From Kaistia dalseonensis (GTDB lineage: Bacteria; Pseudomonadota; Alphaproteobacteria; Rhizobiales; Kaistiaceae), in NCBI RefSeq assembly GCF_030814715.1, contig NZ_JAUSVO010000004.1:496001-560000 (forward strand): DNA of 64,000 nucleotides, read 5' to 3'. Shown here in pieces: positions 1 to 64,000 of this stretch. A program made the translations under genes and the position numbers. Numbering within the stretch: the first letter of the stretch is position 1; every line of letters begins with the position of its first letter. The notes under the pieces are model-generated. The model saw nothing but the letters and a program-made list of their open reading frames with translations. It was not told the origin of the DNA and did no database searches.

Positions 1-54
1 GCGCGCCAGCGCTTCATCAAACATGCGGCGGTTGGGAAGGCCGGCTCCGCTCGG
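1..54 (-). pseudogene. possible GGDEF (diguanylate cyclase) gene fragment at window edge
   Basis: Read on the minus strand, the first 54 bases give a peptide containing LPNRRMFDEALAR, which closely resembles the start of GGDEF domains (TGLPNRR-x-F). An in-frame TAG lies at 55-57 and a TGA slightly further upstream, so no intact reading frame leads into it from inside the window. It may be a decayed or frameshifted gene downstream of hcaD, or chance. The remainder of the gap up to 237 shows nothing else I recognise. Confidence 0.25.
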
Positions 55-237
55 CTATTCCCGTCACTCGGTGCTGCCGATCACAGACGGCAATTGGTGC
101 TTCAGCAACTTGAACGTCGAGGCTGACCAGTGCGGGATGCAGAATACAGAAAATGTCCTCGGCGCCGTCGGTTTGCACGGCAATGCCCGATAGATCACCC
201 GTCGAACGGGCCTGTTGAGCCGTCTGACGCCTCGGCC

Positions 238-1509
238 TCACCGTACCGCGGCGGCGAGCTTGCGGAGGTCCTGTTTGGGATCGCGGAGGGCTTCGAGGTC
301 GACTGGGCGCCCGGATGCGATCAGCTCCTTGGCCGGGCGCATCTCGCGGCCATTGTCGACGGTCACCGCGCCGACGATGCGGCCGTCCGTGACGCCGAAG
401 AGCGTATAGCGCGCGGCAGTCGGGTCGCCGCGGCGGATCCAGTCGGTCGCCTCGGGCGAGCCCGCGACCTGGAAATTGCTCTGGTACTGGTCGGTCCAGT
501 ACCAGGGGAGTTCGTGTGCGCAGGGCACGTCCCGCACCATGGCGGCGGCGACGGCCGCGCCCTGCACGCGCGCATTCTGCCACGTTTCCTGTCGGATATG
601 CCGGCCGAGCGACTGATGCCACTGATGCGCCACGTCGCCGGCCGCATAGATCGCGGGATCGGATGTTCGGCCAAATTCGTCGGTGACGATGCCGTTGTCG
701 ATGGCCAGACCGGCCGCGACGGCCGGCTCGGTGTTGAGGGTCACGCCGATGCCGTAGACGATCAGGTCGCCCTCGAAGCTGCGCCGATCCTCGCAGGTCA
801 GCAGGAAGCCGCCGCCTTCGGTACGCCGCGCATCCGCCAGCGCCGCGCCGAAGGCGAAACGGACGCCGCGTGCCTCGTGCATCAGCATCAGCGCGTCGGC
901 GAGCGGCTGCGGCGCCGCCCGCGCCATCAGCCTGTCGCCACGCTCGATGACCGTGACCGTGGCGCCCAGCACGGTCGCGCTCGCCGCGACCTCGAGCCCG
1001 ATCACGCCGCCACCCACGACGAGCAGCCGCTTGCCCGGCGCGATGGCCGCGCGCAGCGCCTCGGCGTCTCCGAGCGTGCGCATGGTGAAGACGCCCCCAC
1101 CAAGGGCGTCGAGCAGTGGATAGGGACGCGGGCGGGCGCCGGTCGCGATGAGCAGCCGGTCATAGGCAAGCGTCTCGCCATCGTCGAGCGTGACGATGCG
1201 AGCGGCGCGGTCGATCGCCGTCGCACGCCGGCCGAGCCGCGTCTCGATGGCGCGGGCGGCATAGACATCCGCGCCATGGATCGTGACCTTGGCCTTATCG
1301 GGCTGGATCAGCACGTCCTTGGAGAGCGGGGGGCGCTCATAGGGCAGGTGCGTTTCCTCGCCGACGAGAATGATCCGCCCGGCAAAGCCCTCGTCACGCA
1401 GTGCGACGGCCGCAACGGCGCCGGTCTGACCGCCGCCGATGATGACGAAGCTGCGCTCGTCCCGCGCCGGCTCGGCTTCGATCGGGGTCGGATGCTCGGA
1501 TAGGGTCAT
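238..1509 (-). CDS. hcaD: ferredoxin-NAD+ reductase component of hca-type ring dioxygenase
   Basis: FAD-dependent pyridine-nucleotide oxidoreductase of 423 aa that would pass electrons from NADH to the Rieske ferredoxin of the neighbouring dioxygenase. The FAD dinucleotide fold is visible at about residues 21-31 (GGGQTGA) and a second, NAD-binding fold around VVGGGVIGLE in the middle, with the usual reductase C-terminal domain. The start at 1509 was chosen because GGAGGACACCC lies just upstream; the longer open frame to 1674 lacks a Shine-Dalgarno sequence. It is the last gene of the operon, about 170 bp after hcaB. E. coli HcaD is about 400 aa, so the length fits. The electron-transfer role is inferred from family and position. 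Confidence 0.88.
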   Translation of the reverse strand: MTLSEHPTPIEAEPARDERSFVIIGGGQTGAVAAVALRDEGFAGRIILVGEETHLPYERPPLSKDVLIQPDKAKVTIHGADVYAARAIETRLGRRATAIDRAARIVTLDDGETLAYDRLLIATGARPRPYPLLDALGGGVFTMRTLGDAEALRAAIAPGKRLLVVGGGVIGLEVAASATVLGATVTVIERGDRLMARAAPQPLADALMLMHEARGVRFAFGAALADARRTEGGGFLLTCEDRRSFEGDLIVYGIGVTLNTEPAVAAGLAIDNGIVTDEFGRTSDPAIYAAGDVAHQWHQSLGRHIRQETWQNARVQGAAVAAAMVRDVPCAHELPWYWTDQYQSNFQVAGSPEATDWIRRGDPTAARYTLFGVTDGRIVGAVTVDNGREMRPAKELIASGRPVDLEALRDPKQDLRKLAAAVR

Positions 1510-1680
1510 GGGTGTCCTCCGATCGCCGCTCTTGCGCGGCTTGCCCTTGTGGGGAACAGGCATGGGGACGGCCGTTTGCGGTCCCTGGAGCATCGGACCG
1601 AAAAGTGGATCTTCGGGTCGATCCGATGCGAAGATAAGGAGCCAGATCGCCTCTTTGCGTCCGGCAGGATGCATGGTGAT

Positions 1681-2493
1681 CTAGAGATCGAGGCCGCCTG
1701 CCACATGCCGGATGCCACGGATGCCGAGCCCGCAATCGGCATTGATCATGACGCCGCTCAGCGTGCGGTTGTTGGCACGTGAAGCGAGCAGCACGAAGGG
1801 GCCGGTGAAATCAACGGGATCGGGGAAGAACTGCAGCGGCAGGATGGCGCGGATCGCCTCGGGCGAGCGCGAATCCATGATGCGGCGATCCTGCTGGCCG
1901 AGTGCTGCCGGGCCGCGCAGGTCGCTCGCCATGCCGCTCGGCCCGACGCCGTTGACGCGGACCTTCGGCGCAAGCTCGTAGGCCAGCTCGCGAATGAGTC
2001 CGACCACGGCATGTTTCGAGGCGGTGTAGAGCGGGCCGCCGCCACCGGGATAGAAGGCCGAGTTCGACAGCGTGAAGATCATCGACCCTTCGGAGCGGAT
2101 GAGCGCCGGCGCCGCCGCCTTGGCGCCGAGGAGGCATCCCTTCACATTGACGGAGAACAATTCGTCGAAGCCGCGCGCCAGTTGCTCGGCCTCCGTGCCG
2201 ACGAGGCTTGCGCCATGGTCCCAGATCGCCGCATTGCCGATGAAGCAATCGAGCTTGCCGAATTGCGCCTCCATTGCGGCCACGGCGGCCGCGTTTGAAG
2301 CGAAATCGGCGACATCGCCCTGAACGGCGACGATGTCGGACCCGAAATCGGCCTTGAGCTGGTCGACCTTCTCCGGCGAGCGCTCCAGCACGCCGACATG
2401 TGCGCCTTCGGCCAGGAAGCGTTCGACGATGGCACGGCCGAGGCCGGAGCCACCGCCCGTGACGAGGCACGCCTCACCCTTGAGCCAGCTCAT
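1681..2493 (-). CDS. hcaB: cis-dihydrodiol dehydrogenase (SDR family)
   Basis: Short-chain dehydrogenase of 270 aa, the same length as E. coli HcaB. The Rossmann motif TGGGSGLG is near residues 12-19, the NAA(I) motif is in the middle and the catalytic YTASK near residue 155. It should oxidise the cis-dihydrodiol made by the dioxygenase to a catechol using NAD+. The ATG at 2493 overlaps the hcaC stop by 4 bases, implying translational coupling. The open frame continues upstream to 2703 but that part only shadows hcaC. Exact substrate unknown; assignment to hcaB rests on fold, size and operon order. Confidence 0.88.
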
Positions 2494-2825
2494 TCTGCGG
2501 CCTCGCTGAGCGCATCGGCGCCCATGTCGACATAGACCTCGCCATCGCGGATCACGATCGGGAAGGTGCGCAGCGCCTCGGTCGCCGGCAGGCAAAGCGC
2601 GCGGCCGCTCTTCAGGCAGAAGCGCGCGGCATGAACCGGGCACTCGACCGTCGCGTCGTCGTCGACATAGCCCTCCGACATCGAGGCGGTCGCGTGGGTG
2701 CACATATCAGCGACGGCATAGAAGGCGTCACCGACATGGAAGACGGCGACCGCCGGCTCAGCCTCCACACGGAGGCCTTCGCCGGACGGCAGCGCGTCAA
2801 CGGAACAGACGTGGATCTCGCTCAT
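2490..2825 (-). CDS. hcaC: Rieske-type ferredoxin of ring dioxygenase
   Basis: A 111-aa soluble Rieske [2Fe-2S] protein with ligands C42-x-H44 and C62-x2-H65, the canonical pattern. It would shuttle electrons from HcaD to the terminal oxygenase HcaEF. It starts 3 bases after the hcaF stop and overlaps hcaB by 4 bases, so it sits centrally in a tightly coupled operon. E. coli HcaC is 106 aa. No signal peptide or membrane segment is present, as expected for a cytoplasmic carrier. Confidence 0.9.
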
Positions 2826-2828
2826 TTT

Positions 2829-3407
2829 CTAGAACAGGATGCAAATGTTGGGGGCGACGAGCACGAACTGATCGAGTTCCATCTTGCGCTCGAAGATCTG
2901 CCAGGTGGAACCGACGCGGCGCAGCTTGTCGCGTCGCGTACCGACGAAGGAATAGATGTCGGTCTGCTTCGAGGCACGGTGGATATGATAGTTGCTCGCC
3001 GTCTCGACGACTTCGCCGTCATAGGAGAGGACGCGCAGATTGGCGACGAGGTGGCGTGTGCGAGAAGGCGGCTCCTCCGCCCAGGCCATGCCGGTCTCGA
3101 GGCGCGCGACACGGCGTTCGAGCTGGTACTTGTCCTCGTTGAAGATGTAGGTCAGCGGCGGGTGCACGCCGCGACGCCGGTCGCGGGTCTGCGACTGCGT
3201 GTTCGTCATCAGCACGTAGCTGACATCCTCGGCGAACAGTTCGAGCCAGTCGCGGAAACGCCAGTCGTCGAGCAGCGAGGCCTCGAAATAGAGGAACTGC
3301 TCGATCTCCCGCTGCAGTTCGAGCGGCACGCGGTAGATCTCCGCCGCGAGCTTCTCGAGCTTTTCGTTGGTGAGCGGCGCCTTGTCCAGTGTCGCGAGAT
3401 CAGACAT
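2829..3407 (-). CDS. hcaF: aromatic-ring-hydroxylating dioxygenase, small (beta) subunit
   Basis: 192-aa beta subunit of a Rieske non-haem iron dioxygenase (SnoaL/NTF2-like fold, structural role in the alpha3-beta3 oxygenase). Family features seen are the conserved [16 protein letters not shown] region and the late R-x-DKLRR segment before a short C-terminal strand. The ATG at 3407 overlaps the end of hcaE by 8 bases. Slightly longer than E. coli HcaF (172 aa), with the extra residues at the N terminus. Confidence 0.9.
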
Positions 3408-4764
3408 TGGTCAGCTCCTTCTCGGAGGCCTTGGCGAGAGCCTCGATCTCGCCCCAGTTCTCAGCCGACATCATGTCGGCCCAGTGCTGGTAGAAGCCAC
3501 GCGCGGCCGTCTCGGCGAAGGTGTAGTTGGTGAGGCCCGGAATACCGTCGGTGCGGCGCTCCTCGAAGCCGCGTCCCATCTGCATGCAGAAATCCGTCTT
3601 GCGGGCGATATGCCCCTTGAGCACCTTCTGCACCTCGACCCAATTTTCCGAATCGTCCTGCTCCAGGAAGCCCGCCGGACCGAAGGAACGGGCGTGGCTC
3701 TTGACCAGGGCGTCCTTGACGTCGTCCGGCATCTCCTTGTCGCCGAGGCAGAACGCCCAGACCTCGATCTTGTCCGGACCGCGCGGGTGCCAGACGCGCA
3801 GCGTCTGGGTGCCGTTCAGCCAGGAGAGCGTCGGGAACATGGTGTTGTGGCCGGCGAGGCGCTTGGCACGGACTTCGCCGAGGCGTTCGACGGCCTCCGG
3901 ATAGTGCTCGCGGAAATAGGCCGAGACCTGTCCACCGACCCAGACATTGGCGTCCGGCTTGCCCGTGAAGAAGAAGGCGGAGCCGTGGCCATTGCCGGAG
4001 AACTGCACGCCGCCCAGCGCATCGGCCCAGACTGGCTTCGCGGTCTGGCCCTCGCCGAGTGGCGAGCCGTCGGCCTTGTTCGCGGTCGTGGGCTGCAGCA
4101 CCTGGATGGCGGAGGCGTGGGTATAGGGGGCATGATACTGGTCGGAACAGAACTGCTCGGCAGCGAATTTCCAGTTGCAGTCGATCGTCCATTTGTGGAC
4201 GCCGCCCAGCACCTCGGTCCCGCCGGCACGACGGTCGAGGAAGCCGTCGAGATACCACTTCATGTCGCCCATATAGTCTTCGAGATCCGGGGCGGTGGCG
4301 TCCCAATTGCCGAAGATCAGGCCCTTGTAGGTCGCGACCCGCGTCACGCGGGTCAGACCCCATTTCGATTTGTCGAGCTGGTCGCGATAGGCCTCCTTCT
4401 CGAGCGGCACCGAGTTGAGCGCGCCGTCGAGACCGTAGGACCAGCCGTGATAGGGACAGGTGAAAGCGCGCGTATTGCCGCCATCGGCATGGCAAACGCG
4501 CATGCCGCGATGCCGGCACTGGTTAAGATAGGCGTCGACCGAGCCGTCTTTCTGCCGGACGACCAGTATGGCATCCTCGCCCATATAGGTCGTGAAGAAG
4601 TCTCCGGCCTTCGGGATCATGCTTTCATGCGCGAGGAACAGCCAGCTGCGCGCAAAGATGCGCTCAAGCTCCAGCCGATAGATGTCGGGATCCGTATAGA
4701 TCGCCGGCTTTACGGTGCCTTCGCGGGAATTGACAAGGGAACGGACATGCAACAAGTCGTCCAC
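3400..4764 (-). CDS. hcaE: aromatic-ring-hydroxylating dioxygenase, large (alpha) subunit
   Basis: 454-aa catalytic subunit. Rieske ligands C83-x-H85 and C103-x2-H106 are followed by the mononuclear iron site around [11 protein letters not shown] (His-x4-His preceded by the bridging Asp). As I recall E. coli HcaE (453 aa), long stretches match, for example the YTDPDIY and [14 protein letters not shown] blocks, so 3-phenylpropionate/cinnamate-type substrates are the best guess; another aromatic acid is possible. The start is GTG at 4764 with a strong AGGAGG six bases upstream. First gene of the operon and divergent from hcaR. No ring-cleavage (mhp-type) genes lie in the window, so the catechol must be processed elsewhere. 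Confidence 0.92.
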
Positions 4765-4845
4765 AGCGCTCCTCCTAGCGTTGTTGCTCTTCTTGAATTC
4801 CTCGAAACTGCACAGAGCGCGCGGCGGATGGAAATACTTTATAAC

Positions 4846-4874
4846 TTGGACAGTAAGAGCTTTTAGGTCTAAAT
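4846..4874 (+). promoter_or_regulatory. candidate hcaR promoter
   Basis: TTGGAC (4846-4851) and CTAAAT (4869-4874) are separated by 17 bases. The predicted start of transcription falls at or next to the hcaR ATG (4881), and no Shine-Dalgarno sequence precedes that ATG, so a leaderless message is possible. The hcaE and hcaR coding starts are 116 bp apart, so LysR-type binding sites should lie in this same gap. Confidence 0.35.
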
Positions 4875-4880
4875 AAGCCT

Positions 4881-5798
4881 ATGGAGCTGAGACATTTGCG
4901 TTATTTCGTGGCGGTCGCCGAGGAACTGAGCTTCACGCGGGCCGCTGAGCGGCTGCATACTGCTCAGCCTTCGCTCAGCCACCAGATCCGCGATCTGGAG
5001 GACGAGGTCGGGGTGGAGCTTCTGTCGCGCAACAAGCGGCATGTCGCGCTCACCGAGGCCGGTCGCGTCTTCCTGGACGAGGCGCGCCTCGTGCTGGCGC
5101 AGGCGCAGCGCGCCTGCCAGCTCGCCCGCCAGGCGGCAGGGCCGGCCCGGGCGACGCTCAATGTCGGCTTCGTGCCGGCGGCCGAGGTGAAGATCTTCCC
5201 GCGCGTCCTGCCGCTGATGCGGGCGAGCATGCCCGGCCTCGCCATGACGTTCCAGAACCTCCCCACCGGCGCACTCGAGGACGGGCTCCTCGACGGCTCG
5301 ATCGACATCGCCTTCATGCGTCCGCCGCTGCACGACGACCGGCTGGCGAGCGAGACTGTGCTGGAAGAACAGATGGTTGCGGTGATCCCGGCCGACCATC
5401 GGCTCGCGGCGAAGGCGGCGATTGCAGCGCGCGATCTCTCGGGAGAAAACCTCGTGCGGATCAATCCGCGGCAGGCCGGCGTGCTGCATGGGATCACGCA
5501 GGACTGGCTGGGCGCGCATGGCGTGGTGATGGGCAGCGGCCAGGAGGCGGACAATGTGCTGACGCTGCTGACGCTGGTGAGCATGGGCGGCGGCGTCGCG
5601 CTTCTTCCGGACTATGCGAAGGAACTCGTCTTCCGCAACGTGACGACACGCCCGCTGGCCGACCCGGCAACCCCCGCACCGCTGATCATGGCCTGGCGGC
5701 GCGCCGATCCATCAAAAGCCGCCACCACCTTCCGCACATTCGTCTGCGACGCCTTCGGGGTGACTGGGCAGGAGCAGGGGGAGAGGCTTGGGCGATAG
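4881..5798 (+). CDS. hcaR: LysR-family activator of the hca operon
   Basis: 305-aa LysR-type regulator. The N-terminal winged helix-turn-helix begins MELRHLRYFVAVAEELSFTR, and the substrate-binding domain opens with a segment (GFVPAAEVK...PRVLPLMR) that closely parallels E. coli HcaR as I recall it. It is transcribed divergently from hcaEFCBD, the standard arrangement for a LysR activator that responds to the pathway substrate. Activation by phenylpropionate or cinnamate is inferred from E. coli, not shown here. Confidence 0.88.
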   Translation: MELRHLRYFVAVAEELSFTRAAERLHTAQPSLSHQIRDLEDEVGVELLSRNKRHVALTEAGRVFLDEARLVLAQAQRACQLARQAAGPARATLNVGFVPAAEVKIFPRVLPLMRASMPGLAMTFQNLPTGALEDGLLDGSIDIAFMRPPLHDDRLASETVLEEQMVAVIPADHRLAAKAAIAARDLSGENLVRINPRQAGVLHGITQDWLGAHGVVMGSGQEADNVLTLLTLVSMGGGVALLPDYAKELVFRNVTTRPLADPATPAPLIMAWRRADPSKAATTFRTFVCDAFGVTGQEQGERLGR

Positions 5799-5865
5799 GC
5801 GCGCATCCTCGAGGTCTCGCAGCGTCGCCGCTGCCTCGCCGGAACGTCCGGCATGTGCGGGCAGG

Positions 5866-5899
5866 CTGCACCGACCGAACCTGATCTCGGTCGGTGCAG
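5866..5899. terminator. bidirectional hairpin between convergent hcaR and hyuB
   Basis: A perfect 13-bp stem (CTGCACCGACCGA at 5866-5878 and its complement at 5887-5899) with an 8-base loop lies between two converging genes, 67 bp past the hcaR stop and 22 bp from the hyuB stop. A short T-rich run follows on the plus strand. Likely a shared transcription terminator. Confidence 0.7.
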
Positions 5900-5920
5900 A
5901 TTTGATGGAGCGGGGTGGGA

Positions 5921-7702
5921 TCAGACCTGCCCGACGGCGCCGCGCCTCTGGGCCGTCATCTTGCCATCGATCTCGCCATCCTCGGTGAGCGCGACGCCAT
6001 AGACCGATTCGGCGCGTTCACGGCTGATCCAGCCTTCGCGAACATCGTGCAGGACGCGCGCCGGATCGCGTTCATGCGGATGGCCATAGCCGCCGCCACC
6101 ACCGCTGATCGAAACCATCGTCTCATCAGGGCCGATCACGACTTCGGCGCAAGCGGGAACCGGTTGCAGCGAGCCATCCGCCAGGCGACGGAACTGGGCC
6201 GAGCGTGCGCCGGCGAGGCCGCCTCGTGTGCCGAGCGCGGGATTGACATTGCCGTCGCTGACATAGGCGACCGTCATGGCGCAATCGACCGGCGCGAATT
6301 CCGAATAGGCGCCGAGCGCGCCACGGAAGCGGCCGGCACCTTCGGAATCCGGGATGAGCCGGCGCTGGTGCACGAAGATCGGGTGGCGCAACTCGTCAAT
6401 CTCGATCGAGTCCTGGTAGCACATGCCGGCATTGCCGACATGGAGGATGGTGAGCCAGCCATCCGTCCAGGGCGTACCCGCCCCGCCCGTACAGCCGAGA
6501 TAGACTTCGTTCACGAAGGGCTTGCCGTCATGCACGCCGGAGACGACGCCGCAGGAGGGCGGTATCAGCGCGCCGGTCTCCGCCTGGCCGAGGCCATCGG
6601 CGAGTTCGGCGATCGCCGCCTGGACCGGATTGGCGACGCGGTCGGCGATGTTGGTGGTCGCGACCGAGCATGAGGTCGGGTGGCGCGGCCGGCCGACGAC
6701 GCAGCCATCGCGCAGATGGATCTTGATCCGACGGAAGCTGCCCTCGTTCTTCGGCACCGTGTGATCGATCGAATTGAAGATGCCGATCATCGGCGCCGAC
6801 AGCGAACAGGCCTCCGACAGGTTGAGCCCGTTCGGCATTGAATCGGGATTGTCGGTCATGTCGACCTCGATCATCGCCTCGTCGGGCTTGACCTCGACCG
6901 TCGCCTTGATCGTCACGCCTTCGGCCGGCGTGCCGGGGAAGGCGTCATGCGTGCTGGTGCGGGTCACGCGGCCCTTCGGCAGGGCGCGGATCACCTCGAT
7001 CATGCGCTTTTCGCTATAGTCGAACCATTGCCGCGAATAGTCTTCCAGCCGGTCCCAGCCGATTTCCTTGCCGAGCGCGAGGATCTCGCGTTCGCCGACG
7101 CGGGCGGCCCCCAGCGTAGCCAGATAATCGCCCCACCACTGGTCCGGAACACGGATGCGCATCTGGCACATGCGGATGATGTCCATCACGTGCTGGTAAT
7201 TGTCCTGAACCTTGACGGCCGGGAAGATCAGCGCGCCCTCATTATAGACGTCGACGGCGGCGCCCATATAGGTCGTCGGCAGCGAGTTGCCGCAATCGGC
7301 CTGGTGCGCCTTGGCGAGCACGGTGAACCGATGCACGCCCTCCTCGTCGATGATCGGGATCAGGATCGAGTGATCGGCTGGATGCGTGCAGCCATGGTAG
7401 GGCGAATTATGGAGGAAGGCGTCGCCGCGCTTCAGCACCGGATGATTGTCGGTCATCGTGCGCGACATGATGTCGGGCCCGCGCAAGACGTGGTTCGGCA
7501 GGCTTTCGGCGGTCGCGAGCAGCTCGTGCTTCGCCGTCAGCACCACGCAGGAGAAATCGCGCGCGATGGTGAGAATGCCGGAGCGTCCGGTCCGGTGCAG
7601 CGTGTTCGCCATCTTGCGGGCAATGCCCTCGAAGCGGGCGGTTAGTACGGCGAGCGTCGAGCCGTCCATGGTCTTGGTGGCAGAGGCGTTGGCGCCAGTC
7701 AT
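5921..7702 (-). CDS. hyuB: hydantoinase B / 5-oxoprolinase-type subunit
   Basis: 593-aa member of the HyuB family, the partner of HyuA in ATP-dependent amidohydrolases (N-methylhydantoinase, 5-oxoprolinase) and related acetone/acetophenone carboxylases. Visible family blocks are HNSPYHGCTHPADHSI, the KAHQADCG region and a C-terminal glycine-rich SGGGGGYGHP. The start at 7702 was chosen for GGAGAGAAC just upstream; it lies 14 bases after the hyuA stop. Substrate cannot be read from sequence. Position at the end of a sugar-acid operon suggests a lactam or hydantoin-like intermediate, but this is inference. Confidence 0.85.
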   Translation of the reverse strand: MTGANASATKTMDGSTLAVLTARFEGIARKMANTLHRTGRSGILTIARDFSCVVLTAKHELLATAESLPNHVLRGPDIMSRTMTDNHPVLKRGDAFLHNSPYHGCTHPADHSILIPIIDEEGVHRFTVLAKAHQADCGNSLPTTYMGAAVDVYNEGALIFPAVKVQDNYQHVMDIIRMCQMRIRVPDQWWGDYLATLGAARVGEREILALGKEIGWDRLEDYSRQWFDYSEKRMIEVIRALPKGRVTRTSTHDAFPGTPAEGVTIKATVEVKPDEAMIEVDMTDNPDSMPNGLNLSEACSLSAPMIGIFNSIDHTVPKNEGSFRRIKIHLRDGCVVGRPRHPTSCSVATTNIADRVANPVQAAIAELADGLGQAETGALIPPSCGVVSGVHDGKPFVNEVYLGCTGGAGTPWTDGWLTILHVGNAGMCYQDSIEIDELRHPIFVHQRRLIPDSEGAGRFRGALGAYSEFAPVDCAMTVAYVSDGNVNPALGTRGGLAGARSAQFRRLADGSLQPVPACAEVVIGPDETMVSISGGGGGYGHPHERDPARVLHDVREGWISRERAESVYGVALTEDGEIDGKMTAQRRGAVGQV

Positions 7703-7716
7703 GGTGTTCTCTCCGC

Positions 7717-9780
7717 TCAGACTTCGATGACGAGATTGCCGGATGCGTCGCGCCAGGCCTTCGCGCCGGGATCGATGACGATCGATGTGAAATCGGATTC
7801 GACGATGGCCGGGCCGGCCAGCGTCTCGCCCTGCGGGATCGCTTCGAGCCGCCACACATCGGCGTCGATCCAGTCGGTGCCGAGGAAGCGGACCGGCCGC
7901 GAGGCGAGCTTCGCCGGGCGGCCATCGGCGGCAAGACGGCCCGGGACGCCGGAGCCGATGCGGCAGCGGACCTCGGCGTTCCAACTCACCGTTTCGATGC
8001 CGGCCTTGTCGTCGCTGACGGCAAAGATGTCCTGGTGCATCTGGTGGAAGTCGGAGACGAGCGCGCCGACATCATCGCCGCCGGCAAAGCTCGGCACGCG
8101 AAGCGGCACTTCGATCTCCCAAGCCTGGTCCGTGTAGCGCGCCTCGGTCGACCAGTCGATCTCGACGCCCTTTGCGCCGGCACCCGGACCGGCCGCGAAG
8201 GCGTCGCAGGCCTCCTTCAGCCCGGCAAGAACCCCGTTGACGCCCTCGATATCGAAGGCATCGCTGCGCGTGTGGAACATCGCCTGCTGGTGGGCGGTCA
8301 GGTCGGAGATCAGCGCGCCAGAGGCCGAGAGCGCAGCACCTGCCTCGGTCACCAGCACGCGCTTGCAGCCGAGGCGCCGCGCGATCGCGACGCAGTTCAG
8401 GCCGGCGGCGCCACCGCCGGCGACGAAGGTCGCCTGCGTCGGATCGATGCCCTGGTTGACGGTGATATCCATGATCGCCTGGACCATGTGCTCGGTCGCG
8501 AGCGCCACGATCACTTCGGCGGCCTCTTCGACGGTCTTGCCGAGCGGCTCGGCGACATCGCTACGGATCGCATCGAGTGCGCCGGACTTGTTCAGCGCCA
8601 TCTTGCCGCCGAGAAAGAACTCGGCATCGATGAAGCCGAGCGCCACCGAGGCGTCTGTGAGCGTCGGCTTCGTGCCGCCACGGCCGTAGCAGACCGGGCC
8701 GGGCACGGCGCCGGCGCTCTTCGGGCCGACATGGAGCAGTCCGCCCCGGTCGACCCAGGCGATCGAGCCGCCGCCGGCGCCGATGCTCTTCACGTCGACC
8801 GAGGGCATGCCGGTCATGTGGCTGCGGAAGGGCTGGCCGAGCCAGGTCTCGCGGCTGCGCGGAATACGGCCACGGCGAACCAGCGAGACGTCGAAGGTCG
8901 TGCCGCCGGTGTCGCCGACGATCAGCGTCTCAGCAGCGTCGTCGGCGCCATAGGCCTTGGCGGCGACCGGAGCCATGCTCGGGCCGGAATTGATCAGGTG
9001 CACCGGCGCTTCCGCGACGCGCGCCGCATCCATCACGCCGCCCTGCGAGGTCACGACCAGCACGCGGCCATGAAATCCCGCCTCGCGCAGGCGCTGTTCC
9101 AGGCCGCGCATATAGGCGCCCATGATCGGCTTCAGCGAGGCGTCGATACAGGTCGACGAGGCGCGACGATATTCGCGGATCGACGGGTTGATCTGGTGCG
9201 ACAGCGTATAGGGCACGCCGGGGAGGTGCTTCTCGATCAGCGCGCCGACAGCGAGTTCATGCGCCGGATTGACCACCGACCAGAGGAACGAAACACCGAT
9301 CGCCTCAACGCCGGCGGCCCGGACTTCTTCAAGGATGGAGACGACGGCGTCCTCGTCGAGCGACGTCTTGACCGCGCCCGAGACGGTGATGCGCTCCGGC
9401 ACTTCGTAGGTCAGCGCGCGCGGAACATAGGGCTCCGTATAGGGCACGGTGAAATTGAATGGCTCGATGCGCCCGCCTTCGCGGAAGACCAGCGTGTCGG
9501 GATGGCCCTTCGTGGTCAGGAAGGCCGTCTTCGCGGTCGATCCGGTGACGATCGCGTTGATCGCATGCGTCGTTCCGTGGACCAGGATCTCGCCACGGCC
9601 GAGATAGGCGTTCAGGTCTTCGCCTGCCGCCTCGGCCGCGATCCTGAGGCTGTCGATCACGCCGGCGACCGGATCGGAGGGCGTGGTCGAGGCCTTGTGC
9701 ATGCTGAGCACGCCCTCTTCGGTCGCGACCATCAGATCCGTGAAGGTGCCGCCCGTATCGACGGCAAAGCGAAGGCCCAT
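7717..9780 (-). CDS. hyuA: hydantoinase A / 5-oxoprolinase-type ATPase subunit
   Basis: 687-aa HyuA-family protein of the ASKHA ATPase fold. The phosphate-binding loop VDTGGTFTDLMV is at residues 7-18, and a second GDTGGTTFDVSL motif and a GAGGGSIAWVDRGG block lie in the middle. It forms the ATP-using half of the heteromeric enzyme with HyuB. It starts 62 bases after the AraD1-like gene and precedes hyuB by 14, so the pair is certainly co-transcribed and probably part of the upstream dehydratase operon. Alternatives within the family are carboxylases; nothing in the window decides. Confidence 0.86.
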   Translation of the reverse strand: MGLRFAVDTGGTFTDLMVATEEGVLSMHKASTTPSDPVAGVIDSLRIAAEAAGEDLNAYLGRGEILVHGTTHAINAIVTGSTAKTAFLTTKGHPDTLVFREGGRIEPFNFTVPYTEPYVPRALTYEVPERITVSGAVKTSLDEDAVVSILEEVRAAGVEAIGVSFLWSVVNPAHELAVGALIEKHLPGVPYTLSHQINPSIREYRRASSTCIDASLKPIMGAYMRGLEQRLREAGFHGRVLVVTSQGGVMDAARVAEAPVHLINSGPSMAPVAAKAYGADDAAETLIVGDTGGTTFDVSLVRRGRIPRSRETWLGQPFRSHMTGMPSVDVKSIGAGGGSIAWVDRGGLLHVGPKSAGAVPGPVCYGRGGTKPTLTDASVALGFIDAEFFLGGKMALNKSGALDAIRSDVAEPLGKTVEEAAEVIVALATEHMVQAIMDITVNQGIDPTQATFVAGGGAAGLNCVAIARRLGCKRVLVTEAGAALSASGALISDLTAHQQAMFHTRSDAFDIEGVNGVLAGLKEACDAFAAGPGAGAKGVEIDWSTEARYTDQAWEIEVPLRVPSFAGGDDVGALVSDFHQMHQDIFAVSDDKAGIETVSWNAEVRCRIGSGVPGRLAADGRPAKLASRPVRFLGTDWIDADVWRLEAIPQGETLAGPAIVESDFTSIVIDPGAKAWRDASGNLVIEV

Positions 9781-9842
9781 ATTCGGCTCCAGATAGAAGA
9801 AGGAAGGCGCGGCGCAGTGCGGCCGCGACTATAGGGTCAAGC

Positions 9843-10838
9843 TCAGAGCGAACGCACCACGAAGCTCGGCGCGGGCGTGGCGATCATGCGGTTGCGCAGC
9901 GGACGGCCGAAATCGGGCACGTCGATCTCGAAACTGTCGCCCGAGCGGGTCTCGACGCCATTGGCGCAGCTCAACAACGGCGCGCCGAAGAAATAAGCAT
10001 GCAGGTCGCCTGGCCGGCGGAACATGTCGTAGCGGAAATGGTAGTGCTCGAGATTGCGGACCGAATGCGACATGTTGCTTTCGCCGCTCAGGAATTCGCC
10101 CTCCCAGAGCGTTTCTCCATCGCGGATGACGCGGATCTTGCCCCTCGTATCCTCGGGAAGATCACCGACCAGTAGTTCCGGCCCGATCGAGCAGTCGCGC
10201 AGCTTCGAATGGGCGAGATAGAGATAGTTGAGCGCTTCCGTGACCTGATCGGAGAACTCGTTGCCGAGCGCGAAGCCGAGCCGCCAGGGATTGCCGTCCG
10301 GGCCGATCAGATAGAGGCCGACGATCTCGGCCTCCTCGCCGCCCGCCAGCGCGAAGGCGGGCATCGGAATATCCGTCTCCGGCGGCACGACACAGGTCCC
10401 GAGCCCCTTGAAGAACCATTCCGGCTGCACGCCGACTTCGCCTTCCGCAGGCTTGCCGCCTTCGAGGCCCATGCGGAAGATCTTCATCGAATCCGTCATG
10501 TCGGCATCGGCGCCATGGGCGATCTCGTGCATCTTGTCCCGCGCGTCGGCGCTGCCAATATGGGTCAGGCCGGTTCCCGTGATCCAGAAGCGAGCGGGCT
10601 CCGGGTGATCGAGCGGGGCAAGCAGCCGACCTTCGGCGATGATCTCGTCATAGCTGACGGGCGCCTCGTGAGTGGCGGCCGCCACGGCCGCGGCAAGGCT
10701 CACGCCGCGCTCGATGGCGCTGCTGGCGAGATCATAGACCGTGGTCGATCCGGCGAGGGGCACGATGAAGGCGCCGCCTTCATCGGGAAAGCCGACTTTC
10801 CGCTCGCCCGAACGGCTCTTGAACTGCACAAGACGCAT
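9843..10838 (-). CDS. AraD1/GguC-type FAH-superfamily protein
   Basis: 331-aa protein of the fumarylacetoacetase-fold AraD1/GguC family. Relatives act as 2-keto-3-deoxy-L-arabinonate-type dehydratases or sit beside CUT2 sugar importers. Metal-site residues typical of the fold are present (the EAEIVGLYLI segment, then GFALGNEFSD and the LRDCSIGPELL stretch). The start at 10838 follows a GGAG; the longer frame to 10895 runs into the dehydratase. It lies 53 bp downstream of the dehydratase gene, which would supply its 2-keto-3-deoxy acid. Hydrolase versus dehydratase activity cannot be decided from sequence. Confidence 0.78.
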   Translation of the reverse strand: MRLVQFKSRSGERKVGFPDEGGAFIVPLAGSTTVYDLASSAIERGVSLAAAVAAATHEAPVSYDEIIAEGRLLAPLDHPEPARFWITGTGLTHIGSADARDKMHEIAHGADADMTDSMKIFRMGLEGGKPAEGEVGVQPEWFFKGLGTCVVPPETDIPMPAFALAGGEEAEIVGLYLIGPDGNPWRLGFALGNEFSDQVTEALNYLYLAHSKLRDCSIGPELLVGDLPEDTRGKIRVIRDGETLWEGEFLSGESNMSHSVRNLEHYHFRYDMFRRPGDLHAYFFGAPLLSCANGVETRSGDSFEIDVPDFGRPLRNRMIATPAPSFVVRSL

Positions 10839-10891
10839 GGAATGCTCCGAGAAGATGGAATGAGGGGCGTTGGGCGCGAGGCGCGCCGCGC

Positions 10892-12616
10892 TCAATGGGA
10901 GTTGCGGGGAATGCCGGCACCGCGCGGACCGGCGAGGAAGCCGAAATCGGCGCCTTCATCTGCCTGCAGCACGTTCTGGACGTAGAGGCTCTGATAGCCG
11001 GAGGCCGGCGGTACCGGGGGCTGCCAGAGAGCGCGGCGCCGTTCCAGCTCCGCGTCCGGGACATCGAGATGCAGGCGGCGCGCCGGCACGTCGAGCTCGA
11101 TCATGTCGCCTTCCTGCACCAGTGCCAGCGGACCGCCGGCGGCGGCCTCGGGAGCCACATGCAGGACGACCGTCCCATAGGCGGTGCCGGACATGCGGGC
11201 ATCGGAAATGCGCACCATGTCGGTGACGCCCTCAGCGAGGAGCTTGGGCGGCAGGCCCATGTTTCCGACCTCGGCCATGCCGGGGTAGCCACGCGGGCCG
11301 CAATTCTTGAGGACCATCACGCTGTCGGCGTCGATATCGAGATCCGGATCGACGATGCGGCGCTTGTAGTCCTCGATCGTCTCGAAGACGACGGCACGAC
11401 CGCGATGCGTCATGAGGCTTGGCGTGGCCGCCGAGGGCTTCAATACGGCGCCCTGTGGCGCGAGATTGCCGCGCAGCACCGCTATCCCGCCCTGGTCGGC
11501 AAGGGCATTGTCGAATGCGCGGATGACTTCGGTGTTGTAGTTCGGCGCGTCGGCGACGTTCTCCCAGGCCGATTGGCCCGAGACGGTCGGCGCATCCTTG
11601 TTCAGCAGGCCGTGCTCGCCAAGCGCGCGCATGACGGCGGGCAGGCCGCCGGCATAATAGAACTCCTCCATCAGGAAGCGCCCGGAAGGCTGCAGATCGA
11701 CGATGGTCGGCACATCGCGGCCGAATCTGTCCCAGTCATCGAGGCCGACATCGATGCCGATGCGCCGCGCGATCGCGATCAGGTGCAATACCGCATTGGT
11801 GGAGCCGCCGATCGCGCCATTGACGCGGATCGCATTCTGGAATGCCGCAGGGGTGAGGATCTTGGAGAGCGTCAGATCCTCATGCACCATTTCGACGATG
11901 CGCCGACCCGTCAACTGGGCGAGAGCATGGCGGCGCGCATCGACGGCCGGGATGGCCGCGTTCTGCGGCAGGGCGATGCCGAGCGCCTCGGCCATGCTCG
12001 CCATCGTCGAGGCGGTTCCCATGGTCATGCAACTGCCGGCCGACCGGCTCATGCCCGCCTCGGCGGCCATGAACTGGTCGACCGTCATGCGGCCCGCCTT
12101 CACCTCTTCATTGTAGCGCCAGACCACGGTTCCCGAGCCGATGCTCTCGCCGCGATAATTGCCGTTCAGCATCGGGCCGCCCGACAGCACGATCGTCGGC
12201 AGGTCGCAGGAGGCGGCGCCCATGACGAGGGCGGGCGTGGTCTTGTCGCAGCCGACCAGCAGCACGACGCCGTCGAGCGGATTGGAGCGGATCGACTCCT
12301 CGACATCCATCGAGGCGAGGTTGCGATAGAGCATCGCGGTCGGCCGCATGTTGGACTCGCCGAGCGACATGACCGGGAATTCGAGGGGCAGGCCGCCGGC
12401 CTCGTAGACGCCGCGCTTCACCCGCTCGGCCAGATCGCGCAGATGCGCATTGCAGGGCGTCAGCTCGGACCAGGTGTTGCAGATGCCGATCACGGGGCGA
12501 CCGTCGAACGCATCCGCCGGCATGCCCTGATTCTTCATCCAGCTTCGATGCATGAACGCATCCTTGCTGGTGCCGCCGAACCAAGCCTGGGATCTCAATT
12601 TCTTTGCTTCGGCCAT
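10892..12616 (-). CDS. IlvD/EDD-family sugar-acid dehydratase (L-arabinonate-type)
   Basis: 574-aa dehydratase of the IlvD/6-phosphogluconate dehydratase family. Iron-sulfur ligands are seen in CNTWSELTPCN, CDKTTPALVMGAASC and the SAGSCMTMG segment; the length matches rhizobial L-arabinonate dehydratase (about 580 aa). It should remove water from an aldonic acid to give a 2-keto-3-deoxy acid. First gene of a minus-strand set with the FAH-fold gene and hyuAB. Its promoter region carries the tandem operator also found before the ABC importer, which ties the enzyme to the imported substrate. Sugar specificity (arabinonate, xylonate, fuconate) is open. Confidence 0.85.
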   Translation of the reverse strand: MAEAKKLRSQAWFGGTSKDAFMHRSWMKNQGMPADAFDGRPVIGICNTWSELTPCNAHLRDLAERVKRGVYEAGGLPLEFPVMSLGESNMRPTAMLYRNLASMDVEESIRSNPLDGVVLLVGCDKTTPALVMGAASCDLPTIVLSGGPMLNGNYRGESIGSGTVVWRYNEEVKAGRMTVDQFMAAEAGMSRSAGSCMTMGTASTMASMAEALGIALPQNAAIPAVDARRHALAQLTGRRIVEMVHEDLTLSKILTPAAFQNAIRVNGAIGGSTNAVLHLIAIARRIGIDVGLDDWDRFGRDVPTIVDLQPSGRFLMEEFYYAGGLPAVMRALGEHGLLNKDAPTVSGQSAWENVADAPNYNTEVIRAFDNALADQGGIAVLRGNLAPQGAVLKPSAATPSLMTHRGRAVVFETIEDYKRRIVDPDLDIDADSVMVLKNCGPRGYPGMAEVGNMGLPPKLLAEGVTDMVRISDARMSGTAYGTVVLHVAPEAAAGGPLALVQEGDMIELDVPARRLHLDVPDAELERRRALWQPPVPPASGYQSLYVQNVLQADEGADFGFLAGPRGAGIPRNSH

Positions 12617-12641
12617 TGCTCACGCCTGGATTTATGATAAT

Positions 12642-12678
12642 GTTCGGCTATGCAGAACAACGTTCTGTTATACAAATC
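12642..12678. promoter_or_regulatory. tandem 6-5-6 operator upstream of the dehydratase operon (probable IclR site)
   Basis: Two imperfect copies of GTTCTG-n5-CAGAAC lie 3 bases apart: GTTCGG-CTATG-CAGAAC at 12642-12658 and GTTCTG-TTATA-CAAATC at 12662-12678. The inner half sites make a perfect CAGAAC-AAC-GTTCTG palindrome (12653-12667). On the minus strand a perfect TTGACA (12700-12705) lies 21 bases upstream, so the operator covers the -10/start region of the dehydratase promoter. The same layout occurs at 13756-13792. Confidence 0.75.
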
Positions 12679-12788
12679 GTTAGGACAGGCTGCGGATATT
12701 GTCAACCGACCTCCTGGCTCGCTATCGATGGCGGGTCGACGGGTCTCTGCCGGAGCCTGAGGACGCATGACCGAAAGGGCGCATTGAC

Positions 12789-13610
12789 GTGTCGGAAACC
12801 ACCGAACCTTCAGACGACAAATATCCGCTGCGCAGCGTTGGCCGGGCGCTGGATGTGCTGCAGGCGCTAGGTGCCGGCAGCGGCAACGGCATGAGCGTCG
12901 GTGAAATCGCCGAGGCGATCGGCGTCTCGCGCTCGACGGCCTTCACGCTGCTGCAGACCATGGTGGCGCGCGGTTTCGTGGCGGATACGCGCATTGGCGG
13001 CGCCCGGCTCTATCGTCTCGGGCTCACTCTGGTGCATCTGGGCGACCGCGCCGTCGCCGAGATGGGAATCACCCAGATCGCAACGCCGATCCTGCAGCAA
13101 TTGACCGATGCGACGCAGCTGACCTCACGCCTGGCCGTGCTCGACGATGGCTATGCGGTGGCGATCGGACGCGTCGATGCGCCGGGACCATTCCGCATGA
13201 CCGCTTCGCTCGGCCGTCGGGAATTGCCGCATTGTTCCTCGGTCGGGAAGTCGCTGCTCGCGCGGCTGCCGAGCGAGCAGGTGATGGCGATCCTGACCCG
13301 CCTCGGCATGCCGCGTCGCACCGAGCACACGCTCACCTCCCAGGCCGCGCTGATCGCGGATCTGCGCGAGACGGCCGCGCGTGGCTATGCCTTCGACAAT
13401 GAGGAAGACAATATCGGCGTCGTCTGCGTCGGGGCCGCCGTCTATGACCGGACGGGCGATGCGGTCGCGGCGATCAGTGTCACCTGCATGAAGCTCGGCC
13501 GCAGCGAGGATGATCTGCACCAGCTCGGCTCGGCGGTCCGCGCCTACGCCGATCGGATCAGCCTCCTGCTCGGCGGTCCGGCTCATTCCGCCCTGCCGCC
13601 TCTGGCCTAG
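12789..13610 (+). CDS. IclR-family transcriptional regulator
   Basis: 273-aa IclR protein: N-terminal winged helix-turn-helix (residues about 13-75, with SRSTAFTLLQTMVARGFV as the recognition region) and a C-terminal effector domain. The GTG start at 12789 follows GAAAGGG. It lies between the divergent dehydratase operon and the downstream ABC importer genes, both of which carry matching operators, so it is the natural controller of the locus, most likely responding to the imported sugar acid or a breakdown product. Repressor versus activator role is not determined. Confidence 0.88.
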   Translation: MSETTEPSDDKYPLRSVGRALDVLQALGAGSGNGMSVGEIAEAIGVSRSTAFTLLQTMVARGFVADTRIGGARLYRLGLTLVHLGDRAVAEMGITQIATPILQQLTDATQLTSRLAVLDDGYAVAIGRVDAPGPFRMTASLGRRELPHCSSVGKSLLARLPSEQVMAILTRLGMPRRTEHTLTSQAALIADLRETAARGYAFDNEEDNIGVVCVGAAVYDRTGDAVAAISVTCMKLGRSEDDLHQLGSAVRAYADRISLLLGGPAHSALPPLA

Positions 13611-13729
13611 CGGCGCATATCCATCGATTGCGAATTGACGCGGCGGTCCCCTTGGGACCGGTCGCGGCCGGCTGCCCTCGGCCCAAGCCCAATTGCGCGC
13701 CGCGCTCACAAAATGCGCTCGGGCTCATA

Positions 13730-13757
13730 TTGACAAGACGACTTCGTCCGATAGAGT
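13730..13757 (+). promoter_or_regulatory. promoter of the CUT2 ABC importer operon
   Basis: A perfect TTGACA at 13730-13735 with a 16-base spacer to a weak TAGAGT at 13752-13757. The operator pair begins inside the -10 element (13756), so a bound regulator would cover the transcription start. Confidence 0.5.
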
Positions 13758-13792
13758 TCTAGTGCACAAAACATAGTTCTGTCTAGCAGAAC
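13756..13792. promoter_or_regulatory. tandem 6-5-6 operator upstream of the CUT2 importer (probable IclR site)
   Basis: GTTCTA-GTGCA-CAAAAC (13756-13772) and the perfect GTTCTG-TCTAG-CAGAAC (13776-13792) are separated by 3 bases. The centre-to-centre distance is 20 bp, about two helical turns, exactly as at 12642-12678. This places the importer and the dehydratase operon under one regulator. Confidence 0.78.
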
Positions 13793-13820
13793 AAAATTCC
13801 AGATGAGAACGGAGCTCCCT

Positions 13821-14945
13821 ATGTCCTTCCTTCGAAGCCATATGCTCGCCATGGCCGGTCTGGCCCTGGTCGCGAGCGTCTCGGGCGCGGGCCTCGCCGC
13901 CAATGCCGCCGAGAAGACCGTCCCGGATGCTGCGAAGACGCACCAGATGCCCTGGGGCGAGTTCAAGCTCGCGCCGCGCATCGTCAAGAAGCTCGAGGCA
14001 GGCGAGAAGGCGAACATCATCGTCGGCATCGAGGGCACCGGCATTCCGATCCAGGGCGCCGAGATGCGCATCGGGACCAAGAAGGGCTGCGAGACCGCCA
14101 ACACGGAGCTCTCCGCCGATTGCCGCATGGTTGGCCCGGTCAATCCCGACACGACCAAGCAGTTGGCCGAGCTCGAGACGCTGCTGAATTCCGGCCAGGT
14201 CGATTGTCTCGCGCTGCAGCCGCCGCTGCCGAACCAGTTCACCGGCATCATCAACAAATATGCCGACGCGGGCATTCCGGTTTTCACGCTCAATATCGAC
14301 GCGCCGAAGGCCAAGCGCTTCGCCTTCTACGCGCTGAATGAAGTTCAGGCTGGCACGATCAACGGCGAAACCACCGCCAAGCTGATCAAGGCCAAGGGCA
14401 TCAAGGTCGACCAGATCGCCATGGGCAGCGGCGCGCCCGACCAGCCCTGGGCACAGGCCCGCATGGAAGGCTTCATGGCCGGCTACAAGTCGGTCTTTCC
14501 GGATGCGAAGTTCTTCAACGACGTGAAGACCGGCATCCCGACCGGCAAGAACTTCACCACGCAGGAAGTGCTCAATTCGGTCACGCCGTTCCTGACCGCG
14601 CATCCCGAGGTCACGCTGTTCTTCCACACCGACCAGGGCGTCGAAGGCGTGGGCAATGTGATCCGCAATCTGAAGCTGAACGGCAAGGTGTTTGCCGCCG
14701 GCTTCAATGTGAGCGGCGCGATCCTCGACGCCATCGGCGATGGCACGACGCTCGTGACCATCGACCAGGGCTTCGACAACCAGGCCCAGGCGCCTGTCGA
14801 GCAGTGCGCCAAATATCTCGCCACCGGCGAGACGCCGGCTGATCCGCTGCAATATCTTCGCCCGATCGTCATCACGCAGGCCGGCGGCGAAGCCGAGCTC
14901 AGCGTCGATGCCGGCCGCGAGCGCCTGAAGGCCGCCGCCCACTAG
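13821..14945 (+). CDS. CUT2-type sugar ABC transporter substrate-binding protein
   Basis: 374-aa periplasmic binding protein of the ribose/galactose (Peripla_BP_4) type. A signal peptide ends near AANA-AEK. The start at 13821 is preferred over the ATG at 13803 because GGAG lies nine bases before it and it gives a compact signal peptide. The mature protein contains paired cysteines (KKGCETAN, SADCRM). First gene of the importer, followed by a strong intercistronic hairpin and then permease and ATPase. The ligand is predicted to be a sugar or sugar acid related to the dehydratase substrate. Confidence 0.88.
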   Translation: MSFLRSHMLAMAGLALVASVSGAGLAANAAEKTVPDAAKTHQMPWGEFKLAPRIVKKLEAGEKANIIVGIEGTGIPIQGAEMRIGTKKGCETANTELSADCRMVGPVNPDTTKQLAELETLLNSGQVDCLALQPPLPNQFTGIINKYADAGIPVFTLNIDAPKAKRFAFYALNEVQAGTINGETTAKLIKAKGIKVDQIAMGSGAPDQPWAQARMEGFMAGYKSVFPDAKFFNDVKTGIPTGKNFTTQEVLNSVTPFLTAHPEVTLFFHTDQGVEGVGNVIRNLKLNGKVFAAGFNVSGAILDAIGDGTTLVTIDQGFDNQAQAPVEQCAKYLATGETPADPLQYLRPIVITQAGGEAELSVDAGRERLKAAAH

Positions 14946-14967
14946 GCACAGGCACGACTGATCGCCC

Positions 14968-14995
14968 GGCGCGGAGATTGTTCAATCTCCGCGCC
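14968..14995 (+). terminator. intercistronic hairpin after the binding-protein gene
   Basis: A perfect 13-bp stem (GGCGCGGAGATTG at 14968-14980, complement at 14983-14995) with a two-base gap, followed by GTTCTTCT. It sits 22 bp after the binding-protein stop and 39 bp before the permease start. Such hairpins act as partial terminators or mRNA stabilisers, giving more binding protein than membrane subunits. Confidence 0.75.
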
Positions 14996-15034
14996 GTTCT
15001 TCTAAGCTCTCTGCTTTCGTCGCCCGGAGCCAAC

Positions 15035-16093
15035 ATGCCCAAATCCCTTTCCGCCCTCCTGGGCACGCAAAAAGTCTTGAACAGCCTCAGGACGCTGGGT
15101 CTCGCCCTGGCGATCGTGCTGATCGCCCTGATTGTCCAGTCGCAGCGCTCGGCCTTTCTCAGCCCGGAAAACATGCTGACGCTGGTCCGTTCCATGGTCG
15201 CGCTCGGCATGGTGGCCTTCGCGCAGATGCTGGTGATCCTGCTCGGCGAAATTGATCTCTCGGTCGGCGCGGTCTACGGGCTCGCCGGCACGGTAGCCGC
15301 CACGCTGTGGCTCGGCGGGGGAAGCCTGCCCTTCACGACGCCGCTTCTCGTCGCCTTGGCAGCGGGCCTCGGCGTCGCGTTGTTGACCGGCCTCGTCAAC
15401 GGCTTCCTGACGGTCCGGGCCGGACTTCCCTCCTTCATCACCACGCTCGGCATGCTCAATGTCGCCGACGGGCTCTCGCTGATGATCAGCAATGCGACGA
15501 CGTTCACGCCCGCCTATAACGATCCGCTGCCGCCGGCCTGGGAACTGTCCTTCTTCCACGGTCTCGGCGGAGCGCTGATGGCCTATGACATTCCGGTCGA
15601 GACGCTCTGGCTGTTCGGCGCCTTCATCCTGTTCTGGGTCCTGCGCCACCGCACCGTCTTCGGCTTCCGCCTGGTCGCGATGGGTGGCAATGCCGAGGCC
15701 GCGCGCGTCGCGCGCCTGCCGCTCAAGAAGTACAAATATGTCGTGTTCCTGCTCAGCGCGCTGATGGCAGGCCTCGCCGGCATCATTGACTTCTCCTATG
15801 TCGGCTCAGTCGGACCGACCCAGTCGAGCTCGCTGTCCTTTCAGGTGATCGCCGCCGTCGTCATTGGCGGTGCGAGCCTGAATGGCGGACGCGGCACCGT
15901 GGTGGGTACGTTGCTCGGCGTCATTCTCCTGGCCCTCCTCAACAATGGCCTCGCGCTCCTCGGCGTTGGCTCCTTTGTCCAGCTTCTCTTCATCGGCCTC
16001 GTCACGATCGGCGCCGTCTGGCTCGACCTCGTTTCGCAGAAGCTGATCCGCAGCGCCGGCCAGCGTTCGGCGCGCACGGGGGCGGCGACATGA
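15035..16093 (+). CDS. CUT2-type sugar ABC transporter permease
   Basis: 352-aa inner-membrane permease of the RbsC/BPD_transp_2 family with about ten hydrophobic segments and the typical LGEIDLSVGAVYGL motif near residue 80. The start at 15035 follows CGGAGC; the longer frame from 14978 would run through the hairpin. Its stop overlaps the ATPase start by 4 bases. Works as a dimer with the downstream ATPase. Confidence 0.9.
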   Translation: MPKSLSALLGTQKVLNSLRTLGLALAIVLIALIVQSQRSAFLSPENMLTLVRSMVALGMVAFAQMLVILLGEIDLSVGAVYGLAGTVAATLWLGGGSLPFTTPLLVALAAGLGVALLTGLVNGFLTVRAGLPSFITTLGMLNVADGLSLMISNATTFTPAYNDPLPPAWELSFFHGLGGALMAYDIPVETLWLFGAFILFWVLRHRTVFGFRLVAMGGNAEAARVARLPLKKYKYVVFLLSALMAGLAGIIDFSYVGSVGPTQSSSLSFQVIAAVVIGGASLNGGRGTVVGTLLGVILLALLNNGLALLGVGSFVQLLFIGLVTIGAVWLDLVSQKLIRSAGQRSARTGAAT

Positions 16094-17577
16094 TCCGCCT
16101 GACCGGGAAGGCCATCACCAAGCGCTACGGCGCGACGCGCGCGCTGGACGGGCTCGACCTCGATCTGGCCTCGGGCGAGATCATCGGCATTGCCGGACCG
16201 AACGGCGCCGGCAAGAGCACGCTGATGCGCATGCTCGCCGGCGAGGAGAAGGCCGACAGTGGTGAGATCGTGCTCACGCGTCCCGATGGTCCGGTGCAGG
16301 AGGTCTGGCGTCGCGTCGCCGTCGTGCACCAGGAGCCGCATGTCTGGCCCAACATGACCGTCGAGCAGAATCTCGCCGTCGGGCGGGAAGGGCGCTGGTT
16401 CGGTCGCGTCGCGCCGGACCCTGATGCAGCCGGGGCCGTGCTCGAACGGCTCGGCATTGCACAGTTCGCGCATCATGAACTGGCGGATCTCTCGCTCGCC
16501 GTCCAGCAGCGGGTGGAAATCGCCCGGGCCATGCTGAGCGATGCGGATGTCTATCTGTTCGACGAGCCGAATTCGGCGCTGACCGAGCAGGAATCGGAAG
16601 CCCTCTTCGCCACCATGGGTGAACTGGCGGCCGACGACCGGATCGTGCTGCTGATTACCCATCGCCTCAACGATTTCGTGCGCAGCTGCCAACGCGTCCT
16701 GGTGCTGCGCGACGGGCGGATCAGCGGCGAGATCAACGGCGCCGCGATCAGCGAAACGGCGATTGCAGCACAGTTGACGGCCACGCATGCGTCTCAGGAG
16801 ACGGCCAGCACGGGATCCGGCCGCACGGCGCGATCGGTCCAGTCGTCCAAGCCTGTGCTGCGGCTCGATCGCTGCTCCGACCGGCTCGGCGCCTTCAACG
16901 CCGTCTCCATCGACCTGATGCCCGGCCGCATTGTCGCGCTCTCCGGTGTCGAAGGCTCCGGCGCGCGTGAACTCGCGCAGGCGATCGGCGCTTTCCGCCC
17001 CATCCACACCGCCGATGGTTCGAAGCTTCGTTCCGATGCATCTGTTTCGTATCTCGCGGCGAGCCGACGGCACACCGTCTTCCACAATATGAGTGTCGGC
17101 GAGAATCTGGCGGCCCGGTTGGGCGGAAACGTGATTGGCGGGCGCGGGCGGCTGCTCGATCCGGCCAAGATCGAGACGCTCGCCCGGCGCAGCATCACCC
17201 GCTACCGCGTCAAGACCGGCGGAACCGAGCTGCCGATCACCGCGCTCAGCGGCGGCAACCAGCAGAAGGTCGTGCTCGGCGCGGCGATGGAGCAGAACAC
17301 CGACATCATCGTCATCGAGGAGCCGACACGCGGCGTCGATATCTCCAGCAAGGCCGATATCTACGAATTGCTGCGCGATTTCGCCGCCGAGGGCCGGTCG
17401 GTGGTCGTGTTCTGTACCGAGGTGCAGGAGATATTCGACGCAGCCGACGAGGTCGTCGTGCTGTCTCGCGGCGCGATCGTCGGTCGCATCGACATGGCCG
17501 GCATAGCCGACATCCCAACCCTCGCCGACCTGCTGGCACGCTATGAGAGCGGCCCAGCCAAGGTGAAGGCCGGCTAG
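16090..17577 (+). CDS. CUT2-type sugar ABC transporter ATP-binding protein
   Basis: 495-aa protein with two fused ABC domains, as in RbsA/MglA. The first has a good Walker A (GPNGAGKST, residues 37-45) but a degenerate signature (LSLAVQQR). The second has a degenerate Walker A (EGSGAREL) and an intact LSGGNQQK signature, a complementary pattern often seen in CUT2 ATPases. The ATG overlaps the permease stop (ATGA). Energises uptake of the binding-protein ligand. Confidence 0.9.
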   Translation: MIRLTGKAITKRYGATRALDGLDLDLASGEIIGIAGPNGAGKSTLMRMLAGEEKADSGEIVLTRPDGPVQEVWRRVAVVHQEPHVWPNMTVEQNLAVGREGRWFGRVAPDPDAAGAVLERLGIAQFAHHELADLSLAVQQRVEIARAMLSDADVYLFDEPNSALTEQESEALFATMGELAADDRIVLLITHRLNDFVRSCQRVLVLRDGRISGEINGAAISETAIAAQLTATHASQETASTGSGRTARSVQSSKPVLRLDRCSDRLGAFNAVSIDLMPGRIVALSGVEGSGARELAQAIGAFRPIHTADGSKLRSDASVSYLAASRRHTVFHNMSVGENLAARLGGNVIGGRGRLLDPAKIETLARRSITRYRVKTGGTELPITALSGGNQQKVVLGAAMEQNTDIIVIEEPTRGVDISSKADIYELLRDFAAEGRSVVVFCTEVQEIFDAADEVVVLSRGAIVGRIDMAGIADIPTLADLLARYESGPAKVKAG

Positions 17578-17672
17578 TTGTCGGATCGAAGGGGGCCGTT
17601 CATCAGGGCCGGAATGCGATGCTGGGCCTGCGAAGCCCACCAACTCTGACGGATTCGCTCGACCGTCGGCGC

Positions 17673-18713
17673 CTATTTCGGCTCTGCGAAGATCCTCGCC
17701 CAGTCGTTCTTCATGCTGATCACGGTCCATTTGCGAGATGCGGCCTCATCCATGAGCGACTGGCTGAACGCGCCGACCTTGGTGTCCGGCAGGCCATTGG
17801 CCGGGCCATAGGCGAATTCACGCACGGCGTCATCATGGAGCACGAGAAGGCCCAGGCGTGCACCATCGCCGGCGGTCGTCCATTCCAGCATCTGGCGATC
17901 ACCGTCGGAATTGCCGAAGGCGATCAGCGGACGTTTGCCGATAAACATGTTGATGCCGACGGCCTTGCCGACGCCGTCATCGACGAAGAACATCTTCGGC
18001 TCGCGCATCAGGACCGGCTTGCCGTCCTTGTACTCATAATTGGTCACGGTGCTGGAGCCGACAATCTGCTCGCGCGGGATGCCATAGACCGCGTTGGCAT
18101 AGGGGCGAACGAACTCCTGCCCACCGCCGGTCACGATATAGGTGCGGAAGTCGTTGGCGCGCAGATAGCTCATCACTTCCAGCATCGGCACATAGACGAG
18201 GTCCGTCACCGGCCGCTTCAGGATCGGGTTGCTCGATCTGGGCAGCCAGTCCTTGACCAGCGTCTCGAACTCGGCGGTGCTCATGCCGGAATGCGTCACG
18301 GTGACGATCTCCAGCCAGTCCTTCTCGCTGAACTTGCTGATCGCGGCGGAATCATTTGCGAGCACCGACTGGAACGGTTCCGTGTCTTTCCATTCGGGAT
18401 GCTGCGGCGCCATGGTGGCGATCCGGTCGAGCGCGAAAAGAGCCTGGCTGTAGAGCGGATGCTCCGCCCAGATCGTGCCATCTTGGTCGAACACCGCGAT
18501 GCGGTCGGCCGGCTCGACAAAGTCGGTGCTGTCTTTCGTCGTCGTTGCGGTGACGAGCCGAATGATCGCCTGCTTGGCGGCGCCGTCGTTCCAGGACGGC
18601 AGCGGGTCCTGCTGCGCCGAGGCGGGAAACGGCATTGCGGCAAGGCCGGCAATCACGACCAACGCGGCCATGAGCGACCGGCGATTGATCCCTCTCCTGA
18701 TCGGATTGAGCAT
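17673..18713 (-). CDS. exported HAD-superfamily phosphatase
   Basis: 346-aa haloacid-dehalogenase-fold hydrolase. An N-terminal RRSLMAAL stretch followed by a hydrophobic core ending at ASAQQ suggests export, possibly by the Tat route since a twin arginine is present. Catalytic motif I is FDQDGT (residues about 74-79) and motif III/IV is GNSDGD. Likely a periplasmic phosphomonoesterase of the phosphoserine-phosphatase-like group. It is monocistronic and converges with the ABC operon. Substrate unknown. Confidence 0.75.
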   Translation of the reverse strand: MLNPIRRGINRRSLMAALVVIAGLAAMPFPASAQQDPLPSWNDGAAKQAIIRLVTATTTKDSTDFVEPADRIAVFDQDGTIWAEHPLYSQALFALDRIATMAPQHPEWKDTEPFQSVLANDSAAISKFSEKDWLEIVTVTHSGMSTAEFETLVKDWLPRSSNPILKRPVTDLVYVPMLEVMSYLRANDFRTYIVTGGGQEFVRPYANAVYGIPREQIVGSSTVTNYEYKDGKPVLMREPKMFFVDDGVGKAVGINMFIGKRPLIAFGNSDGDRQMLEWTTAGDGARLGLLVLHDDAVREFAYGPANGLPDTKVGAFSQSLMDEAASRKWTVISMKNDWARIFAEPK

Positions 18714-19202
18714 CGGTTTCTCCCTCTGTCGCCGAAAGCTCCGACCGGGCGGTCCCAGCGGACCGTCCGACCGGATGAATGAGGTGGCGGGACCCGCTAC
18801 CAGGGCCCTGCTATCGGTCTCGGCGCGCTCCTGCGGCCTTCGCCTGAGCGCTGACCTCAGCCCGGTGGCAGAGAAGAGTGCCTCGCGTGAAACCGGCCGG
18901 CTCGTCCGAGACTATGGAGAAATACAGCAAGCTCATTCAGACTTGAGCGAGTATCCCCCGCGCAATCCTTCAGAGCGAGGCCTATTCCGGCCCAATCATG
19001 CTCTCGAATGACGAGCGTTTCAAATATCCGCCGGATGCGCTGGAGAAGCAGGACTTCTCGCTGCCGCTGCCAAGGGGTCATTAAGCCCTGCGATGCGCCC
19101 GGAAGACTGGCAGGGGAGGAGAAGCCCGCCGATGCCCTTTTGCCTGGAGCACCAGGCGGCCTACACTGGTGTGGGACTTGGGGGTGCTGAGGGGAATCGG
19201 CC
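18714..19202. other. intergenic region between divergent HAD phosphatase and multihaem cytochrome
   Basis: About 490 bp. I see no convincing gene, repeat or RNA. Open frames crossing it have no family resemblance. It must contain the two divergent promoters, but no clear -35/-10 pair stood out. Confidence 0.5.
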
Positions 19203-21563
19203 ATGCGGCTTGATCGGGCAATCTGGACCGGAGCGACGGCGCTGGCGGTCGGCGTCCTCACGGCCGGCCTGATTGCCCTTGGCGGCGTGCTCTTCGTCCA
19301 GGATTCGGCAGCCGAGGTCGCCGGTGCGCCGCTCGGCCCAGGCGGCATCGGCGCGCTCACGAGCATGGCGCCGGCCGGCTTCGTGGGGTCGGCCGCCTGT
19401 GCCAATTGCCATGCCGTCGAGACCAGGGACTGGCTCTCCTCGCGGCACGCGCATGCCATGAGCCGCGCAACGCCCGAGACGGTGTTGGGCGATTTCGGCG
19501 GACCGCGCATCGAGCACAAGGGCTCCTCGGCCCGCTTCTTCCGCGATGGACCGCGCTACATGGTGGAGACTGACGGGGCGAGTGGGCGCAGGGAGACGTT
19601 CGAAATCACCGACACGTTCGGCGTCTATCCGCTGCAACAATATCTCGTCACCTTCCCGGACGGCCGCCGCCAGGCGCTGCCCTTCGCCTATGACACGCGC
19701 CCAGCCGCCCAAGGCGGCGAGCGCTGGTTCCATCTCTATCCCGACCAGATGATCACCGCATCCGATCCGCTGCACTGGACCGGCGCAATGCAGAACTGGA
19801 ACTTCATGTGCGCCGAGTGCCATTCAACGGCACTGCGCAAGAATTACGACGCGGCCGCGAACCGCTTCGACACGAGCTTTTCCGAGATCAGCGTCGGCTG
19901 CGAGGCCTGCCATGGTCCGGCACGCGGGCATGTCGCATGGGCAGAAGGCGGCCGCAGCCCGGCCGACACGCTCAAGGGGTTCGCCTCGGTTGCCGCGTCC
20001 CGCCCGGCGCCGGACTGGAGCATCGACCCGGCCAACGGCAGTCCCGCCGCAGGCGTCTCGCGTCCGGCGGGTGACGAGGTCGAGACCTGCGCGCGCTGCC
20101 ACGCCCGGCGCGGCATCCTTTCCGAGGATTGGCAGCCGGGGCAGCCGCTCACGCAGACGCATCTGCCGAGCTATCTCTCCGAGGGGCTGTTCGATGCCGA
20201 CGGCGTGATGAGGGACGAAGTCTTCAACGACCATTCCTTCAAGCAGAGCCTCATGTATGCGAAGGGCGTGATCTGCAGCGATTGCCACGAGCCTCACTCG
20301 GCCAAGCTGCGCGCGCCGGGCGCCGCCGTGTGCGGCCAGTGCCACCAGGCGGAACGCTTCGAAACCACCGCCCATACCGGCCATACGCCCGGACCGAACG
20401 CGCCCGACTGCATCTCCTGCCACATGCCGGCCCGCACCTACATGGTCGTGGACAAGCGCCACGACCACTCCTTCCGCATTCCTCGCCCGGACCTCTCGGT
20501 CGCCCTCGGCACGACGAACACCTGCAATGCTTGCCACGCCGACAAGACGGCGGGTTGGGCGGCCGCGGCCATCGAGCGCTGGCACGGGCCGGAACGAAAG
20601 GGGTTCCAGAGCTGGGCGTACGCTTTCCATCAGGCGCGGGCGGGCGAGCCGGAGGCGCGCGACAAGCTGATCGCGCTGGCAACGGCGCCCGCGGTGCCGG
20701 CCATTACGCGGGCAACAGCCGTCGCCGAACTCCAGGCATTTCCCTCTATCGCAACGGAGGAGGCCGTCTACAAGGCCCTGTCCGACCCCGACCCGCTGGT
20801 GCGTATCGCCGCCCTGCAGGGACAGGCCGGACAGTCGCTCGAGCGGCGCTGGCTGCGCGTTTCACCCCTGCTCTCCGATCCTGTCGCCGGGGTACGCATC
20901 GAGGCCGCACAGCAGCTCGCCGACCAGCCACTCGCGGCTCTCACGCCTCCTGACAGGGAAAGGCTGCAGGCGGCTTTTGGCGCCTATGAAGCAGCGCAGA
21001 GGCTCAATGCCGACCGGATCGAGGCACGCGCTGCACTCGGTGGCTTCCTGCTGCGCAGGGGCGATGTCGCGGGCGCCGAGGCGGAGTTCCTCGCCGGTCT
21101 GAAGCTCGAGCCCGGCGCGGCGGCGTTGTCGGTCAATTTGGCCGATCTCTATCGCGCTGAAGGCCGGGAACAGGAAGCGCAGGCTGTCCTGCGCCGGTCG
21201 ATCGGCATCGTTCCCGATGCCGCCGGGCCGCACCATGCGCTCGCGCTCTCCCTGATCCGGCAGCGCAACTATGCCGAGGCGATCGACGAGCTGGAGCGCG
21301 CCTGGCGCCTGGCCCCGGAGGATGCGCGCTATGGCTATGTCTACGCCGTGGCGCTCCAGTCTCTCGGCCGGGCGGCGGACAGCCAGGCGGTGACCACCGA
21401 GGCGCTGCGCCACAATCCGAACGACGTCGACCTGCTCTCGCTCGCCCTCAACGACGCCCTCCAGGCCGGCGACGTCGCGCGCGCCCGCGCCTACGTCGCC
21501 AAGCTGGCCCTGCTGCGGCCAGACGACACCGAAATCCTCCGCCTGAAGAACCACCTCCGCTGA
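19203..21563 (+). CDS. eight-haem cytochrome c / HEAT / TPR protein
   Basis: 786-aa exported or membrane-anchored protein. After an N-terminal hydrophobic segment (residues about 10-32) come eight CxxCH haem-binding motifs: CANCH, CAECH, CEACH, CARCH, CSDCH, CGQCH, CISCH, CNACH, all in the first ~450 residues. The C-terminal ~330 residues are helical repeats: a HEAT-like stretch, then TPRs. The family is cytochrome c554-like/doubled-CXXCH. It probably moves electrons in the periplasm and uses the repeats to bind a partner. No dedicated partner enzyme or haem-lyase gene is adjacent, and its physiological reaction is unknown. The start has GGGGAA ten bases upstream. Confidence 0.82.
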   Translation: MRLDRAIWTGATALAVGVLTAGLIALGGVLFVQDSAAEVAGAPLGPGGIGALTSMAPAGFVGSAACANCHAVETRDWLSSRHAHAMSRATPETVLGDFGGPRIEHKGSSARFFRDGPRYMVETDGASGRRETFEITDTFGVYPLQQYLVTFPDGRRQALPFAYDTRPAAQGGERWFHLYPDQMITASDPLHWTGAMQNWNFMCAECHSTALRKNYDAAANRFDTSFSEISVGCEACHGPARGHVAWAEGGRSPADTLKGFASVAASRPAPDWSIDPANGSPAAGVSRPAGDEVETCARCHARRGILSEDWQPGQPLTQTHLPSYLSEGLFDADGVMRDEVFNDHSFKQSLMYAKGVICSDCHEPHSAKLRAPGAAVCGQCHQAERFETTAHTGHTPGPNAPDCISCHMPARTYMVVDKRHDHSFRIPRPDLSVALGTTNTCNACHADKTAGWAAAAIERWHGPERKGFQSWAYAFHQARAGEPEARDKLIALATAPAVPAITRATAVAELQAFPSIATEEAVYKALSDPDPLVRIAALQGQAGQSLERRWLRVSPLLSDPVAGVRIEAAQQLADQPLAALTPPDRERLQAAFGAYEAAQRLNADRIEARAALGGFLLRRGDVAGAEAEFLAGLKLEPGAAALSVNLADLYRAEGREQEAQAVLRRSIGIVPDAAGPHHALALSLIRQRNYAEAIDELERAWRLAPEDARYGYVYAVALQSLGRAADSQAVTTEALRHNPNDVDLLSLALNDALQAGDVARARAYVAKLALLRPDDTEILRLKNHLR

Positions 21564-22122
21564 GAGGCACCGACCTCGTTCTCGGGCTGGCGGATCGGTT
21601 TCACCATGTGGATAATGCCGCTGATCGCGCGGCGATCATCAACCCGACGGGCGCCGCGTCGACCTCGGGGCAGCAACGGCTCGGTCTTTGTTCCCGCCGA
21701 TCGAACAGCCGGTAGACGCGCCTCATCACGGGGGCTCCTGGGAGCCCTTGATCAGAACCTGCAAAGTTCCGCCGCTATCAATTGAGTACGGACGCTCATG
21801 CGACAGCCAATGACGCGATGGTCCCCAGGCGGCCCCCGGGCCCGTTCTTCTGGTTCGGCGTCGGATCCGGAGCCCCGCAATATCGTGCGCCGAGTTCGGA
21901 TATTGGGTGCAGGCTGAGGGGGGCGGCTTGCTCGTCCGCTTGCCGCAGGCTGGTCACCGCACCGCCCCGCATGGGGGTCGGGCACAGGCTCATGCTGATT
22001 GGCCCTCGGTGGATGCCAGTTAGGGCTTCGGTCTATGTCGGCTGCGGCGCCCGCGGGGGAGGGCGGACGCCGCGCCGGTCGTCAGATCGTTTGCCATCGA
22101 GAGCCGATGGTCGATCGCGGTG
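21564..22122. other. intergenic region downstream of the multihaem cytochrome
   Basis: About 560 bp between the cytochrome stop and the stop of the converging DUF1344 gene. The only candidate is a minus-strand 41-codon frame at 21601-21726 with AGGAG eight bases before its ATG; its sequence (MRRVYRLFDRR...) resembles nothing I know, so I do not call it a gene. A plus-strand frame at 21782-22126 is basic, low complexity and unconvincing. Confidence 0.4.
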
Positions 22123-22398
22123 TTAGTTGATGTCGATATTGTCACGGTGCGCCGGATGCGGGTCGTAGGCGTTGACGCCCTGCGATCCGTTATGGAAGAC
22201 GCCGACCCGTTCACCCGGGAGAAGACCACGGAGCGACGCCGGATTGTCGAAGTTGAAGGTTTCGCCGGACTGGAGGCCGAGCGTTCCCGTCGTGGAATTG
22301 ACGGAACTAATGATGCCAGTCGTCTGTTCGGCATAAGCCGCAAAGGAACAGGCAAGAAACACTGCAGTGGCAACGCCAACGGACATCAGCTTGATCAT
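22123..22398 (-). CDS. small exported DUF1344-family protein
   Basis: 91-aa protein with a clear signal peptide (cleavage near AYA-EQT). The mature ~67 residues have the DUF1344 pattern: TTGIISSVNSTTGTLGLQSGETF, then a LLPGERVGVF turn, giving a small beta-barrel-like domain. Such proteins are common in Hyphomicrobiales and have no established role. Monocistronic; an inverted repeat (22426-22461) lies about 30 bp upstream of its start and may be a regulator site. Confidence 0.72.
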   Translation of the reverse strand: MIKLMSVGVATAVFLACSFAAYAEQTTGIISSVNSTTGTLGLQSGETFNFDNPASLRGLLPGERVGVFHNGSQGVNAYDPHPAHRDNIDIN

Positions 22399-22939
22399 TT
22401 TTCATATCCTCTAATATTGTGTTGAACAGATCAGGTATTGCCTCATGGCGTCCTGATCTGTGGAGATATTATGATCGTGAGGCGATGCGTTGAATCATAC
22501 ACAAGGATCATGTAGCTATATTTTGTTTCATGACGCATGGACCAAAGTCTTATTCACGGGCCTCGGTGCCTGGGACGACGCTGCGCTCGCGGAGACGAAG
22601 TCGCGGGGATGTGGTGACGTTCCCAAGTGGGAAGCGAAGGCCGTGAAGCCCCGCCGTCCGGTGTCGTGGCCGAGAGTTCGCAGTGTCGTTCAATTGCTGC
22701 AATCACGATCCCGTCAGGTTGTTCGAGGCGTCCGGCCTTGCCCGGTCAGGATGCGCGGGGCGACCCGCGCCAAGATCGTGACTGGCTTCGGTCGTATGAG
22801 ACGGTTCCCAATCGGCAACCGCAGCGATTATGATCGATCACCGGGAACGTCACGTCGCTTGAACCGAAAGGGCGCCCGATGGCGTCGCGTCATGCTCGCG
22901 CCGGCAAGACTCCTCTACGACGTGTTCCAGAGGTCGAAG
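22399..22939. other. divergent intergenic region, DUF1344 gene / carotenoid oxygenase
   Basis: About 540 bp. The left third is AT-rich compared with surroundings and should hold the DUF1344 promoter. The right part keeps an open frame in phase with the carotenoid oxygenase from 22490, but this stretch is Arg/Pro-rich and unlike any oxygenase N terminus, so it is treated as noncoding. Confidence 0.45.
22426..22461. repeat. 10-bp inverted repeat upstream of DUF1344 gene
   Basis: ACAGATCAGG (22426-22435) and its exact complement CCTGATCTGT (22452-22461) flank a 16-base spacer, giving 26 bp between arm centres. It lies in the promoter zone of the minus-strand gene. A dimeric regulator site is likelier than a terminator because no U-tract follows. 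Confidence 0.5.
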
Positions 22940-24367
22940 ATGACAGAGTTTTCTTGGCAATTGCGAACCGCGCCGATCGACTGGGTGTCCGATGATCCGC
23001 AGCTTTCAGGGAATTTCGCTCCGATCGGGCCCGAGATCGCGGCGGACGATCTGGAGGTCACGGCCGGCGCGATTCCACCGGAGCTTTCCGGCGTCTATAT
23101 GCGCAATGGCCCCAATCCCGAATTCAAGCCGATCGCCTACACTTATCCGATGGATGGCGACGGGATGATCCACGCGGTCTATTTCGACAATGGTCGCGCG
23201 CGCTACAGGAACCGCTTCGTCCACACGCGCGGCCTCGAAACGGAACGCCGCGCCGGCCGCGCCGTCTATGGCAGCGTGATGCGGCCATTTCCCGTCGATC
23301 CCGCCCTGGTCGGCCCGCATGGCGATCCGGGGCCGGTCAAATCCGGCGCCTATATCAACATCCTGCGGCATGGCGATCATCTCATCGCGCTCGGCGAAGC
23401 CCAGCCGAGCTACGAGATGACGATGGAACTCGAGACGATCGGGGAGTGGCGGGCCGGGACCGACAGCGTCATCGAACTCGGCGCGCATAATCGCCGCCAT
23501 CCGACGACGGGGGACCTTTTCGCGCTCGCCTATTCCGTGTTCGAGCCCGTCGTCACCTTCCACCACATCGACAGAGCGGGACGGCTGAAGCGCAGCTTTC
23601 CTGTCACGCTCTCCATGCCCAGCATGATCCACGACTTCGTGCTGACCGAGCGGACCATCGTGCTGCTGGTCGGGCCCGTGGTCTTCGATGTGGAGGCACC
23701 GGCTGCGGGTAAGCCGTTTCTGCAATGGCGGCCTGAACTCGGCACGCGCATCGGCCTGATCCCGCTCGATGGCACTGCGCCGCGCTGGCTCGACGCGGAG
23801 CCGTTCCATGTGTTTCATTTCGCCAACGGGTTCGAGCGAGGCGAAGAGATCGTGGTCGATTTTGTCCGCCACCAGAGCTTCGGCGTGCGGTCGGGCGGGG
23901 GTGATCGGCCGCCGATGCTGCATCGCCTGGTGATCCGTCCGGGACATTCCTCGGTCGATGAGACGCCCCTCGCCGATTTCATGACCGAGTTTCCGCGCAT
24001 CAACGATCGGCACGAGGCGCTGCCGAGCCGCTTTGCTTATCTGCCGACATTGACGGAGACGTTCGGCATCGATCATCCAGCACGGGCGATCTTCAACGCG
24101 CTCGTCAAGGTCGACACCGAGACGGGCGCCACCGTCCGCCATGATCTCGGCAACCGGATCGCCGGAGAGCCGGTCTTCATCCCGAAACCGCATGAGACGC
24201 GCGAAGATGCCGGCTATCTCGCCGTCTATGCCTATGACCCTCAGACCGCGTCGAGCGATCTCGTGCTGCTCGATGCCGAGCACCCGGACTCTGATCCGGT
24301 CGCTGTGATCCGCATGCCGCAGCGCGTTCCGCAGGGCCTGCATGGCAACTGGATGGCTCGGTCTTGA
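22940..24367 (+). CDS. carotenoid (retinoid-type) cleavage oxygenase
   Basis: 475-aa RPE65/carotenoid oxygenase family enzyme, a seven-bladed propeller with a four-histidine Fe(II) centre. Candidate ligands are in ELGAHNRRH, MIHDFVL, HVFHFANGFE and the C-terminal GLHGNW. The N-terminal YMRNGPNPEF and YPMDGDGMIH motifs are diagnostic. The start at 22940 was chosen for AGAGGTCGAAG immediately upstream. Cleaves a double bond in a carotenoid, apocarotenoid, stilbene or lignin-derived phenylpropenoid; no carotenoid synthesis genes are present here. Followed with a 4-base overlap by a DUF2478 gene. Confidence 0.87.
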   Translation: MTEFSWQLRTAPIDWVSDDPQLSGNFAPIGPEIAADDLEVTAGAIPPELSGVYMRNGPNPEFKPIAYTYPMDGDGMIHAVYFDNGRARYRNRFVHTRGLETERRAGRAVYGSVMRPFPVDPALVGPHGDPGPVKSGAYINILRHGDHLIALGEAQPSYEMTMELETIGEWRAGTDSVIELGAHNRRHPTTGDLFALAYSVFEPVVTFHHIDRAGRLKRSFPVTLSMPSMIHDFVLTERTIVLLVGPVVFDVEAPAAGKPFLQWRPELGTRIGLIPLDGTAPRWLDAEPFHVFHFANGFERGEEIVVDFVRHQSFGVRSGGGDRPPMLHRLVIRPGHSSVDETPLADFMTEFPRINDRHEALPSRFAYLPTLTETFGIDHPARAIFNALVKVDTETGATVRHDLGNRIAGEPVFIPKPHETREDAGYLAVYAYDPQTASSDLVLLDAEHPDSDPVAVIRMPQRVPQGLHGNWMARS

Positions 24368-24918
24368 GCCGCGAAGATGCCGCGCCCGATCGGCCGCCGA
24401 TCACCGCCATCGTCTATGAGGACGGCCGTGTCTTCGAGGGGCTGCTCAGGGACGCGACCGACGCCATGATCGTAGCGGGGCTCTCCCTCGCGGGGCTGCT
24501 GCAACAGAGCAATCTCCGGCTCGGCCGGCAGAAATGCGACATGGTCCTGCATGATCTGGCGACCGGCGTGCTGCATCCGATCTCGGAGGATCGAGGGCCG
24601 GGGGCGCAGGGCTGCTCGCTTGACCGCGACAGCTTCGTAAGGGCCTGCATGGCTGCCGGAGCGGGATTGACGGAGCGGACGTCGTGCCTCGTGCTCTGCA
24701 AATTCGGCAAGATGGAGGTCGAAGGTGGCGGCGTCCGCATGCTGATCGAGGCCGCGCTCGAACGGGGCGTACCAGTCTGGATCGGCGTATCCCAGGGCAA
24801 TCTCGTCCCGTTCAGGGCGTTTGCCGGCGCTCTGGCGCGGGAGATCTCCATCGCCGACATGGCCTCGACCGTGCGCCTTCTCCTTTCGGAACGTTCCGCC
24901 GTTGAAGCGTCGCACTGA
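24364..24918 (+). CDS. DUF2478 protein
   Basis: 184-aa protein matching the DUF2478 pattern: an N-terminal IVYEDG strand, C-DMVLHDLATG, then GCSLD, LCKFGKMEVEGGG and a WIGVSQGNLVPFRAFAG end. The family is of unknown function, often described near molybdenum-related genes. Start TTG at 24364 overlaps the oxygenase stop (TTGA), implying coupling, while it converges on nasA (a Mo enzyme) only 35 bp away. Role unknown. Confidence 0.7.
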   Translation: MSREDAAPDRPPITAIVYEDGRVFEGLLRDATDAMIVAGLSLAGLLQQSNLRLGRQKCDMVLHDLATGVLHPISEDRGPGAQGCSLDRDSFVRACMAAGAGLTERTSCLVLCKFGKMEVEGGGVRMLIEAALERGVPVWIGVSQGNLVPFRAFAGALAREISIADMASTVRLLLSERSAVEASH

Positions 24919-24953
24919 AAGCCGGGGAGGGCCGGTCGACCGATCGCCAAGGT

Positions 24954-27629
24954 TCATTCTGCCGCCTCGACGCGGTTTGTCGCGATGATCGCCCTGATTT
25001 CCGAGCGGCACGAGCCGCAATTGGTACCGGCGCGGAGTGCGGCGCCGATTGCTTCGACGCTGTTGCAGCCTGCAGCCGCGGCGGCCGCGATCTGATGCTG
25101 GCCGATATGGAAACAGGCGCAGACGATGCGGCCCGTGGACGGCACGGCGACCGGCGCGAGGCCGGAGAGCAGGGCGCGACGATCGGTCGGCGAGAGCGGT
25201 GCGCGCGAAGCAAGCAGCGCGACCAGCCAGTCGCGGCCGGGCAGCCGTCCCGGCGCGGCAACGAGCAGCGCTTCCTCCATCGCGCCCTCGTCGTCGATGA
25301 CGGCGGCGCGGAACGATGGGCCTCGCCGATCGGTATATTCGAGCAGCCGCGCGCGCGGAAACGGATCGAGTAGCTTGCGGGCGAGCAGAGTGCCCTGGTC
25401 GGATGGTTCCGTTCCGCCGAGCTCGTAGATCCAGCCACCAGCCGTCGCCGCGCGGCTCCAATAGACGAAGCCGGTGGGGCGAAGGTCGCGCCGCGTGATG
25501 AGGACGCCAATCCAGCCCAGCGCCTCGCGCGTGATCCGGACCGGGACGTGCTTGAGTTCGGGTTGGCCGGAGAGAGGATCCGTGATCGGCGCGGAAAGAG
25601 TGCCAGCGGCGGCGCTGGCCGCAAAATGCCCGCTCCAGTGCATCGGCAGGAAAGCGTCGCCCAGGCGCTGGTCGCCCGTTATCCGCACGCGCGCGCGCGT
25701 GAAGCCGTAGCGGGAGGAGAGCCGCGCCAGGTCGCCTTCGGCGAGATCGAGCCGCGCGGCGTCGGCTGGGTGAAGATCGACCACGGGCTCGGGCGCATGG
25801 GCGGCGAGGCGCGGCACATGGCCGGTTCGCGTCATGGTGTGCCACTGGTCGCGCATGCGGCCTGTGTTCAGGGCGATCGGATAGCTGTCGTCGACGTGGA
25901 GGGCCGGTCCTTCATGGCGGACGGGGATGAAGCGCGCGCGGCCATCGGGCGTCGGAAAGCCGCCATCGCCAAAGAGCCTGCCCGCGCCGGCGCCGTCTGC
26001 ATGGTGTATCGGCCAGCTCCGGGGAGCGAGCGCGTCATAGGCGTCCTCGGTCAATCCAGCGAGGCCGCCAAGGTCGAAGCGGCGACGGCCTTCATTCTCG
26101 AAGGCGGACAGGGCGGCATGCTCCCGGAAGATCTCGGCCGGTGATCGAAAGGCGAAGGCGTCGCCGAAACCCATGCGGCAGGCGACGTCGCAGATGATCG
26201 CCCAATCGGGCCGCGCTGCGCCGGGCGGCGGCAGGAAGCGCCTCTGGCGCGAGATGCGTCGCTCGGAATTGGTGACCGTTCCGTCCTTCTCACCCCAGGC
26301 AGCGGCGGGCAGCAGCACATCGGCAAAGCGCGTCGTATCGGTTGCGACGACGTCGGAGACCACGACGAAATCGCAGGAGCGCAGCGCCGCGCGCACCTTG
26401 CCCGCATCCGGCATGCTGACGGCCGGATTGGTGCCCATGATCCAGAGCGCCTTGATGCGCCCGGCTCCCACGGCCTCAAACAGCTCCACCGCCTTCAGTC
26501 CCGGCTGGCGCGCAATGTTCGGCGCGTTCCAGAAGCGGCTCACACTGTCGATGCCGGCGGGGTGCTCGAAGCCGATATGCGCCGCGAGTTGATTGGCGAG
26601 GCCGCCGACCTCGCGCCCGCCCATGGCGTTGGGCTGGCCGGTTACGGAGAAGGGGCCAGCGCCCGGCTTGCCGATCCGCCCCGTCGCGAGATGGCAGTTC
26701 AGGATCGCATTGACCTTGTCGGTACCGTGAGCCGATTGGTTGACGCCCTGGCTGTAGACCGTGACGGTTCGCGCGTTGGCCGCGAACAGTTCGAAGAAGA
26801 GGCGCAGCGCCGCCGGGTCGAGATCGCAGCCGGCGGCGAGATGGACGAGCGAGCCCGCATCGGCGGCCGCAAGTGCGATCGCCTCCTCGAAGCCTTCGGT
26901 ATGTCTCGCGATGTAGTCCCGATCGAGGCTTCCGCTTGCGGCGAGATGGGCGAGCAGGCCGTTGAAGAGAAGGACATCGGCGCCGGGCCGGATCGGAAGG
27001 TGGAGATCGCACTCGGCGGCGGTCGCCGTGGTGCGGGGGTCGATCACCACAACCCTCGTGCCGCGCTCGCGGCGTGCCGACATCAGGCGCTGATAGAGGA
27101 CCGGATGACACCAGGCCGTGTTGGAACCGACCAGCACGACCAGATCGGCCAGCTCGAAATCTTCATAGAGGCCGGGCACGACGTCTTCGCCGAAGGCGCG
27201 CTTGTGCCCCGCCACCGAGGAGGCCATGCAGAGGCGCGAGTTCGTGTCGATGTTGGCCGAGCCGATGAAACCCTTCATCAGCTTGTTGGCGACGTAATAG
27301 TCCTCCGTCAGGAGCTGGCCTGACACGTAGAAGCCCACCGCATCCGGACCATGCCGGGCGATGACCGAGGAAAACTCGCTGGCGACCCGGTCGAGCGCGG
27401 CGTCCCAACGCGCCGGGCGGCCGCCGATCATCGGCTCCAGCAGGCGATGGTGGAGGCCGAGCGTTTCGCCGAGCGCCGAGCCCTTGGAGCAGAGCTTGCC
27501 ATGGTTGGCGGGATGATCGGGATCGCCACGGAGGGCAAGCGTGCCATCCGGGGCGGTTTCGGCGAGCACGCCGCACCCGACCCCGCAATAGGGGCACGTC
27601 GTCTGGACCACGCCTGAATTGCTGTCCAT
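24954..27629 (-). CDS. nasA: assimilatory nitrate reductase catalytic subunit
   Basis: 891-aa molybdopterin oxidoreductase that reduces nitrate to nitrite in the cytoplasm. N-terminal [4Fe-4S] ligands are C12, C15, C19 and C47; the Mo-ligand Cys is expected in NSRLCMASS. Mo-bis-MGD binding blocks follow, and the C terminus carries a BFD-like [2Fe-2S] domain (CACFHIGQHQ...NCGSC), as in Klebsiella-type NasA. The start at 27629 (MDSNSG) places it 4 bases after the nirD stop; the longer frame to 27662 overlaps nirD. Last gene of narK-nirB-nirD-nasA. Confidence 0.94.
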   Translation of the reverse strand: MDSNSGVVQTTCPYCGVGCGVLAETAPDGTLALRGDPDHPANHGKLCSKGSALGETLGLHHRLLEPMIGGRPARWDAALDRVASEFSSVIARHGPDAVGFYVSGQLLTEDYYVANKLMKGFIGSANIDTNSRLCMASSVAGHKRAFGEDVVPGLYEDFELADLVVLVGSNTAWCHPVLYQRLMSARRERGTRVVVIDPRTTATAAECDLHLPIRPGADVLLFNGLLAHLAASGSLDRDYIARHTEGFEEAIALAAADAGSLVHLAAGCDLDPAALRLFFELFAANARTVTVYSQGVNQSAHGTDKVNAILNCHLATGRIGKPGAGPFSVTGQPNAMGGREVGGLANQLAAHIGFEHPAGIDSVSRFWNAPNIARQPGLKAVELFEAVGAGRIKALWIMGTNPAVSMPDAGKVRAALRSCDFVVVSDVVATDTTRFADVLLPAAAWGEKDGTVTNSERRISRQRRFLPPPGAARPDWAIICDVACRMGFGDAFAFRSPAEIFREHAALSAFENEGRRRFDLGGLAGLTEDAYDALAPRSWPIHHADGAGAGRLFGDGGFPTPDGRARFIPVRHEGPALHVDDSYPIALNTGRMRDQWHTMTRTGHVPRLAAHAPEPVVDLHPADAARLDLAEGDLARLSSRYGFTRARVRITGDQRLGDAFLPMHWSGHFAASAAAGTLSAPITDPLSGQPELKHVPVRITREALGWIGVLITRRDLRPTGFVYWSRAATAGGWIYELGGTEPSDQGTLLARKLLDPFPRARLLEYTDRRGPSFRAAVIDDEGAMEEALLVAAPGRLPGRDWLVALLASRAPLSPTDRRALLSGLAPVAVPSTGRIVCACFHIGQHQIAAAAAAGCNSVEAIGAALRAGTNCGSCRSEIRAIIATNRVEAAE

Positions 27630-27633
27630 CGGG

Positions 27634-27969
27634 CTACTCCGCCGCCAGCAGGTGGCTCTCACGGCCGATCGCGATGCGCCGTCCGTCCAGCCGCACAGCG
27701 ATGGTCCGCACAGTGCCGCTATCGGCGCCCTCGGCCATGCCGGTCTCCAGCGAGATCACCCAGTTGTGCAGCGGGCATGTCACGGAGGCGCCGTGCACGA
27801 TGCCCTGGCTGAGCGGGCCACCCTTGTGTGGGCAGTGATCCTCAATGGCGAAGATCTGGTCGTCGGCCGTGCGGAACACGCCGATCCGGCCCTCCGGCGT
27901 GGTGACGCAGCGCGCGCCACGGGCGGGTATGTCGTCGATCGTGCCGATGTCGAACCAATCCATGCTCAT
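27634..27969 (-). CDS. nirD: nitrite reductase small subunit (Rieske-type)
   Basis: 111-aa partner of NirB. Unlike many NirD proteins that have lost the cluster ligands, this one keeps a full Rieske pattern, C-x-H (CPH) and C-x2-H (CPLH), so it may bind a [2Fe-2S] cluster. The start at 27969 overlaps the nirB stop by 4 bases; a second ATG two codons later is less likely. Required for NADH-dependent reduction of nitrite to ammonium. Confidence 0.92.
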   Translation of the reverse strand: MSMDWFDIGTIDDIPARGARCVTTPEGRIGVFRTADDQIFAIEDHCPHKGGPLSQGIVHGASVTCPLHNWVISLETGMAEGADSGTVRTIAVRLDGRRIAIGRESHLLAAE

Positions 27970-30419
27970 GACTCCACGACGGCGCCGAGGCCAGCGAGTT
28001 CGAGGGGGCGGAATTCGTGCTTGTCCTTGCCCGAGACCCGTTCCGACCACGGATCGACCTGCGCGAAGCGCTGGGAGAAGACGAAGGCGTCGAAATAGCG
28101 GGCGCGGCGCTCGACATCGTCGAGAACCTGGCGGCGGATCTCGGCAACGCCGACCCGCTTCGCCCATTTGTAGATGCGCTCGAGATAGCGCGCCTGCTCG
28201 CGATACATCTGCACGAGCGCCACGATCACCTCGATCGCTTCGTCCTCGCTGCGCACCTGCCCCAGGACCTCGGTGCCCTTGATGTCGAGGCCGGCGGCGC
28301 CTGCGAAATGGATCTCGTAGCCCGAGTCGACGCAGATGATGCCGACATCCTTGCAGGTCGCCTCGGCACAGTTTCGCGGACAGCCGGAGACCGCCATCTT
28401 CACCTTGGCCGGCGTCCAGGACCCCCACATGAATTTCTCGATGCGAATGCCGAGACCGGTCGAATCCTGCGTGCCGAAGCGGCACCAATCGGTGCCGACA
28501 CACGTCTTCACGGTCCTCAGCCCCTTGGCATAGGCGTGGCCGGAGACGAAGCCGGCCTCGCCGAGATCAGCCCAGACGGCCGGCAGGTCCTCCTTGCGGA
28601 TGCCGAGCATGTCGATGCGCTGGCCGCCGGTGACCTTCACGGCGGGAATCGCGAACTTGTCCACCACGTCGGCGATCGCGCGCAACTCCTTCGCCGAGGT
28701 CATGCCGCCCCACATGCGCGGCACGACAGAATAGGTTCCATCCTTCTGGATGTTGGCGTGGACGCGCTCATTGACGAAACGCGACTGGTAATCGTCGGCA
28801 TATTCGTCGGGCCAGTCGGCGACGAGGTAGTAGTTCAGCGCCGGCCGGCACTTGGCACAGCCGCAGGAGGTCTTCCATTCGAGCACCTGCATCACGGCCG
28901 GGATGGTCTTCAGCCCCTTGGCGCGGATCAGGCGGCGGACATCGTCATGGCCGAAATGAGTACAGGGGCACATAGGCTGCACGGCGGCGGGATTATAGGC
29001 GTCGCCCAGCGTGACCTTCATCAACTGCTCGACGAGCCCGGTGCAACTGCCGCACGAGGCGGAAGCCTTGGTGTGGGCGCGTACCTCATCGAGGCTGGTC
29101 AACCCCTTGGCTGTGATCGTGCCGGTGATCTTGCCCTTGCAGACGCCGTTGCAGCCGCAGATTTCCGCATCATCCGGCAGGGCAGCAACGGCCGCGAGAG
29201 GGTCCTGCTTGGCCCCTCCCTGGAAGGACTGGCCGAAGATGAGCGTGTCGCGCATCTCCGAAATGTCGGTCTTGCGTCTCGTCAGGTCGTTGAACCATGC
29301 GCCGTCGGCGGTCTCGCCGAACAGTACGGTGCCGATGACGCGATTGTCCTGGAGGATGACGCGCTTGTAGACGCCGGCCGAGGCATCGCGGAGCACGATC
29401 TCCTCGCGGTCGTCACCATCTGCGAAATCCCCGACGGAATAGAGATCGATGCCCGTGACCTTGAGCTTGGTGGGCGTATCCGAATGAACGAATGCGCGGC
29501 TGCCGTCGCCGGCGAGGCCGGCGGCCGCGACGCGCGCCATTTCGTAGAGCGGCGCGACGAGGCCATAGACCCGTCCGCCCACCTCCGCGCATTCGCCGAG
29601 CGCCAGGATCGAGGGATCGGACGTCACCATGCGGTCGTCGACGACGATGCCGCGATTGACCGTGAGCCCGGCCTCCTTCGCGAGCGCCACGTTCGGCCGG
29701 ATGCCGACCGCCATCACGACGAGGCTCGCCGGGATGATCGTGCCGTCGGCGAGCTCGACGCCCTCGACCTTGCCATTGCCGATGATCGCCTTGGTGTTGG
29801 CCTTGGTGATGACCTTGATGCCGCGCGCCGCGATGGCGGCTTGCAGCAGATGGCCGGCGGCCGGATCGAGCTGGCGCTCCATCAATGTCGGCATGACATG
29901 GAGCACAGTCACGTCCATGCCGCGCTCGTTGAGGCCGGCGGCCGCCTCGAGACCGAGCAATCCACCGCCGATCACCACGGCCTTCGCGCGGGCTTGCGCC
30001 GCGAGCAGCATGGCGTTGACGTCATCGAGGTCCCGATAGGTGAGAACGCCCGGCAGGTCGTTGCCGGGAACCGGGATGATGAACGGCACCGAGCCGGTTG
30101 CGATGACGAGACGATCGAAGCGCTCGCTCACGCCATGGTCGGAGGTTACCGTCCTGGCGTCGCGGTCGATCGCGATGATCCGGTGTCCCTTCCACAGCGC
30201 GATGCCATGGCGCTCGTACCAGCCGTCGCCATGGATGACGATCTCTTCGAAGGACTTCTCGCCGGAGAGCACGGGCGACAGCATGATGCGGTCATAGTTC
30301 ACGCGCGATTCAGCGTTGAAGATCGTGATGTCGTGGTGGCCGGGGGCGGCCTCCAGCAGATGCTCGAGCATGCGGCCCGGCGCCATGCCATTTCCGACGA
30401 TGACGAGTTTTTCGGTCAT
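27966..30419 (-). CDS. nirB: assimilatory nitrite reductase [NAD(P)H] large subunit
   Basis: 817-aa flavo-sirohaem enzyme converting nitrite to ammonium. Domain order: FAD/NAD-binding reductase (VIVGNGMAPG at residues 5-14), two BFD-type cysteine clusters (CGCNGVCKG...CGSC and CPCTHFG...CGCAKC), then sirohaem/[4Fe-4S] domains with C-x5-C (CVGTDWC) and C-x3-C (CPRNC). The start at 30419 has AGGA six bases upstream. Twenty bases after narK; overlaps nirD by 4. Sirohaem synthesis genes are not in the window. Confidence 0.94.
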   Translation of the reverse strand: MTEKLVIVGNGMAPGRMLEHLLEAAPGHHDITIFNAESRVNYDRIMLSPVLSGEKSFEEIVIHGDGWYERHGIALWKGHRIIAIDRDARTVTSDHGVSERFDRLVIATGSVPFIIPVPGNDLPGVLTYRDLDDVNAMLLAAQARAKAVVIGGGLLGLEAAAGLNERGMDVTVLHVMPTLMERQLDPAAGHLLQAAIAARGIKVITKANTKAIIGNGKVEGVELADGTIIPASLVVMAVGIRPNVALAKEAGLTVNRGIVVDDRMVTSDPSILALGECAEVGGRVYGLVAPLYEMARVAAAGLAGDGSRAFVHSDTPTKLKVTGIDLYSVGDFADGDDREEIVLRDASAGVYKRVILQDNRVIGTVLFGETADGAWFNDLTRRKTDISEMRDTLIFGQSFQGGAKQDPLAAVAALPDDAEICGCNGVCKGKITGTITAKGLTSLDEVRAHTKASASCGSCTGLVEQLMKVTLGDAYNPAAVQPMCPCTHFGHDDVRRLIRAKGLKTIPAVMQVLEWKTSCGCAKCRPALNYYLVADWPDEYADDYQSRFVNERVHANIQKDGTYSVVPRMWGGMTSAKELRAIADVVDKFAIPAVKVTGGQRIDMLGIRKEDLPAVWADLGEAGFVSGHAYAKGLRTVKTCVGTDWCRFGTQDSTGLGIRIEKFMWGSWTPAKVKMAVSGCPRNCAEATCKDVGIICVDSGYEIHFAGAAGLDIKGTEVLGQVRSEDEAIEVIVALVQMYREQARYLERIYKWAKRVGVAEIRRQVLDDVERRARYFDAFVFSQRFAQVDPWSERVSGKDKHEFRPLELAGLGAVVES

Positions 30420-30439
30420 CTGTTCCTGTCTCCCGATCT

Positions 30440-31738
30440 TCATTTCGCTGCCGGCGCGAGGCCGGAGGAGAGGGCCGTGCCGCGGGCCATGCGGCGGATG
30501 GTGAGATGCATCCAGAGGAAGCAGGCGCTCGCCACGACGAAGAGCAGCATGAAGCAGCTCGACCAGAGCCCGGTCAGCTCGTTGAGGACACCGAACAGGA
30601 TGGGCAGGATGAAGCCGCCGAGCCCGCCGATCATGCCGACCAGCCCGCCGACGGCGCCGACATTCTTCGGATAGTAGGTCGGGATGTGCTTGTAGACGGC
30701 CGCCTTGCCGAGGCTCATCGAGAAGCCGAGGACGAAGGCGATGGCGATGAAGGCGACCGGACCGATCTCGAAATGGAACCGCATCACGCCGTCAATGCCG
30801 CGGATTGTGTAGTCCGCCGTCGGCAGCGACAGGATGAGCGTCGCGACGACGCCGATCGTGAAGGTCCAGTAGAGCACAGTCCGTGCGCCGACGCGGTCGG
30901 ACAGGACACCCCCATAGGCGCGGAAGATGCTGGCGGGCACCGAATAGGCGGCCGCCACCATGCCGGCCGTGGCGATGTCGAAGCCATAGACGCCGATCAG
31001 GTAATGCGGCAGCCACAGCGAGAGCGCGACGAAGGCACCGAAGGAGAAGAAATAGTAGAAGGCGAAGCGCCAGACGCGGGTTTCCTTCAGCGGTGCGAAT
31101 TCGCCCCAGAAGCTCTTCTTTTCCCCCGCACCATGGATCCGCCGTGCGCGGATCACGGGATCGTCCTCGGAGGTCAACCAGAAGATGACGGCCATGAGCG
31201 CGAGCGCCGCCGCCCAGACCTCGGCCACCATCTGCCAGCCGGCCGCGAGCAGCACGATCGGCGCGAAGAATTTGGTGACGGCCGCGCCGACATTGCCGAC
31301 GCCGAATATGCCGAGCGCCGTGCCCTGCCGGCTGGCCGGATAGAAGCGTGAGACATAGGCGACGCCGACCGCGAAAGAGCCGCCCGCAAGGCCGATGCCG
31401 AGTGCCGCCAGCAGCATCATCGGGTAGCTGTCGGCATAGGCGAGCAGGAAGGTCGAGACCGCGGCGGCCAGCATGGTCGCCGTATAGACGACCCGTCCGC
31501 CGAGACGGTCGGTCCAGACGCCGAGGACGACGCGGACCAGGCTTCCCGTCAGGATGGGCGTGCCGACCAGAAGGCCTATCTGTGTTTCCGACAGGCCGAG
31601 CTGCTGCTTGATGGCGACGCCGATGATCGAAAAGATCGTCCACACCGCAAAGCAGACGGTGAAGGCGATCGTGGACATGGCGAGCGCCCTGGTCGCGGCG
31701 CTGTCCCGGCCTGGGCCGGATGTGGGGGTATCCGTCAT
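30440..31738 (-). CDS. narK: nitrate/nitrite MFS transporter
   Basis: 432-aa NarK/NasA-type major facilitator with about twelve membrane segments. The nitrate-porter signature is seen twice: GLAGGSFAVGVAYVSRFYP and, in the second half, GLVGMIGGLGGFILP. The start at 31738 has GGAGCCAGC before it. First gene of the nitrate assimilation operon, preceded by a 170-base ANTAR leader and terminator, so expression should depend on NasT antitermination. Confidence 0.92.
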   Translation of the reverse strand: MTDTPTSGPGRDSAATRALAMSTIAFTVCFAVWTIFSIIGVAIKQQLGLSETQIGLLVGTPILTGSLVRVVLGVWTDRLGGRVVYTATMLAAAVSTFLLAYADSYPMMLLAALGIGLAGGSFAVGVAYVSRFYPASRQGTALGIFGVGNVGAAVTKFFAPIVLLAAGWQMVAEVWAAALALMAVIFWLTSEDDPVIRARRIHGAGEKKSFWGEFAPLKETRVWRFAFYYFFSFGAFVALSLWLPHYLIGVYGFDIATAGMVAAAYSVPASIFRAYGGVLSDRVGARTVLYWTFTIGVVATLILSLPTADYTIRGIDGVMRFHFEIGPVAFIAIAFVLGFSMSLGKAAVYKHIPTYYPKNVGAVGGLVGMIGGLGGFILPILFGVLNELTGLWSSCFMLLFVVASACFLWMHLTIRRMARGTALSSGLAPAAK

Positions 31739-31787
31739 TGCTGGCTCCATCGGCGGTGTTCGCGATACCGCGCATGTGGCTGAAACG

Positions 31788-31852
31788 AAAAAAGCCGCCG
31801 ATGAGGCCCGTTCGCCCGCTGCATGCAGCGGGACGGTGACCTGATCGGCGGC
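31788..31852 (-). terminator. leader terminator controlled by NasT antitermination
   Basis: On the minus strand GCCGCCGAT (31844-31852) pairs with ATCGGCGGC (31794-31802), followed by six Ts (31788-31793). The loop itself contains a perfect CCCGCTGCATGCAGCGGG hairpin (31815-31832). It lies 50 bases before the narK start and 10 bases after the second ANTAR hairpin. Confidence 0.88.
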
Positions 31853-31862
31853 TTTGCCTGGA

Positions 31863-31905
31863 GCGCCCGTCATTGGACGCGGATATCGTGGCCCATCTTT
31901 GGGCC
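31863..31905 (-). ncRNA. ANTAR-target two-hairpin leader RNA of the narK-nirBD-nasA operon
   Basis: Two adjacent small hairpins with six-base loops. P1: GGCCC-AAAGAU-GGGCC (31890-31905). P2: GCGUCC-AAUGAC-GGGCGC (31863-31880, one U-G pair). Both loops have A at position 1 and G at position 4, the known recognition rule for ANTAR-domain antiterminators. The linker is nine bases, and an intrinsic terminator follows. NasT, encoded just upstream, is an ANTAR protein, so this is its target with high likelihood. Confidence 0.92.
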
Positions 31906-31917
31906 TGCCGTCCTGTA

Positions 31918-31933
31918 TGCACGACGCATGCCA
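31918..31933 (-). promoter_or_regulatory. sigma-54-like promoter of the nitrate assimilation operon
   Basis: TGGCATG-CGTC-GTGCA on the minus strand matches the sigma-54 consensus TGGCACG-n4-TTGCW at 10 of 12 defined positions with correct GG/GC spacing. The predicted transcription start (~31907) falls two bases before the first ANTAR hairpin, a position that fits a functional leader. Confidence 0.6.
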
Positions 31934-32042
31934 GCCGCGGCGTGCCATGCCGTGGTCAGCAATTTCAATATGTTGACGGGTGATGGCCCTCCTGGCAGCG
32001 GTCTGCAGCAGGCCGACGGCTGGTCAATCGCTGCGCAGAAGC

Positions 32043-32057
32043 GCGCAAAGTTTGCGC
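32043..32057. promoter_or_regulatory. palindrome upstream of the nas promoter, possible NtrC site
   Basis: GCGCAAA-G-TTTGCGC is a perfect 15-bp palindrome about 140 bp upstream of the predicted sigma-54 start, a usual distance for an enhancer. It resembles NtrC sites (GC-rich ends, A/T centre) only loosely. A one-base loop makes an RNA hairpin unlikely. Confidence 0.35.
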
Positions 32058-32067
32058 AAGGGTGGCG

Positions 32068-33294
32068 TCAGCCGGCCGCGTCGGTGCCGCGGAGATAGTC
32101 GTCTATGTGGTCGGGATCGAAGATGCGGCCGTCGAAGAAGCCATCCGGGCCGAGAACCAGGCTGGCGCCGGCCGACCCGACCGGCGTGGCCCGCATGAGG
32201 GCACCCTCGATCTTGGCGTTCGCGCCCGGCAATGCCACGCCGAGCGGCTTCAGCGCGGCGCGATAGAGGTCCGGCCGATAGGTTTCGCGCGCGATCAGTT
32301 CGTTCTGCGCGTTCAGCGTCACCTGTCCCCAGCGCACTATCTGCGCGTAGAACCACAAGGCGTGGCTTTTCCAAGGGAAGGTTGCGGCCTTGGCCTGCGG
32401 CAGGAAGAAATCGGGCACATGCACGACGCCGTCCCCGACGGGGATGCGCCCGGAGAGCGCCGGCATGAACCAGTCCGGCGGGCAATCGACATAGCCGGGG
32501 CCGGCTAGCAGGCGGGCGAGTTCGGCATGGTTATCCGCCGCCCCACACCATTCCGCCGCCCGGTAGAGCGCTCGCAACAGCGCCGCGAGAGCCTCGGGAT
32601 TGGCATCCGCCCAACGCGCGGCGACGCCGAGCACCTTTTCAGGGCTCGATTTCCAGATCATCGCCTTCGCCGTGACGATCCGTCCGACCTGCTTGTCAAC
32701 CGCCGCCGTGTTCCAGGGCTCGCCGGCGCAATAGCCGTCGATCCGGCCGGCACCGAGCGCATCGGCCATGAGCGGCGGCGGCAGGATGACGATCTCGATG
32801 TCGCGATCGGGATCGATGCCGGAGGCCGCGAGCCAGTAGCGGAGTTCGTAATTGTGCCCGGAATGGGGATGCACGACGGCAAAGCGCAGCGGTTCCGCGG
32901 CTTGCACTCCGCGCCGGGCGACCACGGCCTTCAACGCGATGCCGGTCATGGTCGGATCGAGGTCGGGGAGGGCGCCTTCCGCGGTCATCGCGCTCCAGAG
33001 CGCCGTCGAAACGGTGACGGCGTTGCCGCCGAGGCCGAGCGCCATCGGCGCCCACGTGCGAGCGGCCAGCGGGCTCAGGCCGAGGTTGCAGGCGATCGGC
33101 ATTGGCGCCAGCATGTGCGCGACATCGAAATGGCCGACGGCGAGGCGGTCGCGGATATTCGCCCAGGAAATCTCGCGCACGAGCGTGAGTTCCAGCCCTT
33201 CCCGCGCCGCAAAACCCATTTCGCGCGCCACGACGAGCAGTGCGCTGTCGAGCAGTGGCATGAAACCGGCGCGGATCTGGAAATCCGCGCTCAT
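32068..33294 (-). CDS. nasS: nitrate/nitrite sensor NasS
   Basis: 408-aa periplasmic-binding-protein fold of the NrtA family but with no signal peptide (MSADFQIRAGFMPLLDSALL), so it works in the cytoplasm. In NasS/NasT systems this protein holds NasT inactive until nitrate or nitrite binds. Family segments seen: GHFDVAHMLAPMP, the GGNAVTVS loop and the YCAGEPWNTAA motif. The ATG overlaps the nasT stop by 4 bases. Next downstream on the same strand is the ANTAR leader of narK. Confidence 0.9.
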   Translation of the reverse strand: MSADFQIRAGFMPLLDSALLVVAREMGFAAREGLELTLVREISWANIRDRLAVGHFDVAHMLAPMPIACNLGLSPLAARTWAPMALGLGGNAVTVSTALWSAMTAEGALPDLDPTMTGIALKAVVARRGVQAAEPLRFAVVHPHSGHNYELRYWLAASGIDPDRDIEIVILPPPLMADALGAGRIDGYCAGEPWNTAAVDKQVGRIVTAKAMIWKSSPEKVLGVAARWADANPEALAALLRALYRAAEWCGAADNHAELARLLAGPGYVDCPPDWFMPALSGRIPVGDGVVHVPDFFLPQAKAATFPWKSHALWFYAQIVRWGQVTLNAQNELIARETYRPDLYRAALKPLGVALPGANAKIEGALMRATPVGSAGASLVLGPDGFFDGRIFDPDHIDDYLRGTDAAG

Positions 33295-33890
33295 GAGTCC
33301 GCTCCGGGATCGAGCAGCCCCGCGGCGGTGACGAGGCTTTGGGCAATGTCGCTGATCTTGCGGTTCTGGTTCATCGCGGTCTTCCTCAGCAGCGCATAGG
33401 CGGCTTCCTCGGAAAGGCCGCGCGATTTCATCAGGATCCCCTTGGCGCGATCGATCAGCTTGCGATGCTCGAGCTCGCCGCGCACTTTTTCGAGTTCCTG
33501 CTCCATGCGGGCAAAGGCGTTGAAGCGGCTGATCGCCATGTCGAGGATCGGCTTCACGCGCTCCTTGCGCATGCCATCGACGACATAGGCCGATACGCCC
33601 GCCTCGACGGCAGCTTCGATCGACGCCTGGTCGGACCGGTCGACGAACATCGCGATCGGCCGCTTAACCGCGCGCGAGAGCTGGAACATGTTCTCCAGCA
33701 TGTCGCGATTGGGGTTTTCGAGGTCGATGACGATCACGTCGGGTTCGATCTCGGCTATGCGGCGCGCTATTCCCGCCACGTCGTAGACGAGCGTCACGCG
33801 CTCATGGCCTGCATCGCGCAGCCCTGCTTCGATGATCGAAGCCCGTATGCGGTTCTCGTCGATGACCAGGATGCTGAGCGCGGCAGCCAT
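33291..33890 (-). CDS. nasT: ANTAR-domain antiterminator NasT
   Basis: 199-aa response-regulator-like protein: receiver domain (residues about 5-120, with the DVIVIDLENPNRD strand) followed by a coiled-coil linker and an ANTAR RNA-binding domain (RKLIDRAKGILMKSRGLSEE). It binds two-hairpin leaders with A1/G4 hexaloops and stops terminator formation. The start at 33890 has GGAG upstream. Co-transcribed with nasS; target is the leader at 31863-31905. Confidence 0.92.
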   Translation of the reverse strand: MAAALSILVIDENRIRASIIEAGLRDAGHERVTLVYDVAGIARRIAEIEPDVIVIDLENPNRDMLENMFQLSRAVKRPIAMFVDRSDQASIEAAVEAGVSAYVVDGMRKERVKPILDMAISRFNAFARMEQELEKVRGELEHRKLIDRAKGILMKSRGLSEEAAYALLRKTAMNQNRKISDIAQSLVTAAGLLDPGADS

Positions 33891-34072
33891 CAGCCAGCCG
33901 CTCCATGGGGAATGGCCCGTTGCTGACGACGGGATTGGCCATGTTGACGTCCTGAGCGCAGCGGCCGGCTCTTTCGAAACAGGGAACGATGCCTTCGCAT
34001 AGCACACCGGTTCGACTTGATCGATGATTGCGGTGGGACGATCGTCGGCGGGCGCGCCTCTTTGGGGCGGCG

Positions 34073-34834
34073 TCAGGCCAGAGATGGATCCGAGTCGATG
34101 ATGGCGCGGATTTCGCCCTCGACAATGTCGAGAATATGATTGATCGCGCCGACAGCCTGATCCGCGTCGCCAGCCACGATCGCGTCGGCGAGATCGCGAT
34201 GGGGCGGAAACGAGGCGAGGCCGAAGCCGTCGCGGCCGAACGGCGATTCGGCCGAACGCTCCAGGGCGTGGTCCAGGCTGAGCAGGATCTGCCCGAACAT
34301 CGGATTGCCCGATGCCTCATAGATCGCGCCATGAAAGGCCGCGTCCGCCTTGCGCCAGGGACGACGACCAAAGACATCGGCAAGCAGGATATCGCAGAGG
34401 CGGGAAATCTCGGTGCGCTGCGCAGGTCGCGCGTTCAGCGTCGCCTTGCGCACCACCTCGCTCTCCAGCGCCCGCCGCACTTCGAGCAGGCGCAGCAGCG
34501 CCTCGCCCTCGAGGCGGATCATGGTCGGCACGTGCCCCTTCGACGAGGGCACGCGGGCCACGAGGAAGGTGCCGGCGCCACGGCGGCGGCGGATGATGCC
34601 GAGCCCCTCCCAGCGGTTCAGCGCCTCGCGGATCGTGGTGCGCCCCACGCCGAGCCGCTCGGCGAGCGAGATTTCCGGCGGAATGCGATCACCGACGCCG
34701 AGACCGGCGCGCTCGATCATTTCGGCCAGCGCGTCCAGTACGGCCACGCCGCGCGTCGTCGTATTGATGCGCTCGAGATATTGCGCCGCGTCGCGGCTTG
34801 GTGGCTCGATCGCGAGTTTATCGGTGGGTGTCAC
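34073..34834 (-). CDS. GntR/FadR-family transcriptional regulator
   Basis: 253-aa protein with an N-terminal GntR winged helix (residues about 30-95, PEISLAERLGVGRTTIREALNRWEGLG) and a C-terminal helical FCD effector domain in which acidic/His residues (DAAFHGAIYEASGN) could bind a metal and a carboxylate. The GTG start at 34834 overlaps the stop of the PLP enzyme gene (GTGA), so it is the last gene of the peptide-importer operon and probably autoregulates it. Confidence 0.86.
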   Translation of the reverse strand: MTPTDKLAIEPPSRDAAQYLERINTTTRGVAVLDALAEMIERAGLGVGDRIPPEISLAERLGVGRTTIREALNRWEGLGIIRRRRGAGTFLVARVPSSKGHVPTMIRLEGEALLRLLEVRRALESEVVRKATLNARPAQRTEISRLCDILLADVFGRRPWRKADAAFHGAIYEASGNPMFGQILLSLDHALERSAESPFGRDGFGLASFPPHRDLADAIVAGDADQAVGAINHILDIVEGEIRAIIDSDPSLA

Positions 34835-36039
34835 GCTTGACCAAGTTTCCTGCGTGGCTGCTCAAGCCCCAGCAACTCACCGAGCGCCTTGACCAGCAGA
34901 TCCATCTGTTCGCGCGTGTTATAGCCCTGACAGGACAAACGCGCGATATGGTGGCCCTGCCATTCGAAGACGGGGATTTCTATGCCGTAATCGCGCAGCA
35001 GCGCATCATGCACCGCGATGGGATCGCAGGGCGGGATCGGCATGGCGACCATCTGCGGCGCCGAAAGCGAAGGGGCGGAGAGGGCGGGCAGGCCGAAGAG
35101 GTCGCGAACGCGCGCTGCCGTCTCCTGCGCCAGGCGGCTGCATTCGGCCGCGACCTGCCACCAGTCATGATCGCGACGGAAGGCGAGCGCCGACGGCACG
35201 GCGAGCCAGGGCGAAGGATCCCGCGTCCCCTGCATCTCGACTTCGTCGACGAACGCCGAAGCGCCGAACGGACCGCGCACGCCCGGCTCCTTGTTGTCAG
35301 CCGTCCAGCCATGGCTGATGACCAGAGGATCGATCATCGCCTGCCATTCCGGCCGCACATGCAGAAAGGCCGAACCCTTCGGCGACATCAGCCATTTGTG
35401 GCAATTGCCGGAATAGAAGTCGGCGCCGAGCGCATCGAGATCGAGCGGGATATGGCCCGGCGTATGGGCGCCGTCGATCACGCTCCAGATGCCGCGCTGC
35501 CGCGCCTCGGCGACGAGGCGTTCGATCGGGAAGAGCAACGCCGTCGGCGAGGTGATGTGGCTGAGGAACAGCAGGCGGGTGCGATCGGTGAAGCCGGCGA
35601 GCACGGCGTCGTGAAAGGCCTCGGCGGAGTTCAGCGGCAGCGCGATCTCGACGGTGACGATCTTCGCGCCCGTGCGCCGCGCGATGAAGAGCAGCGTCTT
35701 TTCCAGCGCGCTATATTCGTGGTTCGTCGTCAGGATCTCATCGCCCGGCTTCAGCGGCAGGGACTGGAGCGCGATGTTGAGCCCGGTCGTGGCGTTGGTA
35801 ACCTGTGCGAGGCTGTCGGCATCCGTGCCGAGCTCGGCGGCGAGGGCCGTGCGGGCGACGCGGAGATTGGCGGCGAGGCCACGGCGCGAATCGAGGAATT
35901 CGACCGGCTGGCGCTCGAGCTTCAGCTGCCAGCGCTGGTAATCCTCGAAGACCGGACGCGGGCAGGCGCCGAAGGAGCCGTGGTTGAGGAACACGACTTC
36001 GGGGTCGAGAAGGAAATGCTGGGTCAGGTTGGTCGTCAC
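34831..36039 (-). CDS. class-V aminotransferase / isopenicillin-N-epimerase-like PLP enzyme
   Basis: 402-aa PLP-dependent enzyme of the CefD-like class-V group. The N-terminal FLNHGSFGACPRPVFEDYQ, the VTNATTGLNIAL cofactor loop, VIDGAHTPGHIPLD and the PLP-lysine motif SGNCHKWLMSPKG are visible. It starts 1 base after the permease stop in a peptide ABC operon, so it probably acts on an amino acid or small peptide brought in by that importer (epimerase, C-S lyase or aminotransferase). Exact reaction unknown. Confidence 0.8.
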   Translation of the reverse strand: MTTNLTQHFLLDPEVVFLNHGSFGACPRPVFEDYQRWQLKLERQPVEFLDSRRGLAANLRVARTALAAELGTDADSLAQVTNATTGLNIALQSLPLKPGDEILTTNHEYSALEKTLLFIARRTGAKIVTVEIALPLNSAEAFHDAVLAGFTDRTRLLFLSHITSPTALLFPIERLVAEARQRGIWSVIDGAHTPGHIPLDLDALGADFYSGNCHKWLMSPKGSAFLHVRPEWQAMIDPLVISHGWTADNKEPGVRGPFGASAFVDEVEMQGTRDPSPWLAVPSALAFRRDHDWWQVAAECSRLAQETAARVRDLFGLPALSAPSLSAPQMVAMPIPPCDPIAVHDALLRDYGIEIPVFEWQGHHIARLSCQGYNTREQMDLLVKALGELLGLEQPRRKLGQA

Positions 36040-36040
36040 G

Positions 36041-36943
36041 TCAGCGCCCTTTCAGGGTCGGGTCGAGAGCATCGCGCAGGCCGTCGCCGAGCAACGATGC
36101 GGCAAGGATGGTAACCGCGAGGGCAAGGACCGGGAAAACGGCCATGTGCCAGTAGAAGTACATGAAATTCATGCCGACATTGATCATCTGGCCCCAGCTG
36201 GGCGTTGGCGGCTGGACGCCGATGCCGAGGAAGGAGAGCGAGGCTTCAAGCATCATGGCGAGCGGAATGGCGAGCACGAAGCCGACGATCACGGGCGAGA
36301 CCGAGTTCGGAATCAGATGGCGCCAGACGATGTGCCAGGGCGAGGCGCCGAGCGCCTGCGCCGCCATGATGAACTCCTTCTCGCGGAAGGATTTGACCTG
36401 CGCGCGGACGAGCAGGCAGACATTGACCCAGCCGAAGAGGCCCGCGATCAGCACGATCGCCCAGACGCCGCCGCGCGTCAGCGTTGCGAGCAGCAGGGCC
36501 GCGAGAAGCGGCGGCACGACCGAGAAGAGCTCGATGATGCGCATGACCGCCCAATCGAAGCGGCCGCCGAGATAGCCGGCGAGCGCCCCCATCGGCAGGC
36601 CGAGCAGCAGGCTGAACAAGGCCGCCGAGAGCCCGATGCCGAGCGAGACGCGCGCGCCGTAGATGATGCGGGTGAAGAAGTCGCGGCCGAGATCGTCAAT
36701 GCCGAACCAATGCTCGGCCGAGGGGAATGAGAGCGCCTTGGTGAGGAAGGCCTGGTCGTTCGGCCCCGTCTTGCTGATGAGCGGGGCGAAGATCGCCATC
36801 AGCACGATGACGAGCAGGACGATGCCGGCGACGAGCGCGGCCTTGTTGGCGGCAAAGCGCCGCCAGGCGAGATAGGCCGGGCTGCGCCGCTTCTGGCCGT
36901 CGGGTCGCGAAAGGGCGGGGCTGGTGGTGGCGATTTCGGTCAA
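36041..36943 (-). CDS. peptide-type ABC transporter permease (DppC-like)
   Basis: 300-aa inner-membrane subunit of the BPD_transp_1 type with an N-terminal OppC/DppC extension and six hydrophobic segments. The EAA loop is around AQALGASPWHIVWRHLIPN. The ATG overlaps the dppB-like stop by 4 bases. Pairs with the upstream permease to form the pore. Confidence 0.9.
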   Translation of the reverse strand: MTEIATTSPALSRPDGQKRRSPAYLAWRRFAANKAALVAGIVLLVIVLMAIFAPLISKTGPNDQAFLTKALSFPSAEHWFGIDDLGRDFFTRIIYGARVSLGIGLSAALFSLLLGLPMGALAGYLGGRFDWAVMRIIELFSVVPPLLAALLLATLTRGGVWAIVLIAGLFGWVNVCLLVRAQVKSFREKEFIMAAQALGASPWHIVWRHLIPNSVSPVIVGFVLAIPLAMMLEASLSFLGIGVQPPTPSWGQMINVGMNFMYFYWHMAVFPVLALAVTILAASLLGDGLRDALDPTLKGR

Positions 36944-37872
36944 CGCCCTTTCCCTCCGAGGCGGATGCGCGGATTGAGCAGCGCGTAGAGAACGTCGGAG
37001 ATCAGATAAGAAATGCAGAACAGCGCGCTGATCAGCAGCATCAGCGCCATTTCCAGCGGATAGTCGCGCTTCTGGATCGAGGAGACGAAATAGGCGCCGA
37101 GGCCCGGAACGCGGAAGATCGCCTCGACGAAGATGCTGCCGGTCGCGATGCCCACGAACATCGGCAGGAAGATGGTGATCATCGGTATGGCCGAGTTGCG
37201 CAGCACATGCTGGAAGATGATGCGCCGCTCGCTGAGCCCCTTGGCGCGCAGCACGGTCACGAACGGCTTGTTGAGCGTGTCGAGCATGGCCGAGCGGGCA
37301 TAGCGGGCATAGGTCGCCATCGGCACCGCGGCATAGGCCATGATCGGCAGGATCCAGCGCCGGGGCTCGCCCCAGCCGCTGGCCGGCGTCCAGTGCAGCC
37401 AGACGGCGAAGACCAGGATCAGCAGCGTCGAGATCACGAAGACCGGAATCGTTAGCCCGAGCGTCGCGATCGCCGAGGCGAGATAATCTATCCAGCTGTT
37501 GCGGTTGAGAGCGGCCGCCATGCCCAGCAGGATGCCGATCGGCGCGCCGATCAGCACGCCGAGGCCACCCAACACCAGGCTCGGCACCCAGGCATGGGCA
37601 ATGAGCCCCATCACGGTCTCGCCCGGGCTCTGGTAGGGCACCCCGAAATCAAGGTGAAACACGCCCCACATGTAGCGGAGATATTGCTCCCAGAGCGGCT
37701 TGTCGAGGCCGAGCTGCGCCATCAGCCGAGCGCGGATATTGTCGGGAAGCGGCATGTCGTTGCCGTCGAACGGACCGCCGGGAATGGCGTGCATCATCAT
37801 GAAGATGATGATGGACACGACGAAGAACGTGACCAGCATCGAGAGCGTGCGGCGGATGATGAATTGCAGCAT
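36940..37872 (-). CDS. peptide-type ABC transporter permease (DppB-like)
   Basis: 310-aa inner-membrane permease of the OppB/DppB family: MLQFIIRRTLSMLVTFFVVS start, the long periplasmic loop (GGPFDGNDMPLPDN), and the EAA motif near LRAKGLSERRIIFQHVLRN. It starts 2 bases after the upstream ATPase gene. Confidence 0.9.
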   Translation of the reverse strand: MLQFIIRRTLSMLVTFFVVSIIIFMMMHAIPGGPFDGNDMPLPDNIRARLMAQLGLDKPLWEQYLRYMWGVFHLDFGVPYQSPGETVMGLIAHAWVPSLVLGGLGVLIGAPIGILLGMAAALNRNSWIDYLASAIATLGLTIPVFVISTLLILVFAVWLHWTPASGWGEPRRWILPIMAYAAVPMATYARYARSAMLDTLNKPFVTVLRAKGLSERRIIFQHVLRNSAIPMITIFLPMFVGIATGSIFVEAIFRVPGLGAYFVSSIQKRDYPLEMALMLLISALFCISYLISDVLYALLNPRIRLGGKGR

Positions 37873-37874
37873 GG

Positions 37875-38804
37875 TCAGCGCCCTCCCGTGACGATGGCCT
37901 CGACGAAGTGACTGCCGGCGAGGGCCACGAGCTGCGGATCGGCCGTGTCGACCAGCGGCTGTGGCTCGATGTCCTCGGGGCGGAAGCGCGGCGTATTGGC
38001 GTTGATCTCTTCCGCCGTCAGGAAGGTCCGACGACGGCGGGCGGTCGGGTCGATCACCGGCACGGCGTCGAGCAGTGCGCGCGTATAGGGATGGTGGGCG
38101 TTGGCGAAGATGCGGTCAGTCGGGCCGCGCTCGACCACGCGGCCGCGCAGCATCACGACGACCTGATCGGCGAGCGAGCGGACGACCGACAGGTCATGGC
38201 TGATGAAGAGCATGGAGAGCCCCATATCGGCTTGCAGGCCTTGCAGCAGGTTGACGATCTGCGCCTTGACCGAAACGTCGAGCGCCGAGGTCGGCTCGTC
38301 GGCGACGAGGACCGAGGCGCCGAGAATGAGCGCGCGGGCGACCGAAACGCGCTGGCGTTGGCCGCCGGAGAGCTCGTGCGGATAGCGCGTGGCATAGCTG
38401 CCGTCGAGCCCAACGCGCTGGAGCCAGTCGCGTGCACGATCACGCCGTTCAGAGGCCGTGCCGATGGCATGGATGGCGAGCGGCTCGGCGATGATCTCGC
38501 CGAGCGTCATCATCGGGTCGAGCGAGGCGTAGCTGTCCTGGAAGACGACCTGCATCTGGCGGCGGAAGGGCTTCAGGTCCCTCTGGCGCAGGCTGGTGAT
38601 GTCATGGCCGCCGAGCAGGATGCGGCCCGCGCTGGGCTCGATCAGCCGCAGCGCCATCAGCCCGGTGGTCGTCTTGCCCGAACCGGATTCGCCGACGAGG
38701 GCGACAACCTGATTCTTCGGCACGACGAGGTTGACGCGGTCGACGACGGTCCGCCCGCCGAATTCCTTCGAGATCTGGCTCAGTTCGAGCGCGTGTTCGC
38801 TCAT
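37875..38804 (-). CDS. peptide-type ABC transporter ATPase (OppF/DppF-like)
   Basis: 309-aa ATPase with Walker A GESGSGKTTTG (about residues 37-47), signature LSGGQRQR, Walker B LVADEPTSALD and the oligopeptide-transporter C-terminal region ending near residue 300. Overlaps the OppD-like gene by 4 bases. The two ATPases form a heterodimer powering the DppB/C-like pore. Confidence 0.9.
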   Translation of the reverse strand: MSEHALELSQISKEFGGRTVVDRVNLVVPKNQVVALVGESGSGKTTTGLMALRLIEPSAGRILLGGHDITSLRQRDLKPFRRQMQVVFQDSYASLDPMMTLGEIIAEPLAIHAIGTASERRDRARDWLQRVGLDGSYATRYPHELSGGQRQRVSVARALILGASVLVADEPTSALDVSVKAQIVNLLQGLQADMGLSMLFISHDLSVVRSLADQVVVMLRGRVVERGPTDRIFANAHHPYTRALLDAVPVIDPTARRRRTFLTAEEINANTPRFRPEDIEPQPLVDTADPQLVALAGSHFVEAIVTGGR

Positions 38805-39781
38805 GCCGCGACCCTTTCTGCGGGAACGCGGATACAGGCCGCCGCACGGCCGGTGGCTTTGGTCTCGAGCAGCGGTGTCGTCACGCGGCAGGCATCCTCG
38901 GCGATCGGGCAGCGCGGGTGGAAGGGGCAGCCCGATGGCGGGTTGGCGGGATTGGGCGAGGAGCCCGGGATCTCGGTGAGACGCTGCTTGCCCGGCTGCT
39001 GGCCGGGAATGCTGGCGAGCAGTGCGCGGGTATAGGGGTGGAGCGGTGCCGCGAAGATCGCCTCGACGGGGCCGGTCTCCATCACGCGGCCGCCATACAT
39101 CACCACGACCCGGTCGACCGTCTCGGCGATGACGCCGAGATCGTGGGTGATCATGATCAGCCCCATGCCGGTCTCGGCCTGGATGTCCTTGATCAATTGC
39201 AGGATTTGCGCCTGGATCGTCACGTCGAGTGCCGTCGTCGGCTCATCGGCGACAAGGACGGCAGGTTCGCAGGAGAGCGCCATCGCGATCATCACGCGCT
39301 GGAGCATGCCGCCGGAGAGCTGATGCGGATAATAGCGGACGACCGCTTCGGCATTCTTGATTTCGACGCGCTTCAGAAGCGCGATGGCACGGGCGAGCGC
39401 CTCTTTCTTGGAGGCGCGCTTGTGCGCCACGATCGTTTCGACGATCTGATGGCCGATGGTGAAGACCGGATCGAGCGATGTCATCGGGTCCTGGAAGACC
39501 ATGGCGGCGACGCGGCCACGGATCGAGGCGAGCGCGCGCTTGTCGGCGCGGAGCATGTCCTGTCCGCCGAGAACAAGCTTCTTGGCCGTGATGGTCGCCG
39601 GCGGTTCGCGCAGCAGGCGAAGCAGCGCCGAGCAGGTGACCGACTTGCCGGAGCCGGATTCGCCGACGATGCCGAGGCTTTCGCCCGACTGAAGGTCGAA
39701 GCTGACGCCGCGGACCGCCTGGACGAGGCCTTCAAACTGGCGAAAGCTCACCACGAGGTCTTCGATTTCGACGAGCCGCAT
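38801..39781 (-). CDS. peptide-type ABC transporter ATPase (OppD/DppD-like)
   Basis: 326-aa ATPase with Walker A GESGSGKS, signature LSGGMLQR, Walker [12 protein letters not shown] and a C-terminal cysteine cluster ([14 protein letters not shown]) typical of OppD/DppD. The start at 39781 (MRLVEIEDL) gives the normal length; the frame continues upstream into the terminator region and was not used. Confidence 0.9.
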
Positions 39782-39796
39782 CGGCAGGAATTCCCT

Positions 39797-39836
39797 GAAA
39801 AAGAAAAGGGCGGGCGCTCCCGGAGGGCGCCCGCCC
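39797..39836 (-). terminator. intrinsic terminator between peptide-binding protein and ATPase genes
   Basis: On the minus strand a perfect 10-bp stem (39827-39836 with 39808-39817) is followed by TTTTCTTTTT (39797-39806). It starts 7 bases after the binding-protein stop and ends 16 bases before the OppD-like start. It probably lowers expression of the membrane and ATPase genes relative to the binding protein. Confidence 0.85.
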
Positions 39837-39842
39837 AACGCA

Positions 39843-41453
39843 TCACTCTTTGGTGACGTGCGTGTAGAGATAGCCGGCCAGGCGATCGAGGGGCGTAAAG
39901 CCCTTGCTGTTCGGCGTGACGCCTTCGCCCTTCAGCTTGTCGCTCACCGCCGCGATCGTCACGGGATGAACCAGCGGAACCAGCGCGGCGTTGTCGATCA
40001 GGATATCCTCGGCCTTGGCATAGTCCTGCAGGCGCTTGGTCCAGTCCGACCCGGCGTCGCCGGCATTGACCAGGGCGTCATATTCCGGGAACTCATAATG
40101 ATGGCGTCCGCCGGACTTGAACAGGTCGTAGAAGTTCGAGGGATCGAGATAGTCATACTCGTAGGGCGCCAGGAACAGGCCGTTCGAACGGTCCTTCAAG
40201 GCGGCTGACCAATCCTTGGTCGGCATCGACTTGATGCCCATGTCGACACCGAGGATGTCCTTGAACTGCGCCTGCAGGTACTGGAGCATCGGCGCCGCGA
40301 TGGCCGCGTTGTAGCCGCCCTGCTCGCGATACCAGATCTCGATCGGCGGGAAGCCCTTGCCGCCGGGATAGCCGGCCTTGGCCATCTCGTCCTGAGCGAG
40401 CTTGACGTCGAACTTCGCCTTGGCGGCGATCTCTTCCTGGTAGCCCGGATAGCTCGGCGCCAGGATCGACTTGGCTGGAACGGCCGTATCCTTGAGCACC
40501 GTCGAGGTCAGCTCGTCGCGGTTGATAGCCGCCTGGAAGGCCTTGCGGACATGGACGTTGTCGAAAGGCGGCTTGTTCAGGTCGAAGGCGAGATAATAGA
40601 GCGCGAACACCGCATTCTTGCGGATGGCATCGGGGAACTGCTGCTGCACGACCGGAACCTGGCCGGCATTGAGCGTGGTCCAGTCCGCTTCGCCAGCCAT
40701 GAAGGCGGGGAAGCCGACTTCCGGCGGGCCGATCTGCGTATCGAGGACGAGCGTGTCGATCTGAGCCGGCCACGGACCCTTATAGGTCTCGTTCTTGACC
40801 AGCGTCATGGTGTTGTTGGACTTTTCCCAGCTCTTGACCTTGAAGGGACCGGAGGCGACCAGCGTGTCGACGCTCAGAGCATAATCATCGCCGATCTTGT
40901 CGACGACGTGCTTGGGCACCGGGTACCAGAGGCTGGCGACGCCGGGGAAATAGGATTTCGGTGCGTCGGTCGTGACTTCCAGCGTCGTGGCGTCCACGGC
41001 CTTGATGCCCAGCGTCGAGGGATCCGCCTTCTTGTCGGTGACGTCGGACCAGCCCTTGATGCCGCCGGCGAACGACCAATACCAGTTGAAGTCGTAGCCT
41101 TCCTTCGCGGCGCGCTGCAGCGCGAAGACATAGTCTTCGGCGGTGAGCGGCTCGCCGTCGCTCCAGACGAGACCGTCCTGAAGCTTGAAGGTCCATGTCA
41201 GGCCATCGGCCGACTGCGACCAGCTCTTGGCGCCCATCGGGTTCAGCTTGAATTCGCCGTCGAACTCCGTCAGCGGCAGCGAGGTGACCTCAGGGGCACC
41301 GGCGCGATCATACACGGTCTTCATGTAGTCCATGTAGGTGCCGCTCGTCGTGCCGCCGGGCCCGGTCACGGTGCTGTCGGCATGGGCGACCGCCGACACT
41401 GACAGGCTCGAAGCCAGAAGAGCCGCACCGAGCAATCTATGCAGCGCGTTCAT
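39843..41453 (-). CDS. peptide-type ABC transporter substrate-binding protein
   Basis: 536-aa periplasmic SBP_bac_5 (OppA/DppA) protein with a signal peptide ending near VAHA-DST. Family features: WSFKLQDG-like segment (LTWTFKLQDGLVWSDGEPLTAEDYVFAL) and LNKPPFDNVHVRKAFQAAINRDEL. The ATG at 41453 has a full GGAGG five bases upstream. First gene of a seven-gene minus-strand operon (binding protein, two ATPases, two permeases, PLP enzyme, GntR). Ligand unknown; a small peptide or opine-like amine is plausible. Confidence 0.9.
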   Translation of the reverse strand: MNALHRLLGAALLASSLSVSAVAHADSTVTGPGGTTSGTYMDYMKTVYDRAGAPEVTSLPLTEFDGEFKLNPMGAKSWSQSADGLTWTFKLQDGLVWSDGEPLTAEDYVFALQRAAKEGYDFNWYWSFAGGIKGWSDVTDKKADPSTLGIKAVDATTLEVTTDAPKSYFPGVASLWYPVPKHVVDKIGDDYALSVDTLVASGPFKVKSWEKSNNTMTLVKNETYKGPWPAQIDTLVLDTQIGPPEVGFPAFMAGEADWTTLNAGQVPVVQQQFPDAIRKNAVFALYYLAFDLNKPPFDNVHVRKAFQAAINRDELTSTVLKDTAVPAKSILAPSYPGYQEEIAAKAKFDVKLAQDEMAKAGYPGGKGFPPIEIWYREQGGYNAAIAAPMLQYLQAQFKDILGVDMGIKSMPTKDWSAALKDRSNGLFLAPYEYDYLDPSNFYDLFKSGGRHHYEFPEYDALVNAGDAGSDWTKRLQDYAKAEDILIDNAALVPLVHPVTIAAVSDKLKGEGVTPNSKGFTPLDRLAGYLYTHVTKE

Positions 41454-41807
41454 CAAGTCCTCCTTTTTGCCGGGCGCCGGCGTTTCCCCGTCCGGTAGCC
41501 CAATGACATATGACTGACAAAGTCTGCTGGCATTTACAAGCGCCCCGCTTCGGATCGCGTGCGTCTTTGTGCGCCGTATCGCTGCCCATAACGAAGGCGG
41601 GCGACATGTCAGCGAGGCGCCCCCTGCTCAGTGAGGCGAACCACCTGCGGCGATCCTGAGGCCGGCTCTCCGAGCCGACAACGGAAACGCAATGGATCGA
41701 GGCGCTCCAGCGCGACGACACAGCGCCGCATAGTGCCAGCAAGTCCTCGGTGGGCATTTTCTTCGCGGCCGCTTGCATGCTATCCCTTTGGGCAGGGGGA
41801 TCGAGGA
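41454..41807. other. divergent intergenic region, peptide importer / copper cassette
   Basis: About 350 bp holding two divergent promoters. No gene, repeat or convincing copper operator (CueR- or CsoR-type) could be recognised. Confidence 0.4.
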
Positions 41808-42200
41808 TTGACCCGGAAGGCACACAAGGGACTGTCGGCTGAGGTGGCGTTTTTCGTCGCCATGATGCTTGTCGTCCAGGCGCTGATGAGCGGCCTTTCG
41901 CTCGGCGCCCGTGCCGCATCGCTCGACACCGACGCCTTTGGCGGCATCATCTGCACGACCGATGCCGGCAAGATCGCCGATGCCCGTTCGCCGGGCGGGT
42001 CGGCTCCCAGCCATCTCGTCGATTGCTGTACCTTCGGCTGCAGCATGGTCGGCGGCGCGGTTCCGATGGGGCCGGGCCATGATTGCGCCTTTGCCAATCC
42101 GCTGGATCGGGTCGTCGCCGCTATCCCGACATCCGTCCCGCTGGTCGCGCCCGTCCAGCGCCTGCCGCAAAACCCACGCGCGCCTCCAGGGCTGAGCTGA
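41808..42200 (+). CDS. DUF2946-like exported Cys/His protein
   Basis: 130-aa protein: basic N terminus, one hydrophobic segment (FFVAMMLVVQALMSGLSLGA), then a Cys/His region (ICTTDAG, HLVDCCTFGCSM, GHDC) resembling DUF2946 proteins that precede copper genes. The TTG start at 41808 gives a proper signal-like N terminus; upstream residues are not protein-like. It opens the cassette DUF2946-PCuAC-SCO-PepSY-YcnI-CopCD. Proposed copper-binding periplasmic protein; function not established. Confidence 0.62.
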   Translation: MTRKAHKGLSAEVAFFVAMMLVVQALMSGLSLGARAASLDTDAFGGIICTTDAGKIADARSPGGSAPSHLVDCCTFGCSMVGGAVPMGPGHDCAFANPLDRVVAAIPTSVPLVAPVQRLPQNPRAPPGLS

Positions 42201-42278
42201 TGTCCCGCCGGCTCATTGAGCCGGCTCATCGGTTCATTTCCACCCCATGCGGGTGGTCCAGCCCTATTGGAGCAAGCG

Positions 42279-42869
42279 ATGTTTGTTCAAAGCGTCTCGT
42301 CGCGCGGCGGTTTGCTGCGCCTTTTCAACCGCAGAAGCAGCCTGGCCGAAAAGGTCGGCCTTGCCACTCTGTTCGCCGCCTTCCTGCTCGTATCCGCGCA
42401 GAGCGTCTTCGCGCACGAATTCAAGGTCGGGTCGATCGAGATCGGTCATCCCTGGACGCGCGCGACGCCGCCCGGTGCCGCAGTTGGCGGCGGCTATCTG
42501 ACCATCAGCAATGAGGGCAGCACCGACGACCGCCTGATCTCGGCCACGGCCGACGTGACCGGCCGCGTCGAGATCCATGAAATGGCCGTCAAGGACGGCA
42601 TCATGACGATGCGGGCGCTGCCCGATGGCCTCCTCATTCCGGCCGGCCAGACGGTGAAGCTCGATCCCGGCGGCTTCCACATCATGTTCCTCGACCTGAA
42701 GAAGCCCTTCGTGAAGGGACAGTCCTTCTCCGGGACGCTGACCTTCGAGAAGGCCGGTACCGTCAAGGTCAGCTACGCGATCGAGGCCATCGGCGCCACG
42801 GCTGGCGAAGAGCCCGGCGCGGGCGACCATGACCACGATGCCATGCCCGGCATGGACATGAGCAAATAG
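42279..42869 (+). CDS. PCuAC-type periplasmic copper chaperone
   Basis: 196-aa protein with a signal peptide ending at VFA-HEF and the PCuAC fold. Cu(I) ligands of the family pattern H-x-M...M...H-x-M are visible (EIHEMAV, IMTM, GGFHIMFLDL), and the C terminus adds a His/Met tail (HDHDAMPGMDM). Delivers Cu(I) to cytochrome oxidase or to SCO, whose gene follows 2 bases later. Start 42279 has GGAGCAAGC upstream. Confidence 0.88.
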   Translation: MFVQSVSSRGGLLRLFNRRSSLAEKVGLATLFAAFLLVSAQSVFAHEFKVGSIEIGHPWTRATPPGAAVGGGYLTISNEGSTDDRLISATADVTGRVEIHEMAVKDGIMTMRALPDGLLIPAGQTVKLDPGGFHIMFLDLKKPFVKGQSFSGTLTFEKAGTVKVSYAIEAIGATAGEEPGAGDHDHDAMPGMDMSK

Positions 42870-42871
42870 CC

Positions 42872-43486
42872 ATGTCCCGACGAAACAAGCTCTTCGGCGC
42901 CTTCGCGGGCGCTCTCCTGGTGCTGGGCGCAGGAACGGTCGTCGCCTATCAGGTGACGGGCGGCAGTTCGGGCACCCTCGCCAGGACCGACGAGATCGGA
43001 GGGCCGATCGATCTGATCGCGCAGGATGGCAAGGCGTTCTCGAACGCCGACCTGAAGGGCCAGCCCTTTGCGATCTTCTTCGGCTTCACGCGCTGTCCGA
43101 ATGTCTGTCCGACGACGCTCTCCGACCTGACGCTCGACCTCGATGATCTCGGCCCGCTCGCCGATCGCATGAAGGTCCTGTTCGTCTCCGTCGATCCTGA
43201 GCGCGACAACCCGGCCAGCATGAAGGACTACCTGTCGGCCTTCGATCCCAGGATCATCGGCCTGTCGGGGACGCCTGAGCAGATCGCCACGCTCGCGAAG
43301 GCCTATCGGGTCTTCTACGAGAAGGTGCCGACGCCGGGGGGCGACTACACGATGAACCATACGGCGAGCGTCTATCTGATGGACGCCGACGGCAAGTTCA
43401 CCGGCACGATCAACTTCCAGGAAGAACGATCGACGCAGCTTGCCAAGCTGAAGCGGCTGGCGAGCGGCACCGGCGCATCGACATAG
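42872..43486 (+). CDS. SCO1/SenC copper chaperone
   Basis: 204-aa thioredoxin-fold protein anchored by one N-terminal membrane helix (residues about 8-28). The Cu ligands are C75-x3-C79 (CPNVC) and a later His (YTMNHTASVY). Functions in CuA-site assembly of cytochrome c oxidase together with PCuAC. Confidence 0.9.
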   Translation: MSRRNKLFGAFAGALLVLGAGTVVAYQVTGGSSGTLARTDEIGGPIDLIAQDGKAFSNADLKGQPFAIFFGFTRCPNVCPTTLSDLTLDLDDLGPLADRMKVLFVSVDPERDNPASMKDYLSAFDPRIIGLSGTPEQIATLAKAYRVFYEKVPTPGGDYTMNHTASVYLMDADGKFTGTINFQEERSTQLAKLKRLASGTGAST

Positions 43487-43567
43487 GGCCGTCGATCGAT
43501 CGAACGCCCGTGGCGCGCCTGCGCCATGGGCCGCATTCGGCTTTTTCATGATTTCGGGGTTTCGACA

Positions 43568-44956
43568 ATGAGCACGAGCAAGGCATCGACCGCGCCTCCA
43601 GCGGTCAACAAGTTCTATTTCGCCGCCTGGCGCTGGCATTTCTACGCGGGGCTTTTCGTGGTTCCGTTCCTCGTCATGCTCGCGCTGACCGGCGCGTTCA
43701 TGATGATCTATTCCGACATCGGCAATGAACTCGGCATGGCGCCGGACGTCGTCGCCAGCGGTCCTGCGCTGCCTGTGTCCACGCAGGCAAAGGCCGCCAT
43801 CGCCGCCGTGCCCGATGGATTGCTGACGACCTATATCGCGCCGGAATCGAGCACACGTCCGGCCTATTTCGAGCTGAAGCAGGGCGATGCCACGATCGCC
43901 GTCGCAGTCGATCCCTATCGGGGCACGGTGCTGAATGCACAGGACGAGGCGACCACCTACCGCGCCCTGGCCGAGAGGATCCACGGCACCCTGCTGATCG
44001 GCGATACGGGCGACCGGCTGATCGAGGCGGCCGCCTCGCTGTCGATCCTGCTGATCGCGACCGGCCTCTATATGTGGTGGCCGCGCAAGGGCGGGTTGCT
44101 CGCCGCGCTCCTGCCTCGCCTGTCGACCAGGGGCCGCGGTCTCTGGAAGGAGCTTCACAAGACCACCGGCATCTGGATCTCGGCTGTCCTGCTCCTCTTC
44201 ATGCTCTCGGGCCTCGCCTGGACCGGGATATGGGGCGACAAATTCGTCAAGCCGTGGTCGTCCTTCCCCGCAGAGAAATGGGACAGTGTTCCGCTATCCG
44301 ACCTGACGCATGCGTCGCTGAACCGTTCGCCGCTCCACGAGGTGCCATGGGGTCTCGAACTGACGCCGCTGCCGGCCTCGGGCTCCTCTGCCGGGACGGC
44401 CGGCGTGCCGCAGCCCGTCGTGCTCGATACGGTCGCGCAATGGGCGGCGGCGAACGGGTTTGCAGGCCAGTACAAGCTCGCTCTGCCGATGGGCGAAACG
44501 GGGGTCTATTCAGTATCGATCGATGGCCGCAATGGCGACGGCTTCACGCCGTCCGACGATCGCTTCGTCCATATCGACCAGTATACCGGCAATATCCTCG
44601 CCGATATTCGCTACGCTGAATACAAACCCGTCGCCAAGCTGATGGCGTGGGGCATCGGCCTGCACAAGGGCATGGCCGGTACCTGGAACTTCGTTTTCAA
44701 CCTCGTCTACATCGCGCTCGTCCTGCTGCTCTGCGTCTCCGGCGTCGTGATGTGGTGGAAACGTCGTCCTGCCGGCGCTGGTCGCCTCGCTGCACCGCCC
44801 ATGCCGTCGGACCTGCCGCTCTGGAAGGGCGCCGTCCTGGTCGGGCTCGCCATTGCTCTCGCGTTCCCCATGGCCGGCATCGCGATCCTCTGCGTGCTGG
44901 CGATCGACGTGCTGGTGCTGACGCGCGTGCCTGTCCTGAAGCGCGCCTTTTCCTAG
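43568..44956 (+). CDS. PepSY-associated transmembrane protein
   Basis: 462-aa membrane protein with four main hydrophobic spans (about 22-45, 165-185, 215-235, 375-400) plus two near the C terminus and a PepSY domain in the large periplasmic loop. Conserved His-rich first helix (AAWRWHFYAGLFVVPFL) suggests haem or metal redox. Such proteins (PiuB-like) occur in iron- and copper-uptake loci; metal reduction at the membrane is the likely job. Start at 43568 (MSTSKAST). Confidence 0.82.
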   Translation: MSTSKASTAPPAVNKFYFAAWRWHFYAGLFVVPFLVMLALTGAFMMIYSDIGNELGMAPDVVASGPALPVSTQAKAAIAAVPDGLLTTYIAPESSTRPAYFELKQGDATIAVAVDPYRGTVLNAQDEATTYRALAERIHGTLLIGDTGDRLIEAAASLSILLIATGLYMWWPRKGGLLAALLPRLSTRGRGLWKELHKTTGIWISAVLLLFMLSGLAWTGIWGDKFVKPWSSFPAEKWDSVPLSDLTHASLNRSPLHEVPWGLELTPLPASGSSAGTAGVPQPVVLDTVAQWAAANGFAGQYKLALPMGETGVYSVSIDGRNGDGFTPSDDRFVHIDQYTGNILADIRYAEYKPVAKLMAWGIGLHKGMAGTWNFVFNLVYIALVLLLCVSGVVMWWKRRPAGAGRLAAPPMPSDLPLWKGAVLVGLAIALAFPMAGIAILCVLAIDVLVLTRVPVLKRAFS

Positions 44957-45106
44957 CGAGCAATCTGTTGATCCGGCGCGACGCGCGCATGGCGCCGCGC
45001 CGGTCCCGCAATGCGGATCGAGCCGACGCCAGATCCGCGACGAGACGCCGGCGTTCGACCGGCAGCATCCATCCAGACTCCACAACGATCCACGAAGGAG
45101 AAGTCC

Positions 45107-45628
45107 ATGTTGAGGTCCATTCTCTCGGCTGCCGCGCTGGTCGCGCTCGGCACCACGGCCGCCTCGGCCCATATCACGCTGGAAAACCAGCAGGCGCCGG
45201 TCGGCTCCACCTACAAGGCCGTCTTCCGCGTCGGCCATGGCTGCGAGGGCAAGCCGACCATCAAGGTCCGCGTGCAGATCCCGGAAGGCGTGATCGCCGT
45301 CAAGCCGCAGCCGAAGGCCGGCTGGACGCTCGAAAAGATCAAGGGGAAGTACGAGAAGTCCTATGACTATTACGGCACGCCGACCACCGAAGGCGTGAAG
45401 GAGATCGTCTGGAGCGGCGGTAGCCTGGCCGATGACGAATATGACGAGTTCGTGCTCCGCGCCTATCTGACGGCCGACCTGAAGCCCGATACGATGCTCT
45501 ATTTCCCGGTCGTGCAGGAATGCCCTGATGGCGCGAGCGAGCGCTGGATCGAGATCCCGGCCGCCGGCAAGGTGGCTGACGATTACGAGACGCCGGCTCC
45601 CGGCGTGAAGCTGCTTCACAAGCCCTGA
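45107..45628 (+). CDS. YcnI/DUF1775 copper-binding protein
   Basis: 173-aa exported protein, signal peptide ending at ASA-HIT so the mature N terminus is His, the copper-brace residue expected in YcnI/DUF1775 proteins. The family features GHGCEGKPT and the W in IVWSGG are present. AAGGAG precedes the ATG. Partners with the CopC-CopD fusion that follows, as in Bacillus ycnIJK. Confidence 0.87.
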   Translation: MLRSILSAAALVALGTTAASAHITLENQQAPVGSTYKAVFRVGHGCEGKPTIKVRVQIPEGVIAVKPQPKAGWTLEKIKGKYEKSYDYYGTPTTEGVKEIVWSGGSLADDEYDEFVLRAYLTADLKPDTMLYFPVVQECPDGASERWIEIPAAGKVADDYETPAPGVKLLHKP

Positions 45629-45652
45629 TATCAGGCGACGTCGACGAGACTG

Positions 45653-45677
45653 GCGCGCGCCTTTCATGGGCGCGCGC
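45653..45677 (+). other. GC hairpin between YcnI and CopCD genes
   Basis: GCGCGCGCC (45653-45661) pairs with GGCGCGCGC (45669-45677) around a 7-base loop. No U-tract follows, so it is more likely an mRNA processing or stability element than a terminator. It ends 21 bp before the CopCD start. Confidence 0.45.
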
Positions 45678-45698
45678 TCCCGAGCGCATCGAGGCATC

Positions 45699-47324
45699 AT
45701 GGCTGGCCAGAACTTCTCCTCCGCACGCCGTGCGGCGTCCCACGCCGCGGCGGTCTTCGTATTTCTGCTGGCGGTTTTCGTCGGCACGATCGGGAGTGCG
45801 CTCGCCCATGCCTCGCTCACCAATGCTGCTCCGGCCGACGGGTCTGTTCTCCCGGCGGCGCCGTCGGCCCTGATGCTGAGCTTCAGCGAGCCGGTCTCGC
45901 CGCTCGTCCTGAAGCTCGTCAATCCTGACCGAAGCGTCGTTGTCCTCGATCGCTATGCGCTGCGTGACACGACGCTCGATATCGAGGTGCCACCGGGCCT
46001 CGCCACGGGCACTCACGTTCTGAGCTGGCGCGTGATCTCGGAAGACGGGCATCCGGTGGGCGGTTCGGTCGTTTTCTCGATCGGTGCGCCGAGCCGCGGC
46101 GCGCCGCCTGTCGCCGATGCGGTCACCGATTGGTCGCTCCGCACCGCGATCTGGGCCGCCCGCACGGCGCTTTATGTCGGATTGTTCTTCGGCGTCGGCG
46201 GGGCGTTTTTCCTGAACTGGCTGGCGCGCCCTTCGCGCCATGGCGCGCGCTTCATCGCGGGCGCATTGCTGCTCGGCCTTATCGCCACGATCCCCGCGCT
46301 TGGCCTGCAGGGGCTCGACGCGCTCGGCCTGCCGCTCGGCTCGATCATGAGCGGCACCGTCTGGCGCACGGGCTATGGAACGAGCTATGGCGCCACGATC
46401 GTGATCGCGGCAGCGGCCCTGCTCGCCGGGCTGCTTTCCCTGATTTCGGGATTGTTCATATCGAGGGCGTTGTCGCTCATCGCCCTGGCCGGCATCGGCC
46501 TCGCGCTCGCTGCGAGCGGCCATGCGAGCGCCGCGCATCCGCAATGGTTGACGCGGCCCGCCGTGTTCGTCCATGCGATCGGCATTGGCTTCTGGGCCGG
46601 CGCGCTGGTGCCGCTTGGCCTCGCACTTGCCGCTCGCGCGCCGGGGGCCGAACCGGCGCTCAGGCGGTTTTCACGCGCCATCCCGCTTCTGCTCGCGCTT
46701 ATGGTCGCGGCCGGAATCCTGCTCGCGATCGTGCAGGTCGAGACGCCGTCCGCTTTGCTCGCGACCGCCTATGGTCGCGTGCTGCTGGTCAAGCTCGCCC
46801 TCGTCGCCGCGCTCTTCGCGCTCGCCGCCTATAATCGCTGGCGTCTGACAACACCGGCAGAACAGGGGAATGCCGACGCGACCAGGCGTCTTGCCCGCGT
46901 GATCGCGATCGAGACCCTGCTCGTGCTGGCCGTGCTCGGAACGGCAGCCGTCTGGCGCTTCACGCCGCCGCCGCGTGCACTCGCGCTGGCTGCTGCAGCG
47001 CCGGCGCATATCCACATCCATACCGACAAGGCCATGGCGGATCTTTCCATCACGCCCGGCCATGTCGGTCCCGTGACCGCGTCGATCGTGATCATGACGG
47101 GCGATTTCGGACCGCTCGATGCCAAGGAGGTCACGCTGGTGCTCTCCAACCCCGAGGCCGGCATCGAGCCGATCCGGCGGCCGGCGATCAAGCCCGGCGA
47201 CGGCACCTGGCGCGTCGATGGGCTGACCATACCCGTCGGCGGCCGGTGGACCGCCCGCATCGACATCCTCGTCTCCGACTTTGAACTCGTGAAGCTCGAG
47301 GAGACCATCGACATTCGCCCCTGA
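45699..47324 (+). CDS. CopC-CopD fusion (YcnJ-like) copper importer
   Basis: 541-aa protein. Signal peptide to ALA-HAS gives an N-terminal His of a CopC domain (residues about 35-130, with the second ligand region SEDGHPVGG). A CopD-type membrane domain with about eight helices follows, then a YtkA-like C-terminal domain (HIHTDKAMADLSITPGHVG). This CopC-CopD-YtkA order matches YcnJ-type copper uptake proteins. Start 45699 has GAGG; the earlier ATG at 45666 lies inside a hairpin-rich leader. Confidence 0.88.
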   Translation: MAGQNFSSARRAASHAAAVFVFLLAVFVGTIGSALAHASLTNAAPADGSVLPAAPSALMLSFSEPVSPLVLKLVNPDRSVVVLDRYALRDTTLDIEVPPGLATGTHVLSWRVISEDGHPVGGSVVFSIGAPSRGAPPVADAVTDWSLRTAIWAARTALYVGLFFGVGGAFFLNWLARPSRHGARFIAGALLLGLIATIPALGLQGLDALGLPLGSIMSGTVWRTGYGTSYGATIVIAAAALLAGLLSLISGLFISRALSLIALAGIGLALAASGHASAAHPQWLTRPAVFVHAIGIGFWAGALVPLGLALAARAPGAEPALRRFSRAIPLLLALMVAAGILLAIVQVETPSALLATAYGRVLLVKLALVAALFALAAYNRWRLTTPAEQGNADATRRLARVIAIETLLVLAVLGTAAVWRFTPPPRALALAAAAPAHIHIHTDKAMADLSITPGHVGPVTASIVIMTGDFGPLDAKEVTLVLSNPEAGIEPIRRPAIKPGDGTWRVDGLTIPVGGRWTARIDILVSDFELVKLEETIDIRP

Positions 47325-47385
47325 CGCGGCCGACCGGCGCAGGCATGGGATGAGAAGGTCCATCAGAATTCGGCTTGCGAAATGT

Positions 47386-47399
47386 TATGTTATAACATA
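47386..47399. promoter_or_regulatory. probable Zur box
   Basis: TATGTTATAACATA is a perfect 14-bp palindrome inside an AT-rich island, 123 bp before the COG0523 start, and closely resembles alphaproteobacterial Zur operators (TGTTATAACA core). It predicts derepression of the downstream GTPase under zinc starvation. Confidence 0.75.
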
Positions 47400-47521
47400 T
47401 CAATGCCCGGGACGATCATTGAACGGAGGGAGTGTCGCCGTCGACGCGCCGCCTTGGAAAGGCTCGTGAGTTCGGCCGCACCCGTTCAGCCAAGGTCGTC
47501 CCGTTCCAGGAAGGAGCCCTG

Positions 47522-48496
47522 ATGTCCATTCCCGTCACTGTGCTGACCGGCTTTCTCGGTGCCGGCAAGACGACGCTGCTCAACCGCATCCTCACGGAAG
47601 AGCACGGCAAGCGCTATGCGGTGATCGTCAACGAGTTTGGCGAGGTCGGCATCGACAATGACCTTGTCGTGAATTCCGACGAAGAAATCTTCGAGATGAA
47701 CAATGGCTGCATCTGCTGCACCGTTCGCGGCGATCTGATCCGGATCATCGACGGGCTCATGAAGCAGAAGGGTCGTTTCGACGGCATACTGATCGAGACG
47801 ACCGGCCTCGCCGATCCGGCGCCCGTCGCGCAGACCTTCTTCGTCGATGATGATGTAAGGGCCAATACGCGGCTCGATGCGATCGTGACTGTCGTTGACG
47901 CCAAGCATCTCGAGCTCGAGCTGGACGGAACGCCGGAAGCGCAGGAGCAGATCGCCTTTGCCGACATCATCCTGCTCAACAAGACGGATCTGGTCGCCCC
48001 CGAACAATTGGCTTCCATCAGGCGGCGTATCGTCCTGATCAACCCGACCGCTCAGATCCGAGAGACGGAGCGCTGCGGCGTCGCGCTCAGCGATGTGCTC
48101 GGCCGCGACGCATTCAGTCTGGAACGGGTGCTCGAGGTTGAGCCCGATTTCCTGACGCATGAGCACGACCACGAGCATGACGATCAGGTCTCCAGCCTGT
48201 CGCTTACATCCGACGAGCCGCTTGATCATGCCGTCTTTCTCCCGTGGATTCAGGAGATCGTGCAGGCGCTCGGCACCGATATCTTGCGGATGAAGGGCAT
48301 CATCGCCTTTCGCAACGATCCGGACCGCTTCGTCGTCCAGGGTGTTCACATGCTGATCGAGGGCGGCCATCAGCGGCCCTGGAAAGCGGACGAACCCCGC
48401 CGCTCCCGCCTCGTCTTCATTGGGCGCAACCTGCCGAAGGATGTGATCCGGGACGGCTTCGAGCGCGCTCTGGCGCGCCAGCCGAAAATCCATTGA
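47522..48496 (+). CDS. COG0523 (CobW/ZigA-type) metallochaperone GTPase
   Basis: 324-aa G3E GTPase: Walker A GFLGAGKT (residues 10-17), the C63-x-C65-C66 metal motif, NKTD base-recognition motif, a His-rich linker (HEHDHEHDD) and a CobW C-terminal domain. With a Zur box upstream, a zinc-starvation metallochaperone (ZigA/ZagA-like) fits better than a CobW role in B12 synthesis, although a B12 riboswitch lies just downstream. Start 47522 follows AGGAG. Confidence 0.88.
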
Positions 48497-48780
48497 GGTT
48501 CGCGAACCCCTTCGCTCCGAAGCCAAAAGGGCAGGGGAGCGAACGATCGGATCAGATCAAGGGTTGGGTGCGCCGGGCGCTGGCGCTGCCTGACGAAGCC
48601 TTGATGACGGTGTCCGAGATCGACTGCCGCGACATGAAATGCCCGGGCAAGGAGACCATCGTCCTTGTCATGGAGCAGGGTCGGAAGGGCTGGATCCTGA
48701 GGCTCCTGGTTCCGATCGACCAGGTCACGCAGGAACTGGTCGATCGCCGCGCGCGCGATCCTGCGGCGCAGGTCAGATAG
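48493..48780 (+). CDS. small Cys protein coupled to COG0523 GTPase
   Basis: 95-aa protein translated from TTG at 48493, overlapping the GTPase stop (TTGA). The core has C45-x4-C50 followed by P-G-K-E-T, a pattern I recognise from short unnamed proteins found next to COG0523 genes. No signal peptide. A role as client, metal donor or partner of the GTPase is inferred from neighbourhood only. Confidence 0.68.
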
Positions 48781-48864
48781 CGCCAGATCGAGCGCCGACG
48801 GAGAGCTCGTAACTGTGCAGGCGGCAGCGGAAGGCGTTGACACGCCTGCGGCCGCCGCTACGTT

Positions 48865-49074
48865 GGTCAGTGGTCAAGGTTCTCTCGGCCCCGCAAGGCT
48901 GAGAGCTAAGAGGGAAGTCGGTGCGCTCGATCGGTCCAGGACCGAAGCAAAGCCGATGCTGCCCCCGCAACTGTAAGCGGTGAGCCGCGCTGCCGAACAT
49001 GTCACTGGCAAGAATTTGCTGGGAAGACAGGCAGTGACGGCATCGACCCGTGAGCCAGGAGACCTGCCCTGACC
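48865..49074 (+). ncRNA. cobalamin (adenosylcobalamin-type) riboswitch
   Basis: Closing stem GGTCAG (48865-48870) with CTGACC (49069-49074). Inside are the conserved blocks in order: GCTGAGAG...AGAGGGAA-GTCGGTGC, CTGCCCCCGCAACTGTAAGCGG, and the B12 box GAGCCAGGAGACCTGCC (49052-49068). It lies about 125 bases before the CbiX-like gene and should repress it when cobalamin is plentiful. Confidence 0.96.
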
Positions 49075-49170
49075 GGTTGAACGTCCTTGGGCGGGGTGTC
49101 CCGAAGGATCGCTGGCTGGTCTTGACGGCACATTCGCGCCGCCGCTCCCGTTCATGCGCTCTTTCCGACG

Positions 49171-49192
49171 CCCGGCTCTTGCCGCCGGGGAG
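49171..49192 (+). promoter_or_regulatory. RBS-sequestering hairpin of the B12 riboswitch
   Basis: CCCGGC (49171-49176) can pair with GCCGGG (49184-49189), which overlaps the GGGGAG Shine-Dalgarno (49187-49192) before the TTG start at 49199. No U-tract is present, so control is probably at translation rather than by termination. Confidence 0.55.
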
Positions 49193-49198
49193 TGTGGA

Positions 49199-49981
49199 TT
49201 GACTATTTCTCTTGCTGAAGACCAGCCTGTGACGCCGCAGCGCGTTGTCGTTCTGCTGGCCAAATCGGCTTTTGCCGCGCAGCCGATCTCTGAAATGAGC
49301 CGGCTGACGAAATTGCTGCAGGGCAGGCCCGATATTGAGAGGGTGCTGTTCGCCTTCTCCGAGCAGGGCACGCCATCGCTGCGTGATGTGTTGGAAGGCC
49401 TCAGGCGTCCCGAGGTTGGCGAGGTGGTGATCCTGCCGCTTCTCGTGCCGATGGAGCTGTCCTTCCAGCTCTGGCTGGCGCGAACCATCCGGCGCTGGCA
49501 GCGGGACGGCGCGGATGACTGGCCTGTCATTCACTTAGGCGCGCCGCCCGCCCTGTCCGGCGCGATGGCGGACCTTCTGGCCGACATGCTGCGATCGGCG
49601 CTCGCGACGCCACCTCTTTCGCCAACAGCCCGCGCGCCGAAGGATGCCTCCGTCGTGCCGGCGCAGAAGCGGCGCGTCCTCGTCTGCCAGGGCGGTGCCT
49701 GCAACGATGCCGGCGCGGCCACGATCTGGGGTCATCTGCGCAACGAGCAGGAGCGGCTGAAGCTTCGAACGGCCGCCGGCGGCACGATGACCGCCAAGTC
49801 GACCTGCCTCGGTCCCTGCAACCTCGCGCCCGTGCTGCAGGTCTTTCCCGAGGGCACCTATTATGGCGGCGTAACAGAGGACGGCATCGATCGCATCATC
49901 GCCGACCATCTGCTGCGCGATGTCGTCGTCGACGCGCTCGCCTATGCCCCGACCGGCACCAAGCAGGCCCTTCGCGCCTGA
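49199..49981 (+). CDS. CbiX-like domain fused to thioredoxin-like [2Fe-2S] ferredoxin
   Basis: 260-aa protein. Residues about 15-125 have the CbiX/chelatase repeat fold (DIERVLFAFSEQGTPSLRDVLEGL, EVVILPLLVPMELSFQLW) but lack the N-terminal GHGS-type His motif that binds metal in CbiX. Residues about 157-245 form a [2Fe-2S] domain with CQGGAC and CLGPC. The TTG start at 49199 has GGGGAG upstream; the ATG at 49154 has none. First gene after the B12 riboswitch. Possibly a cobalt carrier or redox partner for corrin synthesis; not an obvious active cobaltochelatase. Confidence 0.7.
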   Translation: MTISLAEDQPVTPQRVVVLLAKSAFAAQPISEMSRLTKLLQGRPDIERVLFAFSEQGTPSLRDVLEGLRRPEVGEVVILPLLVPMELSFQLWLARTIRRWQRDGADDWPVIHLGAPPALSGAMADLLADMLRSALATPPLSPTARAPKDASVVPAQKRRVLVCQGGACNDAGAATIWGHLRNEQERLKLRTAAGGTMTAKSTCLGPCNLAPVLQVFPEGTYYGGVTEDGIDRIIADHLLRDVVVDALAYAPTGTKQALRA

Positions 49982-50010
49982 AACATCCCTTCTTCCAATC
50001 GAGAAGCATC

Positions 50011-51507
50011 ATGTTCATATCTCTTCGTCGGGCCTTGGCCCCGGCCGCTCTTGCCTTGACCCTTTCCACCTTTGCCTTGACCGCTCACGCGACCGAGCCG
50101 CTGCGGGTCGGCGCGTCCTTCATCACTAGCGGCCTTGACCCGGCCAAGGGCTCGAATGGCTGGGCGCTGGTCAGCCACGGCATTGGCGAGAACCTCTTCA
50201 CGGTCGACAAGAACGGTGTCCTGACACCCGAACTCGCAGCCGGCGCCGAACGGGTGGACGAGTTGACCTGGATCGTCAGACTGAAGCCGGGCCGCCAGTT
50301 CTCCGATGGCACGCCGGTGACGGCCGAGGTCGTCGGCACGGCGCTGGCCCACACCTTTGCCAGCAACAAGACCGCGCTTGCGACTGGCGGCATGCTTAAT
50401 TTCGCGCCCGTCGACGAACTGACACTGAAGGTCACGACCGAGAAGCCGGTGCCGGTGATCGCGGCCTTGTTCGCCGAATGGCCGCTCATCGTCTATCATC
50501 TGAAGGCAGGCGGTACGGCCGTGTTCAGCGGTCCCTATGCGGTCAAGGCCTTCCAGCCTGATGCCGAGCTGGACCTCGTGCCGAACCCGACTTTTGCCGG
50601 CGCCGACACACGCTCGCCGGTGACGTTGCGCAAGCTCGCCGATGGGCAGTCGCTGGCGCTCGCCTTCGAGGCCGGCGAACTGGATCTCGCCTTTGGGCTT
50701 CCCTCCGAAGTCGTGGGCCGGCTCAAGGCCAATCCCGACCTGACGGTGAAGTCGTTCCCGGTCGGCTACCAGTACATGGCCTTCCTCAACACCAAACACC
50801 CGGCTCTGGCCGATCCCAAGCTGCGCCGCGCCATCGACCTCGCGATCGACCGCAGCCAGCTCGTGATTGCGATCAATGGCGGCAGCCCGGCAACCGGCGC
50901 CTATGCGCCCTATTTCCCGTTCGCCGGCAAGACGGCGCGGCCGACCGACGTCAAGGCCGCCGCCACGCTCCTCGACGAGGCCGGCTGGATCGCCGGCGCT
51001 GACGGTGTCAGGCGCAAGGACGGGCAGGTCCTCACCCTCTCTGTCCTCGCCTATCCGCAGCGGCCCGATCTCGTCACCATGCTGCCGGTGGTCAAGGCCC
51101 AGCTGGCGAACCTCGGCATCAGCGTTGAAACGAAGATCGTTGAGAATGTCAGCGAGGTCGCGGGTTCTGGCGAGTTCGACCTGTTCCTCTGGGCGCAGCA
51201 CACCGCGCCGAGTGGCGATCCGGCCTTCTTCCTGAATTCGATGCTGCGCTCCGGAGCGAGCCTCAATTATTCCGGCTATGCCAGCCCGGCCTTCGACGCG
51301 ATCCTCGACCAGTTCTCGACCGAGAGCGACCCGGCGAAGCGAGACGAGATTGCTGCTTCCGCGCAGGCGAAGCTGTTCGAGGACGTGCCGGTGACCTTCC
51401 TCGTCTCACCGGTCTGGTATGTCGGTCTCTCCAAGCGGCTTTCGGGCTATGAGCCTTGGGGCTCCGACTATCATGTCCTACGTGGCGAGATGGGCGAGGC
51501 GAACTGA
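50011..51507 (+). CDS. Nik/Opp-family ABC substrate-binding protein (cobalt candidate)
   Basis: 498-aa SBP_bac_5 protein with a signal peptide ending near TAHA-TEP. Family segments: TWIVRLKPGRQFSDGTPVTAEVV and HPALADPKLRRAIDLAIDRSQL. Located 29 bases after the CbiX-like gene in a cobalamin-riboswitch operon, so its ligand is probably cobalt (free or chelated), a corrin precursor or a metallophore. NikA-like role is inferred from family and regulation. Confidence 0.8.
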   Translation: MFISLRRALAPAALALTLSTFALTAHATEPLRVGASFITSGLDPAKGSNGWALVSHGIGENLFTVDKNGVLTPELAAGAERVDELTWIVRLKPGRQFSDGTPVTAEVVGTALAHTFASNKTALATGGMLNFAPVDELTLKVTTEKPVPVIAALFAEWPLIVYHLKAGGTAVFSGPYAVKAFQPDAELDLVPNPTFAGADTRSPVTLRKLADGQSLALAFEAGELDLAFGLPSEVVGRLKANPDLTVKSFPVGYQYMAFLNTKHPALADPKLRRAIDLAIDRSQLVIAINGGSPATGAYAPYFPFAGKTARPTDVKAAATLLDEAGWIAGADGVRRKDGQVLTLSVLAYPQRPDLVTMLPVVKAQLANLGISVETKIVENVSEVAGSGEFDLFLWAQHTAPSGDPAFFLNSMLRSGASLNYSGYASPAFDAILDQFSTESDPAKRDEIAASAQAKLFEDVPVTFLVSPVWYVGLSKRLSGYEPWGSDYHVLRGEMGEAN

Positions 51508-51519
51508 ACGGCCGCCATC

Positions 51520-52434
51520 TTGCCATTTCCGCTCCGGATCGCGCTGCGCACGATCGTCAGCCTTCTGGCGATCTCGCTGGTGGCGTTCATCGTTATTGCG
51601 GCGATGCCGTCCGACCCGGTGGCGATCGCGATCCGGACCTGGAACCTGCCGGCGACCGACCAGACGGTCGCCGCGCTCCGTGCCCAATGGGGGCTCGACC
51701 TGCCGCTGGCACAACGCTACCTCGCCTGGCTGACGCGGTTCCTCGGCGGGAATTGGGGAACGTCCTTCCGGACGGGTGAGCCCGTTCTCAGCGAGTTTGC
51801 CCGCCGGTTGCCTCTCTCCTTGCTGATCGGGCTATCGGGCCTGGCGCTGGCGCTCGTCGCGGCCGTGCCGCTCGGTTTCGCCGCCGCGCTCAATCCCAGG
51901 GGACTTGCCGACAGGGCGACACGTGTTTTGGCGGTTTTCGTCCAGGCGGTCCCGTCGATCTGGCTCGGGCTGATCCTGATCTGGGTGCTCGGCGTCCATT
52001 TTCGTCTTATCCGCCCCTTCGGCCACGACGCCGGCAGCCTTGTCCTGCCTATCCTGTTGATCGGGCTCCACTCAACGGCGGTTCTGGCGCGCGTCTATCG
52101 CCGCGACCTGATCCACGTGACGACGCAGCCCTTCTTCCGGACGGCGCTCGCAAAGGGCAACAGCCGATCGGCCGCGCTCTGGCGCCACGGCCATGGCCAT
52201 GCCGTCTACGCACTGCTCTCTGCCTTTCGCGCCGAGGCCGGATGGGCGATCGGCAGCACAGCGGCAATCGAGGTTCTGTTCGGCCTGCCGGGCATCAGCC
52301 AATTCCTGGTCGAGAGCATCGCCGCCCGCGACTATGCCGTGCTGCAGGCCTATGTGATGGTCGTCGCGCTCTGGCTCATCCTCATGAACGCGATTGTCGA
52401 AGGCGCGCTGCACTGGCTGGACCCGCGCACATGA
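51520..52434 (+). CDS. Nik/Opp-family ABC permease (NikB-like)
   Basis: 304-aa inner-membrane permease with six hydrophobic segments. Start TTG at 51520 gives a normal first helix (MPFPLRIALRTIVSLLAISL); no better start is near. The EAA loop is altered (FFRTALAKGNSRSAALWRHGHGHAVY), with an unusual HGHGH run. Twelve bases after the binding-protein gene. Confidence 0.82.
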   Translation: MPFPLRIALRTIVSLLAISLVAFIVIAAMPSDPVAIAIRTWNLPATDQTVAALRAQWGLDLPLAQRYLAWLTRFLGGNWGTSFRTGEPVLSEFARRLPLSLLIGLSGLALALVAAVPLGFAAALNPRGLADRATRVLAVFVQAVPSIWLGLILIWVLGVHFRLIRPFGHDAGSLVLPILLIGLHSTAVLARVYRRDLIHVTTQPFFRTALAKGNSRSAALWRHGHGHAVYALLSAFRAEAGWAIGSTAAIEVLFGLPGISQFLVESIAARDYAVLQAYVMVVALWLILMNAIVEGALHWLDPRT

Positions 52435-53195
52435 CGAGGTGGCGGGTGCTCCTGGCCGTTGGCATTCTCGCCCTGATGGCTCTCGGCGCGCTTTGGCAGC
52501 CGCATGATCCCGATGCGATCGATCTCGCCAGCCGTTTCTCGCCGCTCACGATCGGCCACCCGCTCGGCACCGACCATCTCGGGCGCGACCTGCTCGCGCG
52601 CCTTATGGTCGGCGGCTGGCGCACCGCAATCGTCGTCCTGACCGTGGCACTGGTCGGCATCGTCGGAGGCTGCCTGTTCGGCACCACTGCGGCGCTTGTC
52701 GGCGGCTGGGGCGAGACGGCTATCCTGCGAACGGCCGAGACCTCGATCGTCATTCCCACCCTCATCATCGCATTGACCGCCGCAGCGATCTTCGGGCTGA
52801 AGCCGGCGATCGCCGGGCTGGCGCTCGGGCTGGCGGGCATCGGGCCCTATACGCTCTTCGCCCACGCGCTGGCGCGGCGGATCGTGGCGCAGCCCTATGT
52901 CCATGCCGCACGGGCGCTCGGCGTTTCCGACGGGCCGCTCATCCTGCGCCATGTCGTGCCCAATATGTTGCCGGCGGTCTTTACCCATGTCGGCAGCAAT
53001 GCCGGCCTCGCGGTGACGGCCTATGCGTCGCTCGCTTTCCTCGGGCTCGGCGCTGACCCTTCCAGGCCCGATTGGGGCGGCATGCTGTTCGAATATCGGA
53101 TGTTCATCTTCGACCATCCGATGCTGCTCGCCTGGCCCGGCCTCGCCATCGCGGCCACGGCGGCGCTGTTCAACTGGGCGTTCGATCGCGGATAG
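52431..53195 (+). CDS. Nik/Opp-family ABC permease (NikC-like)
   Basis: 254-aa permease, ATG overlapping the previous stop by 4 bases. Contains the OppC/NikC HPLGTDHLGRDLLARL motif and the EAA loop HAARALGVSDGPLILRHVVPN. Shorter than usual NikC (about 277 aa). No ATPase gene follows; the next gene is a nuclease subunit, so ATP hydrolysis must be supplied by a protein encoded elsewhere. Confidence 0.84.
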   Translation: MTRWRVLLAVGILALMALGALWQPHDPDAIDLASRFSPLTIGHPLGTDHLGRDLLARLMVGGWRTAIVVLTVALVGIVGGCLFGTTAALVGGWGETAILRTAETSIVIPTLIIALTAAAIFGLKPAIAGLALGLAGIGPYTLFAHALARRIVAQPYVHAARALGVSDGPLILRHVVPNMLPAVFTHVGSNAGLAVTAYASLAFLGLGADPSRPDWGGMLFEYRMFIFDHPMLLAWPGLAIAATAALFNWAFDRG

Positions 53196-53307
53196 TCTGG
53201 CGACGATCGCAATGCCTCGATCCTGTCGTGGCATTGCGCTACCAATGGCATCTTGGATGCCTGCGGACCCACCCAGGCGCGTGCGCCGTGACGAGCTTTC
53301 AGCCACA

Positions 53308-54438
53308 ATGAGCTTCCGCTTTCTTCACACCGCTGATTGGCAGATCGGCAAGCCGTTCGCCAATGTTCCAGGCGATGCCGGCGCTGCGCTGCGCGCCCAA
53401 AGGATCGCGACCGTCGCGGAGATAGCCAGGCTCGCGGCGACGCGGCAGCTCGATGCCGTGCTGGTGGCCGGCGACATCTTCGACAGCAACGAAGTGCATG
53501 ACCGCACGATCCTGCGCACGCTCGATGCGCTCAAGGCCTTTACCGGCCGATGGATCTTCCTGCCCGGCAATCACGACGCGGCGCTCGCCCATAGCGTCTG
53601 GACGCGCATGCGGCAGATGGGGATCGAGGAGAACATCATCATCGCCGATCAGCCTGTGCCGATCACGGGCTGGGATGGTCGCGCGACGATCCTGCCGGCG
53701 CCGCTGCGTCGGCGCCGCGAGAGCGAGGACCAGACGGAATGGTTCGACAGCGCCGCGACGGTCGAGGGCGCGCTTCGCGTCGGACTGGCGCATGGCAGCG
53801 TTGCAAACCGCCTGCCGGGCGCGGCGGAGGCCTCGAACGAGATTCCGGAGAACCGCGCCGAAACGGCACGGCTCGGCTATCTCGCGCTCGGCGACTGGCA
53901 TGGCGCCCTGAAAATCGCGCCGAGAACCTACTATTCCGGCACGCCGGAGACCGATCGCCACCGGGCTAACCAGTCCGGCTTCGTGCAGATCGTCGAACTG
54001 GACGGGGTCGGTGCGCCGGAGCGGGTTGAGCTGGTCGGAACCAGCCATTTCAGCTGGCATGATCTCGACGCCGAACTGATCGAGGGAACCGCCGACGCCG
54101 TATCGGCACTGCTCGGACAGGCGGTGAGCGATCCGGCGCGCGCGGTCGTGGCGCTGGCGCTGACCGGCAGCTTGAGCCTCGCCGAGCGCTATCGCCTCAA
54201 TGCCGAGCTGGAGACATGGCGCAATCGCCTGCACCATCTTGATCTCGACGGCAAGGGTCTGGTGGAAGACCCGACCGAGGATGATCTCGACTCGCTCGAT
54301 ACATCCGGCTTCGTGCGGCTCGCGCTCGAGCGGCTGAAGGCACGGGCGAACGATCCGTCCGATCCGAAGGCGCCGGCCGCGCGCGTGGCGCTCCGCATGG
54401 TCTATCTCGACCATCGGCAGAGCGGAGGCGTCAAATGA
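53308..54438 (+). CDS. SbcD/Mre11-like metallophosphoesterase
   Basis: 376-aa DNA repair exonuclease-type protein. Phosphoesterase motifs: LHTADWQIGK (D10), GDIFD, LPGNHD, GLAHG and LGDWHG. In SbcD/Mre11 motif I is D-x-H; here it is D-W-Q, so the usual His ligand is Gln12. The stop overlaps the SbcC-like gene by 4 bases. Probably a double-strand-end nuclease working with that ATPase. Confidence 0.82.
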   Translation: MSFRFLHTADWQIGKPFANVPGDAGAALRAQRIATVAEIARLAATRQLDAVLVAGDIFDSNEVHDRTILRTLDALKAFTGRWIFLPGNHDAALAHSVWTRMRQMGIEENIIIADQPVPITGWDGRATILPAPLRRRRESEDQTEWFDSAATVEGALRVGLAHGSVANRLPGAAEASNEIPENRAETARLGYLALGDWHGALKIAPRTYYSGTPETDRHRANQSGFVQIVELDGVGAPERVELVGTSHFSWHDLDAELIEGTADAVSALLGQAVSDPARAVVALALTGSLSLAERYRLNAELETWRNRLHHLDLDGKGLVEDPTEDDLDSLDTSGFVRLALERLKARANDPSDPKAPAARVALRMVYLDHRQSGGVK

Positions 54439-57050
54439 AGCTCCGCCGTATCGAAGTCAGGGATTTCCGCAAGCTCGGCCATGTCGTGATCGCCGATCTC
54501 GCCGACGGGCTCAATGTCGTGGTCGGCGACAACGAGGCCGGCAAGTCGACGCTCCTCGCCGCCCTGCGCGCCGTCTTGTTCGAGCGTCACCGTGTCGGCG
54601 GCAATGTGGCCGCCTCCATGCAGCCTTACGGCCAGACGGTGCGTCCGCAGGTCTGGCTCGAATTCGAACGCGACGGCGTATCCTGGAAGCTGCACAAGGC
54701 CTTCTGCCAGAAGCAGGAGGCTGAACTCGAAGGCGGCGGCGGGCGCTGGACGGGCGATGCCGTCGAGGAGCGCCTGGCCGAGATGTTCGGCTTCACGCCG
54801 CCGGGGCGCGGGGAATCGAAGCCCGACGAACATCATGGCGTCTTTGGCCTGCTTTGGGTCGAACAGGGCACCTCACATCAGGCGCTCGGCGTCGGCGCGG
54901 GGCGCGATCATCTCGCAGCCGCGCTGGAGCGCGAGGTTGGGCAGGTCACGGGTGGCGAGCGAGGGCGCCTGCTGCTGGCCGCCGCCGAAGCGCGCAAGGC
55001 GGCGTTCTGGGACAAGCGCAACAATCCGCGCGATGCGTTCAAGGCGCTGGCGGTCGATCTCGAGGCGGCGCGCGAGCAGCGCACGACAATTCAGCAGCAA
55101 CTCGCCGCTTATGAAAGCAAGGTCGCGCGCCTTGCCACGCTGCAGGAGATATTGAACCGCCACAGGCGTGACGACAGCCTGCGAGTGGCCGAGGCTCGCC
55201 TTGTTGCGGCGCAGAAAGCGGCCGCCGTGGTCGCGCAGTATCAGGGCGCGCTTCGAACGGCGGAGATCGCGCTGGAGGGCGCCCGGTTGCGCCACGAGGC
55301 GGCCGTCGGCCGGCTCGCGGCGCGCGAAAAGGCCCGGACCGAACTCGAGCGCACCAAGCGGGATTTTGACGCAGCCGGCGCCAATCTGGCCGAGGCGCAG
55401 GGACAGCTCGCCCGGCTGGAACTGGCGGCCGGGATTGCCGATAGCCGGTCGAGGGCGGCCGAGTCCGCCGTACGCGAAGCCGACAGCGTGGTCCAGCGGA
55501 TCGAGCAGGCAGCCGTGCGGCGACAGGCGCGCGAGACGGCCGCGCGGCTCGCTCAGCAGCTTGCCGCCGCAGAGGCCGCCGATCAGGCGCGGCTTCGTGC
55601 CGAGGCGATCATTGTCGCGGCAGCATTGACCCCGCAGGACCTCAAGCAACTCGAAGGCCTCGAGCGGGCGGCCGATCAGGCGCGGCTGCGGCTCGAAGCG
55701 GCGAGCGCCCGCGTGACCTTGCTGCCCGAAGGCGAGCATGTGGTGCAGATCGAGGGCAGCGATGATCTGGTCGAGCCGGAGCTCGTTCTTTCGCGCGACA
55801 CGACCCTCGTGCTGCAGGGCTATGGCCGTATCCACATTCAGCCCGGCGGCGGTATTGGCGAACTCGTCCGCGCCTCCGATGAAGCCCATCAGGCGCTTGT
55901 GCGCGCCTTGCAGCGTCTCGGACAGACCGATCTGACCGTGGCACGGCTCGCCTTGCAGCGCATCGCGGATGCACGCTCGGAAGAGAGGATCCACACCCAA
56001 GCGCTGAGCGGTCTTGCGCCCAAGGGGCTCGATGCGCTGCGACAGGAACTGGCGCGAAGCCTGTTGCTGGCGGGCACCGGCGACACCGAAGACGCCGCCG
56101 GATTGGGCGATGTGGATGCGGCACGGAGCAAGGCGGCAGAGGCGAGGCGACTGTTCGAAACGCTCGCTGCCGAAGCCGCCCAGGCCAATGTCGCCCTTGA
56201 GGCCGTAAGGCGCGACATCGCGATCCTGGCCGAACGCGCCCGTGTCGCTGCACACGCGCACCAGCGGCTGCGCGATGAACTCGGTGCCGCGCGCGAGGCG
56301 GCTCCAGACCAAGCGCTCGAAGGCGACGCGCTGACATGTCGGTTGGCGCGGACGGAGGCGGAGGCCAATTGGGCCACCGCCCGCGATGCCGTGGCGGCAG
56401 CCGATCCGGAGGCGACCACGCTTGCGGTCGAGCGCGCCATCCAGGCCGAGAAGGCCATACGCGAGGATATCGACCGGACCGAACGCGAGCGGCGGGACCT
56501 CGATGTCGAGTTGCGGGCGCTCGGCAAGGATGGGCTCGGCGAGGAGCTCGAAACGCTGAATGGTCGGATCGAGTTGCTGGAAGCGCGGCTGAAGACGACG
56601 ACGCTCGAAGCCGAGGCGGCGCGGCTGCTCGCCGATACGCTCGCCGAGGCGCAGCGCGAGACGAAGGAGAAATGGCTGGCGCCGGTCCGGGAGCGTTCGG
56701 CGCCCTATCTGCGCCTGATCCAGAACGAGAGCAGCATCGTGCTGAGCGAGGGGAGCTTCGAAATCGAGAGATTGGTCCGGAACGGCGTTTCCGAGCCCTT
56801 TGCGGGGCTCAGCGTGGGCGCGCGCGAGCAGATCGCGGTCATCACGCGGCTGGCGCTGGCCGACATCCTGCGCGAGGGTGGCCAGGAATCCTGCATCGTG
56901 CTCGATGACGCCCTGGTGAACACCGATGAAGGCAGGCTGGAACGCATGCATCTCGTGCTGCACAAGGCGGCGCAGCGCCAGCAGATCCTGATCCTGACCT
57001 GCCGCGAGCGCGATTTCCTCCAGCTGGGCGCACCCATCCGCCGAATTTAG
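54435..57050 (+). CDS. SbcC/YhaN-like AAA ATPase with coiled coil
   Basis: 871-aa SMC-like ATPase. Walker A GDNEAGKST at residues 31-39; two long coiled-coil arms; a central beta-rich segment (LLPEGEHVVQIEGSDDLVEPELVL..., about residues 425-480); C-terminal signature LSVGAREQ and Walker B CIVLDDALVNTD. The CxxC zinc hook of classical SbcC/Rad50 is absent, and the length is below SbcC (about 1050 aa), so it is closer to YhaN. Co-translated with the SbcD-like gene. Confidence 0.83.
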   Translation: MKLRRIEVRDFRKLGHVVIADLADGLNVVVGDNEAGKSTLLAALRAVLFERHRVGGNVAASMQPYGQTVRPQVWLEFERDGVSWKLHKAFCQKQEAELEGGGGRWTGDAVEERLAEMFGFTPPGRGESKPDEHHGVFGLLWVEQGTSHQALGVGAGRDHLAAALEREVGQVTGGERGRLLLAAAEARKAAFWDKRNNPRDAFKALAVDLEAAREQRTTIQQQLAAYESKVARLATLQEILNRHRRDDSLRVAEARLVAAQKAAAVVAQYQGALRTAEIALEGARLRHEAAVGRLAAREKARTELERTKRDFDAAGANLAEAQGQLARLELAAGIADSRSRAAESAVREADSVVQRIEQAAVRRQARETAARLAQQLAAAEAADQARLRAEAIIVAAALTPQDLKQLEGLERAADQARLRLEAASARVTLLPEGEHVVQIEGSDDLVEPELVLSRDTTLVLQGYGRIHIQPGGGIGELVRASDEAHQALVRALQRLGQTDLTVARLALQRIADARSEERIHTQALSGLAPKGLDALRQELARSLLLAGTGDTEDAAGLGDVDAARSKAAEARRLFETLAAEAAQANVALEAVRRDIAILAERARVAAHAHQRLRDELGAAREAAPDQALEGDALTCRLARTEAEANWATARDAVAAADPEATTLAVERAIQAEKAIREDIDRTERERRDLDVELRALGKDGLGEELETLNGRIELLEARLKTTTLEAEAARLLADTLAEAQRETKEKWLAPVRERSAPYLRLIQNESSIVLSEGSFEIERLVRNGVSEPFAGLSVGAREQIAVITRLALADILREGGQESCIVLDDALVNTDEGRLERMHLVLHKAAQRQQILILTCRERDFLQLGAPIRRI

Positions 57051-57067
57051 GCGTCCATCGGTCTCGG

Positions 57068-58303
57068 TCAGGCAGGGATCTCTGATGCATCGGCCCTTGA
57101 TCGCGCGGAGGCGCGCCAGAGCGCGCCGATCAGGGCGACATTGATGAGCGCCAGCCCCAGGAGGATGTGCCCGGCCAGCTCCGCGCCGCCCCATTGCAGC
57201 ATCACGGCGCCGAGGGAAGGGGCCAGCGCCGACGCCATGAACGCAGGCCGCGCGATGAAGCCCATCAGCGCCGGATAGGCTTCGGGCCCGAAGAGGGCGA
57301 GCGGTACCGCGCCGCGGGCGATCGAATAGATGCCGTTGCCGGCGCCATAGAGCAGAACGGCGAACCCGATGACCGGCGGGCCGACATTGAGCAGCGCCAG
57401 CCCGATTGCGATCAGCGTCATGGCGGCCAGCAGCGTCCAGAGAGCGGGGTGCCGTCCGCCCGTGGCCATCTCCGCCAGGCGCGCCGCGACCTGCGCGGGT
57501 CCGATCAGCGTTGCCATGCCCACCGCTGCGGCCATGGAAAGCCCGCGTGCCTGCAGCAGTGTGAGGAGATGGACGCTCACCATCGTCATGGTGAGGCTGC
57601 CGAGCACGAGCACGCCGATCAGAAGGAACAGTGCGCGCCGCTGGCCGGCCGCAAGCGGGGCAGAGCTCCGGCGCTTGGTCGTGGCTGATGCGGGGCGCGC
57701 CGCTGTCGGGATGGAACTCAGGATCAGGGGAAGGCAGATGGATAATTGTATGGCAGCATAAGCGATGCAGGTGACCCGCCAGCCGAAATGGCTCGCCATT
57801 GCCGCCGTCAGCGGCCAGCAGACCGTGCTCGCGAAGCCGCCCCAAAGAGTGAGGGTTGATATGGCCCGCCGAGCCGACGTGCCGTAGATCCGGCCGAGCG
57901 TCGCGAAGGATGCGTCATAGAGGCCGGCGCCCATGCCGATGCCGATGATGAACCAGCCGAGCAGGAATACCGGCAGCGATGGCGCCAAGCTCAACGCCGC
58001 AAGGCCGAGCGCGAGGATGAGGCAACTGCCGGCCAGGATCATGCGGCCGCCATACAGGCCGATCGAACGACCGACCCACGGAGATGCGAGCCCCGCGACG
58101 ACGAGGCCGATCGTCAGTCCTCCGGTGATCCAGGGTAGTGGCCAGCCGGTATCGGCCGCTATCGGCACCGCAAGCGCGGTCAGCAGATAGTAGGAACTGC
58201 CCCAGGAGAAAATCTGCACGATGCCGAGGGCGGAGATCACCCGCCAGCGCGGTATCCGGTCTGCTGCTGACGGCTCTTCCGCGAGCAAAGATCCGGCAGT
58301 CAT
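57068..58303 (-). CDS. MFS transporter of the ars operon
   Basis: 411-aa major facilitator protein with about twelve membrane segments (first: [20 protein letters not shown]). The start overlaps arsH by 4 bases, so it is the last gene of the arsenic operon. MFS arsenical exporters (ArsK, ArsJ, ArsP-independent types) are known in ars loci; whether this exports arsenite, antimonite or an organoarsenical is unknown. Converges with the SbcC-like gene with 17 bp between stops. Confidence 0.75.
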
Positions 58304-59013
58304 CGGATCGCCGCGAGCGACAGCCGCGCTTCGAGCGCTTCGGCGGCTTCCTTGCGTTCGCTGTATCGGTCGGTGAGATAGCTCGATACGTCACGGGTCA
58401 GCAGAGTGAACTTGACCAGTTCCTCCATCACATCGACCACGCGGTCGTAATAGGATGAGGGGCGCATGCGGCCTTCTGGTCCGAACTCCTGAAATGCCTT
58501 CGCGACCGAGGACTGATTGGGGATCGTCACCATTCGCATCCAGCGCCCCAGCACGCGCATCTGGTTGACCGCGTTGAAGGATTGCGACCCGCCGGAGACC
58601 TGCATGAGGGCAAGCGTCCGGCCCTGGGTCGGACGGATCGCGCCGACCGAAAGCGGTATCCAGTCGATCTGGGCCTTGAGCACCGCGCTCATGGCGCCGT
58701 GCCGCTCGGGGCTGGTCCAGACCTGGCCCTCCGACCAGAGCGATAGTTCACGCAGTTCCTTGACCTTGGGGTGGTCGACGGCGGCTCCGTCGGGAAGAGG
58801 CAAGCCGTGCGGGTCGAAAATGCGTGTCTCCGCGCCGAGATGCTCGAGCAGACGCGCGGCCTCGAACGTCAGGAGCCGGCTGTAGGATCTCTCCCGCAAC
58901 GATCCATAGAGCAAGGCGATGCGGGGCGCATGGGTCGAGGCGGCGCCGCGCAGTTTCTCCATCGCCGGTTTCTCGACGCAACCAGAGACCAGATTGGGAA
59001 GGTCTTCAATCAT
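58300..59013 (-). CDS. arsH: ArsH NADPH-dependent FMN reductase
   Basis: 237-aa flavodoxin-like ArsH. FMN-binding [12 protein letters not shown] near residues 37-48, the [21 protein letters not shown] block and [15 protein letters not shown] are diagnostic. ArsH oxidises trivalent organoarsenicals and reduces quinones with NADPH. The start overlaps acr3 by 8 bases and the stop overlaps the MFS gene by 4. Confidence 0.93.
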
Positions 59014-60067
59014 GGACGAGAACCTTTGCAGCTGAGCGGACAGCGTCGCCGCGTTCGTACCAGTTCTTCGAGCGGTTCACGATCCAGACGACGGAGAGCA
59101 TGACCGGCACTTCGATGAGCACGCCGACGACCGTCGCGAGCGCCGCGCCGGAGTGGAAACCGAACAGGCTGATCGCAGCCGCCACCGCGAGCTCGAAGAA
59201 GTTCGACGCGCCGATGAGCGCCGACGGGCCCGCAACGCAATGGGCTTCGCCGGTGGCGCGGTTCAGCAGATAGGCCAGCCCGGCGTTGAAATAGACCTGG
59301 ATCAGGATCGGCACGGCCAAGAGCGCGATGATGAGCGGCTGCGCGATGATCTGCTCGCCCTGGAAGCCGAATAGCAGCACGAGCGTCGCCAGCAGTGCGA
59401 CGAGCGAGATCGGCGCCAGTCGGCGGAGCGTTCGCGCCAACGCCGCCTCGCCGCCATTTTGCAGCAATCGGCGCCGCGCCAACTGGGCTATGATCACCGG
59501 CACGACGATGTAGAGCCCGACGGAGATGAGCAGCGTGTCCCAGGGCACGGTCATGGCCGACAGCCCCAGCAGCAGCCCGACGATCGGCGCGAAGGCCACC
59601 ACCATGATCGCGTCGTTCAGCGCGACCTGCGAGAGCGTGAACAACGGCTCGCCCTTGGTGAGGTTCGACCAGACGAAGACCATGGCCGTGCAGGGCGCGG
59701 CGGCCAGAATGATCAGCCCGGCAATATAGCTGTCGATCTGGTCGGCCGGCAGCAGGGGGCGGAACAGCCATCCGATGAACAGCCAGCCGAGCAACGCCAT
59801 GGAGAAGGGTTTGACCGCCCAGTTGACGAACAGCGTCACGCCGATCCCGCGCCAGTGTCGGCCGACCTGGCTCAGCGATGTGAAATCGATCCTGAGCAAC
59901 ATGGGGATGACCATGAGCCAGATCAGGATCGCGACTGGGAGGTTGACGCGGGCAATCTCGGCGGCGCCGATCGTTTCGAAGGCGCCGGGCATGAGATGTC
60001 CGAGGCCGATCCCCACCAGAATGCAGAGTGCTACCCAGAGGGTCAGGAACCGTTCAAATATCGACAC
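59006..60067 (-). CDS. acr3: Acr3 arsenite efflux permease
   Basis: 353-aa member of the ACR3 (BART superfamily) arsenite/antiporter family with ten predicted membrane helices. The conserved Cys in [16 protein letters not shown], which is needed for arsenite transport, is present. Extrudes As(III) produced by the two reductases encoded upstream. Seven bases after the arsC-arsN2 gene. Confidence 0.93.
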
Positions 60068-60074
60068 GGGAACC

Positions 60075-60905
60075 TCAGAAGCTGATACGGCGCGTGAGCA
60101 GCGGCGTGTCCGATGGGCAAAGGCCTGCGGCCTGGCGGGTGGTGAGGATGGCCGAGGGCGCGCTCTCGCGCTCGGCGGGCTTGAAGCCGAGCTTGCCGAA
60201 GAAGCCCGCAGCAGCCGGCGTCAGCAGCCAGGCGCGCCGCGCGCCAACGTCGAAGGCGCGGCGTTGCAGGAGCGGCACGAGGTTGCGGCCGATCCTGGTT
60301 CCGCGCCATGCGTCCAGCACCACGATCGAACGCAGAAGTACATCCACGCCGAACTGCTCGTAGCCGCCGAAACCGACCGGTTCGCCCGCTAATGTCCGGT
60401 AGAGAAAGAAGGCTCGGCCGGGCTCATCGAGATCATCATCGGCAAGTTCCGCCGCGCGCAACGCCGCCCGGAGCGCCGGATCATCGCCGGGAATACGCAC
60501 GTCGCGCAGGAACGGCACGCCTTCTTCCTTGCGAAAATCCGTGCTGGGCACGGTTTCCGGCAGAAGGTCGAGCACAATATCGGACGGCCGGCAGAGCTTG
60601 ACGCCCTTGGGACTGACCACGATCGGCCGGTTGATCAGGATCGGATGTTCGATCATCGCATCGAGCAGCGCGTCGTCGCCGATCGCGGGATCATCGAGGC
60701 CAAGGGAGGCGAACGGCGTACCCTTCTCGCGGACGAGATCGCGTAGCGACCCGCCCGTGCGGACTGCGAGATCAGCCAGCAGCGCACGGCTCGGCGGCGT
60801 CTTCAGATATTCGACGACATGAGGCTCGATGCCGAAATGGCGGAGCAAGGCGAGCGTGTTGCGCGACGTGCCACAATCGGGGTTGTGGTAGATGACGATG
60901 TCCAT
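60075..60905 (-). CDS. ArsC-ArsN2 fusion: glutaredoxin-type arsenate reductase plus GNAT
   Basis: 276-aa fusion. Residues 1-~115 are a glutaredoxin-coupled ArsC with catalytic C11 (NPDCGTSRN) and the RPIVVSPKG segment. Residues ~135-276 are a GNAT acetyltransferase of the ArsN2 type (RAFFLYRTLAGEPVGFGGYE, VLDAWRGTRIGRNLVPLLQ, TPAAAGFFGKLGFK). The acetyltransferase may modify an arsenical or an arsenic-related metabolite. Six bases after arsC. Confidence 0.87.
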   Translation of the reverse strand: MDIVIYHNPDCGTSRNTLALLRHFGIEPHVVEYLKTPPSRALLADLAVRTGGSLRDLVREKGTPFASLGLDDPAIGDDALLDAMIEHPILINRPIVVSPKGVKLCRPSDIVLDLLPETVPSTDFRKEEGVPFLRDVRIPGDDPALRAALRAAELADDDLDEPGRAFFLYRTLAGEPVGFGGYEQFGVDVLLRSIVVLDAWRGTRIGRNLVPLLQRRAFDVGARRAWLLTPAAAGFFGKLGFKPAERESAPSAILTTRQAAGLCPSDTPLLTRRISF

Positions 60906-60911
60906 TGCCGC

Positions 60912-61439
60912 CTACGCCGCGCCAGACCGGGGGGAGGTCGAGCCTTCGACCTTGCCGATTTCGCGCAGCTTGGCGCCGAGGGCGATGGTATCAAGGCTCC
61001 TGAGAGGCAGCGCCGTAAAGATCGAGATCCGGTTTTTCATATAGCGGAACGCGGTCACGAAGGCCGCCTCCTTCTCGATGTCGGTGCCTTCGACGGCAGC
61101 GGGATCCTCGATCCCCCAATGGGCAGTCATCGGCTGGCCCGGCCAAACCGGACAGGCTTCCCCAGCGGCGTTGTCGCAGACGGTAAACACGAAATCCATG
61201 ACCGGCGCGCCGGGCACGGCAAATTCATCCCATGCCTTCGAGCGAAATCCGTCGGCAGGATAATGGAAGCTCTCAAGGACTTTCAGAGCAAATGGATTGA
61301 CCGTTCCCTTGGGCTGGCTTCCCGCCGAAAACGCGCGGAAACGACCGGCTCCATCCTTGGAGAGGATGCTCTCCGCGAGGATCGAGCGTGCCGAATTGCC
61401 GGTGCACAGGAACAGTACATTGAATACTTGATCAGACAT
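60912..61439 (-). CDS. arsC: arsenate reductase, low-molecular-weight phosphatase type
   Basis: 175-aa LMW-PTPase-fold reductase with the C-x5-R loop C12-TGNSA-R18 and a downstream Cys pair (FTVCDNAAGEAC) for the thioredoxin-type disulfide cascade. Reduces arsenate to arsenite. The second ArsC downstream is of the glutaredoxin class, so two chemically distinct reductases are in one operon. Eighteen bases after arsR. Confidence 0.92.
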   Translation of the reverse strand: MSDQVFNVLFLCTGNSARSILAESILSKDGAGRFRAFSAGSQPKGTVNPFALKVLESFHYPADGFRSKAWDEFAVPGAPVMDFVFTVCDNAAGEACPVWPGQPMTAHWGIEDPAAVEGTDIEKEAAFVTAFRYMKNRISIFTALPLRSLDTIALGAKLREIGKVEGSTSPRSGAA

Positions 61440-61457
61440 CGACCACTCCGTCGTGGA

Positions 61458-61790
61458 TTAGCAGCAGGGTGTCAGGGCAGCCACAGCGGGATTGCAGACT
61501 TCGGGATGCCCCTGGCAGCAATCGCGCATGAGGAATTCGACCAGGCCGGCGAGGGCGGGGAAGGCGGCGCTGTAGATGATCGAGCGCGCCTCGCGCCGCG
61601 ACACGATGAGGCCGGCCTGCTCCAGATGGCTCAGATGAAAAGAGGCCTTGGAAGAGGAGGCGCCAACCGCTTCGCCGATCACGCCAGCCGCCAGTCCATC
61701 GGGACCCGCCTTCACCAGGAGGCGGACAATCTGCAGCCGCGTTGCCTGCGACAGCGCGGCAAATGCTTGGAGAGCCTTGCTTTCGTCCAT
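61458..61790 (-). CDS. arsR: ArsR arsenite-responsive repressor
   Basis: 110-aa ArsR/SmtB winged-helix repressor (SSKASFHLSHLEQAGLI recognition helix). As(III)-binding cysteines are placed at the C terminus: C91, C92, C99, plus C109-C110, similar to the Acidithiobacillus-type ArsR (CC-x6-C) rather than the E. coli type in helix 3. First gene of the operon; its own start lies next to an inverted repeat that should be its operator. Confidence 0.93.
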   Translation of the reverse strand: MDESKALQAFAALSQATRLQIVRLLVKAGPDGLAAGVIGEAVGASSSKASFHLSHLEQAGLIVSRREARSIIYSAAFPALAGLVEFLMRDCCQGHPEVCNPAVAALTPCC

Positions 61791-61791
61791 T

Positions 61792-61819
61792 ATCTCAATC
61801 TTTCAAGAGATGTTGAGAT
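61792..61819. promoter_or_regulatory. candidate ArsR operator
   Basis: ATCTCAA (61792-61798) and TTGAGAT (61813-61819) form a perfect 7-bp inverted repeat with a 14-base spacer immediately upstream of the arsR ATG (61790). A TCTT-TC-AAGA element sits inside the spacer. Confidence 0.6.
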
Positions 61820-61894
61820 ATCGATAGACGATCAGCCGCGACCGGGCAAGCGCGGTCGGTGCGATTTTACGGGACGGTGCGGTATTGGAGGTTT

Positions 61895-61924
61895 GTCGCG
61901 GCCGGTTTCAAATCCGGCCACGAC
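61895..61924 (-). terminator. hairpin downstream of the FAH-family gene
   Basis: On the minus strand an 11-bp stem (61914-61924 with 61895-61905, one U-G pair) closes an 8-base loop, 23 bp after the hydrolase stop. No U-tract follows. Probably separates the hydrolase from the ars operon. Confidence 0.55.
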
Positions 61925-61947
61925 GATGGTGAATTTCCAAGCCGAGC

Positions 61948-63123
61948 TCAGAGCAGGCCGCGGCCGGCGAGATTGCGCATCAGCGCGCCGGTGCCGAACG
62001 TCCACGGTGCCGCATCGGGGCAGCGGACGACGCGGTTCGACAATTTGCCGATCTTGGGCGCGGCGATGGTGACGATGTCGCCGACCTTGTGCGTGAAACC
62101 CTGGCCGGGGCCGTCGCGGTCCTGGACCGGCGCGAACATGGTGCCGAGATAGAGCACGAAGCCGTCCGGATATTGATGGTTCTTGCCGATCGTCTGCTTG
62201 ACCAGATCCTCCGGATCGCGGCTGATCTTCGACATGGCGCTCGATCCGTCCATGCGGAAGCCGTCTTCGCCGTCGACAGTCAGGCGAACCTCGGTGCTCC
62301 GCACGTCGTCGAGCGAGAAGGTCTCGCTGAAGAGGCGGATCATCGGGCCGATCGAGGCGCTGGCGTTGTTGTCCTTGGCCTTGGAGAGCAGCAGCGCCGA
62401 GCGGCCCTCGACATCGCGCAGATTGACGTCGTTGCCGAGCGTGGCGCCGACGATCTTGCCGGAGGAGGAAACGACCAGCACCATTTCCGGCTCGGGATTG
62501 TTCCAGTTCGAAATCGGGTGAATGCCGATCTCGGCAAGATGCCCGACCGCCGACATGGGCTGGGCCTTGGAGAAGATCTCCGCATCGGGACCGATGCCGA
62601 CCTCGAGATATTGCGACCACATGCCCTTTTCGATCAGCAACTGCTTCAACGCTGCCGCCTGCTCGGAGCCGGGCTTGAGCGCGGCGAGATCATCGCCGAT
62701 CGTCGCCTGGATTTCCGAGCGGATCGCTACGGCGCGCTCGGGCAGGCCGCGCGCCTGTTCCTCGATCACACGCTCCAGCATGGAGACGACGAAGGTGACG
62801 CCGGCCGCCTTGACGGCCTGCAGGTCGATCGGCGCGATCAGGTAGGGCAGGGCGGGATCGCGCGTCTCGATCGGCGTATTCGCCAGTATGTCCTCGAACG
62901 AGCCGATGATCTCGCCATCGGCCGTCGTCGCGAAATGGGCGGGGTCCTGGCTTTCGCAGAGATCGCGCATGGTCACGGCCATCGCGGTGATGTCGATGAG
63001 CTGGCCATCTCGCAGCACCGCCACCGACGGCCCGTCAAGGTCCGGGCGGAAGACGCGGCCGACCAGAACGGCCTGATCGGCATCCTCCGGCAGGGCGAAG
63101 GCGGGTTTGGTATCGAATGGCAT
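61948..63123 (-). CDS. fumarylacetoacetate hydrolase family protein
   Basis: 391-aa FAH-fold enzyme with an N-terminal extension of about 100 residues. Metal/active-site region includes SNWNNPEPEMVLVVSSSGKIVGATLGNDVNLRD (Glu-x-Glu-type carboxylates) and SKAKDNNASASIGP. The start at 63123 follows GGAGAG. Divergent from a 2-oxoglutarate/Fe(II) oxygenase gene. It differs from the AraD1-type protein at 9843. Substrate probably a 2-keto-3-deoxy or acylpyruvate acid; not determinable. Confidence 0.8.
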   Translation of the reverse strand: MPFDTKPAFALPEDADQAVLVGRVFRPDLDGPSVAVLRDGQLIDITAMAVTMRDLCESQDPAHFATTADGEIIGSFEDILANTPIETRDPALPYLIAPIDLQAVKAAGVTFVVSMLERVIEEQARGLPERAVAIRSEIQATIGDDLAALKPGSEQAAALKQLLIEKGMWSQYLEVGIGPDAEIFSKAQPMSAVGHLAEIGIHPISNWNNPEPEMVLVVSSSGKIVGATLGNDVNLRDVEGRSALLLSKAKDNNASASIGPMIRLFSETFSLDDVRSTEVRLTVDGEDGFRMDGSSAMSKISRDPEDLVKQTIGKNHQYPDGFVLYLGTMFAPVQDRDGPGQGFTHKVGDIVTIAAPKIGKLSNRVVRCPDAAPWTFGTGALMRNLAGRGLL

Positions 63124-63275
63124 GGGGCTCTCCGGGCATGTTTTTCTGGGGCGACCCGAGGGCCGCCGGCGAGAACGAACCGCGGCACGCTACACGCTGA
63201 AGCGTTCGCTCGCCAACCCGGTTTCGCAGGCATATCCCTTGCAAGGTTAGCTGGGTTGATCCGCGAGGCGCCAGC

Positions 63276-64000
63276 ATGACCGAGACACTGCCCATTACCG
63301 AGACACTGCCCATTATCGATATTTCCGGCCTCGTCGCCGGGCAACCCGGCGCGACGGCCGCCATCGCCGCGGAGATTGGACGCGCGGCGCGCGGAATCGG
63401 CTTCTTCTATGTCGCCGGTCATGGCATTGCCCCCGAGACGATCGCCAACATGTTCGATACGATCCACCGCTTCTTCGCGCTGCCGCTCGAAAAGAAGCAG
63501 GAGGTTGCCTTCGGCCTGTCGCGGCACAATCGCGGCTTCATCGCCATGAAGGGCGAGACGCTCGACCCCTCCAAGCCGGCGGATCTCAAGGAGGCCTTCA
63601 ACATCGGCCTCGACCTTCCGGCTGATGATCCGCGCATCCTGGCGGGCGAACCCTTTCGCGGCGTGAACCTCTGGCCCGACATGCCGGGCTTCCGCGAGAC
63701 GATGCTCGACTATTTCGCTCGCGTGCTCAATGTCGGCCGATTGCTGCAGCGCGCGGTCGCCGTGGATGTCGGCCTCCCCGAGGGCTTCTTCGAGGACAAG
63801 CTCGACCAATCACTCTCCACGTTGCGGCTGCTTCATTATCCGCCGCAGCCGCCGGTGCTGGAGGAGGGGCAACTCGGCGCTGGCGAGCATACGGATTATG
63901 GCTGCCTGACATTGCTGATGACGGATGATGTGGCCGGCCTCGAGGTGCGCCGTCGCGATGGTGTGTGGCTTCCCGCGCCGCCGATCAAGGACGTCTTCGT
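63276..64000 (+). CDS. isopenicillin-N-synthase-like 2-oxoglutarate/Fe(II) oxygenase (partial)
   Basis: First 241 codons of a non-haem iron dioxygenase, cut by the window end. N-terminal DIOX_N domain (DISGLVAGQP...GFFYVAGHGI) and the first metal pair H-x-D in GEHTDYGCLTLL; the distal His and the Arg for 2-oxoglutarate are beyond the edge. The start at 63276 has GAGG seven bases upstream. The N terminus carries the duplicated peptide TETLPI encoded by an 18-bp direct repeat. Substrate unknown. Confidence 0.85.
   Translation, partial: MTETLPITETLPIIDISGLVAGQPGATAAIAAEIGRAARGIGFFYVAGHGIAPETIANMFDTIHRFFALPLEKKQEVAFGLSRHNRGFIAMKGETLDPSKPADLKEAFNIGLDLPADDPRILAGEPFRGVNLWPDMPGFRETMLDYFARVLNVGRLLQRAVAVDVGLPEGFFEDKLDQSLSTLRLLHYPPQPPVLEEGQLGAGEHTDYGCLTLLMTDDVAGLEVRRRDGVWLPAPPIKDVF
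63279..63314 (+). repeat. 18-bp perfect tandem duplication in the oxygenase N terminus
   Basis: ACCGAGACACTGCCCATT occurs twice in tandem (63279-63296, 63297-63314), in frame, encoding TETLPI-TETLPI directly after the start codon. Confidence 0.9.

Follow-up and report, generated by a model that had tools for sequence, protein, structure and literature searches.

A cobalamin-riboswitch operon of Kaistia dalseonensis encodes a probable cobalt importer of the Opp/Nik family without an ATPase gene of its own

RESULTS

A B12 riboswitch heads an operon of four genes

The window, a stretch of 64,000 nucleotides from the Kaistia dalseonensis genome, had been given an initial annotation in which a B12 riboswitch stands upstream of a four-gene operon. 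Both parts of this were confirmed. The aptamer scores far above the RF00174 gathering threshold (122.5 versus 31.5 bits in cmscan) and covers positions 1-189 of the 189 in the model, and four genes follow it on the same strand. The features of the locus are:

48860..49085, + strand: cobalamin (B12) riboswitch aptamer, RF00174 (cmscan 122.5 bits, E 3e-30, model 1-189)
49086..49198, + strand: leader from the aptamer to the first gene; GGGGAG, resembling a Shine-Dalgarno sequence, lies 5' of TTG 49199
49199..49981, + strand: CbiX-Fd, a fusion of a CbiX fold and a thioredoxin-like [2Fe-2S] ferredoxin, 260 aa (PF01257, E 1.8e-9)
50011..51507, + strand: periplasmic binding protein, SBP_bac_5, NikA/Opp5A-like (PF00496, E 1.5e-61; NF045468, 237 bits)
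51520..52434, + strand: PermB, NikB/Opp2B-like permease, TTG start (PF00528, E 5.6e-28; NF045470, 244 bits)
52431..53195, + strand: PermC, NikC/Opp2C-like permease (PF00528, E 5.4e-21; NF045474, 166 bits)

A genome search found two copies of RF00174 in Kaistia, of which the window aptamer is one. Folding of the leader gave a z-score of -0.59 and did not resolve an expression platform. For the first gene we prefer the TTG at 49199 over an ATG at 49154 that is also open, since the leader of the ATG starts at two related loci, L033 and L087, aligns with it by eye; the Shine-Dalgarno-like sequence also precedes those two starts.

The binding protein (SBP_bac_5) and both permeases (BPD_transp_1) pass the Pfam cut-offs and miss those of the best NCBIfam models (Opp5A/NikA 237/600, Opp2B 244/350, and Opp2C 166/300 bits). 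PF00496 is the sole Pfam match of the binding protein at E 0.01, and the solved structures closest to it are nickel and oligopeptide binding proteins. Its His56 and His397 are conserved among relatives. When the protein is aligned to E. coli NikA, His397 falls on Trp398 and H416 of NikA faces Ala416, and no ligand was assigned from the alignment. The gene after PermC, starting at about 53310, encodes an SbcD/YhaO-like metallophosphatase, and no ATPase gene lies 3' of the permeases within the window. In NikABCDE and Opp importers, genes for two ATPase subunits accompany those of the permeases; this locus has neither, and the earlier description of an importer without its own ATPase gene is thus accurate.

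CbiX-Fd joins a ferredoxin to a CbiX fold without the chelatase histidines

The first gene product had been called a CbiX-like/[2Fe-2S] fusion. Its AlphaFold2 model (mean pLDDT 80.8) has an N-domain at about residues 14-140 with a CbiX fold and a C-domain at about 155-256, and the structure comparison list for the model matches it to the CbiX fold and to thioredoxin-like ferredoxin domains. By sequence, the N-domain falls below the cut-off of Pfam CbiX PF01903 (17.2 versus 22 bits), and the protein scores 38.1 bits against PF01257, for which the cut-off is 24.8. The four ferredoxin cysteines, Cys163, Cys168, Cys203, and Cys207, are invariant in 59/59 sequences. We then located the two CbiX histidines, which we take to be metal binding, by alignment to 3lyh, and counted residues at these positions in the alignment of 59 CbiX-Fd sequences. 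Both positions carry other residues in every sequence: K (37) or R (22) at the first, and S (43), G (12), A (3), or T (1) at the second. A His stands two residues past the second site in 14 of the 59, but the window protein does not have it. The resemblance to CbiX in the original description is thus one of fold only. As both histidines are replaced throughout, we rejected an active chelatase, and such activity of CbiX-Fd is improbable from its sequence. The presence of cobN of the aerobic route in the genome further weakens the CbiX-like reading.

The operon and its missing ATPase are conserved

The initial annotation had suggested looking in other genomes for the four-gene set downstream of B12 riboswitches and for ATPase genes beside it. 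The same gene order was found in 24 of 58 named loci that bear CbiX-Fd, and RF00174 lies just upstream in 24/24, a recurrence that goes beyond coincidence. We next considered the 42 distinct alphaproteobacterial loci with an orthologous binding protein, PermB, and PermC. In none of them is the set followed by an Opp-type ATPase gene within 1.5 kb on its own strand, whereas this is the case in 2/2 outgroup loci, from Fusobacterium and Aerococcus (in Aerococcus also by annotation). Judged from these gene orders, the ATPase gap in the alphaproteobacterial set is old. By the RF00174 covariance model, a riboswitch is upstream of 37 of the 42 ATPase-less loci; one more was seen by motif only, and none was found in four, among them L136, where the contig ends upstream.

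When the search was widened to any ABC ATPase match within 5 kb on either strand, 12 of the 42 loci had one. Complete Opp operons account for three (near L055, L088, and L122), and the other nine are of uncertain kind. In a PermB tree of 48 rows, a branch with support of 100/99 divides the other Opp/Nik permeases from a group made up of both outgroups and 31 ATPase-less rows. At five loci (L056, L059, L064, L065, and L069) CbiX-Fd stands directly before a complete set of binding protein, two permeases, and two ATPases; we rejected these as the same importer, as their permeases lie outside the clade. L074 has such a complete set further downstream and is absent from the tree.

Across most of the 42 loci the frames are open, binding-protein identity is 40-75%, and the riboswitch and motif residues are kept. 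The set is present in 4 of 11 sampled Kaistia genomes. COG0523 or DUF1636 genes adjoin it in some relatives, and CbiX-Fd elsewhere is located near TonB receptors or COG0523 genes. CbiX-Fd is a frequent partner of the importer set in Rhizobiales.

No orphan Opp-type ATPase pair was found in the Kaistia genome

An ATPase for the importer could be encoded elsewhere. With the nikE model, 153 places in the genome matched, and of 248 candidates from a first look, 150 received a score; context was inspected at Opp-like pairs, at C3:450 kb, and at the second riboswitch. Of the 17 Opp/Nik B-permeases above 165 bits, 16 adjoin an ATPase pair, the exception being PermB of the window. Each of the 16 Opp-type pairs detected has permeases beside it, which leaves no obvious orphan of the MsmX kind among the Opp-like pairs inspected. 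The pair at 37.9-39.8 kb of the window, put forward initially as a possible donor, has its own permeases at 36.0-37.9 kb. We therefore rejected it as a dedicated partner; it belongs to a complete Opp operon, and nothing distinguishes it within the 16 pairs detected. A nikE-like pair at C4:258 kb proved to be part of a complete Nik/Opp-like operon, and a pair at C4:218 kb was likewise set aside, as it is PhnK/PhnL-like with a PhnM-like gene next to it (all named by eye). We also looked for a NikDE-type pair under the genome's other riboswitch, and there was no OppD/F-like match in the 19 kb examined there. In other set-bearing genomes a donor ATPase is available, since the 15 examined outside Kaistia carry four or more oligo_HPY matches apiece. 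The comparison singled out no donor ATPase, nor one that all set genomes share.

The permeases retain the EAA coupling loop, as RTALAKG...RH in PermB and AARALG...RHVVPN in PermC. Among 41 sequences, its residues are nearly invariant in PermB (A 1.00, G 1.00, H 0.98) and in PermC (G 0.98, H 1.00, P 1.00). Besides the lack of an obvious orphan, what counts against a shared ATPase is that the PermB loop has lost the closing LP and that conservation in the EAA region does not exceed that in the remainder of each protein, with ranks of 74 of 284 windows in PermB and 154 of 226 in PermC.

A probable link to cobalt

The second B12 riboswitch of the genome is followed by cbtB-cbtA, so the operon is not the sole cobalt candidate. 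With CbtAB behind the other riboswitch, the window set may take up cobalt in another form. Kaistia has cobN of the aerobic route, and cobN-model matches occur in 19/19 set genomes (above the cut-off in 18), which would lend slight weight to the cobalt link. Cobalt, perhaps chelated cobalt, is the most likely substrate.

DISCUSSION

We propose, with modest confidence and from comparison of sequences, that the operon encodes a B12-repressible metal importer, probably for cobalt, that occurs in B12-making alphaproteobacteria and is powered by the ATPases of another Opp-family importer. Low B12 would relieve the riboswitch, the periplasmic binding protein would capture cobalt, and PermB and PermC would pair with ATPases made for another importer of the family, in the manner of the multitask ATPases of CUT1 systems. 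CbiX-Fd would be a redox protein on a noncatalytic CbiX scaffold that acts on the metal in the cytoplasm, reducing it, releasing it, or passing it on to CobW and cobaltochelatase. A borrowed ATPase is the best explanation because the ATPase-docking loops are retained.

These loops speak against an ATP-independent route, in which cobalt would pass through the binding protein and two permeases, driven by membrane potential or by trapping in the cytoplasm by CbiX-Fd or DUF1636. So do the complete outgroup systems, which suggest an ATP-driven ancestor, and the Opp-family ATPases in all 15 other set genomes examined. We consider such a route unlikely, even though no Opp-type ATPase follows the set in 42 loci, Kaistia has no orphan pair that we could find, and in genome G103 the two Opp-family ATPase sources found each lie beside their own permeases. 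The more specific idea, that an ATPase-less Opp/Nik family moves cobalt without hydrolyzing nucleotide itself, as CbiX-Fd or, in other lineages, DUF1636 traps or reduces the metal as a cytoplasmic iron-sulfur partner and so pulls it in, is a slim prospect. About as slim is the chance that a dedicated ATPase went unrecognized, whether encoded elsewhere, belonging to another ABC subfamily, or lying in an assembly gap. The number of nikE-model matches and the scoring of 150 of 248 candidates leave some room for it, as does an ABC frame of 599 aa (88 bits) at C1:766939, just outside the stretch examined at the second riboswitch; against it, that stretch has no OppD/F-like match and the only permease-less pair found is the PhnK/PhnL-like one.

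The importer might instead carry nickel, a corrinoid, or another metal complex, with the riboswitch merely marking B12 physiology. Among solved structures, those nearest to the binding protein bind nickel and oligopeptides, CbtAB is already present in the genome, and at L114 the set adjoins urease-like genes (by eye). We nevertheless regard a substrate other than cobalt as rather doubtful, given the B12 riboswitch at 37 of 42 loci, cobN matches in all 19 set genomes, the COG0523 neighbors in some relatives, and the TonB receptors or COG0523 genes near CbiX-Fd elsewhere. Decay of the operon, with loss of both ATPase and function, is very improbable: the set is patchily distributed in Kaistia, but at most loci the frames are open, the binding proteins remain alike, and the riboswitch and the motif residues persist.

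In the open-access literature searched, we found no description of this importer set. The nearest systems are NikABCDE importers of Clostridia. One study counts two of them as cobalt systems in a table and separates two that B12 riboswitches precede from the nickel-specific ones (PMC2667541), which speaks for cobalt here. Like the window set, they combine an SBP_bac_5 binding protein with two BPD_transp_1 permeases, and those two share the B12 riboswitch; unlike it, they include NikD and NikE, and the window set is led by the CbiX-Fd gene and scores below the NCBIfam cut-offs. CbtJKL of Sinorhizobium meliloti, also in Rhizobiales, is described as a cobalt ABC importer with a B12 riboswitch (PMC7689651, PMC12239276), and at the level of sequence the window operon likewise has one upstream. 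However, CbtJ is given there as BtuF-like (PMC7689651), a different family from the PF00496 protein found here, and CbtL is listed as ATP-binding in a table of another paper (PMC11804256), whereas the window set has no ATPase gene. We rejected identity with CbtJKL, as the binding protein here is not BtuF-like. CbtAB (PF09490/PF09489), predicted to import cobalt and placed after a B12 riboswitch in this genome, belongs to Pfam families unrelated to the window set. Beside it, the window set would be a second candidate for riboswitch-linked cobalt uptake in soil and symbiotic bacteria that make B12.

Operons without their own ATPase gene are known for importers served by MsmX and MsmK, but these are CUT1 sugar importers with an orphan ATPase, and as of 2020 no other importers were said to have been reported to share ATPases (PMC7658222). 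The window set is of the Opp/Nik family, and no orphan was found among the pairs inspected. A metal importer of this family kept without its ATPase gene across Alphaproteobacteria would bring a second large family into ATPase sharing, or else point to ATP-free uptake. CbiX-Fd has the fold of the CbiX, SirB, and CfbA chelatases in its N-domain but not their metal-binding histidines, and adds a thioredoxin-like ferredoxin. The C-domain has the fold and four cysteines of Aquifex aeolicus ferredoxin and Azotobacter FeSI, and in CbiX-Fd it is fused to a degenerate CbiX domain.

A riboswitch operon with an importer lacking its ATPase gene

The initial annotation had placed four genes behind a B12 riboswitch and read them as including an importer without an ATPase gene. 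The riboswitch is genuine, and the four genes follow it on the same strand.

Features of the operon (window coordinates) and of the genome's second riboswitch locus
48860-49085, +, cobalamin riboswitch RF00174 (122.5 bits)
49199-49981, +, CbiX-Fd, a CbiX-fold domain fused to a thioredoxin-like [2Fe-2S] ferredoxin
50011-51507, +, SBP_bac_5 binding protein
51520-52434, +, NikB-like permease (PermB)
52431-53195, +, NikC-like permease (PermC)
L001 5319-19001 (own genome, C1:752319 onwards), second riboswitch, leading cbtB, cbtA, cobU-like, cobW, cobN and more cob-like genes

The operon's last gene stops at 53195. Directly behind it come an SbcD/YhaO-like phosphoesterase and a long SbcC/YhaN-like protein, the latter recognized by eye (about 53310-57050, +). 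The run at 42216-48496 (+) ends in a COG0523 GTPase (PF02492/PF07683); its preceding genes (PCuAC-, SCO-, PepSY-, YcnI- and CopC/CopD-like, by eye) look similar to a copper-handling cluster.

We then considered the ATPases of the whole 5.18-Mb assembly (11 contigs). The oligo_HPY family has 30 matches in 16 places, the window pair and 15 other regions that we fetched; an OppD/OppF-like pair adjoins permeases in 14 of these regions and a PhnK/PhnL-like pair in one. A nikE-model search found at least one further pair, complete with permeases, at C4:258 kb; since 150 of its 248 candidates were scored, with 153 matches listed, the pair count is a lower bound. With the Opp2B model, 17 B-permeases score above 165 bits, the next match reaching 61, and ATPase pairs correspond to 16 of them. 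The exception is PermB. The pair at 37.9-39.8 kb, suggested earlier as a lender, is indeed present but has permeases of its own. The window carries a complete Opp/Dpp-type operon at 36041-41456 (-), with a binding protein, two ATPases and two permeases (roles by eye).

Nor does the other B12 riboswitch supply a pair: the 19 kb retrieved around it gave no OppD/F-like match. Its genes, which also include cobO-like and cobQ-like ones (these and cobU by eye), are predicted to form a separate cobalt importer and aerobic B12 pathway. A 599-aa ABC frame at C1:766939, scoring 88 bits to nikE, lies just outside the 19 kb.

Absence of the ATPase gene in related loci

Loci were included when the binding protein scored above 300 bits and both permeases were present. 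This gave 46 loci, or 44 once L117 and L118, which duplicate L033 and L087, are set aside; 42 are alphaproteobacterial and two are outgroups (Fusobacterium and Aerococcus). A single genome supplies both L110 and L111, which are counted separately; L116, whose contig stops after permB, and L139, where the binding protein accompanies ordinary Opp permeases and ATPases, stand outside. The absence seen in the window recurs in its relatives: none of the 42 alphaproteobacterial loci has a same-strand OppD/F-like match at a distance of up to 1.5 kb from the C-permease, with 215 bases visible beyond the permease at L135 and 1084 at L132. ATPases are directly next in both outgroup loci. When either strand and 5 kb are allowed, 12 of the 42 show some ABC ATPase match. 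At L055, L088 and L122 it belongs to a complete Opp operon nearby; its kind is uncertain at L042, L054, L058, L060, L067, L108, L110, L119 and L134. RF00174 lies upstream in 37 of the 42, the L115 match being partial, at a contig end; outside these 37, the L122 riboswitch was detected by motif alone. None was found at L132, L134, L135 or L136, the last of which is cut by a contig end and was covered by a genome search that scored part of its candidates.

In a 48-row PermB tree, built from 31 of the 42 ATPase-less loci plus 17 complete systems, a 100/99 branch separates all ATPase-less rows and both outgroups from E. coli NikB, nine Opp permeases of the own genome and the five complete sets found behind CbiX-Fd. 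Within the side that holds the ATPase-less rows, a single change of ATPase label is compatible with the tree but hardly supported (51/2).

Energy source and substrate

The EAA coupling loop is kept in PermB (A and G 1.00, H 0.98) and in PermC (G 0.98, H and P 1.00; 41 sequences each), although overall it is no better conserved than the rest of these proteins, and its closing LP is absent from PermB. Outside Kaistia, 15 genomes with the set were examined, and Opp-family ATPases occur in every one. G103 (95% complete) is the poorest in them: two sources were found there, an Opp pair and a fused ATPase of Yej-like type, each adjoining permeases. Because the loops are kept and set-bearing genomes have such ATPases, we favor, from sequence, a borrowed ATPase: PermB-PermC would be driven by the ATPase of another Opp-family importer, the putative donor. 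One source stated in 2020 that ATPase sharing was reported for CUT1 importers only (PMC7658222); according to a later title, heme uptake in S. aureus draws on FhuC (PMC10147376). CbiMN is a precedent for cobalt entry without ATP (PMC7689651).

The B12 riboswitch, cobN-model matches in 19/19 set genomes (18 over cut-off, G103 below it only) and COG0523 or DUF1636 genes adjoining the set in some relatives point to cobalt for B12 as the predicted substrate. CbtAB, also in the own genome, counts against the set being necessary for cobalt. Nickel is a possible substrate, as one relative's set (L114) adjoins urease-like genes (by eye). That locus (7675-17084) combines an ATPase-less set and RF00174 with a nearby CobW-like match. 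In the binding protein, His56 is kept in 41/43 and His397 in 43/43 sequences, outgroups among them; in a comparison with E. coli NikA, neither was matched to a NikA ligand.

CbtJKL of S. meliloti is riboswitch controlled and moves Co(II) (PMC7689651, PMC12239276, PMC11804256). The present set resembles it in having RF00174 upstream; however, CbtJ is a BtuF-like protein, and the same papers give CbtL as an ATP-binding component. The open-access literature, as far as accessible, yielded no description of an ATPase-less NikABC set with CbiX-Fd.

Spread of the set

With CbiX-Fd as query, 58 loci were located among named genomes. The full set is at 24, all with RF00174 just upstream; genes downstream vary among genera and are common to close relatives. 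The other 34 loci lack the set, and in five a complete, unrelated SBP-B-C-D-F set stands directly behind CbiX-Fd. Set-less neighbors listed include TonB receptors (L047, L080, L085) and a COG0523 gene (L041), both by Pfam; BtuFCD-like genes, by eye only, lie near CbiX-Fd at L076, L080, L082 and L086. A luciferase-like monooxygenase is near it at L077.

The binding protein query matched 40/397 genomes of the order sample with E no higher than 1e-30 (in 12 cases no higher than 1e-158), 9/385 of the class sample at 1e-80 (own genome counted), and the own genome alone among 398 of the phylum sample at 1e-70. A binding protein at least 59.9% identical to it is encoded on eight plasmid records, four from Neorhizobium, two from Shinella and one each from Rhizobium and Paracoccus. 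Within Kaistia the set is accessory, since only 4 of the 11 genomes sampled, own counted, have it. In the relative G720 (L133 3350-8126), the ATPase-less set has a second binding protein behind its C-permease, with 42% identity to that of the window.
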